Source: Sphingobacteriales bacterium (lineage in GTDB: Bacteria; Bacteroidota; Bacteroidia; AKYH767-A; OLB10). From it: a stretch of 47,540 bases of DNA. The notes beneath the pieces were generated by a model, which saw nothing but the letters and a program-made list of their open reading frames with translations, had not been told where the DNA came from and did no database searches. The position numbers and the translations under genes are program-made. The stretch lies in contig JAJTFW010000012.1 of the NCBI GenBank assembly GCA_021299095.1, positions 1 to 47,540 of the forward strand. The letters are read 5' to 3'. Numbering within the stretch: position 1 is the first letter of the stretch; each line of letters opens with the position of its first letter. Below, in pieces: positions 1 to 47,540 of the stretch.

Positions 1-488
1 ACATCCTGTAGGCGCTCGGCCACCTCTTCGATGTTTTTGGTGTGGTCGTTCCAGCCCAGACGGGTCTTGACTGTTACGGGCAACTTCACCGCCTTCACCA
101 CTTTTTCGGTCAGGCGGGCCATTTTCTCTATATCCTGCAGGAGGCAGGCGCCGGCACCTTTACTGACCACTTTGTGCACCGGACACCCATAATTGATGTC
201 GATCAAATCAGGGCCTGCAGCTTCTGCAATGCGCGCTGCTTCTTCCATGGCATCTTCCGATCCTCCGAATAGCTGGATACCGACGGGTCGCTCGTAATCG
301 AACACATCGAGTTTCATTTTGCTTTTGGCCGCATCCCGAATGAGTCCTTCACTCGATATGAACTCGGTGTACATCAGGTCGGCGCCATGCTGTTTGCACA
401 CGGAACGGAACGGTGGATCACTCACGTCCTCCATGGGTGCGAGCAACAGCGGAAAGTCGCCGAGTTCTATGTTGTGTATACGTACCAC
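1..488 (-). CDS. dusB: tRNA-dihydrouridine synthase, N-terminal part (cut by window edge)
   Basis: The minus strand reads about 162 residues of a Dus enzyme, which reduces uridine to dihydrouridine in the tRNA D-loop using FMN and NAD(P)H. Visible motifs are LLLAPMEDVSDPPFR near the N-terminus (FMN-barrel start), a GIQLFGG segment, and INYGCP, whose Cys is the family's catalytic acid, followed by KVVSKGAGACLLQD and VTVKTRLGW. The gene continues past base 1, so its C-terminus is missing. I chose the GTG at 486-488 because it gives VVRIHNIELGDFPLLLAPM, the normal short lead-in of Bacteroidota DusB; the ATG inside APMED would remove the first strand. The gene is divergent from the CPBP gene. Family assignment is firm; choosing DusB over other Dus subfamilies is likely but less certain. 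Confidence 0.9.
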   Translation of the reverse strand, partial: MVRIHNIELGDFPLLLAPMEDVSDPPFRSVCKQHGADLMYTEFISSEGLIRDAAKSKMKLDVFDYERPVGIQLFGGSEDAMEEAARIAEAAGPDLIDINYGCPVHKVVSKGAGACLLQDIEKMARLTEKVVKAVKLPVTVKTRLGWNDHTKNIEEVAERLQD

Positions 489-535
489 AAGCTGTTCTGA
501 GGGCTGTTGAGCAGGGCTGTTCCGTTTCGCGGGCC

Positions 536-543
536 TATCTTTG
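536..543 (+). promoter_or_regulatory. Candidate -7 element (TATCTTTG) for the CPBP gene
   Basis: Exact match to TANNTTTG, 20 bases upstream of the ATG at 564. It supports that ATG over the in-frame TTG at 507, which lies upstream of the promoter core and would not be in the transcript. Confidence 0.55.
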
Positions 544-548
544 TGGCG

Positions 549-556
549 CAAACTTA
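549..556 (-). promoter_or_regulatory. Candidate -7 element (TAAGTTTG) for dusB
   Basis: Read on the minus strand this is TAAGTTTG, an exact match to the Bacteroidota -7 consensus TANNTTTG, about 60 bases before the chosen dusB GTG. It lies just downstream of the plus-strand -7 element at 536-543, so the two promoters face each other and overlap. A clear -33 element was not seen. Confidence 0.45.
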
Positions 557-563
557 CGAAACC

Positions 564-1496
564 ATGACGCTGCGCGCAGCCCTCGCCGACCGGACCCCTT
601 ACCGGAAATTCCTCATCATTGTTGGTCTGACCCTAATTGGCACGGTGCTCTTTTCCGCATTGGGCGGACTTCTGTCCGAGGTGCTGTTTGGAATCGGATT
701 AGCCGATTTGCAGGGTGATATCTCCGCAACGTCTGCGGAAACAAGCCTCGTAAACGCAGTGCGACTTATTCAGACTTTTTCGCTGCTGGGCAGTTTTTTG
801 GTCCCGGCCCTCTTGGCTGCCTGGTTGTTTTCGGATGAAAGCACCACTTTTCTTGGAATTGACACACTGCCGAGCCGCGGCTTAATGCTCTTGGTTCCTT
901 TGGTGTTCTTGTGTGCTGTGCCTTTCATTAACTGGATGATGGCCATCAATCAGGGCATCCGCTTTCCCGATTCCTTGCAATCGGTGGAGGATTGGATACG
1001 TGATACAGAAGAATCGGCGGCCAGACTGACCGAATTACTGGTGTCAGGGACAGCAGCTTCGGATCTTGTGCTCAATCTACTGGTTATTGCTGTTATTCCG
1101 GGAATCGCCGAGGAATTCCTCTTTCGTGGTATTCTACAGCGTCAGTTCATCCTGCTTTCCGGCAACCGTCATGCAGGCATCTGGCTCACGGCATTTCTTT
1201 TCAGCGCCTTGCACATGCAGTTCCTCGGGTTCATTCCCCGTTTTTTTCTCGGCGCCTTCCTTGGCTATCTCTATGCCTGGTCTGGAACCCTCTGGCTGTC
1301 CGCGTTCGCCCACTTCTGCAACAACGCATTTGCGGTAATCCTGACCTGGGCATTCGCCGCGGGTTATATCAACTTGAATCCTGATACATGGGGTGCAGGA
1401 CCTCAGGACGCCCTTGTTCTCGGGGTAAGTGTATTTCTGACGCTCAGCGGGATAGCCATGATATCGCGTTCGTCAAAGCGGATACAACAGCGTTGA
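564..1496 (+). CDS. CPBP family intramembrane glutamic endopeptidase (CAAX protease-like)
   Basis: A protein of 310 residues with about eight hydrophobic segments and the three CPBP (Abi) motifs in order: EEFLFRG (EExxxR), FSALHMQ (FxxxH) and HFCNN (HxxxN). These supply the Glu, His and Asn of the membrane-embedded active site in the Rce1/CPBP fold. Bacterial members cleave membrane or prenyl-like substrates, or take part in peptide processing and immunity; nothing here identifies the substrate. The start at 564 follows a TANNTTTG promoter core at 536-543; a longer TTG form from 507 is possible on paper. It is divergent from dusB and not obviously part of an operon with the next gene, which has its own promoter. 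Family assignment is firm, function open. Confidence 0.9.
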   Translation: MTLRAALADRTPYRKFLIIVGLTLIGTVLFSALGGLLSEVLFGIGLADLQGDISATSAETSLVNAVRLIQTFSLLGSFLVPALLAAWLFSDESTTFLGIDTLPSRGLMLLVPLVFLCAVPFINWMMAINQGIRFPDSLQSVEDWIRDTEESAARLTELLVSGTAASDLVLNLLVIAVIPGIAEEFLFRGILQRQFILLSGNRHAGIWLTAFLFSALHMQFLGFIPRFFLGAFLGYLYAWSGTLWLSAFAHFCNNAFAVILTWAFAAGYINLNPDTWGAGPQDALVLGVSVFLTLSGIAMISRSSKRIQQR

Positions 1497-1590
1497 TCCC
1501 GAAACGACTATTCAGCATATACGAAAAAAAAACAGTTTTCACAATAGCGGGTGTGTGGATTTTCGTAACTGTAAATCCCCCAATGATGCG

Positions 1591-1598
1591 TACCTTTG
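1591..1598 (+). promoter_or_regulatory. Candidate -7 element (TACCTTTG) for the glycogen-synthase-like gene
   Basis: Exact TANNTTTG match, 22 bases before GTG 1621 and 34 before ATG 1633. Confidence 0.55.
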
Positions 1599-1632
1599 CA
1601 TCGCAATCATTTCTTAAACCGTGAAGAAAGCC

Positions 1633-2460
1633 ATGAGAAAAGCGCGCGTGCTCTTCATCTCGAGTGAGATACATCCTTACCTCGAACTCACGGAGCAAAG
1701 CAAAATTGCCCGTTACCTTCCGCAAGGAATCCAGGAGCGTGGCAAGGAGATCCGGACCTTCATGCCCCGCTTCGGTAACATCAACGAGCGACGTAATCAG
1801 TTGCACGAGGTGATTCGTCTTTCCGGGATGAACCTCATCATCGATGACACGGATCATCCGCTCATCATCAAGGTCGCCTCCATCCAAGCGGCGCGTATGC
1901 AGGTGTACTTCATCGATAATGAGGAGTATTTCCAACGTAAATCGACGTTGCGCGATGCCGAAGGGAAATTTTTCGCCGACAACGACGACCGTGCGATTTT
2001 CTTCGGACGTGGTGTGCTCGAAACGGTTAAGAAACTGGGTTGGTCACCCGATATCATCCATTGCCACGGCTGGATGACGGCATTGGTTCCCCTCTTCATC
2101 AAGACCAGTTACAAAGACGACCCGATGTTTCACAACAGCAAGGTCGTGTATTCCCTCTACAATGACGGATTCGGCGAGCCCTTCAATGCGGATTTTGCCC
2201 GAAAGGTACAGATGGAGGGTCTGACCGCTGCCGATGTAAAAGAAATCAATGATCCCCATTACGCAAGCCTCTCCCGTTTGGCCATGCATTGGTCAGATGC
2301 GGTCGTAAAAAGCTCCGCTTCGTTGCACGATCAGGTAGAGGAGGATTTCCGTAAGTTGAGTAAGCCTACGCTCGACTACAAATCGCCCGAGGAATACGTT
2401 GAAGCCTACGACACCTTCTACGACGAGGTGGTTTTGGAGGACAGCGTACTCGCTGACTGA
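1633..2460 (+). CDS. Glycogen/starch synthase-like protein, N-terminal GT5 domain only
   Basis: About 275 residues that match only the N-terminal Rossmann domain of GT5 glycogen synthases; full enzymes are near 480 residues. Recognisable segments are RKARVLFISSEIHPYL at the start, IHCHGWMTALVPLFIK (the conserved HxHDW-like helix) and VYSLYNDGF. The KTGGL ADP-glucose motif that normally follows the first strand is replaced by LTEQSKIARYLP, and the C-terminal nucleotide-binding domain is absent, so catalysis of glycogen elongation is doubtful. Short proteins like this are widespread in Bacteroidota and often precede a DUF4270 gene and glmS, exactly as here, which suggests a conserved but unknown role. 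ATG 1633 gives the usual N-terminus; GTG 1621 in the same frame is the alternative. Confidence 0.85.
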   Translation: MRKARVLFISSEIHPYLELTEQSKIARYLPQGIQERGKEIRTFMPRFGNINERRNQLHEVIRLSGMNLIIDDTDHPLIIKVASIQAARMQVYFIDNEEYFQRKSTLRDAEGKFFADNDDRAIFFGRGVLETVKKLGWSPDIIHCHGWMTALVPLFIKTSYKDDPMFHNSKVVYSLYNDGFGEPFNADFARKVQMEGLTAADVKEINDPHYASLSRLAMHWSDAVVKSSASLHDQVEEDFRKLSKPTLDYKSPEEYVEAYDTFYDEVVLEDSVLAD

Positions 2461-2491
2461 TTCCGCCCTTCGTCTAATCCCGTAAACCGCC

Positions 2492-2499
2492 TACCTTCG
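2492..2499 (+). promoter_or_regulatory. Promoter-like element (TACCTTCG) almost abutting a start codon
   Basis: One mismatch to TANNTTTG. Only four bases separate it from the ATG at 2504, so transcription from it would give a leaderless or nearly leaderless mRNA. Confidence 0.35.
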
Positions 2500-2503
2500 C
2501 AGC

Positions 2504-3799
2504 ATGCCGAACCGGAAAGGGTGGGTGAAGAGCCTGTTCCCGTTATTGAGTGTGATGTTGTTCGCGTCCTGCAGCGAACCCAGCCTGATTGGTCTTGACT
2601 TGCAACCAGAGTCCGAGCTGGCCGGCTGGAGGGTCGATACCCTGGAAGTGAAGGCCTTTACCGTTCGTGAAGATTCGCTGATCGTGTGGGGCCCTACCAA
2701 GAACCTGATTGAATTACCTACGCTTTTCCTGGGTAGTATGGACGATGCCTATGTGGGCAAGTCCTTTGCCGGTTTTGTTTCACAACTGCGCATCGGGAAC
2801 ACCATCACCCCCAGTACGTTCGCTGGGGTGACATCTCCCGACTCTGTCGTGCTGAGCTTTGCATACCGGGGAATCGATGGCGACAGCAGCGCATTGCACC
2901 GAATCAGTGTTTATGAATTGAGCGATAAGCTTGTAGCTGATAGTACGTACTACAGCAGCCGTGAACTTCAACGTGGAGGATTTCTCGGTCACATCGATCT
3001 CGTCCCTAAATTGGGTGATAGTGTGATTGTCGGTAGCTCAACCCTTCCACCCATGTTACGCATTCCGCTGGACACGGCACTCGGCGGACGGTTCATGCGG
3101 CAATATGCACTCAATGCGGCCACATTCGCTGACAACAATGCGTTCATCGATTTTTTTAAAGGAGTTGTCTTAACCGATAGTGTAGATGGCACAGGAAGTA
3201 TTCTCAATTTTGCCTCCACCTCCGGTTATCACCGCCTCACCTTGTATTTTTCCGGTAACAAGAGCTATGAATTCATCATTGATGTGAATGCAGTGCGCTT
3301 CAGTAACTTCTCTCATCAGTATCTGCAAGTCAACACCGACAGCTTGGAAGATAATCCCTTGGTGGTGCAGTCGATGGCCGGACTCAAAGACAGTCTTGTG
3401 ATTCAAAATCTATTTTCCCTGTTTGATGAGGGTCCGGTGAGTATCAGCTCGGCGCGCCTCGTATTCACAGCAGGTGCTGGAACCGGTACTGGAAACATGT
3501 CACCCCACAATAACCTGCTGATTTTCGCCAGCGATTCGATTGGAAAAAATCTTACAACCGCGGATGCCACCGAAACCGCTTCCTATTACGGCGGAGCATA
3601 CTCCAGTACGAGCGGAACGTATTCTTTCAACATTGCGCGTTACCTACAGCAAACGCTTAACAAAATCAACACCGGTACCGGTGCAGACTATGGACTTTTT
3701 CTGGTTGCCGGTGGTTCAACCTCCAATGCACGGCGAACTGTGCTGCAGGGTGGAACTGCAATACGTCTTGTTGTGCACAGTACCAAACTCAATCCCTGA
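2504..3799 (+). CDS. DUF4270 family outer-membrane-type lipoprotein
   Basis: 431 residues with a lipoprotein signal: basic start (MPNRKGWVK), hydrophobic core and lipobox FASC at about residues 20-23, then a mature chain rich in beta strands. The early segment SLIGLDLQPESEL and the later pattern of SLVIQ/VFTAG strands fit DUF4270, a Bacteroidota lipoprotein family of unknown function. It lies between the glycogen-synthase-like gene and glmS, an order I recognise from other Bacteroidota. Its stop is three bases before the glmS start, so the two are probably cotranscribed and may be translationally coupled. Possible roles in envelope sugar or glycan handling are inferred only from the neighbours. 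No catalytic motif is visible. Confidence 0.8.
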   Translation: MPNRKGWVKSLFPLLSVMLFASCSEPSLIGLDLQPESELAGWRVDTLEVKAFTVREDSLIVWGPTKNLIELPTLFLGSMDDAYVGKSFAGFVSQLRIGNTITPSTFAGVTSPDSVVLSFAYRGIDGDSSALHRISVYELSDKLVADSTYYSSRELQRGGFLGHIDLVPKLGDSVIVGSSTLPPMLRIPLDTALGGRFMRQYALNAATFADNNAFIDFFKGVVLTDSVDGTGSILNFASTSGYHRLTLYFSGNKSYEFIIDVNAVRFSNFSHQYLQVNTDSLEDNPLVVQSMAGLKDSLVIQNLFSLFDEGPVSISSARLVFTAGAGTGTGNMSPHNNLLIFASDSIGKNLTTADATETASYYGGAYSSTSGTYSFNIARYLQQTLNKINTGTGADYGLFLVAGGSTSNARRTVLQGGTAIRLVVHSTKLNP

Positions 3800-3802
3800 A
3801 CC

Positions 3803-5642
<1,840 letters not shown>

Positions 5643-5720
5643 CCATTCATAAGCTGAATTGCGTTTCGATAGTACTCTGATATTTTTATCATCGATTGGG
5701 ATACCCAAGTCAACAAGAAT

Positions 5721-7835
5721 ATGGGTTCATCTGTTAGAAAAGCGCTAGGCACTTCCGGGCAATGGATGGGTATTCAGTACCAATGGCTGATTGCCCTGTT
5801 GGGTATGCTGCTGTATGTCCAGACTCTCGGTTTCGAGTATACGCTCGATGATGATTTGTTTGTCAAGAAAAACATTCTGGTTAATCAGGGAATCGCCGGC
5901 TTGCCACAGGTTTTTTCAAATGGCAGTCTGGTCGAAATCGGTATACAGCCTTACCGACCCGTTACACTCACCACATTCGCCATAGGAAAATCGTTGCACA
6001 ACAACCAGGTAGCGATCGAACACCTGGTTAATGTTCTCCTTTACGGTTTTCTACTCTTGCTGCTCTTTAATGTCTTGCGCCGGCTGATGGATCAGCTCGA
6101 CCCCTTGGTAATAGCCGGAATGTGTCTGCTCTTTGCCTTGCATCCGCTCCACACCGAAGTTGTGGCCAGTGTTAAGAGCCGCGATGAATTGCTTGCAGCA
6201 TGTTTCGGTCTTTTAAGTTGGAATGCAGTTCTTCGTTTGCCGAAGGGAAGCGTGGTTACGATGAGGTCTACACTTACTGCGGTCTGTTGGTTCGCTCTCG
6301 CCGCCTTCTCGAAAGAAAGTGGAATTGTCTTCCTGGTATTGATCCCCCTTTCGTTACATATGTTGCATGGTTGGTCGCTGAGAGAGTCGTTCAAGCTTAC
6401 CGGCATGCTGGGTATCGCCGCCGCCGTTTATTTGTTTGTACGTTACCTTGTTATCGGGACCGAGTATTCGGAAACCGATGTTCCGCTCCTGGCCAATGTG
6501 TTGAACGGTGCCTCCGGGTTCGCTGAATCAAGCGCCACCCGCATGGTCATTCTATATCACAACCTTCGTTTGCTCATTGCACCCTGGCCATTGGTATGGG
6601 ATCGTTCGTACAATCAAATACCGCTCAGCGATTGGAGTTCTGTATTAGCATGGGCTGGCATTTTGTTGTATGGTGCCCTTGCGATCCTGGCCCTGTTCAA
6701 TTTCCGTAAGCGACCTGTGCTTTCGTTCGGAATTCTCTTTTTCTTCATCGCATCTTCGCCTACCAATAATTTGTTTCTTGTTACCGGTGCGGTATTGGGC
6801 GAACGGTTCTTGTTCACTCCCTCGCTCGGTTTGTGCATTTTGCTCCCTTGGTTCTTGTCCGGCATATCGACTCCATCGACGCCTGTTTTTGGCGCGCAGG
6901 CCAAACGGAGACTGCTTACAGGATTGGCCTTGATTGGATCCGTATACGCCATATTGTGCATAATGAGGATTCCGGATTGGAAGAACAACCTGCTGTTGTT
7001 CGAGCGAGGCGTTGAAGATGCCCCCAACAGTGCCCGCACCAATTATGCACTGGCTTCCGAATACATGCGTGAGGCCAACACGTTGACTGACCCAACTGCC
7101 CGGAAGGCCCGGTATGCCGAGGCAAGTGAATACTTCAAGCGCAGCCTCGACATTTTACCGATCAATCATGAAGCTCAGTATAACGCCGGAATGTGCGCTG
7201 CATTGTTTGGAGATACAACTAAGGCGATACAACATTATCGGGAGGCAATCACCTTAAGGCCTTCCTATTTTACCGCCATGAATAATCTGGCGGTACTCTT
7301 TGGGGCGCGATTGGAATTTGATTCTGCCCAGCTTTATTACGAACGTGTACTTGCTCTCCGCCCAAAGGACGATATGGTTCGCTCGAACTTGTCGAATCTG
7401 CACTTCGGTAAAGGCATCTTTGCTGCGAAGGCAGGCGATTCAAAACGTGCTTTAGGAGAGTATCGCATTAGCTTGAACTATCAGCCATCGAATGTAAAGG
7501 TGATCAATAATACCGCATCCCTCTATGCCGGATTGACACAATATGACAGTGCATTGGTTTACCTGTTCAGAGCCTACTCGGTGGAACCTTCCAACCTGAT
7601 GGTGGTGGAGAATATTGCTTCGGTCAGTTTAGTTACTGGTCAACTCGATCAGGCAATCGAATTCGGCGACCGTGCGCTTGCTCTCAATCCGCGTTCGGGT
7701 AAGGCGCTGGGCGTATTGGTTGATGCCTGGTCCCGCAAGGGTAATGCCCTCAAAGCAGGTAGTGGACCCGGATGTGATCGCGTGCAGCCGCTGAAAGATT
7801 TCTGCGCATTGCTGCATCATCCGATAGCAGGTTGA
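5721..7835 (+). CDS. TMTC-like polytopic membrane protein with TPR repeats (GT-C type glycosyltransferase candidate)
   Basis: 704 residues. The first 430 or so contain around ten membrane segments. Two features typical of GT-C mannosyltransferase-like proteins are visible: an acidic loop YTLDDDLF after the first helix, and HPLHTEVVASVKSRDE, a hallmark of the TMTC/DUF1736 family. From about residue 440 there are at least five TPR units (for example NHEAQYNAGMCAALFGDTTK). Eukaryotic TMTCs are O-mannosyltransferases; bacterial relatives are uncharacterised, so a role in protein or lipid glycosylation is inference. The last 25 residues (from about AGSGPGCDR) are not TPR-like; they are antisense to the GT4 gene, which ends inside this one. 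The final TPR lacks its second helix, suggesting the natural 3' end was lost. Confidence 0.8.
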   Translation: MGSSVRKALGTSGQWMGIQYQWLIALLGMLLYVQTLGFEYTLDDDLFVKKNILVNQGIAGLPQVFSNGSLVEIGIQPYRPVTLTTFAIGKSLHNNQVAIEHLVNVLLYGFLLLLLFNVLRRLMDQLDPLVIAGMCLLFALHPLHTEVVASVKSRDELLAACFGLLSWNAVLRLPKGSVVTMRSTLTAVCWFALAAFSKESGIVFLVLIPLSLHMLHGWSLRESFKLTGMLGIAAAVYLFVRYLVIGTEYSETDVPLLANVLNGASGFAESSATRMVILYHNLRLLIAPWPLVWDRSYNQIPLSDWSSVLAWAGILLYGALAILALFNFRKRPVLSFGILFFFIASSPTNNLFLVTGAVLGERFLFTPSLGLCILLPWFLSGISTPSTPVFGAQAKRRLLTGLALIGSVYAILCIMRIPDWKNNLLLFERGVEDAPNSARTNYALASEYMREANTLTDPTARKARYAEASEYFKRSLDILPINHEAQYNAGMCAALFGDTTKAIQHYREAITLRPSYFTAMNNLAVLFGARLEFDSAQLYYERVLALRPKDDMVRSNLSNLHFGKGIFAAKAGDSKRALGEYRISLNYQPSNVKVINNTASLYAGLTQYDSALVYLFRAYSVEPSNLMVVENIASVSLVTGQLDQAIEFGDRALALNPRSGKALGVLVDAWSRKGNALKAGSGPGCDRVQPLKDFCALLHHPIAG

Positions 7836-8853
7836 TTTGATTGCACAAATCTGTCGTATTCCCGCTCTGAAACAATAAACCGGTCTTCTTATGGATCACG
7901 GCATCGCGATTGGGTTCAAGGTCTGAGGCCACAACGGGTATTCCTGCACTCATGGCCATCAGAAGTACTCCACTCTGATAAATTCTTCTGTAGGGTAGAA
8001 CCAGAATATCACATGATTCGAACAAGGCATCACGTTCCGGATCACTGATGTGGCGAAGGATTGGTTTGACGCGTGATGTCAGCCCGTTTTCCTGAATAAA
8101 CTTTAGCAGAGAGTCCTCATCGGTATCCCGCGTCTTTCCAGCAATGACCAGGTGTATGTGTTCGGGGAGTTCGTGCATGGCCTCCAGCAGTAAATCAAGC
8201 CCTTTGCTCCTCTTGATTTGTCCGAAGAACAACAGCCTGACGATTCCTGATACACCATCGTTGTCAAGTTCAATCGGCAGAATGGTTAGTTCGGGAACGT
8301 TAGTCTTATTGTTCTCAAACAAATCCAGAAAATGCACGTGAGGCATGGTGAAAACCGGAAAGCGATGACTATTGCCAAGGATACGTAGTAACTGTTCCCT
8401 GCTGAACGTGTTGTGTACAATACGTGTGTCTGCTAACTTACCAATCACTATCCGTCTGAATAAGGGGAGGCTGTAGGTCTCGAGGCTTTCTACATCGTGT
8501 ACGATTGCTACGATCCGCAGACCTGCAACACGTACCATTACGAAGTAGAGCATATCGATGAATCCACCTCTAAATACATGAAGCAAGATTCGGTTTGCTC
8601 CCCATTTTTTTGCAAAACGTATGCTACGGACCATACCGGCAAACGAGGAAATCAATGAAGCGTACTTGTTTTTTCCTGTATTGTGAAAAGTCGGGTAGAC
8701 GGTTAGGCCAGCAGCAGTGGCGTAGTTAGAAAAAACTACGGCTTCGGAACCGTTATTTTGGATTCCCGTTGCCAGCATGTTGTTGTAATGGTCCATGCCG
8801 GCTTTTGAACCTACAGGATCTATGATGGCAATTCGAAAAGTGGTATCCTCCAT
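7750..8853 (-). CDS. Glycosyltransferase family 4 (last gene of polysaccharide operon)
   Basis: About 367 residues of a GT-B enzyme. The N-terminal domain begins FRIAIIDPVGSKAGMDHYNN; the C-terminal GT4 domain contains LLFFGQIKRSKGLDLLLEA, then ILVLPYRRIYQSGVLLMAM and IPVVASDL, which bind the nucleotide-sugar. It would transfer a sugar from an activated donor onto a growing polysaccharide or lipid carrier; donor unknown. I start it at ATG 8853, one base after the stop of the GH5-like gene; the longer TTG-type extension to 9030 would overlap that gene by 175 bases. It ends abruptly at HYLL, where GT4 proteins usually continue about 15-20 residues (ERYSW...), and its last 86 bases overlap the convergent TPR gene, so the tail may be truncated. 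Confidence 0.85.
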   Translation of the reverse strand: MEDTTFRIAIIDPVGSKAGMDHYNNMLATGIQNNGSEAVVFSNYATAAGLTVYPTFHNTGKNKYASLISSFAGMVRSIRFAKKWGANRILLHVFRGGFIDMLYFVMVRVAGLRIVAIVHDVESLETYSLPLFRRIVIGKLADTRIVHNTFSREQLLRILGNSHRFPVFTMPHVHFLDLFENNKTNVPELTILPIELDNDGVSGIVRLLFFGQIKRSKGLDLLLEAMHELPEHIHLVIAGKTRDTDEDSLLKFIQENGLTSRVKPILRHISDPERDALFESCDILVLPYRRIYQSGVLLMAMSAGIPVVASDLEPNRDAVIHKKTGLLFQSGNTTDLCNQINLLSDDAAMRRNLSAAARDHIRVHYLL

Positions 8854-8854
8854 T

Positions 8855-10006
8855 TCAGGGTTGCCGGTTCTTGCTGAATTGAGTGCACATGAACTTCCAC
8901 ACCGGAGTTTCAGAGCCGGTGTATTTGAGGTTTTTTTCCTTGCCGGCAGGATTGTGACTGTAGAATGGATCCCAGAAATGCTGACCAGCACCGTAGGCAA
9001 AGTAAGCCCACGACCAGCCGCATTGCTCAAACAATGTCGTCACATCTTTTACCCAAACATCTGCATTTGGTGCCCAGCGAACAGCTTGAAATTCACCAAT
9101 GAATATGGGATATCCGCTTTTTTCAGAAAACGAACGCAGGGCGCGCAGGCTTTGTGCCAAACGACGAGCATCCCAGTGTTCGCCTTGTATTGCACCTGGG
9201 TATGTCACGCCTAGAGGTCTGTCACGAACACCTTGGTGCGTATAGGCATCCGGTAGATACATGTGGGCTCCATAAAAAACCTTTGAATCGTTGAATGCGT
9301 AAGGACTGAATCCTTCGTAATTGGTCGGTTTTCCCCAAGGACCTGTCGACAGCAACATCCATCGCGTAGTGTCTACCTGCCGCAGGTTGTGTAATATACG
9401 GCCGTAGAATTTCTCAAGTCCTGGTGGGTTGATTCCTCCGGCAGGTGTGCGGATCACAGGCTCACTCATGAATTCGTAGGCTGCAAGTTCTTCGCCCCTT
9501 GATTTGTATCGTTCGACGATCAGGTTGAAGAGGCTGTGCGCCGAGTCAAGTTCCGTTTCTGATTTCCAGAACGATGCTGTGGTTTTGTCAATCTTCGAAT
9601 TCGGATCAAGTACCGGATTGTTGAAGGCAATCATCGAAGTGATTCCCGTACTACGTATGGCATCGAGTATGCTGTCAGCCCAGAGCAATTCCGCATTGAA
9701 AACGGATTGTACTGAACTGTTTTCGCGCAGGACTCTCTTGTCTGGCTTTAGCTGGATGCGGATGAAATTCAGACCCGTTGTGGCTAAATACGGGATTTCA
9801 TCGGGCCGGGTATACCGCGATTCAATACTGACTCCTCTCCAGGGCCAGCGTAGCGGTAAGTTCTTGTGTGGCGCATATGTGCCACCTTGCTCGAGCCCTT
9901 CAATTGCGCCAGACGTAGGCGTACAACGCCAGGAAGCACAGGAAAGCAGGGCAACGAAAAGGACGAAGGTGGTAGTTATCCGGACGCTATTCACGGGTGG
10001 TTTCAA
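8855..10006 (-). CDS. GH5-like (cellulase-type) lipoprotein within the polysaccharide operon
   Basis: 383 residues with a signal peptide and lipobox LLSC around residue 23, so probably membrane-anchored. The rest looks like a clan A TIM barrel of GH5: RGVSIE at strand 1, FIRIQL at strand 3, FMSEP (residues 179-183) at the acid/base position, HMYLP at strand 6 and FIGEFQ with Glu305 as nucleophile. Catalytic Glu182 and Glu305 are present, but the normally invariant Asn before the acid/base Glu is Ser181. It may trim, release or proofread the polysaccharide made by the flanking genes; a beta-glucan-type substrate is only a family-level guess. The start is TTG 10006 or GTG 9994; neither has a strong ribosome binding site. 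It is 23 bases downstream of the polymerase gene. Confidence 0.75.
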   Translation of the reverse strand: MKPPVNSVRITTTFVLFVALLSCASWRCTPTSGAIEGLEQGGTYAPHKNLPLRWPWRGVSIESRYTRPDEIPYLATTGLNFIRIQLKPDKRVLRENSSVQSVFNAELLWADSILDAIRSTGITSMIAFNNPVLDPNSKIDKTTASFWKSETELDSAHSLFNLIVERYKSRGEELAAYEFMSEPVIRTPAGGINPPGLEKFYGRILHNLRQVDTTRWMLLSTGPWGKPTNYEGFSPYAFNDSKVFYGAHMYLPDAYTHQGVRDRPLGVTYPGAIQGEHWDARRLAQSLRALRSFSEKSGYPIFIGEFQAVRWAPNADVWVKDVTTLFEQCGWSWAYFAYGAGQHFWDPFYSHNPAGKEKNLKYTGSETPVWKFMCTQFSKNRQP

Positions 10007-10029
10007 ACCTTAAAAATACGCAATGGGGC

Positions 10030-11358
10030 CTATTGCACAGCTGTATCCATCGGATCTGAATTGGATATTTGCCCATTGAGGAATGCAGGATAGGCAGAAA
10101 AGCGGTAGTAGTAAATCACGGCAAAGCAGAATGCCTGCAATCCGATGAATTTGATATTGACTGCAGCTGTGAGCATGTCGAGAAATACGAATAAGAGGGC
10201 ATAGGTGCAGGTCATTAGGAAGGCCGGCGAATATCCGCGCATTTGTAGGGACCAGCGAAATGCAAGGATGAAGGGTATGTAAAATACAAGTGTGCCAAGA
10301 AGACCGTAAACAAATAGGTTGCCCAATATGCCAACATCGCCCGGATAGAAATAGCCGAAAAAGCCACGAAATCCGCCCTGAAATTGAGCGCTTACCGTCC
10401 CATTGCCGAGCCAGGGGTGTTGACTAAACCCCCGGAGTGCAATTGCACCTTCTATGTAACGGATATTTGTCGAGTGTTCGTCGGTTTGCGCTCCGGTTAG
10501 GATGCTGGAGGCGTTGGCGAACAGGCGGACATAGTGATCTAGTAAATCTGGTCTGAACAACTGGAGTACAGTCGTCATCAGCAGCAATACACCGCCTAAA
10601 ACGAATGCATGCTTGAATTTCCGATAGGTTTCCAGGTTGCGTGCGAAATAGACGAAAAGTGTCATTCCTGCAAACAGAAGCTGGGATCGATCTTGGCCGA
10701 AAAGAACAAAGTAAGCAGCCGACAAGAGGAAAATACCATACGCAGTTTTTCTTCTCTCCCCCCAGGCCTGAATCATGGCATGGACCATCACGATCACTGC
10801 AAGGCTATGCGGGAATTCATATTGCCAACCCTTGTTGAGGGTGTATTTTACGAAGTCGGTTTCCTTATACGTGGATGGATCGATGAAAATGTAAAAGAAG
10901 GCCATCAGTGCCACACTGATGTAAAGGGCCCTGACGAAGTACTTATACAGGTATTCTGGGGTTATCCAGCCTCGAACAAGCGCCATCCAGGAAAAATAGC
11001 CGCAAAGAAAAATATAGTGTTGGCGCTGTGTAAGCAAGCCAAGCAGCAAGGGTTGGTGAAAGACACTCTTCGCCTGCCAGGCACTGATTAGTGGAAGCAG
11101 TATGAAGGGTATTAGGATCAACTGAAACAGACTCGTATTAGCCCGGCTGGTGCTGCGCAATAAATCGGCAATTGAAAAGAAACTAACCACGGCAATCAGG
11201 CCAAGGAACAATCCTTCCTCTATCAAGCCTGCGGGAAAGCGGCTCATTACCCGGAAGCTCAATATAAAGAACAGCGTCCATCCAAATCCCCGCAGGCTTT
11301 TAGTGGTTGGACGCATGGTATTCAACATGGCATCAATTGGGCTATCTTTTCCATGCAT
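10030..11358 (-). CDS. O-antigen polymerase/ligase-like membrane protein (Wzy/WaaL type)
   Basis: 442 residues with about eleven hydrophobic helices. A large soluble loop toward the C-terminal half contains RYIEGAIALRGFSQHPWLGN followed by G-rich sequence, the characteristic periplasmic loop of the Wzy/WaaL superfamily. Such proteins polymerise undecaprenyl-linked repeat units or ligate glycan to a carrier. With a flippase gene at the head of the same operon, a Wzx/Wzy-dependent pathway is the simplest reading. The start at ATG 11358 overlaps the end of the preceding sulfotransferase gene by 17 bases; ATGs at codons 11 and 15 (MLNTM) are alternatives. Polymerase versus ligase cannot be decided from sequence. 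Confidence 0.8.
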   Translation of the reverse strand: MHGKDSPIDAMLNTMRPTTKSLRGFGWTLFFILSFRVMSRFPAGLIEEGLFLGLIAVVSFFSIADLLRSTSRANTSLFQLILIPFILLPLISAWQAKSVFHQPLLLGLLTQRQHYIFLCGYFSWMALVRGWITPEYLYKYFVRALYISVALMAFFYIFIDPSTYKETDFVKYTLNKGWQYEFPHSLAVIVMVHAMIQAWGERRKTAYGIFLLSAAYFVLFGQDRSQLLFAGMTLFVYFARNLETYRKFKHAFVLGGVLLLMTTVLQLFRPDLLDHYVRLFANASSILTGAQTDEHSTNIRYIEGAIALRGFSQHPWLGNGTVSAQFQGGFRGFFGYFYPGDVGILGNLFVYGLLGTLVFYIPFILAFRWSLQMRGYSPAFLMTCTYALLFVFLDMLTAAVNIKFIGLQAFCFAVIYYYRFSAYPAFLNGQISNSDPMDTAVQ

Positions 11359-12232
11359 CGAGCTTACGCCCGATGATTTGCTCCAATCGTTTGATGTCCT
11401 GCAGATAATACTGGCTCCACAGGTTCATCAGTGCGTATGGTGTGGAATTCACTTGTTCGCGGGTGAAAAACACTTTTTTTACGGCTCTTCCCAATCTGTT
11501 TCCTAAAATACGTTTCAGGAGGATTCGGAATGGCTTGCTGGTATATAGTTTCGCAACCAACACATTCCGGGCGGTCATACCCGTATTGACTTCCTCCTCA
11601 GCAGGTAGCTCCGGATATGGTCCAAGGTTCAGAAATTCAAGAAGGCGGTCTATCGTTTGTTTTCTGTCCTCCCTTAAATCCTTGTGCAAAAGAACCATCA
11701 CCTGTTTTTTGGGAAACACATTCAGGTATCGCTCAATTTGGTCTGAATAGCGACCCAACGCGAAATATTGCTGAAAATGCAATCCGGTTTTTGGATGCTC
11801 AGCTCCGTTGTTCCAGACCTCAGCAAGCGATGTATCAATCAAGCCAAGCGCACGGTCCATGCCGTAGTGTGATTGGGCGCGTGCTATGGGTTCACGCAGG
11901 ATAATGATGATTTTTGCTTTCGGGTTGTAATCATACAGTCGCCTGGCTACTTCCGGATAGAACAAATACGACACACTCGCCTCTCCTCGAAGGCCACCTT
12001 CTTTTCCCTGGAAAAGTGCTTCGTACGCGTTATCCGATCTGACTTGGGGGGCGTTATAATAGAGTTGTTGTTGTTCAATCAGATCCCAGGAAAAGTAATT
12101 GGGTTCCTTTACGGAACTCATTGTCACTTCCGGATGCATGCTCAACAAATAATGCAGTGCACTGGTCCCGGCTTTAGCGGCCCCAACGATGAAAAAACCG
12201 GTTTTTTCCGGCTCGTTTGCTCTAACTTCCAT
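11342..12232 (-). CDS. Sulfotransferase (PAPS-dependent), third in tandem
   Basis: About 296 residues of the P-loop-like sulfotransferase fold. The 5'-phosphosulfate loop is FIVGAAKAGTSALHYLL near the N-terminus and the 3'-phosphate loop is ILREPIARAQSHY near residue 115. It should transfer sulfate from PAPS to a hydroxyl or amine, here most plausibly on the polysaccharide made by the operon. ATG 12232 is preceded by AGGGGG at good spacing, so I prefer it over the TTG at 12244, which would overlap the upstream stop by four bases. It shares NYFSW/HHF-type and WSQYYLQDIKRLE segments with its neighbour and is probably a divergent duplicate. Confidence 0.88.
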   Translation of the reverse strand: MEVRANEPEKTGFFIVGAAKAGTSALHYLLSMHPEVTMSSVKEPNYFSWDLIEQQQLYYNAPQVRSDNAYEALFQGKEGGLRGEASVSYLFYPEVARRLYDYNPKAKIIIILREPIARAQSHYGMDRALGLIDTSLAEVWNNGAEHPKTGLHFQQYFALGRYSDQIERYLNVFPKKQVMVLLHKDLREDRKQTIDRLLEFLNLGPYPELPAEEEVNTGMTARNVLVAKLYTSKPFRILLKRILGNRLGRAVKKVFFTREQVNSTPYALMNLWSQYYLQDIKRLEQIIGRKLDAWKR

Positions 12233-12240
12233 TGACCCCC

Positions 12241-13212
12241 TCAAGATACGGAATCCTCAGCTACTGCAGCGAGCCAATGATCCAGATTCCGCCCCGTTAG
12301 CGTGGCGAGCCTACGGATGTCATCACTGTAATATGCACCAAGTTGTTTTTTCAGTTCAATCGGCATGGCGTCCCCTTGGTCGGCTTTACGGAAGAGGATA
12401 TTTCTGATCAGCCTCCTGATTTTCCGGCTTCGGATGGACTTGCGCAAGAAATCTTTTATCCCTTCAAGGCGCCATAAAATCCGTGTAAAGGCCGATCGCG
12501 GTAACTCGGAAGCGTTATGCCGTTTGCCGGATAGGGCGGGCACATGCTTGCGAATTTTGAGGAACGCGCAGAGTTCCCGAACTACGGCAGCCGGGTCTTC
12601 TACCAATTGTTCATACCACAATATCAGAATTTGCTCCGGCGGAAAAATATCCATGTATCGTTTCAGGTCATCCGAATAGCAGCCTAGTTCAGTGTAGAGC
12701 GCCGCACTTCCCCAAGTTCTGTGTTTGATTTCCCGATCGTGCAGGATTGCGTTGGTCAGCGGTTCCGTTGTCATGCCCATTCGCCTTTCCATGAGATAAT
12801 GTGATTGCAAGCGGCTCACGGGTTCGCGCAATATGACAACAATGCGGGCTTGCGGGTTATAGGCATGGATTTGTGCAGCAGCCATTGGCGAGTGCAGGTA
12901 CGATGGACTGGCCTCGCCCACAGCAATGGCTTCTCCTGAAAAGCGAAACAAGTCCTCATATTCTTTTCTGTCCTTTACAAGGAGGCTGTGTAAAGGATAG
13001 GGCATACCCTGATCAATATACCGTGTGATGTTTGTCTGCGCATACCGTTTCCGAATAATCGGCCGTAGATGTTCAGGGTTTATTTCAGAGGCAAAATGAT
13101 GAGGCTCCTTGATGGGACACATGAATACATCGGGGTGCTCAGATAGCAGCGAATACAAGGCCGTTGTTCCCGCTTTTGCAGCACCAATTATGAAAAAATT
13201 CGGTTTCCCCAT
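12241..13212 (-). CDS. Sulfotransferase (PAPS-dependent), second in tandem
   Basis: 323 residues. The PAPS 5'-phosphosulfate loop FIIGAAKAGTTALYSLL begins at residue 6 and the 3'-phosphate loop VILREPVSRLQSHY lies near residue 130; KEPHHF and the C-terminal LGAYYSDDIRRLATLTGRN helix match heparan-type (Sulfotransfer_1) enzymes. It starts with ATG 13212, two bases after the stop of the first tandem sulfotransferase gene and about eight before the third, so translational coupling is likely. The three tandem proteins differ substantially outside the cofactor motifs, which suggests distinct acceptor positions rather than redundancy. Acceptor unknown. Confidence 0.9.
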   Translation of the reverse strand: MGKPNFFIIGAAKAGTTALYSLLSEHPDVFMCPIKEPHHFASEINPEHLRPIIRKRYAQTNITRYIDQGMPYPLHSLLVKDRKEYEDLFRFSGEAIAVGEASPSYLHSPMAAAQIHAYNPQARIVVILREPVSRLQSHYLMERRMGMTTEPLTNAILHDREIKHRTWGSAALYTELGCYSDDLKRYMDIFPPEQILILWYEQLVEDPAAVVRELCAFLKIRKHVPALSGKRHNASELPRSAFTRILWRLEGIKDFLRKSIRSRKIRRLIRNILFRKADQGDAMPIELKKQLGAYYSDDIRRLATLTGRNLDHWLAAVAEDSVS

Positions 13213-13214
13213 TC

Positions 13215-14123
13215 CTAATTGCTCATTCGCCAGTGAGACAGGTCTCGGCCGATGTAGCCCTCAGTTGCACGGATATCATCAGCATACAGGTCGTAAAGTT
13301 TTTTCAATTGTTCTGGATCCGGTCTGAATTTTCCATTGGGATTTGGCTTGCGTAACCGGTGCAGGATATTTCGTTTGAGTTCTACGGGTAAAAGGCTTTT
13401 CACCAGCGGTCTGAGGAGTTTTCGGATCCGTTTGTTCGACAAGAAATAGCGGAATACCGGATTCGATTGTTGACTATCAGACAGATTGTACGTGGTGCGT
13501 ACATCGGGTGTAAAGGATTCATCTACATCCAGAAAACGGAATATTCGTTTCATTGTTTCGGCCGATTTATCGCCTGAAAGATCTTCTTGTAAAACGATTA
13601 ATACGTGACTGAACCCGGATTGAAATGCACTGACCGCCTCGGAGTAAAAGCCAAGTCCGGTGTATTGCCACATGAAATCCCAGCCAGCTTTTTTACGGAC
13701 AGCCTCGGCTTCAATTGCTTTTTCCAATTCGAATGGTTCAAGACCTGCATTTCGAAAATGGTTGTAACCACTGACAAGTCTTTCCACAGGATTACGAAGC
13801 ACCAGAATGATCTTTGGATTGCCCAGTATGTTTTGGATTTCGGGTATGCTTTCTTGGTAGTAGTATGCATATCCAGTGGAAACTTCTCCTACAGCTTTTG
13901 TTTTGCAGTCGGAATAGATCTTCAGGTAATCACCTTCCGTACGGATAATCCGGTTTGCGGGTCGTGCACCCGGTTCCTTTGGATCGGGTTTTTCATAATG
14001 ACTTTGAATGAAGAAAAAAGTTTCCTTTCGTGGAATGCTGATTTCTGGATGTTGTCGCAGGTAATAGAACAGCGATGTGGTCCCCGCTTTTGCAACACCT
14101 GCCACCAAAAAGTTCGGTTTCAT
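13215..14123 (-). CDS. Sulfotransferase (PAPS-dependent), first in tandem
   Basis: 302 residues, the most divergent of the three. The PAPS loops are VAGVAKAGTTSLFYYL at residues 6-21 and LVLRNPVERLVSGYNHF near residue 113; KETFFF and EVSTGYAYYY are typical of the substrate side, and the C-terminus ends RDLSHW. The ATG at 14123 overlaps the stop of the flippase gene in an ATGA arrangement, so translation is coupled. Its position next to the flippase suggests that sulfation is part of repeat-unit or polymer synthesis rather than an unrelated function. Whether it acts before export (cytoplasmic PAPS requires this) is inferred from the absence of a signal peptide. Confidence 0.9.
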   Translation of the reverse strand: MKPNFLVAGVAKAGTTSLFYYLRQHPEISIPRKETFFFIQSHYEKPDPKEPGARPANRIIRTEGDYLKIYSDCKTKAVGEVSTGYAYYYQESIPEIQNILGNPKIILVLRNPVERLVSGYNHFRNAGLEPFELEKAIEAEAVRKKAGWDFMWQYTGLGFYSEAVSAFQSGFSHVLIVLQEDLSGDKSAETMKRIFRFLDVDESFTPDVRTTYNLSDSQQSNPVFRYFLSNKRIRKLLRPLVKSLLPVELKRNILHRLRKPNPNGKFRPDPEQLKKLYDLYADDIRATEGYIGRDLSHWRMSN

Positions 14124-15457
14124 GACTTGGTGTCTTGCTGAGGTTTAACGTGCGGCATTCCTGGAATCCAAATGCTGATGATGCCCAGGCTCAGATATGC
14201 TCTGCGAAGTGCAAAAAGGTTCTGGATGATTCGTGTCGCGCTGGAGGCAATGGCCGCACCTACGATGCCGTATTTCGGTATTAGTACGATACAGAGAAGG
14301 ACAGATAGGAGGGAGGACCAAAGAATGATTCGGTTGTATTCCTGCTGATGACCGGTCATTTGCAATAAAATTCCAACTGAACCTGTTAGTGCATTCACCA
14401 CATTACCTGCTACAAGGATTTTCATCGCAAGTTCGCCGCTTACGAACTCGGGTCCGAACAGACCAAGCAGAGGTTTCGCGAAAAGGACGATGAGTATGGA
14501 AGCAGGAATGGTTGTTATAAAAAGCATCCGCGTGGACTTGTAGATCAAATCTGCCAGGCCTGGCATGTCTTTTCTCTGATATGCTTCTGCAAACAGGGGG
14601 GCTTGTATGGCGTTTATGGCCATCAGTGCAAGTGCGGTCACCGATGCGAGCTTGAATGCCGAGTCGTAATAGGCCAGCTCGCGCGCGGTTCCAAGAAGTC
14701 CGATCAACAGATTGTCAGTCCAGTTCATAATGAAGAACACTGATCCGGTAATCATCATGGGTAGCGATTCGTTTAACACCAATCGCGTGTTGGACCTTAC
14801 GCTCTGTTCGTGAAGATTTTTTGGAACTTGCTTTCTCCAAAGGAATAGATAGGCCAGGCAAATAATCATGCAGGCCAGGGTGAAGGGCTGAGCTATGTCG
14901 GGCGACGGATTACTCTGCAGGAAAATCAGTAGCAGGCCTGTATTGAAGAGCGGAATGAGGATGCGGTATGCACTGAATCCGGTCATGTTTCGGACTCCCC
15001 TGTATGCTGCAGCATGTAATGTGATGAGGCTGAAGGCAGGAAGTGCCAACGCCATCCATCGCAATCCGTTCGCCAACAAGGGGTCGTGAAACAGGTAGAG
15101 TGAGATGGGCTCTGCAGTCAGGTATAGCAGTCCGGCACACAGGATCGATGAAATGATAACGATACGTAATATATTCCGGTATGCGGCTTGAAAGGCTGCC
15201 GTATCCTTTTCCGCTTTTGCTGCTGCGAGTTTGCGGGTTAACAGGTTGTCAAGGCCCAGCAGTGTTACAATATTGAGAAGCTGAAGCAAGGTGTAGGCCA
15301 AGGTGAAGCGACCAAGCTCCACTGGTCCGCAAAGACGTGCCACTGCCAGGGTGAACACGTATTGGGACACCATGCCCCCCGCCTTCAGGAAGAGCGCAAG
15401 CCCTCCTTTTCTCATCACTATGCGTTCTGGATTCCCGCCTGTAATAGACTCTTGCAT
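14120..15457 (-). CDS. Polysaccharide flippase (Wzx/MVF-like, MATE superfamily), first gene of operon
   Basis: 445 residues with about twelve membrane helices. The segment GGLALFLKAGGMVSQYVFTL with GRFTLAYTLLQ is the usual start of Wzx-type oligosaccharide flippases, and MATE-type repeats follow (LGLDNLLTRKLA; then AYYDSAFKLASV and PLFAEAYQRKDM in the second half). It would flip undecaprenyl-diphosphate-linked repeat units across the inner membrane. The start is ATG 15457. It is the first gene of a seven-gene run with gaps or overlaps of a few bases (flippase, three sulfotransferases, polymerase, GH5-like, GT4). I found no convincing TANNTTTG on the minus strand in the 236-base gap upstream. 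Confidence 0.88.
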   Translation of the reverse strand: MQESITGGNPERIVMRKGGLALFLKAGGMVSQYVFTLAVARLCGPVELGRFTLAYTLLQLLNIVTLLGLDNLLTRKLAAAKAEKDTAAFQAAYRNILRIVIISSILCAGLLYLTAEPISLYLFHDPLLANGLRWMALALPAFSLITLHAAAYRGVRNMTGFSAYRILIPLFNTGLLLIFLQSNPSPDIAQPFTLACMIICLAYLFLWRKQVPKNLHEQSVRSNTRLVLNESLPMMITGSVFFIMNWTDNLLIGLLGTARELAYYDSAFKLASVTALALMAINAIQAPLFAEAYQRKDMPGLADLIYKSTRMLFITTIPASILIVLFAKPLLGLFGPEFVSGELAMKILVAGNVVNALTGSVGILLQMTGHQQEYNRIILWSSLLSVLLCIVLIPKYGIVGAAIASSATRIIQNLFALRRAYLSLGIISIWIPGMPHVKPQQDTKS

Positions 15458-15603
15458 AAGTCTTCAAAGTTCAGTCATTTTATACCTGTAGCAAGGCAGA
15501 GGGCCAACCTTCTATGGACAGTTTTCCACGGCACAATGAACGAAGTTTGGGGCTCTTTTCAGAGGATTTCAGAGGGAGTCGAATGCCTTTGCTTCACAAA
15601 TAC

Positions 15604-15618
15604 TTAACACTATGTTAA
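15604..15618. promoter_or_regulatory. Inverted repeat TTAAC-N5-GTTAA (copy A of four)
   Basis: A perfect 5+5 inverted repeat that starts 49 bases upstream of the -7 element at 15653. Similar repeats precede three other transcription units of the surface island (16822, 23383, 28443). It could be a binding site for a shared dimeric regulator. Confidence 0.4.
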
Positions 15619-15652
15619 TTCAGAGCTTTCGCCCCTTGCAGCGGCCTAGGCG

Positions 15653-15660
15653 TAGCTTTG
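15653..15660 (+). promoter_or_regulatory. Candidate -7 element (TAGCTTTG)
   Basis: Exact TANNTTTG match, 33 bases before ATG 15694. It shows that the TTG at 15658 in the same frame is promoter sequence rather than a start. Confidence 0.55.
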
Positions 15661-15693
15661 TCCGTCGGTAAAACCATAACCTCTGCAACCTCC

Positions 15694-16782
15694 ATGAACC
15701 GTAATTTGCTTCGCACCGCACTGCTTTGTTTTGCCTTGTTCGGATTGGCGCATATCGTTCGTGCTCAGAATGGTTTTGAAAAACTGATCGTTGAACGCTA
15801 TTATGTAGTGGGCGCTGCCGATACGGTTGATTCGCAACTGAACGGTAATCTTCCGTTGGGTGCAGTTACCTATCGGGTTTACGTTGATATGGCTCCTGTG
15901 TATAGATTTCAGGCCTGCTATGGTGTGATGGGTCACGAACTGAAACTGAAGACATCCACCCGATTCTACAATTGTCCGGCTGCTGATGGTATCCTGGCGA
16001 ATGATATCCACCCTACATCCTTAAAGGTTCGTGCCGGCATGCTTGATAGCTGGATTTCTGTGGGTGCTGCTGGGCTCGATTATCAGGGTGTGCTCAAGTC
16101 TGAAGACGATACCACACAAAGCCTGGTTTTCGAAAATCAGCAGGGAATGCTTCGTAACAACGATACCTCTGCAGGTATTCCCTTGACTGAACGCGATGGT
16201 ATGCGCTTTCTCCGACTCCAACCAGCAGTCAATTCATTCAATCTGGAACAGGACCTGCGACTGTTCGACTACGCAAAGCGAAACGAGGTAAGAGGTACCA
16301 TTCGCACCACGGATGGTGCCTGGGCATCGTATGGTGGTACCGTTGGTCCGCAGCCCGAAAACCGGGTGCTGATAGCACAGCTAACCACCGATGGCTTGTT
16401 GGAACTTGAGTTAAATTTTCAGTTGGCAGTCCCCGGAGGCGGATCGGAGAAATATGTAGCCCGTGCTCCCCAGCAAGATGAAACACTGCGCACGGATTTG
16501 ATTTTTTTCAGTCACCCAGGGAAGCAGGCTCCGGTGGTTGAATTGCAGGCAAACCGTGCGTCTAAACGATCGATAATCCTACAAGCTGAAGCCACAGATC
16601 CCGACGATTCTGTCAAACGGGTCGATTTTTATAACAATGAACGCCTTGTTTTTTCCGATTTCGAAGCGCCTTTTGAGTTTGAATTGAAGCCCCCGGGCAC
16701 TGGTTCAGCAGGCTTTTTTTATGCCAAAGCGTACGATTCTGCCGGAATACCCTCACAATCGTCCACAATCAAAGTGGATTGA
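15694..16782 (+). CDS. Secreted protein of the NGLExxIVExYYV family, with Ig-like domain (member A)
   Basis: 362 residues. A signal peptide (MNRNLLRTALLCFALFG...RAQ) is followed by QNGFEKLIVERYYVV, the opening of a domain repeated in four proteins of this window. Shared landmarks are LPLGAVTYRVYVDMAP, YGVMGHELKLKTST, LDSWISVGAAG, GVLKSEDD, NDTSAGIPLTERDG and NRVLIAQLTTDGLLELELNFQL. From about residue 285 an Ig-like (Big_9-type) module follows, with VVELQANR, LQAEATDPDDSVKRVDFYNN and FYAKAYDSAG. Unlike its paralogues it has no type IX sorting tail, so it may stay periplasmic or be exported another way. I do not recognise a named family for the N-terminal domain. It has its own promoter and upstream inverted repeat. 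Confidence 0.8.
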   Translation: MNRNLLRTALLCFALFGLAHIVRAQNGFEKLIVERYYVVGAADTVDSQLNGNLPLGAVTYRVYVDMAPVYRFQACYGVMGHELKLKTSTRFYNCPAADGILANDIHPTSLKVRAGMLDSWISVGAAGLDYQGVLKSEDDTTQSLVFENQQGMLRNNDTSAGIPLTERDGMRFLRLQPAVNSFNLEQDLRLFDYAKRNEVRGTIRTTDGAWASYGGTVGPQPENRVLIAQLTTDGLLELELNFQLAVPGGGSEKYVARAPQQDETLRTDLIFFSHPGKQAPVVELQANRASKRSIILQAEATDPDDSVKRVDFYNNERLVFSDFEAPFEFELKPPGTGSAGFFYAKAYDSAGIPSQSSTIKVD

Positions 16783-16821
16783 ACGGAACGTAGGTTAAGA
16801 AATCCTTAGCCCACCAACGCC

Positions 16822-16836
16822 TTAACATAGGCTTAA
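16822..16836. promoter_or_regulatory. Inverted-repeat-like element TTAAC-N5-CTTAA (copy B of four)
   Basis: TTAAC, five bases, then CTTAA (one mismatch to the GTTAA half-site of copy A). It starts 59 bases upstream of the weak -7 candidate GAATTTTG at 16881-16888, ahead of the TonB-receptor operon. Confidence 0.35.
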
Positions 16837-16880
16837 TCCAAACATAACGCTGGCTTTTCATCCGGCGACGGCCATTTGGA

Positions 16881-16888
16881 GAATTTTG
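16881..16888 (+). promoter_or_regulatory. Weak -7 candidate (GAATTTTG) for the TonB-receptor operon
   Basis: One mismatch (G for T) to TANNTTTG, 66 bases before ATG 16955. It is listed mainly because its distance to the upstream repeat fits the pattern of the other units. Confidence 0.25.
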
Positions 16889-16954
16889 CGGAACTGTAAA
16901 ACAGGCAGTTTATTCCACTCATTCTTGCTCCATCAAACCACCCATACACCCATC

Positions 16955-18049
16955 ATGAAAAAACTCCTTACTCTTTTGCTATTCACCTGTTTCTTTTCTG
17001 CTTCGTTTGCCCAGAATGGACTCGAAGACGTGATTATAGAACGGTATTATGTTTCTGAGGCCAACGATACCTTGGCCAACGGGGTTGGCGGCATCCTGCC
17101 TGTCGGCTCGGTTACATACCGGATTTACCTCGATATGTTGCCGGGATATAAATTCCAGGTTGCTTATGGTGTGGCTAATCACGAAATGCGCATTGAAACC
17201 AGCACCTTGTTTTTCAATAACGAAGACCGTGGTTCAACGACTCCGAATTTTTCAGTCATCAATGCTGCAAAAAACACGGTCATGGTTGACTCCTGGCTTT
17301 CCTGCGGTGCTGCTTGTGTCGGCCGCATGGGCGTCCTCAAGACCGAGGACGATGGCGTGAGTAATATCGTAAACACATTTGTTCCTCAGGTGCTGCAGAA
17401 CAGTGATCCGATTGTGGGTATTCCACTGACCTTGCAGGACGGATTGATCCTGGGTACTCCAGAGCCTTTTACCGAGCTTGGTATCACCAATGAGATTGCG
17501 GTATTCGACAACCAGAATGACGGAACGAATGGCCCTGTGTTCTCCACCTTCAACGGTTCATGGTCCGCGCTGAACGGAGCTTCAGGTCCTGATTCACTCA
17601 CCAACAAGTTGCTGATTGCCCAAATCACAACAGATGGTAATTTCTGCTTCAAGCTCAACATACAGTTGCGTACACCTACTCCTGGAATTGTAGAAAACTA
17701 CGTATGGAGCAATCCAACTGGAAGCGAAATACTGTTCCCGGCGCTGCAATACTGTGCCAATGTGGGAAATCCGGAGATTGCCACCGAAACACCTGCTCCT
17801 GCATTTAGTGTATATCCCAATCCTTCTGCCGATGTATTCAGTATGTGGGTTTTCGGATCACGCGTACAAGGGGATTACAACTACCGCGTTTATGCGCTTG
17901 ATGGCCGCACAGTTCTGAATCGTCGCCTAGGTGTATTGAATAGTGATGTCATGGAGAAAATCGATCTGGGATCGCTCGAGTCAGGTGTGTATTTCGTTGA
18001 ACTCGAATTCGAAGGAAAAACAACTACCCGAAAAATCGTTAAGCGCTGA
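16955..18049 (+). CDS. T9SS-secreted protein of the NGLExxIVExYYV family (member B)
   Basis: 364 residues. A classic signal peptide (MKKLLTLLLFTCFFSASFAQ) precedes QNGLEDVIIERYYV and the full family domain to about residue 275: LPVGSVTYRIYLDMLPGYKF, YGVANHEMRIETST, FFNNEDRG, VDSWLSCGAACVGRMGVLK, NSDPIVGIPLTLQDG and LLIAQITTDGNFCFKLNIQL. The C-terminal 75 residues are a type A T9SS sorting domain: SVYPNPSADVF, YALDGRTV, GVYFVELEFEG and the basic end KIVKR. It is therefore likely exported and surface-attached. It is the first gene of a probable four-gene operon with the TonB receptor 40 bases downstream. An upstream TTG in the same frame (16886) lies in promoter sequence and is rejected. Confidence 0.82.
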   Translation: MKKLLTLLLFTCFFSASFAQNGLEDVIIERYYVSEANDTLANGVGGILPVGSVTYRIYLDMLPGYKFQVAYGVANHEMRIETSTLFFNNEDRGSTTPNFSVINAAKNTVMVDSWLSCGAACVGRMGVLKTEDDGVSNIVNTFVPQVLQNSDPIVGIPLTLQDGLILGTPEPFTELGITNEIAVFDNQNDGTNGPVFSTFNGSWSALNGASGPDSLTNKLLIAQITTDGNFCFKLNIQLRTPTPGIVENYVWSNPTGSEILFPALQYCANVGNPEIATETPAPAFSVYPNPSADVFSMWVFGSRVQGDYNYRVYALDGRTVLNRRLGVLNSDVMEKIDLGSLESGVYFVELEFEGKTTTRKIVKR

Positions 18050-18089
18050 TTTTTCAGCCTGAAACCCCCTCAGCGAAGATTACGCGCGT

Positions 18090-21000
18090 ATGCAGAAGTC
18101 CATATTTCTTACACTGTTTCTCTTGTCATTCACACGACTTGTATCCGCCCAGGGTACAATTCGTGGAAAAGTCTCCGATAACCTTGGGGAGGCATTGATA
18201 GGCGTAACAGTGGTTGTCAAAGGGAATACCACCATAGGCTCTTCGACCGATTTCGATGGGAATTACTCCCTACGGTTGCCCGATGATAAACCGGTCGTGC
18301 TGCTCATTTCCTATATCGGATTCAGAACACTTGAAGAGCAGGTGCAGGTCACTGGTGGCGGCGTACTCGTTAAAAACTTCGTGCTTCAATCATCTGCAGT
18401 AGAGGTGAAGGAAGTGAAGGTTGAAGCAAAAGCTGTTAAAGCTGCGAACTATTACATGGAGAATATGAAGAAGCAGTCGGCAACCAGCATCGACTACATT
18501 TCTTCGGAAACCATGCGTAAGACCGGCGATAACAATGTGGCTTCAGCGGTCTCACGAGTTACGGGTGTATCAAACACCAGTTCTGGATTCATCACTGTTC
18601 GCGGTATTGGCGATCGCTATATCCGCACCACGGTGAATGGCTCAACCATTCCTACGCTCGATCCCTTCACCAATAACATCCGGTTGGATTTCATCCCGGC
18701 GAATCTGGTCGATAACATCATCATAACCAAGACAGCCTCACCTGATTTGCCTGGTAACTGGGCAGGTGCTTACATCTCGGTTGAAACCAAGGATTATCCG
18801 GAACAGCTGACTGTCGCTGCTGAAACGCAAATCGGGTACAATACGCAAAGTACTTTCCGGAATATCCTGTCGGGTGATCGTAGCCCAACGGATTGGTTGG
18901 GTTTCGATAATGGATTGAGAGATCGTGACCACAGTGGATTCATTGAGTATACGGTGCGACCAACCCAGTTTCAGGAGATGGTTGCATTGGGCTTGGGTTC
19001 GTTTTATGCTTCACTCGGAATTACAAGTTCCTGGGATCCGAATTCACAACAGGGCCAGGATCTGTTCAAGCTTGGCCTTGTGGAGCTTGGATTACTCGCC
19101 CCCGCTCAGATCAATGACCCGGTTGCATTCGCAGCAGCTGTTGATACGTATGAATCGAACCAGGCACTGCAAGCATTTGAAACCATCAACGGCCCTGCTG
19201 CTGCTCAAAACAAGACTTTTGCCAATACCTGGCAGCTTGGCACCCGTCGTGCTCCGGTCAATTTCAGTCAGTCATTCGGTGTCGGCAATCAGGTCAGCTC
19301 TGGAAAAACGGGAACACTCGGTTACCTGTTTGGTGTTAGATACGGTAGCAATGTAGTGTATGATCCATCCTCTACGCTTGGCCGTGCACGGACAGATCAG
19401 AACAATGTATTGGGCGTTCCTTTTACCGCGGACCAACGTATCAGCCGGGAAACGAATACCTGGAGTGCTTTAGCGAAGCTTTCCTATAAGTTTAATCCGA
19501 ATCACAGCGTCAGTGCCTTGTTCATGCCCAACCTGAATGGTTCGAATAGCGTCCGCGAATTGTCAGGCATCGGCTTTTTTGAAGATCAGCCCTTGACACA
19601 ATTCTTCTCGAAGGATCAGATTTACGAGGAGCGTCGACAGTTGGTTTACCAGTTTGCCAGTGATCATTACTTCCCGGGCATTAAGGGTAAATTGGAAACC
19701 AAGGCTTCTTATACCGATGGACGAAGTAATATCCCGGATTTCCGAAGTCTCAGTCTTTTCGATGCGGATGATATCATCGTAAGTGGAATCGGGAATTCGC
19801 CCAACACCCGCGATTTCCGTTACCTGAATGAGGATGTGATTGATGCACGCTTATCGCTCGAGATGCCCATCAGCGAAAAACCGGGTATGAGCCGCAAAAT
19901 GAAGTTCGGTGGTTCATACACGCAACTTGACCGAGATTTCAATCAGTATCAATACATATTGAGTGCTACCGACAGCAATGGTAATGCCGTCACCGGCTCA
20001 TACGAAGTACCCAATGGGGATCTTGATGCGTTCCTCAACACAAGTAATTTTGATATTCAGGCATATACCTTTCAGGGAATTCCGCGCCGCAGAGCCAATA
20101 TTTTTTACATCGATACCGATTTCCCTGGCAACCGTACACTCGGTTACAGCAAAGTACTGGCGGGGTTTGCCATGGCTGATTACTCCATCGATATGAAATG
20201 GCGTGTAACCGGTGGACTGCGCGTAGAGCATGCACGCATTTTTGCCGATATCTACGAGTACTACGTCAAAGGCTATGCGAAAAACGATATCCGTAGGAAG
20301 GCCGAAGGGGATAATTTCCTTTCGAATCCAGGAGATATCGATGTGGTCAAGTTCCTTCCGAGTGTCAGTGTGATCTACAAATACATCGATGATGACACCC
20401 GTTCATCGAACATCCGTTTCAACTACGCGCGTTCAACAGCCTATCCAAGTATTCGCGAAATCACCGAAAACAACGTACTCGATTTCGAATTGCGTTCCAT
20501 CGTTTCCGGTAACAGCGAGCTTAAACCCGTCGATATCGACAATTTTGATATCCGCTGGGAAACGTACCTGAAGTCAGGAAATACAATTTCTGCCAGCGGA
20601 TTTTATAAGCGTTTTGTGAACCACATCGAACTACTCAATTTCAATGAGACCAACACCTGGACCAACTCCGGATTATCATACGTAGCAGGCCTCGAATTGG
20701 AAGGAGTCAGAAAGTTCAGCAAGCAACTTGAGGTTCGGGCGAATGCAACCTTTATTTATTCGGAAACCAATGTGATTTTGCGCTCTGTTCGTAGCTCCGA
20801 TGGTATCAAGGAGTATGTGCCTTATGATACGCTTGTTCGTAGCATGTTCGGTCAGGCACCGTATGTATTCAACACCATTATCAACTACGCGTTTGAAAAG
20901 TCTAAAGTTAACTTGACCTTATCGTATAACGTGCAGGGCCCCCGTCTTGTCTTCGCAGCGACAGAAACCGCTCCCGATGTATACGAAATGCCCAGGAATC

Positions 21001-21179
21001 AGATTGATCTGAAGGCGACTCGTCCATTGGGTAAACATTTTACCGCTGCACTTACACTGCGTGATATCCTGAACCAGCCCGTGCGTCGCAAGTTCGACCT
21101 CGGCGATGGACAGAAGCTCGATTACGATAGCTATCGCTGGGGGACAGGTATCACCCTTGGAATCACATACCGCTTGTAA
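18090..21179 (+). CDS. TonB-dependent outer-membrane receptor with carboxypeptidase-like N-domain, no SusD partner
   Basis: 1029 residues. After the signal peptide (ends about SAQG) comes a CarboxypepD_reg-like domain, GTIRGKVSDNLGEALIGVTV through DFDGNYSLRLP and SYIGFRT. A plug domain follows (about 125-235: ETMRKTGDNNVASAVSRVTG, FITVRGIGDRY, LVDNIIITKTASPDLPG), then a long 22-strand-type barrel ending GITLGITYRL. Such receptors import substrates using TonB/ExbBD energy. SusC-type glycan importers normally have a susD gene next door; here the neighbours are two NGLE-family proteins and a FISUMP lipoprotein, and the stop overlaps the next ATG (TAATG). The substrate is unknown; the partners may be extracellular ligands or surface subunits. 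Confidence 0.9.
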   Translation: MQKSIFLTLFLLSFTRLVSAQGTIRGKVSDNLGEALIGVTVVVKGNTTIGSSTDFDGNYSLRLPDDKPVVLLISYIGFRTLEEQVQVTGGGVLVKNFVLQSSAVEVKEVKVEAKAVKAANYYMENMKKQSATSIDYISSETMRKTGDNNVASAVSRVTGVSNTSSGFITVRGIGDRYIRTTVNGSTIPTLDPFTNNIRLDFIPANLVDNIIITKTASPDLPGNWAGAYISVETKDYPEQLTVAAETQIGYNTQSTFRNILSGDRSPTDWLGFDNGLRDRDHSGFIEYTVRPTQFQEMVALGLGSFYASLGITSSWDPNSQQGQDLFKLGLVELGLLAPAQINDPVAFAAAVDTYESNQALQAFETINGPAAAQNKTFANTWQLGTRRAPVNFSQSFGVGNQVSSGKTGTLGYLFGVRYGSNVVYDPSSTLGRARTDQNNVLGVPFTADQRISRETNTWSALAKLSYKFNPNHSVSALFMPNLNGSNSVRELSGIGFFEDQPLTQFFSKDQIYEERRQLVYQFASDHYFPGIKGKLETKASYTDGRSNIPDFRSLSLFDADDIIVSGIGNSPNTRDFRYLNEDVIDARLSLEMPISEKPGMSRKMKFGGSYTQLDRDFNQYQYILSATDSNGNAVTGSYEVPNGDLDAFLNTSNFDIQAYTFQGIPRRRANIFYIDTDFPGNRTLGYSKVLAGFAMADYSIDMKWRVTGGLRVEHARIFADIYEYYVKGYAKNDIRRKAEGDNFLSNPGDIDVVKFLPSVSVIYKYIDDDTRSSNIRFNYARSTAYPSIREITENNVLDFELRSIVSGNSELKPVDIDNFDIRWETYLKSGNTISASGFYKRFVNHIELLNFNETNTWTNSGLSYVAGLELEGVRKFSKQLEVRANATFIYSETNVILRSVRSSDGIKEYVPYDTLVRSMFGQAPYVFNTIINYAFEKSKVNLTLSYNVQGPRLVFAATETAPDVYEMPRNQIDLKATRPLGKHFTAALTLRDILNQPVRRKFDLGDGQKLDYDSYRWGTGITLGITYRL

Positions 21180-22570
21180 TGAAACTGAAAATAGAAGGAC
21201 TGATGAAGAAGATTAATTCCATTACCCGCCTGATGTTTTTCGCCATCTTTTTGATGGTGGGAGGTCAGGCCGTGGCTCAGATCAAAGGCCTCAATGTCGA
21301 GAAATATTACATCGCTGATTCAAACGATGCGACTGATACCACAGGCGGAAGGAGTTTGCAAGTAGGTAGTGTGACCTATCGTGTCTTTGTGGAGATTGAA
21401 CCTGGGTCTCGCATCACAAAAATTTATGGCGACGCCAACCATCCCCTGGAGTTTAGCAGCTCGCAGAATTTCTATAACAACATTGATAGGCCATCAAGTG
21501 AGTTCGGATATGAGATTCGGAGTTCGTGGTTCTCTGACAACCCTACACTCGCACTCGACTCATGGATAACCTTGGGTTGGGCTGCCAATCTTGAGAAAGG
21601 AGTTTTGAAATCCCTGGACCCGGATGGCGATGCCATCACCGGACAAAATAACACGGGCGGAACAGCGCTGATTCCCGCCGGACTCTTGGTCAATACAGAC
21701 ACCTCCATGGGCGTTCTGTTGTCACAAGCCGATGGACTTACTTCTACAATTGCTGCTGCCACGTATGGACAATGGGCTGAGGGTGGATTTAAGGATTTGA
21801 GCGGAAATGATACAACCGTTTTCGGATCGGTTCAATACGGCAATGTGTTTTCATGTTCTTCCTGTGAGTTACGACAAAACCTGGGCGTGATTGGTGCTGG
21901 CGTTGACAGCAACCGGGTGTTGGTTGCGCAGCTCACTACGGCGGGTGACTTGAATTTCAGCATCAACCTGGAACTGCAGGTGCCTGATCCACAAAATGGA
22001 GGATTCGTTACCATCAAATACGTTGCCGACGCATCAGTCCTACTTCCTGGCGAACAGGCAAGTCCTTATTTGAGTTATCCTCCTGTTTGTGGCTGCACGG
22101 ATCCGCGTTATCTCGAATACAGCCCGACGTTTAGCTGCAGTGAAGCGGATTCGTGTATCAACCTCATCGTTTTTGGTTGTATGGATTCAGCTGCATGCAA
22201 TTTCCGTCCGGATGCCAATTACAACATTCCATCACTGTGTTGTTATCCAGGCTACTGCAACGACCTTGACATCAGCAAGGTTTGTCCACAATTGAATTAC
22301 AACCGCTTCGGATCTGCATCTTTAGCAATAGCTCCCAACCCTGTGACAGGACCGATCACCTTGGAAATCCTCTCGCCTGAGGATCAGGATGCCATGCTGA
22401 TTATTACCGATATGATGGGAAGGCAGGTATTCAAACGCTCGCTGTACCTCGATGAGGAACTTACGGTCTATTCAATGGATTATGCCTGGTTGCCAGAGGG
22501 TGTATACATTGTGCAGGTCCAAGGCCGCAGGTTAGACAGCTCAATCCGTATGGTGCGTGTTAACCCCTAA
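21179..22570 (+). CDS. T9SS-secreted protein of the NGLExxIVExYYV family with Cys-rich module (member C)
   Basis: 463 residues from ATG 21179, which overlaps the TonB-receptor stop by one base; ATG 21203 (MKKINSITR) is an alternative. A signal peptide ending AVAQ is followed by IKGLNVEKYYIADSND and the family landmarks VGSVTYRVFVEIEPGSR, YGDANHPLEFSSS, LDSWITLGWAA, GVLKSLD, NTDTSMGVLLSQADGL and NRVLVAQLTTAGDLNFSINL. From about residue 300 a Cys-rich stretch carries two copies of a GCxDP/S...ACNF module common in Bacteroidota surface proteins. The end (IAPNPVTGPITLEI, GVYIVQVQG, MVRVNP) is a type A T9SS sorting domain. It is probably surface-exposed and coupled to the receptor. Confidence 0.8.
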   Translation: MKLKIEGLMKKINSITRLMFFAIFLMVGGQAVAQIKGLNVEKYYIADSNDATDTTGGRSLQVGSVTYRVFVEIEPGSRITKIYGDANHPLEFSSSQNFYNNIDRPSSEFGYEIRSSWFSDNPTLALDSWITLGWAANLEKGVLKSLDPDGDAITGQNNTGGTALIPAGLLVNTDTSMGVLLSQADGLTSTIAAATYGQWAEGGFKDLSGNDTTVFGSVQYGNVFSCSSCELRQNLGVIGAGVDSNRVLVAQLTTAGDLNFSINLELQVPDPQNGGFVTIKYVADASVLLPGEQASPYLSYPPVCGCTDPRYLEYSPTFSCSEADSCINLIVFGCMDSAACNFRPDANYNIPSLCCYPGYCNDLDISKVCPQLNYNRFGSASLAIAPNPVTGPITLEILSPEDQDAMLIITDMMGRQVFKRSLYLDEELTVYSMDYAWLPEGVYIVQVQGRRLDSSIRMVRVNP

Positions 22571-22598
22571 GCCAGCCCGAATACAATCCTTAAAAACC

Positions 22599-23318
22599 AT
22601 GAAAAGTCTCCTCATTTACATGTTCAGTTTCTGCTTTCTGGTGATTGCCGGCTGTAAGGAAGAAGAGCAGCAGCCAGCTATCGAAACCGGTACAATGGCT
22701 GATGTAGACGGTAATACGTACACCACAGTCAAAGTCGGCAACAGCTGGTGGATGGCAGAAAACCTTCGTGTAACACATTATCGTGATGGAAGCCCCATTA
22801 CACGACTTGATTCAGACATCGACTGGCTCAGCGGTAGTGCAGGGTACTCGGTGCACCCTGAAGCGACTACCCTCATGGGCAATTTATACAACTGGGCAGC
22901 AGTAAGTAATAGCATCCCGGTTGCTCCTGATGGTTGGCACATTGCTACGGATGAGGAATGGAAGCAGCTTGAATTGGATTTGGGTATGTCCTCCTCTGCA
23001 GCTAATGCCTTAGGCTGGCGCGGTGGCAAGGAAGGTGATGCACTTAAGGCTACAGGAACCGTGAATTGGGCTCGATATGATCCAGTTTGGGCCGATAATT
23101 CGAGCGGCTTTTCCGCACTTTCTGGTTCGTGTAGGATATTTGATGGACGCTTCGGAACACCCGGTAAGGGATATGCGGGCTTCTGGTGGACTTCATCTGC
23201 CAGCACCTTGCATCCCGATAAAGCCTACTACCGGTACCTCGATTACAAGCGCTCATCCGTTTTTCGTCAAACCGAACAAGTGAAATATGGCTTTAGTGTA
23301 CGCTGCGTTAAAGATTGA
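22599..23318 (+). CDS. FISUMP-domain lipoprotein
   Basis: 239 residues. The lipobox is VIAGC near residue 18, so it is a lipoprotein. The mature part is the Fibrobacter succinogenes major paralogous domain (TIGR02145 type): DVDGNTYTTVKVGNSWWMAE, NLRVTHYRDG, YNWAAV, GWHIATDEEWKQLE, FSALSGSCR, GFWWTSSAS and YGFSVRCVKD. The fold resembles C-type-lectin/sulfatase-modifying domains, and its functions are unknown. ATG 22599 gives a compact signal; the 14-codon upstream extension from GTG 22557 overlaps the previous gene and is unlikely. It is the last gene of the operon, with a strong terminator 25 bases downstream. Confidence 0.85.
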   Translation: MKSLLIYMFSFCFLVIAGCKEEEQQPAIETGTMADVDGNTYTTVKVGNSWWMAENLRVTHYRDGSPITRLDSDIDWLSGSAGYSVHPEATTLMGNLYNWAAVSNSIPVAPDGWHIATDEEWKQLELDLGMSSSAANALGWRGGKEGDALKATGTVNWARYDPVWADNSSGFSALSGSCRIFDGRFGTPGKGYAGFWWTSSASTLHPDKAYYRYLDYKRSSVFRQTEQVKYGFSVRCVKD

Positions 23319-23342
23319 TGTCTTGAGTTTATGATAGATCTG

Positions 23343-23366
23343 CGGGGGCAATCGCCCCCGTTTTTT
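23343..23366 (+). terminator. Rho-independent terminator of the TonB-receptor operon
   Basis: A seven-base-pair GC stem (CGGGGGC / GCCCCCG) with loop AATC is followed by six T residues, 25 bases after the FISUMP stop. Confidence 0.9.
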
Positions 23367-23382
23367 GTTGATGTACGCCGTG

Positions 23383-23397
23383 TTAACATTCCGGTTA
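23383..23397. promoter_or_regulatory. Inverted-repeat-like element TTAAC-N5-GGTTA (copy C of four)
   Basis: TTAAC followed five bases later by GGTTA (or six bases later by GTTAT). It starts 70 bases upstream of the -7 element at 23453. It is the weakest right half of the four copies. Confidence 0.3.
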
Positions 23398-23452
23398 TCT
23401 ACTTATAATGATTTGATAAGTTGGGCGTAAAGACAGCATATCGGCTCGGGTC

Positions 23453-23460
23453 TAGTTTTG
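23453..23460 (+). promoter_or_regulatory. Candidate -7 element (TAGTTTTG)
   Basis: Exact TANNTTTG match, 45 bases before ATG 23506; drives the beta-helix/member D pair. Confidence 0.55.
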
Positions 23461-23505
23461 CGGACAATCTCATTCGACAGACAACAACCAAACTCAATCT
23501 TTATC

Positions 23506-25113
23506 ATGAAAAACCTCTTCTCAACACTGCTCGCCGGTGCCGCTCTGGCCGCCGGAGTAGTCAGCTCGGGCAATGCCCAGTCAAACCTTGGCGCCGATTG
23601 CGGATGTCCGCCCGTCGCCAGCCGTCCGACCAAAAACGTTAGTGTCATCTCCGATGCGAACGCAAACCTCACCGCGAACTATTACTTTTTCTGTGACACG
23701 ACCTACATCCTCAACGAGAAGTTGTACGTCGCCAACGGAGTTACACTCACAATTGCTCCCGGAACCGTTGTTAAAGGCGCTGTTACCGGTGTTGGTGTTC
23801 CTCAAAACTCGTTGATCGTAACACGCGGAGGTAAATTGATTGCAGATGGTACTCCGACTTGTCCGATCGTATTCACTTCGAGTAATGACCCAATGAATGG
23901 AACGTACCCATTGGGTAACCGTGGTGAGTGGGGTGGAGTACAGATCCTTGGTCGTGCTCAGCTTGCCCGTATTGGTGGTACCTTCGGAACTACAACCACT
24001 GTTAACGGTGAGTGGGTTATGGAAGGACTCAACAACGATCCCCGTTCGGTGTTCGGTGGTGGAGCAACCCCAATCAACAACGACAATTCTGGAATTATCC
24101 GTTACGTTTCTATCCGCCATGCAGGTGGTTCTACAGCGGCAAACACCGAATTGAACGGACTTTCACTTGGTGCAGTCGGTAGTGGTACAATCATCGAAAA
24201 CGTTGAAATTGTTTCCAATGACGACGATGGAATCGAGTGGTGGGGTGGTACCGTAAACGGTAAATACATCAGCAACCTGTTTGTGAATGACGACGGTTTC
24301 GATATCGACATGGACTTTGACGGTAAACTCCAGTTTCTTTTCGGTCTTAAGGCCCCTGTATCGATTGCTTCAGGTGGTGAAAGTGGATTTGAGTGGGATG
24401 GTGACGAAGGTGCCAGCACATGGTTTGGTGGTTACTCCAGCGCTGTTTCAACCTGGCGTTCGCATCCGGTTGTGTACAATGCAACCATCATTGGTAACGG
24501 TTCAACCTCATCTGCTACCGGAACAGGTTTCACCACTGGAAACCCCTTTGGTGTGAGCTTCAAGTCGAAAGCTGAAGGTGAGATCTACAATTCCATCTTT
24601 ACCGGTTTTAACTCAGCCTTTAATTTGCAGGCGAGCACCGATTCATCCAAGTTGTTGTATGACAATAACCTGGTGAAAATTGGTTGTAACCACATCATTC
24701 CGAACACCAAAGGCATTTCTGCAACTGCTGCAAACGTTACCTTCACCGGTGCTGACTCTGTTCGTTTCTTCGGAACAGATGCCAACGTTAGTGTTGCCAG
24801 TATCGCTGGGTTTGATGCCAGCTTCGATGTAAACGGAAGCACCAATCAGGTGACCAACAACATCGACGTAGTTCCGACCAGCAACATTGCTACTACCTGT
24901 ACGCCTCCTGCCGACGGTTTCTTCACACCGGCTAACTACCGTGGTGCTTTCGAAGCAGGTAAGAAGGGATGGTTGAACAAGTGGGCTTATACCTCTGTCG
25001 TAAATATCATTCCCGGTTTGGCACCATGTCCTACCGATCTGAACGCTGATGGCGTGACCAACACCTCCGACTTCCTGTTGTTCGTAGCACAGTTCAACCT
25101 GTCCTGCAACTAA
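23506..25113 (+). CDS. Secreted beta-helix-like protein with C-terminal dockerin-like motif
   Basis: 535 residues. After the signal peptide (ends GNAQ) the chain reads as a repetitive right-handed beta-helix: YVANGVTLTIAPGTVVKG, LIVTRGGKLIADG, CPIVFTSSNDP, GEWGGVQILG, IRYVSIRHAGG and IENVEIVSNDDDGIEWWGG. Proteins with this TIAPGTVVKG pattern are abundant at Bacteroidota surfaces; their function is unclear. The last 25 residues, CPTDLNADGVTNTSDFLLFV, are a single dockerin-like calcium loop with helix, which may dock onto a cohesin-like partner. No type IX sorting tail is present. It is followed 52 bases later by member D, with AGGAA before that ATG, so the two form an operon. Confidence 0.8.
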   Translation: MKNLFSTLLAGAALAAGVVSSGNAQSNLGADCGCPPVASRPTKNVSVISDANANLTANYYFFCDTTYILNEKLYVANGVTLTIAPGTVVKGAVTGVGVPQNSLIVTRGGKLIADGTPTCPIVFTSSNDPMNGTYPLGNRGEWGGVQILGRAQLARIGGTFGTTTTVNGEWVMEGLNNDPRSVFGGGATPINNDNSGIIRYVSIRHAGGSTAANTELNGLSLGAVGSGTIIENVEIVSNDDDGIEWWGGTVNGKYISNLFVNDDGFDIDMDFDGKLQFLFGLKAPVSIASGGESGFEWDGDEGASTWFGGYSSAVSTWRSHPVVYNATIIGNGSTSSATGTGFTTGNPFGVSFKSKAEGEIYNSIFTGFNSAFNLQASTDSSKLLYDNNLVKIGCNHIIPNTKGISATAANVTFTGADSVRFFGTDANVSVASIAGFDASFDVNGSTNQVTNNIDVVPTSNIATTCTPPADGFFTPANYRGAFEAGKKGWLNKWAYTSVVNIIPGLAPCPTDLNADGVTNTSDFLLFVAQFNLSCN

Positions 25114-25165
25114 TCAATTTTTTTTCGAGACGAGAATTTTTAATCAACCATAAACAGGAAAAACC

Positions 25166-28100
25166 ATGTTTCGTAAACTGTTAAGTCTTTCCATGTTCGT
25201 TCTGGCAGCCGCGGCACCCGCTGCGGCCCAGAACGGCCTGGAGAACATCATTGTAGAAAAATACTATGTGTCCAATGCCGCTGATGCGGCAAATGCCAAT
25301 ACTGCACTGACTGATGCCGGATATTCAACGGGTACATTGCCTGCAGGATCAGTGACGTGGCGTATCTATGCCGACTTGTTGCCCGGTTGGGGTGTACAGT
25401 CGGTTTATGGAGTTCCTTCGCATCCATTACTGCTGAGCACTACGACCTCGTTTTTCAATCACCCGAATGGTAACTCTACCGGTGGAAACTTCGCCAGTAA
25501 TTCCAGCTCCATTATCGGTGATGGTACTACACTGCTCGATTCCTATTTATCGTGCGGTGCAGTAGCGCCTGGCCGTTTCGGTGTGATTAAGACCGAGGAT
25601 AACTCAGCAGCTGTGCCAACTGGTGGTGGTACGAACCTGGTCATCAATCCGAATACTGTTCTGGCTAACAATGATCCCTCAGCTGCGCCAGCACTGACCT
25701 CGGCTGATGGTTTGTACAACACAGCAAACAATCCTGCACTCCTCGCCCTTACCTTGTTGGGTGATGCTGCTTCTGGCCCGATTAACATACTTACCGATGG
25801 TTCCATCATTGGCAACTCCTTCAACTCTACCAACTGTTCATGGGGCGTTTTGGGTGAGCAAGTCGGCGCGTTCCCAACGGGAACAAACCGTGTCTTGATT
25901 GGACAATTCACATCGGATGGCGTATTTACCTACGCACTCAACATTCAGCTGCGTAACAACACCACATTCGCAGTTCAGAATTTTGTGAATTCGAACCCGA
26001 CCGGCAACGAGATATTGTTGACTGCCCTGGCAGGAACACTTAACCAGGCAAATGCTGCACCGACCGTGAGTATTACCGCACCTACTGCAGGAACCTCATA
26101 CCTGGTTGGTGATGTGGTTAATATCGCTGCTACTGCTGCGGATGCCGATGGTTCTGTTGCTTCTGTAGAATTCTTCGTTAACGGAGTTTCCGTTGGAGTG
26201 GACAATACTGCACCCTATACGGCTACTTACACTGCTGCCGGTATCGGTTCAAAGGCCATTACTGCCAGAGCCACTGACAACCTCGGAGCTCAAACAACCT
26301 CAGCTGCAGTCAATGTAACTGTTGGATCGAATAATGCACCAACGGTTTCTGTTACTGCTCCCTCGAACGGAGCCTTGGTAATTGGTGGTGCTGCGGTAAA
26401 CATCACTGCAACAGCTGCCGATAGCGATGGATCCATCACACAGGTTGAATTTTTTGTGAGTGGCATTTCCGTTGGTGTTGACAACTCATCACCTTTTGCT
26501 GTTTCATGGACGAGTGCTTCTCCCTTCGGGAACCGCGTGATTACCGCAGTCGCAACTGACAACGCAGGCGCAACAACCACTTCAGCCGGAGTAACGATCA
26601 ATGTTCAAAACCCGAACGCGCTGGCCTATACAGTAGGCAATATTTCAGCTGGATGTTCCAACAGCACGTTCTGCCTGCCTATTAGTGCTATCGACACTGT
26701 GGCTAATGTGATTGGTTATGATATCGTTTTGGATTACGATGCCGCTAAAGTCACTCCGACCGGTGCAATCGTACGCAAGAACGACCTACTTCAGCCCAGC
26801 TTCAACAGCAACATGGTGAGCACGGCGTTCTCTAACGATGCTACCAATGGTAAGGCGTATATCTCCGTTTACTTCAACGGCAGTGCCCCATCCAGTGCAC
26901 GTTTCTCCGGAACCGGTGACATCATCTGCGTTGAATTTGCCAAGACCGGTTTGGGCACCAATGACACTGCAGTTTTTGTTGCGGATACCCTCTTGGAAAG
27001 CCGTATCACCGGTGTTCAGTTGGTGGGAACAGATGCAGGTTCGTTCATTAACTACTCTGACAGCCTCTTCAGCGGAAGCTTGAAGTTCTGGCTCGATTTC
27101 AGCCCAATCAAGTACAATCAGGCTGCTCCTGGCGATTACCTTGTCACCAATATCTACTCAAACAACTCTAGCTGCAATGCACGCTCTGCAACCGCTTCAC
27201 AGCCGGATGTCAACGGTATCTTCAATTTTAATGTGAACTCTGGTAGTCGCATCGAAATTGTGAAGGATGTAGCTTCAGCTACTGACGTACAGCCTGTGAT
27301 CAATGGTTTCGATGCATTCCTCATGCGTCGTGTGTTGGTGAATGATGCATCATTCGTTCCCTCTGTATACCAGATTATCGCCATGGATGTAAATACCGAT
27401 GGTGTTGTTTCAGCCGGTGACCTTTCACAGATCAACCAACGTGCAGTATTGTTGCTTCCTGAATTCCAACAGGATTGGAACTATAATGCACAGGGTGTTT
27501 CGAATGGTCAACCTTCTCGTGACTGGTTATTTGTGGATGTTACCACCTTCTCGAGCAATCCCAATTATGCTGTGTCTTCTACATATCCATCCAACGATGG
27601 CGTAGGTTACAGCAAGAACCGTGTTCCTCAGGTTGAATTTTGCAGCCCGATACCCGTCAGCCTGGTTGGTGATTGCCCCTTGATCGGAACCGAGAATTAT
27701 ATCGGTTTGATGTTGGGAGATGTAAACGGTAACTACGCATCAAACAACGGCGCTCCGAGCCCATTCCGTAGCACTTCCGATGCGGTTGTTTTCGATGCCG
27801 CACGTTCGTATGAGGTTGACGGATTCGTTAACGTCCCTGTTCGTTTCACGGGTGCTTCGGTCCATTCAATCGACTTCTCGTTTAATTACGACCGCAGTCA
27901 ATTGGAATTTGTCAGTGCTACCGATTTATCCGGACAACTGATGATGCTTACGCACGAGTCATCGAACGATCAGCTCGTCCGTTTCACATCAAGCAGTCTT
28001 CAGGAGGTATCAGGTAATGCTGCAGTTGCTGCCCTACGTTTCCGTAAGTTGAACGATAATGCCGTTGCAGGCATTCAGCCCGTGAACGCCTTCCTGGATG

Positions 28101-28384
28101 GCGAATCAGTATCAACTGAGGTGACTTCTCGCTCGCAGAATGCTGCTGTACCCGTCATGAATGTATACCCGAACCCCGCTCAGGATCTCTTGTTCGTATT
28201 GAGCTCTGTAGACGTACAGCTTGAACTGACAGATATCAGCGGACGTACATTGATGACCATCAATAATGTACTTGCTGGTGAGCGTACCGACCTCAGTGTT
28301 GCTGGAGTAGCAAACGGTGTGTACGTTCTCAAGGCAATCAGTGGTGACCAAGTCAGCACAACACGGATTGTTGTTAAGCGATAA
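25166..28384 (+). CDS. Large T9SS-secreted multidomain protein: NGLE-family domain, Ig-like, cohesin-like and dockerin-like modules (member D)
   Basis: 1072 residues. Signal peptide to about 21; NGLE-family domain at 22-295 (QNGLENIIVEKYYVS, LPAGSVTWRIYADLLPGW, LDSYLSCGA, NRVLIGQFTSDGVFTYALNI). Two Ig-like Big_9 modules lie at about 299-388 and 391-483 (APTVSITAP, ATAADADGSVASVEFFVNG and the parallel copy). A cohesin-like beta-sandwich occupies about 490-630 (FCLPISAIDT, VIGYDIVLDYDAAKV), a dockerin-like loop about 735-760 (MDVNTDGVVSAGDLSQIN), and a second cohesin-like domain about 875-975 (VNVPVRFTGASVHSIDFSFN, YDRSQLEFV). The C-terminus is a type A T9SS sorting domain (VYPNPAQDLLF, GVYVLKAI, RIVVKR). 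It looks like a surface scaffold. Cohesin and dockerin calls are pattern-based and need profile support. Confidence 0.8.
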   Translation: MFRKLLSLSMFVLAAAAPAAAQNGLENIIVEKYYVSNAADAANANTALTDAGYSTGTLPAGSVTWRIYADLLPGWGVQSVYGVPSHPLLLSTTTSFFNHPNGNSTGGNFASNSSSIIGDGTTLLDSYLSCGAVAPGRFGVIKTEDNSAAVPTGGGTNLVINPNTVLANNDPSAAPALTSADGLYNTANNPALLALTLLGDAASGPINILTDGSIIGNSFNSTNCSWGVLGEQVGAFPTGTNRVLIGQFTSDGVFTYALNIQLRNNTTFAVQNFVNSNPTGNEILLTALAGTLNQANAAPTVSITAPTAGTSYLVGDVVNIAATAADADGSVASVEFFVNGVSVGVDNTAPYTATYTAAGIGSKAITARATDNLGAQTTSAAVNVTVGSNNAPTVSVTAPSNGALVIGGAAVNITATAADSDGSITQVEFFVSGISVGVDNSSPFAVSWTSASPFGNRVITAVATDNAGATTTSAGVTINVQNPNALAYTVGNISAGCSNSTFCLPISAIDTVANVIGYDIVLDYDAAKVTPTGAIVRKNDLLQPSFNSNMVSTAFSNDATNGKAYISVYFNGSAPSSARFSGTGDIICVEFAKTGLGTNDTAVFVADTLLESRITGVQLVGTDAGSFINYSDSLFSGSLKFWLDFSPIKYNQAAPGDYLVTNIYSNNSSCNARSATASQPDVNGIFNFNVNSGSRIEIVKDVASATDVQPVINGFDAFLMRRVLVNDASFVPSVYQIIAMDVNTDGVVSAGDLSQINQRAVLLLPEFQQDWNYNAQGVSNGQPSRDWLFVDVTTFSSNPNYAVSSTYPSNDGVGYSKNRVPQVEFCSPIPVSLVGDCPLIGTENYIGLMLGDVNGNYASNNGAPSPFRSTSDAVVFDAARSYEVDGFVNVPVRFTGASVHSIDFSFNYDRSQLEFVSATDLSGQLMMLTHESSNDQLVRFTSSSLQEVSGNAAVAALRFRKLNDNAVAGIQPVNAFLDGESVSTEVTSRSQNAAVPVMNVYPNPAQDLLFVLSSVDVQLELTDISGRTLMTINNVLAGERTDLSVAGVANGVYVLKAISGDQVSTTRIVVKR

Positions 28385-28403
28385 ATTTTAGTTTGAATAT
28401 TTA

Positions 28404-28431
28404 GGCCCCGGAGTATTCCGGGGCCTTTTTT
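28404..28431 (+). terminator. Rho-independent terminator after member D
   Basis: A nine-base-pair stem (GGCCCCGGA / TCCGGGGCC) with a four-base loop and six T residues, 20 bases after the stop. Confidence 0.92.
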
Positions 28432-28442
28432 GTTTAGATAAC

Positions 28443-28457
28443 TTAACAAAAAGTTTA
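28443..28457. promoter_or_regulatory. Inverted-repeat-like element TTAAC-N5-GTTTA (copy D of four)
   Basis: One mismatch to copy A, and both are preceded by AC and followed by a matching A at the same positions. It starts 48 bases upstream of the -7 element at 28491. Confidence 0.38.
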
Positions 28458-28490
28458 CATCAAGCGACTTTAGGAGCTGAGAGCTCAAGA

Positions 28491-28498
28491 TACCTTTG
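28491..28498 (+). promoter_or_regulatory. Promoter core (TACCTTTG) five bases before a start codon
   Basis: Exact TANNTTTG match. Only five bases separate it from ATG 28504, so the transcript would be leaderless or almost so. Confidence 0.5.
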
Positions 28499-28503
28499 GA
28501 ATC

Positions 28504-29289
28504 ATGATCAATAAGAACATATCATTCAGCATTCTTTGTTTTATCCTGCTTTCATTGCAGGGCTTGTCAATTGACCTACACGAGGCGAAACACTATTCCA
28601 CCCTGGATTTAACTGAAATTCAAACTCCAGCTATCGACTCACTGGATACTGTGATCTTCGATTTGTCGCAAGCCGTATATGGCTCCAATACGGTTTATTT
28701 TCCGGTCTATTTCTCTTCGGATGATCTTATTTATGCACTTGATTTCGCATTGCGTTACGTGGATTCAAGGCTTGTGTATGATACGATAACGCTTGCGCCC
28801 GCGGGCTCTGGATTATTGGCTTACTCATTTCTAAATCCAGCCGATTCAACCGTCCGGTTTACTTCAAGCCAATTTGTTGCGCTCCCTAATCGGCAACCCA
28901 TAGCATTCGTGCATTTTGAACTGATTCCTGGAACTACCTCGCTTGATACGACTGATTTTTATAATCTCCGTGGATTACTCAATGGGGATCCATGCACTGA
29001 ATTGGTAATTCCGCCAGGTGTGACATCGTTAAATGAACCGGTTCTTTCAGTAGATATCAAGGTGTTTCCCAATCCTACCACGCAATCGTTCTCGTTGTGT
29101 GTTGATGAGCCCGGATTGCTTTGGATTATCGGCTCAAACGCTAATGAGTTGTTCAGTACTCCGGTTTCGGTTAATCGGGGAGAGAACAGAATTACATTAC
29201 CGGCTAATTGTGCTCCGGGAACGTACTTGTTGAAGTTTTTAGCAGGGAAACGCTTGGGTTCTGCTTATTTACTGGTTGGCGATAAATAA
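28504..29289 (+). CDS. Small T9SS-secreted protein with a cohesin-like domain
   Basis: 261 residues. A signal peptide (SFSILCFILLSLQGLS) is followed, at about 50-150, by a cohesin-like jelly-roll pattern: VYFPVYFSSDDLIYALDFAL, RYVDSRLVYD, VRFTSSQFVA and PIAFVHFEL. The C-terminal region (IKVFPNPTTQSFSL, NRGENRITLP, CAPGTYLLKF, ending LLVGDK) is a type A T9SS sorting domain with an unusual final segment. The cohesin-like part resembles the second cohesin-like domain of member D, just upstream. It has its own promoter and upstream inverted repeat. Its 3' end is 34 bases from the convergent GH1 gene. A binding partner with a dockerin-like module is plausible but unproven. Confidence 0.7.
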   Translation: MINKNISFSILCFILLSLQGLSIDLHEAKHYSTLDLTEIQTPAIDSLDTVIFDLSQAVYGSNTVYFPVYFSSDDLIYALDFALRYVDSRLVYDTITLAPAGSGLLAYSFLNPADSTVRFTSSQFVALPNRQPIAFVHFELIPGTTSLDTTDFYNLRGLLNGDPCTELVIPPGVTSLNEPVLSVDIKVFPNPTTQSFSLCVDEPGLLWIIGSNANELFSTPVSVNRGENRITLPANCAPGTYLLKFLAGKRLGSAYLLVGDK

Positions 29290-29323
29290 GCCCCATCAGA
29301 GTTATACCTGCGGGCAACTCACT

Positions 29324-30661
29324 TTAGGTGGATTGTGTTTGTTTCCGGATATAATCGCCGTACCAGAAACCAGAATCCTTGATTGTCCTTCGCTGAGTCG
29401 CATAATTGATATGCGTTAATCCGAAGCGTGGAAAATACCCTTCTGACCATTCGAAATTGTCGGTCAACGACCAGGCGAAATATCCGTTCACTTTCGCGCC
29501 CTCGGCGCGTGCCTTCAAGGTTGCAGAGATGTATTGATCGAGATAGCTAATTCTCATTTTGTCATTTACGCGACCCGCATCAACTTGATCTGGAAATGCG
29601 GCTCCGTTTTCTGTTACAATCACCGATTTTATTTCAGGGTATGCACTGAATTTATGAATCATTTGGTACAACCCTTCAGGATAAATATCCCAGCCAATCA
29701 TTGTTTTGTTTCTTGGATTAGAGCTGTTCTCCGTCTTTTTTGCTTGCAGGTAAGGAACCCACCATACATGCTTTACCGTTTCTCGCGTATAGTTTTGCAA
29801 TCCGATAAACGAGGGTAGTTCAATCATCCGGCTTTCATCACCGGCCATCATCCACTTTCCGACTTTTCGTAAAAAGGACAATTCCTTAATCGGATAACCA
29901 TATCCGATCAATGGCTCAACAAACAGCCTATTAAATAAGGCATCTGCACGGAGGGCAGCGCCTTGATCTTTCGGATTTGTTGATACGGGTACCACTGGCG
30001 CACAACTAAAAGTTGTACCGGCAATCAGATTTGATTTATAGGATTTTATTTGCCGGATTCCATCCGCTTGTGCCAGGATGGCATGGTGCATAGCCGGCAG
30101 AAAATTGCTGAGCCCCGTTTTTCCAGGAGCGTGGATTCCAAGGAAATACCCTGCCCCAGTAAATGCCAGAGGCTCATTGAGGCTCATCCAATGCACTACC
30201 CGATCAGACAACCTTTTAAGGACACTTCCCGAGTAATCTTCAAACCAGCCTAAAACATCGCGATTTACCCATCCCCCTTTGTCCTGTAAAATTTGCGGCA
30301 AGTCCCAATGGTATAATGTCACCCACGGCGTAATTCCGAATTCAAGGCAGGCGTCTGTAAGTCGGTCGTAGAAATCCAATCCATTTTCATTGGTCTTTCC
30401 GTAACCGTTCGGCTTTACCCTTGGCCATGATATGGAAAACCTTAGGTTGGGAATCCCAAGTCGTGCGGCCAGTGCTACATCTTCGCGATAGTATCGGAAA
30501 AACTCAGTTGCTTGATTAGGACGATGGCCTCCGGTTATTTTCCTTTTCTTTTCGGCAAAAACATCCCAAATCGATGGTGTTCTACCTTGAAAATCAGGAA
30601 AGCCTTCGGTCTGTTGGGCCGACGTTGCTACTCCCCAATGAAATTCCGGCCTGTTGTCCAA
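29324..30661 (-). CDS. Glycoside hydrolase family 1 (beta-glucosidase-like), cytoplasmic
   Basis: 445 residues covering a whole GH1 TIM barrel. Landmarks are FHWGVATSAQQTEG, RFSISWPR, TLYHWDLPQ, LNEP with acid/base Glu163, NYT, VTENG with nucleophile Glu351, and the aglycone/glucose loop WSLTDNFEWSEGY. All catalytic residues are present and there is no signal peptide. It hydrolyses or transfers beta-glycosyl residues; the substrate is unknown. The only usable start is TTG 30661, nine bases after the TGA of the upstream glycosyltransferase and in the same reading frame. The operon with a GT28-like enzyme and an LpxH-like phosphatase suggests glycolipid or glycan-intermediate processing rather than plain sugar catabolism; this is inference. 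Confidence 0.92.
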   Translation of the reverse strand: MDNRPEFHWGVATSAQQTEGFPDFQGRTPSIWDVFAEKKRKITGGHRPNQATEFFRYYREDVALAARLGIPNLRFSISWPRVKPNGYGKTNENGLDFYDRLTDACLEFGITPWVTLYHWDLPQILQDKGGWVNRDVLGWFEDYSGSVLKRLSDRVVHWMSLNEPLAFTGAGYFLGIHAPGKTGLSNFLPAMHHAILAQADGIRQIKSYKSNLIAGTTFSCAPVVPVSTNPKDQGAALRADALFNRLFVEPLIGYGYPIKELSFLRKVGKWMMAGDESRMIELPSFIGLQNYTRETVKHVWWVPYLQAKKTENSSNPRNKTMIGWDIYPEGLYQMIHKFSAYPEIKSVIVTENGAAFPDQVDAGRVNDKMRISYLDQYISATLKARAEGAKVNGYFAWSLTDNFEWSEGYFPRFGLTHINYATQRRTIKDSGFWYGDYIRKQTQST

Positions 30662-30670
30662 TTGGAGTAT

Positions 30671-31741
30671 TCAGGACAATGCTGGCCCGGGGTTGAAGAG
30701 GTTTTCCATCAGTTCATCGAAGGCGGATTGGCCATTCGAAGCCACGTTATCGTTACCTGAGTGTCTGTTGATAATCAAATCGACTAACTCCGAGGTCTTG
30801 TCCGGATAATTCAATTGGATGGCGAGACCTTGTTTCAGCCAAGTATCCATTACGTCTATATGTTTCCGTTTGAACGAAGGCATGATACTAACCCCAAGTG
30901 CTGCTAGGAATGCTGCATTGCATTGTTGTTCTAGTTGACCTTTCATGGGAACGGCCAATAGTTTCTTTCCAAGGAACAAGGCTTCTGATGTTGTACCGAA
31001 TCCGGCATTCGTGATAACTCCGGCAGAACTTGACAAGTATTCCGTAAAGAGTTTGTTATCCAGTGGCTTCAAAGTGACATTCTTTTCACTGAAACTTACT
31101 CTGCTTTTCTTACTGAAAATGATAAACTCTTCCTCAATAAAACGCTGCAATTTGAGAATGAGTCGTCGATCATCGTAGGAAGGGAGGTAAACGCAAATAT
31201 GTTGGCCTTGTGTAGGTGTCAATGTTCTGATTTCACTCCTGATGACAGGCGTGAAGACATCGGAGTCCAATCCTGTATAATGAAATCCGTATCGTACACT
31301 GCATGGTGCATAGTGTTCCAATATGGTTTTACCAATGAAGTCGACTCTTTTCGGCCTGGGGGCGAGTGCATGTAGGGTCGCATTCTGGTTGCTGAGTCCG
31401 ATACACGCTTTGTTTTTCAAGCGACAAGCCCAGGCGGAAACTGGCTCAAAGTCGTTCAGGATAAGATCATATTTTTCCACGGGCAAGCTGCGTACTTCGT
31501 TTAAAAATCGCCTTGTATCAAGCTGCAAATAAGTTTGCATCAGATCTATACCACCCAGTTTGCCGAATACAAACCCCAATCCTTTGAGGTTGTACTTTAC
31601 ATGATAGGGGAGTTTGAGTTCATGATGAGAGGAGCTCACCAAAATATCAACTTCGCCATAATTATTCAAGTGAGGGATGAGTTCCATTGCACGGCTGATA
31701 TGTCCGTTCCCAGTTCCCTGAATGGCGTATAATATCTTCAT
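30671..31741 (-). CDS. GT28-like glycosyltransferase (MJ1255/TIGR00661-type)
   Basis: 356 residues of a GT-B enzyme related to MurG and glycolipid synthases. The N-terminus MKILYAIQGTGNGHISRAME has the glycine loop of the acceptor domain. The C-terminal donor-binding domain shows GVITNAGFGTTSEALFLGK, then LAVPMKGQLEQQCNAAFL, equivalent to the MurG donor loop and Q/N segment. It should transfer a sugar from a UDP- or GDP-sugar, probably to a lipid acceptor. ATG 31741 overlaps the phosphoesterase stop as ATGA, so translation is coupled. It ends nine bases before the in-frame TTG start of the GH1 gene. Confidence 0.85.
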   Translation of the reverse strand: MKILYAIQGTGNGHISRAMELIPHLNNYGEVDILVSSSHHELKLPYHVKYNLKGLGFVFGKLGGIDLMQTYLQLDTRRFLNEVRSLPVEKYDLILNDFEPVSAWACRLKNKACIGLSNQNATLHALAPRPKRVDFIGKTILEHYAPCSVRYGFHYTGLDSDVFTPVIRSEIRTLTPTQGQHICVYLPSYDDRRLILKLQRFIEEEFIIFSKKSRVSFSEKNVTLKPLDNKLFTEYLSSSAGVITNAGFGTTSEALFLGKKLLAVPMKGQLEQQCNAAFLAALGVSIMPSFKRKHIDVMDTWLKQGLAIQLNYPDKTSELVDLIINRHSGNDNVASNGQSAFDELMENLFNPGPALS

Positions 31742-32625
31742 TTACGCAGGCTCTTTTCGCCGTTTATTTCTTCCAGGAGTAGGTTCAAAAGCTCCTTGTT
31801 ATTCATCGCCAACGTCTCATCCGAAAGGTCATGTTCGGCATCAAGATTTCCGGATTTCGATTTCATCTGTTCAATATGAAGCGACCACTCCCCCTCGTTG
31901 TATTCCAATGCGGTCAGATTTTCTACCCAATCACCAGAATTCAGGTATAGCACTTTCCCCTCCTCAAGCGATATTGTCCGGATTTCCGGTTGATGAATAT
32001 GCCCGCAAACCACGTAGTCATAGCGATTCCGGATGGCGATTTCAGCACAGAGAGTTTCAAAACGGTTGATGAACTTTACAGCTTGTTTTACACCGTTTTT
32101 TATTCGTTTTGATAAAGATATTTTCTCACTACCTACTTTTTCAAGAATGAAGTTCACCGAAGCATTAAGCAAGATGAGCATATCATATCCAACAGAACCC
32201 AATTTGGTCAACCAACGTGCATGATGCATGGTTACGTCAAACACATCACCATGAAATATCCAAGCTTTTTTCCCATCTAACTCTAGGATGAGTTTGTTTT
32301 CAATCCGTAAGTTTCCCAATTGAAATCCAGCGAAACGCCTCAGCATTTCATCGTGGTTTCCCGTGATGTAATGAACAGGTGTCCCTTTTGAGGCCATTCG
32401 GATGATTTCCTTAAGGACCTTCATGTGCGATTTCGGGAAGTAGTTCTTACTGAATTGCCACATGTCAATGATGTCACCATTCAGAACAAGACGATCCGGT
32501 GCGATCGACTTAAGATAGCGTACAAGTTCTTTAGCATGGCAACCATATGTCCCCAAATGAACATCTGAAATAACCACCAATTCAATTTTTCGCCTTGATC
32601 CCGAATCGGCGTCTGGCTGCTTCAC
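31738..32625 (-). CDS. LpxH-like calcineurin-type phosphoesterase (UDP-2,3-diacylglucosamine diphosphatase family)
   Basis: 295 residues with the complete dinuclear-metal motif set: SDVHLG, NGDIIDMW, TGNHDEML, FHGDVFD and CGHIHQPE. In LpxH-type enzymes these bind manganese and cleave a pyrophosphate bond of UDP-diacylglucosamine in lipid A synthesis. This longer form, with TYGCHAKELVRYL after the first motif, is common in Bacteroidota and is often annotated that way without direct proof. It is the first gene of the operon with the GT28-like and GH1 genes. The start is GTG 32625, since no ATG lies before the first metal motif. The C-terminal 50 residues are polar and acidic. Confidence 0.82.
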   Translation of the reverse strand: MKQPDADSGSRRKIELVVISDVHLGTYGCHAKELVRYLKSIAPDRLVLNGDIIDMWQFSKNYFPKSHMKVLKEIIRMASKGTPVHYITGNHDEMLRRFAGFQLGNLRIENKLILELDGKKAWIFHGDVFDVTMHHARWLTKLGSVGYDMLILLNASVNFILEKVGSEKISLSKRIKNGVKQAVKFINRFETLCAEIAIRNRYDYVVCGHIHQPEIRTISLEEGKVLYLNSGDWVENLTALEYNEGEWSLHIEQMKSKSGNLDAEHDLSDETLAMNNKELLNLLLEEINGEKSLRK

Positions 32626-32775
32626 GTCGCTTTAATCAAAAGTCATATTGGCAACGAAATTGCCGGTTGACAATCGCCAGTAGGATTTGCGAACCCAAAG
32701 AATAAAAACTGGTTCGAGTAAACGGAAGAATAAGTTCTGGATTGAATAAAACATACACATCTACCGTGCAAGTTT

Positions 32776-32788
32776 ATCCACTGTGGAT
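32776..32788. repeat. 13-base palindrome ATCCAC-T-GTGGAT with DnaA-box-like flanks
   Basis: A perfect palindrome in the 219-base gap between cysQ and the LpxH-like gene. Read outward, the halves give TTATCCACT and, on the other strand, TAATCCACA, each close to a DnaA box. It could be an operator for the downstream operon. Confidence 0.3.
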
Positions 32789-32822
32789 TACGCCATTATT
32801 AACCCATTCTTATCAAATCGAA

Positions 32823-32846
32823 AGGCACTTGAATTTGCACGTGCCT
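32823..32846 (-). terminator. Possible weak terminator at the end of the sulfate-activation operon
   Basis: On the minus strand AGGCAC...GTGCCT forms a six-base-pair stem with a 12-base loop that begins inside the cysQ stop codon. It is followed only by TTCGATTTG, so the T-tract is poor. Confidence 0.3.
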
Positions 32847-33651
32847 ATTTTACTATAAACCAGGGATTAAGCAGATCCGCTTTGTTATACAACACGGGCT
32901 TTCCGTCATGCTGCACCAGGGTTTTGCCCGCACCTTCGGCTATTGCGTGGCCTGCGGCCGTGTCCCATTCCATGGTGGGAGCGAATCGTGGGTAAATGTC
33001 TGCGCTTCCTTCTGCGATCAGACAGATTTTGAGTGAGCTTCCACTGTTGACCAGTTCGAGGTCCGGTTCGTTAATACGCTGAGCATTGACGAACTCCTGT
33101 GTTTCTGTGCTCATGTGACTCCTGCTAGCCACAATACGGTACGGTCTATCGGATTCGGTGATGGGTAGCTTTTCTCCATAAGAAGCCAGTGATGGTGGAA
33201 TTTCACCTGATAGAAAAAGACCTTTCCGGTAGAGTCTGTAAGCTCCCATACTGCTTCCTCCGAAGTATAAAGCTCCAGTCACCGGCGCGAGGATAACGCC
33301 AAAGACCGGCCGCTGCGATGAGACCAATGCGATGTTCACGGTAAACTCGCCGTTTCGCCGCACAAATTCCTTGGTGCCGTCCAGTGGATCTACAATCCAA
33401 AGGGTATCCCAATGTGAGCGCTCTTCGAATGGAGCATGTCGTCCTTCTTCACTCAGGATGGGAATTCCAGTCGACTCCAAAACTTTTGAAATGGCTGCAT
33501 GCGCTCGTTTGTCGGCTTCGGTCAGCGGACTGTTGTCAGCTTTGTGTTCAACATCAAAGGCCTTTCCGTACACATCCATTATTTCATTTGAGGCGATGAG
33601 CGCAGCTCTGATGGCTTCCGTCAATAATTGGTCATTCAATCCAGTTTTCAT
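32845..33651 (-). CDS. cysQ: 3'(2'),5'-bisphosphate nucleotidase
   Basis: 268 residues of the lithium-sensitive phosphatase fold. The metal-binding motifs are ILSEEG (Glu68-Glu69), DPLDGT at 88-93 and MEWDTAAGHAI near the C-terminus. It hydrolyses PAP, the product left after PAPS-dependent sulfation or PAPS reduction, and so relieves product inhibition of sulfotransferases. The ATG at 33651 overlaps the cysN stop (ATGA). As the last gene of an operon that begins with a sulfotransferase and includes cysC, it completes a make-use-recycle set for PAPS. Confidence 0.93.
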   Translation of the reverse strand: MKTGLNDQLLTEAIRAALIASNEIMDVYGKAFDVEHKADNSPLTEADKRAHAAISKVLESTGIPILSEEGRHAPFEERSHWDTLWIVDPLDGTKEFVRRNGEFTVNIALVSSQRPVFGVILAPVTGALYFGGSSMGAYRLYRKGLFLSGEIPPSLASYGEKLPITESDRPYRIVASRSHMSTETQEFVNAQRINEPDLELVNSGSSLKICLIAEGSADIYPRFAPTMEWDTAAGHAIAEGAGKTLVQHDGKPVLYNKADLLNPWFIVK

Positions 33652-34922
33652 ACGATCATACCGGCTCCAACAGTTTCATTACTCGATTCATCAATGAGGA
33701 TCACACTACCGGTATGTCTGTTTTTGCGATATGGATCGGCAAACAATGGTTGTGTCGTTTTAATGCTGATTCGCGCAATGTCATTCATCGTAATCTCCTT
33801 GTCGTTTTCGTTCCTGTGCAAGGTGTTGATGTCGACTTTATATCTGATATCCTTCACAAGGCATCGTGCCTCCCTGGTCGTGTGTCGGATTACATACTTT
33901 CCACCTTGTCTCAAGCTTTCAGCATTCATCCAACATAACATGATGTCGAACTCCTGTATAGTATTCGGGGTATTATTCTCACGAACAATCATATCTCCAC
34001 GACTGATATCGATTTCACGGTCGAGGGTGATTGTGACTGACATCGGAGAGTAGGCTTCTTCTATGCTGTCGCCATCAAGTTCAATGCTCCGGATAGCTGC
34101 AGTTTCGCCGTTCGGAAGGACTTTTACGCGGTCACCAGGTTTGAAAATGCCGCTTGAAATTCGCCCGGCATAGCCTCGATAATCGTGGAATTCCTGCTGC
34201 TGAGGCCGGATTACATACTGGACTGGAAAGCGGCAATCGATGTGGTTTTCATCGCTGCTGATGTGCATGTGTTCGAGAAGATACATCAAGGTCGGACCCT
34301 GGTACCAGGACATGTTGTCCGATTTATCCACCACGTTATCACCCTTTAGTGCACTGATTGGGACAAAGTGTATGTCCTGGATATCGAGTTTGGATGATAC
34401 TTGTCGGAATTGTGCCGCGACGCGGTCGAACTCCTTCTCGTTGTAGTCCACCAGATCCATTTTGTTGACACAAATGATAAGGTGAGGAATTTGCAAGAGG
34501 GACGCAATGAAAGAGTGGCGGATGGTTTGTTCCACGACTCCTTTTCGGACATCTACCAGCACAAGAGCTGCATTGGCATTGGAAGCGCCTGTCACCATAT
34601 TCCGTGTGTACTGAATGTGACCCGGTGTGTCGGCGATAATGAATTTGCGCTTCGGCGTTGCGAAGTAGCGGTAAGCTACATCGATGGTGATTCCTTGCTC
34701 ACGTTCTGCTTTCAAACCATCTACCAGAAGACTGAGGTCGACATGCTCGAATCCACGTTGTTGGCTGGTTCGTTCAATGGCTTCAAGCTGGTCTTCGAAG
34801 ATCTGCTTGGAGTCGTACAATAACCTACCGATCAATGTGCTTTTTCCATCGTCCACACTGCCTGCGGTTGTGAACCGCATCAATTCCATGTCCAAATAAC
34901 CCTCTTTACTGAATGTGCTCAT
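33648..34922 (-). CDS. cysN: Sulfate adenylyltransferase subunit 1 (GTPase)
   Basis: 424 residues. The EF-Tu-like GTPase domain has GSVDDGKST at 21-29, DTPGH and NKMD; two beta-barrel domains follow (FPVQYVIRPQQQEFHDYRG, GDMIVRENN). CysN uses GTP hydrolysis to drive APS formation by CysD. The length is that of a stand-alone CysN without a fused APS kinase, consistent with the separate cysC here. The start is ATG 34922, 29 bases after cysD; the stop overlaps cysQ. The final residues GAGMIV are the usual end. Confidence 0.96.
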   Translation of the reverse strand: MSTFSKEGYLDMELMRFTTAGSVDDGKSTLIGRLLYDSKQIFEDQLEAIERTSQQRGFEHVDLSLLVDGLKAEREQGITIDVAYRYFATPKRKFIIADTPGHIQYTRNMVTGASNANAALVLVDVRKGVVEQTIRHSFIASLLQIPHLIICVNKMDLVDYNEKEFDRVAAQFRQVSSKLDIQDIHFVPISALKGDNVVDKSDNMSWYQGPTLMYLLEHMHISSDENHIDCRFPVQYVIRPQQQEFHDYRGYAGRISSGIFKPGDRVKVLPNGETAAIRSIELDGDSIEEAYSPMSVTITLDREIDISRGDMIVRENNTPNTIQEFDIMLCWMNAESLRQGGKYVIRHTTREARCLVKDIRYKVDINTLHRNENDKEITMNDIARISIKTTQPLFADPYRKNRHTGSVILIDESSNETVGAGMIV

Positions 34923-34951
34923 CTCGTGCGATTGAATGAATCTGTGTTCAA

Positions 34952-35857
34952 TTAAAAGTAACCGGCCTTTTTCCGGTCTTCCATAGCAGTTTCACTGCGT
35001 TTGTCATCAGCTCTCGTTCCTCTTTCCGTTGTGGTGCTGGTCGAAACTTCATCGATAATCTCCTCGAGGCTAGAGGCCGGAGAGGGCACAGCTCCAGTAC
35101 AGGTCATATCTCCGATGGTTCGGAATCTGACCGTCATTTCCTCAGGTTTTTCATCTTCTTTCAGTGTCAGGTAGTCGGATGCAGCGAGCAGTGTTCCGCT
35201 GCGGTTGATAATCATTCTGCGGTGTGAAAAATACAACTCGGGAATTTCAATTTTCTCAAGAGCGATGTACATCCAGATGTCCATTTCAGTCCAATTGCTG
35301 AGCGGAAATACCCGGAAGTGTTCCCCCATGTTTTTTCTGCCGTTGAGCAGCATCCACAATTCCGGACGTTGGTTCTTCGGATCCCATTGCCCGAACTCAT
35401 CGCGATGGGAAAAGAAGCGTTCTTTTGCTCTGGCTTTCTCTTCATCCCTTCTGGCACCGCCCATGGCCGCATCCACTTTCAATTCTTCTAACGCATCGAG
35501 CAATGTAACGGTTTGTAATAGGTTTCTGGATGCATTGACACCTTTCTCTTCTTTGGCCCGCCCTTGATCTATGGAATCCTGCACGTACCGTACAAGCATC
35601 GTTGCTCCGGTTTTTTCTGCAAGTCTGTCACGGAATGCAATTGTTTCAGGAAAATTGTGCCCGGTGTCGATGTGTAGCAATGGAAACGGAATCCTGGCCG
35701 GATGAAAGGCCTTTCTTGCGAGGTGTGTCAGTACGATGGAGTCTTTTCCGCCCGAAAACAATAGCACAGGTCGTTCAAACTGGGATGCGGCTTCGCGGAT
35801 TACGTAAAGCGCTTCCGCCTCCAGCTCGCGTAGGTGATTCAGGTGATATAGGATCAT
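34952..35857 (-). CDS. cysD: Sulfate adenylyltransferase subunit 2
   Basis: 301 residues of the PP-loop ATP pyrophosphatase family: LLFSGGKDSIVL (SGGKDS at 35-40), HIDTGHNFPET, GGARRDEEKARAKER and the C-terminal ATAMEDRKKAGYF-type tail. It catalyses ATP + sulfate to APS + pyrophosphate together with CysN. ATG 35857 overlaps the cysC stop as ATGA, so the gene is translationally coupled downstream of cysC. Confidence 0.97.
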   Translation of the reverse strand: MILYHLNHLRELEAEALYVIREAASQFERPVLLFSGGKDSIVLTHLARKAFHPARIPFPLLHIDTGHNFPETIAFRDRLAEKTGATMLVRYVQDSIDQGRAKEEKGVNASRNLLQTVTLLDALEELKVDAAMGGARRDEEKARAKERFFSHRDEFGQWDPKNQRPELWMLLNGRKNMGEHFRVFPLSNWTEMDIWMYIALEKIEIPELYFSHRRMIINRSGTLLAASDYLTLKEDEKPEEMTVRFRTIGDMTCTGAVPSPASSLEEIIDEVSTSTTTERGTRADDKRSETAMEDRKKAGYF

Positions 35858-36468
35858 GGTGTATCGTGTCGAAGGCGCGGTTCGCAGGTTTGGATTACCT
35901 GTTGGGTGCAGGCCGGCTCATCGTGTAAGTGCGAATGGATGGTGAGTTCGGGATGAAGTGGTGGCTCATAGGGTGCACTCACACCGGTGAAGTCCGGAAT
36001 GAGGCCTTGACGTGCCTTGGCATACAGACCTTTGATATCGCGTTGCTCACAAACTTCAATCGGGCAGTCGACGAATACCTCGATGAATCTGCCTTCCGGA
36101 AAAAGTGAACGGATTTTATCGCGGTCAGACCGGTAGGGCGATACGAAAGCGGTCAGCACGATTAGTCCTGCATCGAATAGGAGAGCTGAAACCTCGCCGG
36201 TCCTACGGATGTTCTCCTGTCGACCTGATTCGCTGAAATCAAGGTCCGCATTCAGACCATGTCGCAGGTTATCGCCGTCGAGCAAGTAGGTTTTATATCC
36301 ACGCGACTGCAGTTCGCGCTCAACTGCATCGGCGAGTGTCGATTTCCCGGATCCGCTTAGGCCCGTAAACCAAATGATTGTAGCGCGCTGGTTCAGTATG
36401 CGCTCACGGTCTTCCCGTTTGGTCTGGTAGTGATGACGCACTACGTTAGGATTTTGTTCAGTGCTCAT
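35854..36468 (-). CDS. cysC: Adenylylsulfate (APS) kinase
   Basis: 204 residues. The Walker A is GLSGSGKST at 36-44; LLDGDNLRHGL, FSESGRQENIRRTGEV and AFVSPYRSDRDKIR are the APS-binding and lid segments. It phosphorylates APS to PAPS. The presence of cysC rather than a directly adjacent APS reductase suggests the operon supplies PAPS for sulfation. The start is ATG 36468, three bases after the transporter stop. Confidence 0.97.
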   Translation of the reverse strand: MSTEQNPNVVRHHYQTKREDRERILNQRATIIWFTGLSGSGKSTLADAVERELQSRGYKTYLLDGDNLRHGLNADLDFSESGRQENIRRTGEVSALLFDAGLIVLTAFVSPYRSDRDKIRSLFPEGRFIEVFVDCPIEVCEQRDIKGLYAKARQGLIPDFTGVSAPYEPPLHPELTIHSHLHDEPACTQQVIQTCEPRLRHDTP

Positions 36469-36471
36469 GCG

Positions 36472-38250
36472 TCAAACCAGGTTGTACCAATAAGCAATAC
36501 CGGCGATGACCAGTGTCATACAGATTATGGTTGGCAAAAGGCCATATCGGATGTAGTCCTGAAAGCGGTATCCACCAGGGCCGTAAACCATCAGATTCGT
36601 TTGGTAACCGAACGGTGTGAGGAAATCCGCGGATGCCGCAAAGGCTATCGTCAGGAAATACGGTGTGAGATCGGATACTCCCATTTGCTGTGCCGTTGCA
36701 ACGGCGATGGGGAAGGTGATTGCTGCGGCTGCCGCATTGGTGACGAACATGGTGAGGATGTTCGCTACAAGGTACAGTCCGATAATTACTCCTATGGTCG
36801 GATGCAAGGGGCCGGTTATTTCGATGACATGATGAGCGAATAACTCATCAAGTCCCGAATTGGAAATGGATTTGCCAATACCAATGGAGAGCCCAAGCAT
36901 GACCATCAATTCCAGGTCGAGCGATTTTTTCACGTCTTCCACACTGACAAATCCGGCGAGTGCGACGCTGGCCGTCAAGATCATTAAAGACAACAGCAGG
37001 CTAATCACATCGAATGCTTCCAGTGCAAGTGCTGCTGCCAAACCCAGTAGAATCCACTTAACCAGGCTCCTATCAGCATGGTTGATCTGCCTACGTTTAG
37101 AAACGACAAACAGGTCTCGACTTTTTTCGGCGCGACGGTAGAATTCCTTTCCTGCAAGCAGTAACAGCAGATCACCATTTCGTAATTCGATGTCACCGAC
37201 TTTTCCGCTGATCTTCTCACCGTCGCGGTTCACAGCCACAATCGCTGCATCGAAGTTCTGGCGGAAGTTGGTGGTATTGACAGGCTTGTTTTGCAGCGAG
37301 GATGTGGGTGCCACAATCGCTTCCACCACGTCGGAACGTCCTGTGGTCGGGTAATCTGCGAAATCGGCTGGTACAAGTTCCCGACGGTTGTTCATTAAGT
37401 CAATTACCGTATCGGTTTCTCCTGCAAAAATCAGGATGTCTCCGGCCTGGATGACATCGCGCGGGGAAACCGGTGCAATCCGTCTATCTCCGCGGATGAG
37501 TTCTACTACATATAATCCACGCAGTTGCCGGAGTTTATTGTCATCCAGTGTTTTTCCTGCGTAAATAGATCCCTCGGGCACCTTTGTTTCAATCACATAC
37601 TCGCGTGTGTGTTCCTTGAACTCGGTGAGCGCATCTTTTCGCTTTGGCAATAGTTTGTTGGAAAAGATGACCATGTAAAGAATCACCAGAATCACAATCG
37701 GCAGAGCAATGGGTGTGAAGGCGAACATGCCCAAGGGTTCATAGCCGGAACTGACGGCAAGGCCACTCACCACGAGGTTCGTTGAGGTGCCTATCAACGT
37801 GAGCGTACCTCCGATGATGGCCGACATCGAAAGTGGCATCAATACCTTCGAAGCACTGATGCGCTTGCGCCTCGCCCAATCGTAGGCGTACGGCATCATC
37901 AATGCCACCAGCGGAGTATTGTTGACAAAGGCCGAGACACCCGATACCACCGTTCCCATCCGGAGTAAAAAGTGTCGATAGCCCAGATTACTGCGAAACA
38001 GGCGGAAGACATACATGTCAAGTGCGCCGGAGCGCTTGATCAGGTCGCTGACGAGCAAGAGCAGAAAAATCACGGCGATTTGCTCGTTGGAAAAACCACT
38101 TAGCGCTTCCTGTGTACTGATGACACCAGAGGCTAACAGGATAATGATTGCAAGAACGAACACAAGCACCGGCTTGATGATTTCCTTGTAGAGCAGGAAA
38201 ATCATCCCCGGAATCACCAACGCAACGGTGAGGATTTTAGGGTCGTACAT
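36472..38250 (-). CDS. SLC13/DASS-family anion permease with two TrkA-C domains, likely sulfate importer
   Basis: 592 residues. N-terminal and C-terminal membrane halves (together about twelve helices) flank a cytosolic region at about 205-375 with two TrkA-C (RCK-C) modules, seen as VPEGSIYAGKTLDD...ELIRGDRRIAPVSP and a second copy ending GDLLLLLAG. Membrane motifs include VNNTPLVALMMP and LIGTSTNLVVSG, and the second-half counterpart MFVTNAAAAAITFP. This architecture is typical of bacterial sodium/sulfate transporters such as SAC1-like proteins. Its place between a sulfotransferase and cysC makes sulfate the obvious substrate, though family alone would also allow other anions. Its 5' end overlaps the sulfotransferase gene by 14 bases. 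Confidence 0.9.
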   Translation of the reverse strand: MYDPKILTVALVIPGMIFLLYKEIIKPVLVFVLAIIILLASGVISTQEALSGFSNEQIAVIFLLLLVSDLIKRSGALDMYVFRLFRSNLGYRHFLLRMGTVVSGVSAFVNNTPLVALMMPYAYDWARRKRISASKVLMPLSMSAIIGGTLTLIGTSTNLVVSGLAVSSGYEPLGMFAFTPIALPIVILVILYMVIFSNKLLPKRKDALTEFKEHTREYVIETKVPEGSIYAGKTLDDNKLRQLRGLYVVELIRGDRRIAPVSPRDVIQAGDILIFAGETDTVIDLMNNRRELVPADFADYPTTGRSDVVEAIVAPTSSLQNKPVNTTNFRQNFDAAIVAVNRDGEKISGKVGDIELRNGDLLLLLAGKEFYRRAEKSRDLFVVSKRRQINHADRSLVKWILLGLAAALALEAFDVISLLLSLMILTASVALAGFVSVEDVKKSLDLELMVMLGLSIGIGKSISNSGLDELFAHHVIEITGPLHPTIGVIIGLYLVANILTMFVTNAAAAAITFPIAVATAQQMGVSDLTPYFLTIAFAASADFLTPFGYQTNLMVYGPGGYRFQDYIRYGLLPTIICMTLVIAGIAYWYNLV

Positions 38251-39157
38251 GCGGCGTGTTCAGCCACGAAGGTAATCCATTGCGCCCGTACTGCTGAAGC
38301 AACTTTCGCAGCTCAAGGTTGTGGTTCACGTAGTGTGAACTGAGCAGATCAGCCGATGCTTTGTCGATTTCAATACCTCGTTGTGCACGGTCGGTATTGA
38401 GGGCGTAATAGAGTTTACGGATGCTGCGTTTCAAAGCATGATTGTTCCTGAGAAAGCCCTCCAGGCGTTTATTGACCCTAAGCGCGGCTTTGTGCAGCAG
38501 CGGATTCCGCGCGTACAGCGTTTTATTTTCAATTGTAAATAGGTTTGGCAGGTTGGGTAACGGTTTCAACCCAAGCCAATCGGTGAGCTCGTTACAGAGC
38601 GCTCTCGGGTTCTCTCGCAAGGCATCGAAATAAACGACTTTCAGATTGTCCCCGTAGATGCGCAGCCAGGGCTCCAGGTATCCGGCGTATTCGCCTTCCC
38701 GCACACCCCGGGCAAAATAATCCTGATCTGCAGAGTCGGACCTTTCTAACGAAGCGCGAATAAAATCCTTCATGTCCGTATTTCCCATATCCAAGGCCTT
38801 GGAGCGGATGTGGTGATAAAACGAGCTCAGTCGCTCGACCGGTTCGCGCAGAATCAGGATGATTCGTGCATCAGGGCTGTGCGATTGGATGGCTTTGGCA
38901 ATCGCTTCGTCACCATATAGGTAGCTCGGACTGGCTTCCATCCTGTACGGCTGCATGCCGCAATGCATAAAATGCTGAAGGTATGATTCGGCAGGAGCCA
39001 ATTCTTGCCCATCACGCAAGGGCATGTAATAACCGATTTCTTTGATCCTGCTCGCACAGATATCCGGGTGCTTCGACAAATAAGTGAACAGCGAAGTTGT
39101 TCCGGCTTTGTGAACACCAGCGATAATAAGATTCGGCCACTTCTGTTGAAAAGACAT
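38237..39157 (-). CDS. Sulfotransferase heading the sulfate-activation operon
   Basis: 306 residues with the PAPS loops LIIAGVHKAGTTSLFTYL near the N-terminus and ILILREPVERLSSFYHH near residue 105; EASPSYLYG and GEYAGYLEPWL are acceptor-side segments typical of Sulfotransfer_1 enzymes. It is the first gene of the operon that also encodes the sulfate permease, CysC, CysD, CysN and CysQ, so its supply of PAPS is co-regulated. It belongs to the same broad family as the three tandem enzymes near 11-14 kb, but is distinct in sequence outside the cofactor motifs. The acceptor is unknown. Start ATG 39157. Confidence 0.9.
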   Translation of the reverse strand: MSFQQKWPNLIIAGVHKAGTTSLFTYLSKHPDICASRIKEIGYYMPLRDGQELAPAESYLQHFMHCGMQPYRMEASPSYLYGDEAIAKAIQSHSPDARIILILREPVERLSSFYHHIRSKALDMGNTDMKDFIRASLERSDSADQDYFARGVREGEYAGYLEPWLRIYGDNLKVVYFDALRENPRALCNELTDWLGLKPLPNLPNLFTIENKTLYARNPLLHKAALRVNKRLEGFLRNNHALKRSIRKLYYALNTDRAQRGIEIDKASADLLSSHYVNHNLELRKLLQQYGRNGLPSWLNTPHVRP

Positions 39158-39320
39158 CTTTAATCTTCAAAGCACTACCATACCAAATAAGGTGTGTCGA
39201 CGTTCAGCATCCGCACAGTTTCTCCGGATGTTGATGTCCGATTGAATTGTTGGATCTTCTTATGATAAATTTCATTCGGCTTCAACACACGAAATCCGCC
39301 CTAAATGTCGTTACTTTTCG

Positions 39321-39328
39321 TACATTCG
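39321..39328 (+). promoter_or_regulatory. Candidate -7 element (TACATTCG)
   Basis: One mismatch to TANNTTTG, 22 bases before ATG 39351; the likely promoter of the cytochrome/YceI/DUF5777 operon. Confidence 0.4.
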
Positions 39329-39350
39329 CCCAACGAAACCGACAGTTCGG

Positions 39351-40079
39351 ATGAAAAATTCAACGGTTCACCTTCTGACTCTGCTGATTGCGGTTTTTTC
39401 TGTCGTCGCAACGGTCTCCTCTTGTAAACACGAAATCCCATCCCCCGCTGTAAATGATGACGATGGGAATGGAACAGGTGGGGGTGGAAACAACTCGGTT
39501 CCTTGTGATTCGGATAGTGTCTATTTCAGCATGCAGATTTTGCCCATCCTGCAGTCGAATTGCGCCATGACCGGCTGCCACGATGCGGGAACTGCATCGA
39601 ATGGAGTCGTTTTGACATCGTATTCAAGTGTGATGAATTCGGGGATTGTAACGCCCGGGGATCCCGGAAATAGTGATCTCTACGAGGTTCTTACAGAAAC
39701 GGATCCCGACAAACTGATGCCTCCTAACGGCGCTCTTCCCTGGGCTCAAATTCAATTGATTCAAACCTGGATTCAGCAGGGTACACGCAACTTAACCTGT
39801 GATGGCGGCTGCGATACAAGTGCAGTGACTTATTCTGGAGTCATCCGTCCCTTGATCCAGACCAAGTGTCAGGGTTGCCATACCGGCAGTGGTGCCGGCG
39901 GCGGATGGGATCTGAGCACCTATCAGGGAGTTGCAACGGTTGCATTGAACGGTAAGCTGATGGGTTCCGTTCAGCACCTTGCAGGCTTCAGTGCCATGCC
40001 CAAAGGCGGAGCGAAACTTCCGAATTGTGACATTGCTAAATTCCGCATCTGGGTGAGTGCTGGATATCCGAACAATTGA
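39351..40079 (+). CDS. Cytochrome-c-like lipoprotein with two heme-type motifs
   Basis: 242 residues. The lipobox is VSSC at about residue 25, then an Asp/Gly/Asn-rich linker. Two cytochrome-like halves follow. The first has ILQSNCAMTGCHD, an unusual CX4CH heme motif, with KLMPP as a possible axial Met segment. The second has IQTKCQGCHTG, a standard CX2CH, with FSAMPKGG as its Met segment. It probably sits on the periplasmic or outer face and takes part in electron transfer, or acts as a heme sensor. It resembles the planctomycete-type cytochrome domains found in Bacteroidota. It is the first of five co-directional genes ending with a DUF5777 barrel. Confidence 0.8.
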   Translation: MKNSTVHLLTLLIAVFSVVATVSSCKHEIPSPAVNDDDGNGTGGGGNNSVPCDSDSVYFSMQILPILQSNCAMTGCHDAGTASNGVVLTSYSSVMNSGIVTPGDPGNSDLYEVLTETDPDKLMPPNGALPWAQIQLIQTWIQQGTRNLTCDGGCDTSAVTYSGVIRPLIQTKCQGCHTGSGAGGGWDLSTYQGVATVALNGKLMGSVQHLAGFSAMPKGGAKLPNCDIAKFRIWVSAGYPNN

Positions 40080-40092
40080 ATGCTTTATTCCT

Positions 40093-40506
40093 TTGGAAAC
40101 AAAATCAAAATCGGCAAATCGAATCAAGCGTGTTTTTAGCCTCACTGGGTTAATTACTGTTACAGGCCTTCTGGTGGTTGCTGGTTCGATATCCGGATGT
40201 TATTACGACGTAGAAGAGGAGCTTTATCCGCAGGGTAACTGCGATACAGCTGTTGTAAGTTATACTAACGTGGTGGCCCCTATGTTGCAGAAAAACGGAT
40301 GCCTTGGTTGCCATGCGGCACCGGCCAGTGCAGGAAACGGTATTGTACTTGATAGCTACGCAAGTATTCTGAATCTTGTTCAGGATAACAACCGCTTCGT
40401 GTCAGGTGCTGACCGAATGCCGCCCGGTTCGCCGAGTGGCGTATTGTCAGAATGTGATATGAGTAAGCTTCGTGCCTGGGCCAGTGCTGGTGCCCCTAAT
40501 AACTGA
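40093..40506 (+). CDS. Mono-heme cytochrome-c-like lipoprotein
   Basis: About 137 residues. The signal peptide ends in lipobox SISGC, and the mature chain has one heme motif GCLGCHA with a downstream ADRMPPG Met segment. It closely resembles the second half of the preceding protein (GNCDTAVVSYTNVVAPMLQ versus GCDTSAVTYSGVIRPLIQ), so it probably arose by duplication. There is no ATG in frame before the signal peptide. I use TTG 40093, which gives a basic n-region; GTG 40057, overlapping the previous stop, is the alternative. Confidence 0.75.
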   Translation: METKSKSANRIKRVFSLTGLITVTGLLVVAGSISGCYYDVEEELYPQGNCDTAVVSYTNVVAPMLQKNGCLGCHAAPASAGNGIVLDSYASILNLVQDNNRFVSGADRMPPGSPSGVLSECDMSKLRAWASAGAPNN

Positions 40507-40510
40507 AGAA

Positions 40511-40921
40511 ATGCGTAAAATCATCCTCATACTATCCGTCCTTTTAATTGCCGGCGGACTCGTCGGCTATTACATGTGGAACAAACGTGTGCCCAGCCTC
40601 GAGGATACACCAGCCAAGGCAACGGTTACGGCCGATCAACTCTGCGAAGCCTTCATTTCAGATGAGGAAAAGGCCAATAAGGAGTTGCTGAATCAGGTTG
40701 TGGTCGTTTCGGGAACAGTAAACGATGTGTTTTGCGATTCAACCGGTACCAATATCATCCTTTCCTCGTGTGTGGATTGCTATATGGTCAACTGCAGGAT
40801 GGAACCCGGTCGTGATCCGAAAGTAGAACCCGGCCAAACCATCACACTGAAGGGCATTGTGAACGGATTCAACATGTTTGATGTCAACATCAACCGGTGT
40901 GTGCCTGTTGATGCGCCCTGA
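40511..40921 (+). CDS. OB-fold (tRNA_anti-like) membrane-anchored protein
   Basis: 136 residues. An N-terminal hydrophobic anchor (IILILSVLLIAGGLVGYYMW) is followed by a small beta-barrel pattern VVVSGTVNDVFCD, NIILSS, VEPGQTITLKGIVNGF and FDVNINRC, matching the tRNA_anti-like OB-fold family of Bacteroidota. No RNA-binding role is implied by that name. Three Cys cluster at SSCVDCYMVNCR. ATG 40511 is four bases after the cytochrome stop, so the genes are cotranscribed; the function in this operon is unknown. Confidence 0.75.
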   Translation: MRKIILILSVLLIAGGLVGYYMWNKRVPSLEDTPAKATVTADQLCEAFISDEEKANKELLNQVVVVSGTVNDVFCDSTGTNIILSSCVDCYMVNCRMEPGRDPKVEPGQTITLKGIVNGFNMFDVNINRCVPVDAP

Positions 40922-40973
40922 GTCGCTTGCGGCACATTATTTGATAAACCCCGAACGAATAAAAACCAATCAT

Positions 40974-41531
40974 ATGAAGAACATGATGCTACTGACAGCC
41001 TTGCTGTCGCTCAGCCTGTTTGCGGCTGCCCAAGACCGTTACATGACCCGAAGCGGAAAAATTTATTTTCTATCGGACGCACCAATGGAGAAAATCGAAG
41101 CCGTAAACAACCAGGCGGCGAGTGTCTTGGACGCATCTACCGGCAAAGTTGAATTCTCGGTTCTGATGAAATCGTTCGAGTTCGAAAAGGCCTTGATGGG
41201 TGAGCACTTCCAGGAAAAGTATGTCGAGTCAGAGAAATTCCCGAAATCCTCTTTCAAAGGCAGTATCACCGATTTCAGCGCGGTTAACATGAGTAAGGAA
41301 GGTACCTATCCGGTGAAATACAAAGGTGATTTCACCTTGCACGGTGTCACAAAACCCGTAGATGGAACTGGAACGGTGATGGTGAAGGGCGGTAAGATTT
41401 TCGCTAAGAGCACCTTCATGCTTCCGATTGAAGCTTATGGAATCGAAATTCCCTCGCTTGTTAAAGACAAGATTGCAAAAGAAGTCAAGGTGACGGTCGA
41501 TGCGGCCTATGAGAAATTCGAAAAGAAGTGA
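40974..41531 (+). CDS. YceI family periplasmic protein
   Basis: 185 residues: signal peptide ending FAAAQ and a lipocalin-like YceI barrel with GKIYFLSDAPMEKIEAVNN, SFEFEKALMGEHFQEKYV, FPKSSFKG and GDFTLHGVTKPV, the last being the conserved FTLHGVTK segment. YceI proteins bind polyisoprenoids or amphiphilic molecules, and in Bacteroidota often accompany respiratory genes. ATG 40974 was chosen because it opens the signal peptide; a 32-codon extension upstream overlaps the previous gene. Confidence 0.9.
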   Translation: MKNMMLLTALLSLSLFAAAQDRYMTRSGKIYFLSDAPMEKIEAVNNQAASVLDASTGKVEFSVLMKSFEFEKALMGEHFQEKYVESEKFPKSSFKGSITDFSAVNMSKEGTYPVKYKGDFTLHGVTKPVDGTGTVMVKGGKIFAKSTFMLPIEAYGIEIPSLVKDKIAKEVKVTVDAAYEKFEKK

Positions 41532-41532
41532 T

Positions 41533-42426
41533 ATGCGACCGGCAATCATCTTATTGATTGCCGGTTTCTTTTTTCTTTCCCTGCCGCTGAGCGCCCAGGA
41601 TGATTTGATGAGCCTCCTCGGTGATGAGGAGGAACCGAAGGAGTACGTCAAGAATGCTTTCAAATCCACGCGGGTGATTACGACCCAATCGATGGAATTT
41701 GTCGCCCCGGGTGTACTTGATTTCCGTATTCTTCACCGCTTTGGTGCGTTCAGCACCGGTGCCGACGAGGCCTGGGGGCTCGACATAGCCAACATGCGTC
41801 TAGGCCTGGATTATGGAATCACTGAAAGGTTAACAGTCGGTATTGGCCGCAGCAACATCTATAACGAGTTGGATGGGTTCATAAAATACCGTCCCATCTG
41901 GCAAAGCAAAGGAAAGGGAGCCATACCATTTTCCTTGGTGTTGATTTCCGGAATAACCCAAAAGAAAGCGGTCGATCGCTCGCCTGCCAAAGAATACTAT
42001 ACATCCCGTCTGTCTTTTTACCATCAGGCTATCCTAGGCCGCAAGTTCGGGGAGGGCTTCTCGCTGCAGCTGATGCCAACGCTGGTGCACAAGAACATCG
42101 TGGACTCCACCCGATTCGATCACGATTTAGGATTTATCGGTGTAGGCGGCCGCATCAAGTTGTCGCGAAGCATCAATCTGACTTTCGAATACTACGAGAA
42201 GGTTTATGGCGAGTGGAGTTCACGCAATACGATGCCGCTTTCCATCGGCTTCGATATTGAAACCGGTGGTCACGTTTTCCAGTTGCACTTCACCAACTCG
42301 CAAAACCTTAACGAGCGTACGTATCTGACGGATACGCAGGGTAAGTGGTCGGAAAATGATATCCACTTTGGGTTCAATATTTCCAGGGTGTTCACGCTTT
42401 CGAAACCGAAGAGTTTTCGGAAGTAA
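41533..42426 (+). CDS. DUF5777 family outer-membrane beta-barrel protein
   Basis: 297 residues. The signal peptide ends LSAQ, then an acidic linker, then the family segment FVAPGVLDFRILHRFG, and amphipathic strands to the C-terminus (LSIGFDIETGGHVFQLHFTN, then HFGFNISRVF). DUF5777 proteins usually follow cytochrome-like and YceI genes in Bacteroidota, as here, and may be outer-membrane partners of a small redox system. The ATG is one base after the YceI stop, indicating coupling. It is the last gene of the operon. Function unknown. Confidence 0.82.
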   Translation: MRPAIILLIAGFFFLSLPLSAQDDLMSLLGDEEEPKEYVKNAFKSTRVITTQSMEFVAPGVLDFRILHRFGAFSTGADEAWGLDIANMRLGLDYGITERLTVGIGRSNIYNELDGFIKYRPIWQSKGKGAIPFSLVLISGITQKKAVDRSPAKEYYTSRLSFYHQAILGRKFGEGFSLQLMPTLVHKNIVDSTRFDHDLGFIGVGGRIKLSRSINLTFEYYEKVYGEWSSRNTMPLSIGFDIETGGHVFQLHFTNSQNLNERTYLTDTQGKWSENDIHFGFNISRVFTLSKPKSFRK

Positions 42427-42552
42427 GCGTGGCGTCGAAAACTAAGCGGTTTTAAACGTTTATCAGGACGACTAAGTCCCGGAAGACCGATAAGTTTGTG
42501 CCGGGGTGGAGGAGTGGCGGCCCCCAGCGAATCCTGCTTTTTTCAATTCGAT
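42427..42552. other. Intergenic segment between convergent operons with a GC-rich block
   Basis: It holds a TANNTTTG match (TAAGTTTG, 42491-42498, plus strand) that points at no plus-strand gene, then a G-rich/C-rich block with GGGG and CCCCC runs and a T-run. A short T-loop-like stretch (GCGAATCCTGC) is present but no tRNA can be folded. It may be bidirectional terminator sequence or a short RNA; evidence is weak. Confidence 0.25.
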
Positions 42553-43665
42553 TTAAGCCTTCTTTTTCAGGAATTGTACACACGCTTCGAGGATACGCGC
42601 AGTGGCATGGCCATCCCATCCCTGAGGTATACTTCCCTTTTTGAAGCGTCCGGATCCGATATCGTTAAGCATGCCGATAATCTCTTTCGGCTCGGACGAG
42701 ACCAGCACATTCGTTCCAACTTCAACGGTTACCGGACGCTCGGTATTCGGCCTAAGTGTGAGACAAGGTACGCCTCTAAAAGTCGTTTCTTCCTGGACTC
42801 CACCGCTGTCGGTGATTACCGCTTTGGCATGTAGGATTAGTGCCTGAAAGGCGAAGTAATCCAGTGGATCCGTAAACAGAAGTCCTGGAATTGCTGAAAA
42901 TCGTTCTGAAAGCCCCATGGCCTTGATGTTGTTACGGGTCCTGGGGTGAACCGGAAACACTATGGGATAAAGCCTGGTAATCTCTTCAAGCAGGCTTGCT
43001 AGTTGTTGCAGGCCGACCAAGTTATCCACGGTGGCCGGGCGGTGCATGGTCATCAGTAAATAATCCTGACCTTGGATACCCAGTCTGGAGCGGATATCAT
43101 TCGATTGGATTTCTTCATCAAAGGCCACAAGCGTGTCAATCATCGTATTTCCTGCGAAGCTGATTTGATCAGCGTGTTTCCCCTCGGCCAAGAGATTGGT
43201 CGATCCACTGGGTTCTGTCACAAAAAAATGATCGCAGAGATGATCCGTTAAAATCCGGTTGATTTCTTCCGGCATACTGCGGTCACGGCTTCTCAATCCG
43301 CTTTCCACATGGGCACAGGGAATGCCAAGCCGGTTCGCTACCCAGGCGCCTGCAAAGGTCGAATCCACATCTCCAACCACCAGTACCAAGTCGGGTTTCT
43401 CCTTTAGCATCTGGTCTTCTAGGGCAGCCAGCATAGTGGCTGTTCGGGCGATCGGTGATCCCTGAATTGGATCTAGGATGATATCCGGATCGAGACGAAT
43501 CTGCTTGAAAAACACCTCGGCCATTTGTGAATCGTGGTGCTGGGACGTATGCAGGATCCGGATGTCGAATGGGCTGCCCATTGCCTGGTTGCAGAATCTG
43601 AATTGCGACACCTTGATGAAATTGGGTCGGGTACCGACAACGATGAGCAGGCGTTTAGTTGTCAC
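42553..43665 (-). CDS. wecB: UDP-N-acetylglucosamine 2-epimerase (non-hydrolysing)
   Basis: 370 residues of the GT-B-fold epimerase: LIVVGTRPNFIKVSQF, LHTSQHHDSQMAEVFF, HVESGLRS, MPEEINRILTDHL, MTMHRPATVDN, FPVHPRTR and SGGVQEETTFRGVPCLTLRP. It interconverts UDP-GlcNAc and UDP-ManNAc, a precursor for acidic or amino-sugar polysaccharides. It starts at GTG 43665, 47 bases after the DUF486 gene. It may feed the sulfated-polysaccharide pathway encoded elsewhere in the window, or an unrelated surface glycan. Confidence 0.95.
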   Translation of the reverse strand: MTTKRLLIVVGTRPNFIKVSQFRFCNQAMGSPFDIRILHTSQHHDSQMAEVFFKQIRLDPDIILDPIQGSPIARTATMLAALEDQMLKEKPDLVLVVGDVDSTFAGAWVANRLGIPCAHVESGLRSRDRSMPEEINRILTDHLCDHFFVTEPSGSTNLLAEGKHADQISFAGNTMIDTLVAFDEEIQSNDIRSRLGIQGQDYLLMTMHRPATVDNLVGLQQLASLLEEITRLYPIVFPVHPRTRNNIKAMGLSERFSAIPGLLFTDPLDYFAFQALILHAKAVITDSGGVQEETTFRGVPCLTLRPNTERPVTVEVGTNVLVSSEPKEIIGMLNDIGSGRFKKGSIPQGWDGHATARILEACVQFLKKKA

Positions 43666-43712
43666 GTTCAGGATTTTGTCAGATGCCGAAGGTAGTCCAG
43701 TGGCATGAATAC

Positions 43713-44099
43713 TTAAGCGTTGATCTTGTGATAGAATACGAAGTAGACAGCCATCACCAGGCAGCCAAACGCTGCGAGGTGATTCCAGCGGATGACTTCA
43801 TCTTTAAAGAAGAAGAACGAGAAGAGGACAAAAACCACCAGTGTGATTACCTCCTGTAGTACTTTCAGTTCGACCAGTGAAAAAGGGCCGCCGGTACCGC
43901 GGAACCCAATCCTGTTGGCCGGCACCTGTAGGCAATACTCAAAGAAAGCCAGACCCCAGCTGATCAGGATCAGTCCGCAGAGTCCGGTCGATTTGAGCAG
44001 ACTCACCTGTCCGGATTTGAGGTGTCCATACCAGGCAATCGTCATAAAAAGGTTAGAACCTGACAGCAGTAAAAGGGTGTAAACAGCCTTAATTTCCAT
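43713..44099 (-). CDS. DUF486 (DMT-like) small membrane protein
   Basis: 128 residues with four membrane helices: YTLLLLSGSNLFMTIAWYGH, ILISWGLAFFEYCLQVPANR, FSLVELKVLQEVITLVVFVL and WNHLAAFGCLVMAVYFVFY. The motif FFEYCLQVPANRIG and the KVLQEVITL segment identify DUF486, a small DMT-transporter relative of unknown substrate found across bacteria. It precedes wecB in the same direction. Start ATG 44099. Confidence 0.9.
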   Translation of the reverse strand: MEIKAVYTLLLLSGSNLFMTIAWYGHLKSGQVSLLKSTGLCGLILISWGLAFFEYCLQVPANRIGFRGTGGPFSLVELKVLQEVITLVVFVLFSFFFFKDEVIRWNHLAAFGCLVMAVYFVFYHKINA

Positions 44100-44360
44100 T
44101 GTTTAAATCTTTTATCGCTTGTTTTTCAGTCAATTAGTGGCAAACACCCTGTTTTCTTGGGTGAAAAAATAAAAAAAACTTGCACCAAATCTCAGCACCC
44201 TATAAATTGCATAAACCAATTCTCGGCAGTTACGGGACATTTTTGCTTAATAGAATATCGAATGCATGGTATGCTTCAGCCTATCGAAGCAGATGATTAA
44301 AATCAACTTGAAGTAAATAAACACACACTAAAAAATACACTAAGTAAAATCAAACGTAGC

Positions 44361-44747
44361 ATGATTAAACAACTCCTTTTTTCACTCGCTTCATTGCTTC
44401 TGGTTTCTGCAGCCGCGTCTGCTCAAACCAACAATGCTTATGGGGACAATCAAAAAGAAGTCGAACCCGGAATTTTTGCAATTTATTCGGGCGATGTGAA
44501 TCAGGATGGTGTGATCGATGTGTTGGATCAGGGAATGTTGGATAACGATATGTTCAACTTCACTTTTGGATATGTGGTAACGGATTTGAATGGAGATGCC
44601 GTGGTTGATCTTCTTGACCAGGGATTCCTTGATAATAACATGTTCAACTTCGTTGGGGTCATCAGTCCCCTCTCCGGAGCGCGCATGGCCTCACCAAATC
44701 AACGCACCCCGCGGAGCGTCAATTCTGCGACCCAAAACAGAAACTGA
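44361..44747 (+). CDS. Short secreted protein with tandem dockerin-like repeats
   Basis: 128 residues. The signal peptide ends ASAQ. Two calcium-loop motifs, [18 protein letters not shown] and [17 protein letters not shown], each followed by a DNxMFNF helix, form a dockerin-like pair at about residues 40-95. In other Bacteroidota proteins this GDVNQDG...TDLNGD pair is usually the C-terminal part of a much larger secreted protein; here it stands alone, followed only by a short Ser/Arg/Asn-rich tail. It lies 20 bases upstream of the large repeat protein and may be a companion subunit. No type IX sorting tail is present. Confidence 0.7.
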
Positions 44748-44767
44748 AATCAACACCACAATAACCT

Positions 44768-44974
44768 ATGACTGCAAAAATTACGAATCTGAAACTGCTG
44801 TTCATGGTGCTCTGCTGCACCCTGATCAGCAAGGTGAGTTTTGCCCAGCCTCAGGCAGCAATCCTCATCACAAACGACGCGCAGGTAGCGCCGAACGAGT
44901 ACCAGTTCGATGTCTACGTGATCAGTTGCGACTCGCATCCCCAGCTGCGCCTGGTGCGGGTAATGGTTCGGTAA
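44768..44974 (+). pseudogene. 5' fragment of the large repeat adhesin (frameshifted)
   Basis: 68 residues. The signal peptide ends VSFAQ, then [20 protein letters not shown], the normal opening of a secreted Bacteroidota domain that should run for more than 100 residues. After VYVIS the frame loses similarity and stops at 44974. The expected continuation appears in another frame from 44920. Together with the following feature this is one gene, disrupted either in nature or by an assembly error. Confidence 0.6.
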
Positions 44975-47540
44975 TTGCTGCCGGAACTGTCTCCCCCTTA
45001 ACCGGAGGTACCAAGGTTGGTCGACTGCGTATGATTGGCTCAGTGTCTTTCGCCTCTGTTCAGCCAAACGTTTCAATCAGCGTTACCTCTTCAACTTCCA
45101 GTACACGAACCGGGGTGAACGTTTACTTCAACAACACCAACTTGCCTTTGTGTATCAATGGTGTCACTGGTAACCCGGCTGCAAACTGTATCGGTTCGAT
45201 CACGATGAACGTGAACACGACCAATCCCGTATTGAACGCTCCTACTTGTACTAATCCTTCCCTTTCCGCTTCTGTAACCGACGTGACGTGCCAGGGCGGC
45301 AGTGATGGTGCTATCAACCTGACCATTACAGGCGGTAGTCCATCTCCTTTCTCTATTGCTTGGAGTAACAACGCAACTACCGAAGACCTCAGCGGACTCG
45401 CTGCAGGTACCTACACCGTTACCGTAACTACTGCCAGCGGTGGTTGTTCTGCTACTGCTTCATACACTGTGGGTGGCGGCTCTGCCGTAACCACCAACAC
45501 CACCTCTGCTTCAGCTTGTGGCAGCTACACCTGGTCCGTGAATGGACAAACGTACACCCAGAGCGGTGCGTACTCGTCAACAGCTGGATGTGCTACTGAA
45601 GTCCTGAACCTGACCATTACTCAGTCGCCTGCTCAGCCTACGCTGGCTTGCTATGAGACGGCCACCTTGAACAGCCAGACCTGTCAGTGGGATGTAACCG
45701 GTACTCAGCCTGCCCAGCCTACCCTGGCTTGTTATGAGACAGCTTCATTCAATACCACGACTTGTTCTTGGGATGTGACCGGCACTCAGCCTGCTCAGCC
45801 TACACTGGCTTGCTACGAGACAGCTTCGTTCAACACGACCACCTGTTCTTGGGATGTTACCGGCACTCAGCCTGCACAGCCTTCCTTGGCCTGCTACGAG
45901 ACAGCTTCGTTTAATACAACGACTTGCTCTTGGGATGTGACCGGCACTCAGCCTGCACAGCCTTCTATCGCTTGCTATGAGACAGCAACCTTCAATGGTC
46001 AGACCTGTTCTTGGGATGTTACCGGAACCCAGCCTGCCCAGCCTACTCTGGCTTGCTACGAGACGGCTTCGTTCAACACAACGACTTGTCAGTGGGACGT
46101 AACCGGCACTCAGCCTGCACAGCCTTCATTGGCCTGCTACGAGACGGCTTCGTTCAACACGAACACTTGTTCTTGGGATGTAACCGGCACTCAGCCTGCT
46201 CAGCCTACCGGCCTGGCTTGTTACGAGACGGCTTCGTTCAACACGAACACTTGTTCTTGGGATGTAACCGGCACTCAGCCTGCTCAGCCTTCTATCGCTT
46301 GCTATGAGACAGCAACGTTCAATGGTCAGACCTGCTCTTGGGATGTTACCGGAACTCAGCCTGCCCAACCTACGCTGGCTTGCTACGAGACAGCTTCGTT
46401 CAACACCACGACTTGCTCTTGGGATGTAACCGGCACTCAGCCTGCCCAGCCTACGCTGGCTTGCTACGAGACAGCTTCGTTCAACACGACCACCTGCTCT
46501 TGGGATGTAACCGGCACACAGCCTGCTCAGCCTACGCTGGCTTGCTACGAGACAGCTTCGTTCAACACCACGACTTGTTCTTGGGATGTAACCGGCACTC
46601 AGCCTGCACAGCCTACCTTGGCTTGCTACGAGACAGCTTCGTTTAATACAACGACTTGCTCTTGGGATGTAACCGGCACGCAACCTGCACAGCCTTCTAT
46701 CGCTTGCTATGAGACAGCAACCTTCAATGGTCAGACTTGTCAGTGGGATGTAACGGGAACTCAGCCTGCACAGCCCTCTATCGCTTGCTATGAGACAGCA
46801 ACCTTCAATGGTCAGACCTGTCAGTGGGATGTAACGGGAACTCAGCCTGCACAGCCTTCTATCGCATGCTACGAGACAGCAACCTTCAATGGTCAGACTT
46901 GTTCTTGGGACGTTACCGGCACTCAGCCTGCACAGCCTTCCTTGGCTTGCTACGAGACAGCTTCGTTCAACACCACGACTTGTTCTTGGGATGTAACGGG
47001 AACTCAGCCTGCACAGCCTTCTATCGCATGCTATGAGACAGCAACCTTCAATGGTCAGACCTGTCAGTGGGATGTGACCGGCACTCAGCCTGCTCAGCCT
47101 ACGCTGGCTTGCTATGAGTCTGCTTCGTTCAATACCACAACTTGTTCTTGGGATGTAACCGGCACTCAGCCTGCACAGCCTACCTTGGCCTGCTACGAGA
47201 CAGCTTCGTTTAATACAACGACTTGCTCTTGGGATGTAACGGGCACTCAGCCTGCTCAGCCTACGCTGGCTTGCTATGAGTCTGCTTCGTTCAACACCAC
47301 GACTTGTTCTTGGGATGTAACCGGCACTCAGCCTGCCCAGCCTACGCTGGCTTGCTTCGAGACAGCTTCGTTCAACACGAATACATGTTCTTGGGATGTA
47401 ACGGGCACTCAGCCTGCTCAGCCTACCCTGGCTTGTTATGAGACAGCTTCATTCAATACCACGACTTGTTCTTGGGATGTGACCGGCACTCAGCCTGCTC
47501 AGCCTACGCTGGCTTGCTACGAGACAGCTTCGTTCAACAC
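44920..47540 (+). CDS. Large secreted repeat protein (adhesin-like), main body, open at the window end
   Basis: A continuous stop-free frame in phase +2 relative to the 5' fragment. It encodes [19 protein letters not shown] and [20 protein letters not shown], the second half of the N-terminal domain. Next comes an SprB-type repeat (about 45250-45480: [19 protein letters not shown]...[10 protein letters not shown]), then a [19 protein letters not shown] module, and from 45628 a 27-residue repeat array. SprB-type and CGSYTW modules occur in gliding and adhesion proteins exported by T9SS, so a surface adhesin is likely. The C-terminus and any sorting domain lie beyond the window. No start codon is proposed; the true start is probably ATG 44768 with a deletion of 3n+1 bases near 44920. 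Confidence 0.7.
45628..47540 (+). repeat. Tandem 81-bp (27-residue) Cys-containing repeat array, at least 23 full units
   Basis: Twenty-three complete units and one partial, starting at CCTGCTCAG and each encoding PAQPxxACYETAxFNxxTC followed by xWDVTGTQ. Unit 8 (46195-46278) is 84 bases because of one extra codon (Gly). Two Cys, ten residues between them, recur in every unit. Two flavours alternate irregularly: [17 protein letters not shown], and [15 protein letters not shown] with S or Q before W. Most differences between units are synonymous. Confidence 0.95.

Follow-up and report, generated by a model that had tools for sequence, protein, structure and literature searches.

The closest described counterparts of the locus reported here pair a TonB-dependent receptor with a secreted or surface-exposed partner. 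In Flavobacterium johnsoniae, the receptor Fjoh_0545 and the lipoprotein FII (Fjoh_0546) lie in the phoBR cluster (PUSIV) and are strongly induced on phosphate depletion (PMC8115612). FII and its relatives are homologous to ElpS (Cc0170) of Caulobacter, a low-Pi surface lipoprotein that is induced by phosphate starvation and whose gene sits beside those of the TonB receptor Cc0171 and the T2SS (PMC2996285); a function for such pairs is suggested in the literature. The locus we describe also contains a receptor (T) next to a secreted protein (H), accompanied by a FISUMP lipoprotein (F), a cohesin-bearing scaffold (C) and a family of secreted proteins that share a domain we call D. T and H resemble Fjoh_0545/0546 in placing a TonB receptor beside a secreted protein of the pectin-lyase-fold type, but FII is a lipoprotein, and the description of that pair mentions neither D proteins nor a FISUMP protein, a cohesin scaffold or a dockerin tail. 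ElpS and Cc0171 likewise combine a secreted H-type protein with an adjacent TonB receptor, but ElpS is a lipoprotein released by a T2SS-dependent route, and no D domain or cohesin is described. Our literature search found no description of the D locus itself.

The locus occupies positions 15694-29289 of a window of 47,540 nucleotides, the whole stretch of DNA analysed here (contig JAJTFW010000012.1, assembly GCA_021299095.1, a Sphingobacteriales bacterium). It is well supported as one conserved eight-gene outer-surface locus of lake and sludge Bacteroidota, organized in two units, and all of its genes are on the forward strand. Three D genes, D-A1, D-A2 and D-B, share the first unit with T and F in the order D-D-T-D-F, and H and C form the second. 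About 58 distinct loci retain this order with minor variation, and in them the D genes keep company with T, F, H and C in fixed order; the preliminary description had proposed a surface system with a TonB receptor from clustering in this window alone, and the synteny supports it. The dockerin tail of H, the two transcription units, the phosphate link and the short-form relatives of D lay beyond what that description could cover. Median gaps are 42 bp for D-T, 12 for T-D, 17.5 for D-F, 390 for F-H and 41 for H-C, so that D-D-T-D-F and H-C constitute two tight co-directional units with the widest gap between them. In the window, the F-H gap contains a strong terminator-like hairpin (23342..23361) at the end of the first unit, and another terminator-like hairpin (28403..28426) ends the second. 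Downstream lies a gene for a small secreted protein with a sorting-like tail (28504..29289), which has no Pfam hit in the window copy, while several of its homologues score as a cohesin plus a T9SS tail. The flanking genes on the opposite strand, a GH5 cellulase-type gene (8855-10006) and a sulfotransferase gene within 8855-14123 and a GH1 (29324-30661) and a glycosyltransferase gene within 29324-31738, are probably unrelated neighbours.

The four D proteins of the window begin alike and end differently. D-A1 (15694..16782) has a signal peptide, a D domain (15769-16515) and one Ig-like Big_7 domain with no T9SS tail; D-A2 (16955..18049) has a D domain (17015-17752) and a T9SS sorting tail; D-B (21179..22570, or possibly starting at the ATG at 21203) has a D domain (21281-22081), a Cys-rich CTDPxxxxYxP repeat and a T9SS tail; and C (25166..28384) has a D domain (25232-26035), two Big_7 domains, a cohesin, a dockerin, a second cohesin and a T9SS tail. 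The preliminary description was right about this family and its surface setting: the common N-terminal domain of the four secreted proteins is confirmed by an alignment in which 38 columns are invariant, mean column identity is 53% and identity to the first copy is 32-39%; the landmarks it listed occur in order, and the four tails do differ as it said. Its single domain stands as well, at about 250 residues rather than about 270. The third member, D-B, is the most divergent, reading IKGLNVEKYYI, LQVGSVTYRVFVEI, LDSWITLGWA and GVLKSLD at the landmarks. Among orthologues, a T9SS tail is present in 52 of 54 D-A2 proteins, 51 of 55 D-B proteins and 31 of 46 C proteins, many C genes being cut by contig ends; D-A1 is usually a bare D domain in relatives, with a T9SS tail in only 3/43.

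A profile built from the four D copies recovers each of them at E < 1e-108, and in the window's genome it finds a fifth copy (C50:10677-11480, E 9.6e-98). Together with copies in 23 other relatives, these matches show that the family is not a product of chance. The fifth copy lies outside the locus, opens a 974-aa protein with a T9SS tail and is nearest to the D domain of C. The profile matches 24 of 61 relatives, mostly with 3-10 copies each; D is present in 34/295 genomes of the class and in 3/198 genomes of a phylum-wide draw, and the named records are mostly Bacteroidota MAGs, many from lake, pond or sludge by isolate name. In a tree of 136 D copies, sequences group by their position in the locus (15 label changes, against 75.5 when labels are shuffled), and D-B forms a single clade in 38/38 loci (SH-aLRT 100). 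This clustering by position indicates that the D paralogues are old and mostly have not been interchanged.

What is the D domain? The preliminary description knew no named family for it, and that holds across every collection searched: none of 45 members matches Pfam, NCBIfam returns single chance hits only (E >= 0.016, up to 45 members), and neither PHROGs nor PDB sequences give a match. An AlphaFold model built from 45 members is confident (pLDDT 94.3, pTM 0.93) and predicts one mostly beta domain with inserts, a beta-sandwich, for which Foldseek against PDB and BFVD finds nothing at E <= 0.001 (best E 0.18). In VIA the best Z is 5.6, and the rows at Z 4-5.6 are mainly cohesins and adhesin domains, with a BBSome subunit among them; the likeness may reflect nothing beyond a common arrangement. 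A short form of D, about 145 residues long and lacking the central insert, is homologous to the long form (hhalign probability 99.8, E 1.6e-29) and is found, singly or in repeats, in genomes from a different family (G102 and G324). Judged by these profile comparisons, D is an unnamed domain that forms a superfamily with the short form. G102 and G324 carry many short-form domains, some of them repeated and joined to Cys-rich CTDPxACNYNP repeats. One weak short-form match was seen on an IMG/VR viral contig (L178:3001-3453), in a protein with many CTDP Cys repeats, and a plasmid search with one short-form sequence gave no match.

The most elaborate D protein is C. Its first cohesin (26630..26938) scores 21.4 bits alone in Pfam and its second (27788..28123) 27.7 bits; the two together reach 37.4 bits against PF00963, whose cut-off is 24.1, and the predicted fold is also that of a cohesin. 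The model of cohesin 1 (pLDDT about 90) resembles clostridial cohesins, aligning to 5nrk_A with Z 15.7 at 2.7 A over 135 residues. Between the cohesins lies a type I dockerin (27296..27439; 21.3 bits, just under the cut-off of 22.9) that is seen in 19/19 orthologues, and the T9SS sorting tail (28163..28375) yields a model that aligns to the C-terminal domains of PorU and mirolase with Z about 11. Within the window, D-A2, D-B and C carry a T9SS sorting domain and D-A1 and H do not, and within the window's genome Pfam cohesins occur in C only. C thus shares with clostridial cellulosome scaffoldins the cohesin fold and a dockerin. The D locus departs from a cellulosome in that no CBM or enzyme cargo was seen, there is apparently one client with a single F-hand, and export is by T9SS.

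The candidate client is H (23506..25113), a secreted protein whose beta-helix is predicted from its sequence pattern and its relatives in the literature; it has no match in PDB and no full-length paralogue elsewhere in the window's genome. H-type homologues are common, occurring in 224/295 genomes of the class and usually beside a T homologue. In D loci, H has a signal peptide with neither a lipobox nor a T9SS tail, and in place of the latter ends in a half-dockerin (25012..25110 in the window, CPTDLNADGVTNTSDFLLFVAQFNLSC). Outside D loci this tail was found on none of 31 H proteins from carrier and non-carrier genomes, nor on any of the 54 in a second set that overlaps the first in part; of these, 28 have a T9SS tail, 21 a lipobox and 5 neither. 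Strong hits to the tail (E <= 1e-9) occur only in genomes that carry D, and in one case (L119) a D locus and a plain phoBR-T-H pair stand in tandem. On the simplest reading of these sequences, H has exchanged its anchor in connection with the cohesin scaffold, and H is likely tethered by a cohesin-dockerin interaction. The tail is a single F-hand (consensus CPTDINxDGxTNNxDFLxLLGxFNQSC) where a two-repeat dockerin was looked for in H, and it scores weakly against known dockerin models (E 0.012), for which reason docking of H to C is something that we infer.

Alternatively, the half-dockerin could be an export or sorting signal rather than a docking tag. H has neither T9SS tail nor lipobox, yet its relatives are surface proteins, and some D proteins of the locus in G102 also end in two half-dockerins; against this, a cohesin scaffold is encoded directly after the protein that bears the tail, and the loop of the tail follows the F-hand pattern DxNxDG. 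We consider an export signal unlikely.

The phosphate connection comes from the relatives of T and H. Of 55 neighbourhoods of plain T-H pairs, about 13 have a PhoB-type regulator next to the pair; two pairs lie inside pst-OprP clusters, and one (L280) has the order PhoR-PhoB-T-H, matching Fjoh_0543-0546. An alphaproteobacterial H homologue, in Indioceanicola, stands in the order H-TBDR-T2SS, like Caulobacter elpS-cc0171-gsp, and further named records show H followed by a TBDR. The assignment of H to the FII/ElpS type draws on the order of the genes and on homologues of H that share this setting rather than on a direct sequence match. Among the D loci, 7/41 have homologues of phoB, pst or oprP no more than 7 kb upstream (0.24 Mb of flanking DNA); a control of 0.8 Mb, a limited amount of DNA drawn from related genomes and partly from other genomes, has none (Fisher P 6e-5). 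In one D locus (L097), oprP-pstSCAB-phoU immediately precedes the D genes and is co-directional with them. Since the window's own D locus has no Pho gene nearby, we infer its phosphate role from these relatives, and by that analogy the role may be held with moderate confidence. Orphan PhoB-type DNA-binding domains of about 100 aa, with no receiver, lie directly beside three D loci (L050:1612-1920, L082:2675-3001, L095:6275-6580), and it is possible that they are dedicated regulators.

Could the locus instead encode a surface adhesin or matrix system, in which the D proteins are adhesive beta-sandwich modules, C an adhesive scaffold, and T works for a different nutrient or assembly? Weak alignments link the D model to adhesin domains (Als3 at Z 5.5, SdrC, ClfA, GspB) as well as to cohesins, tails of the Ig and Cys-rich kind are characteristic of surface proteins, and the short form makes repeats in other genomes. 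The constant association of D with T and H, together with the Pho-gene neighbours, argues the other way, and to us an adhesin system seems doubtful.

Less probable still is a locus that works like a glycan-utilization system, with F, H and D binding polysaccharide for uptake through T. FI and FII have been modelled as polygalacturonase-like (PMC8115612), GH1 and GH5 genes lie nearby, and, as in SusCD/PUL systems, a lipoprotein stands beside a TonB receptor with a CarboxypepD_reg domain. T (18090..21179) consists of this N-terminal domain and a Plug domain; it scores 172.7 bits against TIGR01782, under the cut-off of 310, its PDB match is limited to the short N-terminal domain, and it has no full-length paralogue elsewhere in the window's genome. 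The lipoprotein F (22599..23318, VIAG/CKEEE), found in nearly all D loci, is a Fib_succ_major protein (149.9 bits, cut-off 33.9) rather than a SusD, and no SusD match was found among the scanned locus proteins. T reaches 59 bits against the SusC/RagA-type model TIGR04056, far below its cut-off of 368, the neighbouring GH genes lie on the opposite strand, and no glycoside hydrolase or other CAZyme is conserved within the D locus. We dropped the PUL reading because SusD and conserved CAZymes are both missing, and rate a glycan role as quite improbable. That D is a divergent cohesin binding the dockerins of H and C is very improbable: cohesins make up about half of the best VIA rows for D (Z 4-5.1 over 115-131 residues), but a Z of about 5 is in the background range, the best Foldseek E is 0.18, and the Pfam cohesin model (PF00963) does not match D, while the true cohesin of C scores Z 15.7.

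We give roughly even credence to the reading that the locus is a cohesin-dockerin-tethered variant of a phosphate-scavenging T and H system in which the D proteins are surface binding modules. Its core would be the widespread pair of a TonB receptor and a secreted beta-helix protein, which belongs to the phosphate-starvation response in the organisms studied. In this lineage, H has neither the T9SS tail nor the lipid anchor found among its relatives and ends in a half-dockerin; the scaffold C, co-transcribed with H and presumably exported by the T9SS, would offer cohesins. Because C appears to be both T9SS-exported and cohesin-bearing and H ends in a half-dockerin, docking most likely keeps H at the surface beside T. 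D-A2, D-B and C would bring the D domain to the surface through their T9SS tails, whereas D-A1 is usually a bare D. The domain itself is most likely a binding or structural beta-sandwich module that either collects phosphorus-bearing polymers or organizes the assembly for uptake through T. A bolder proposal, offered tentatively and with less than even expectation, is that the long and short forms of D make up a new surface beta-sandwich superfamily which, with the dockerin-tailed H and the T9SS cohesin scaffold, forms a cellulosome-like apparatus for capturing phosphorus compounds, not cellulose.

In conclusion, the best reading of the locus is that of a phosphate-starvation TonB receptor/beta-helix pair in derived form, which bears cohesin and dockerin modules and has added four secreted D proteins of its own. 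A widespread, unnamed family of secreted proteins thereby gains a genetic setting and a testable role. The H family appears to use three anchors: a lipid, a T9SS tail and, solely in loci whose following gene encodes a cohesin scaffold, a half-dockerin. Should the phosphate role be true, cohesin-dockerin assembly would reach beyond the degradation of plant fibre, to phosphorus scavenging in aquatic Bacteroidota.
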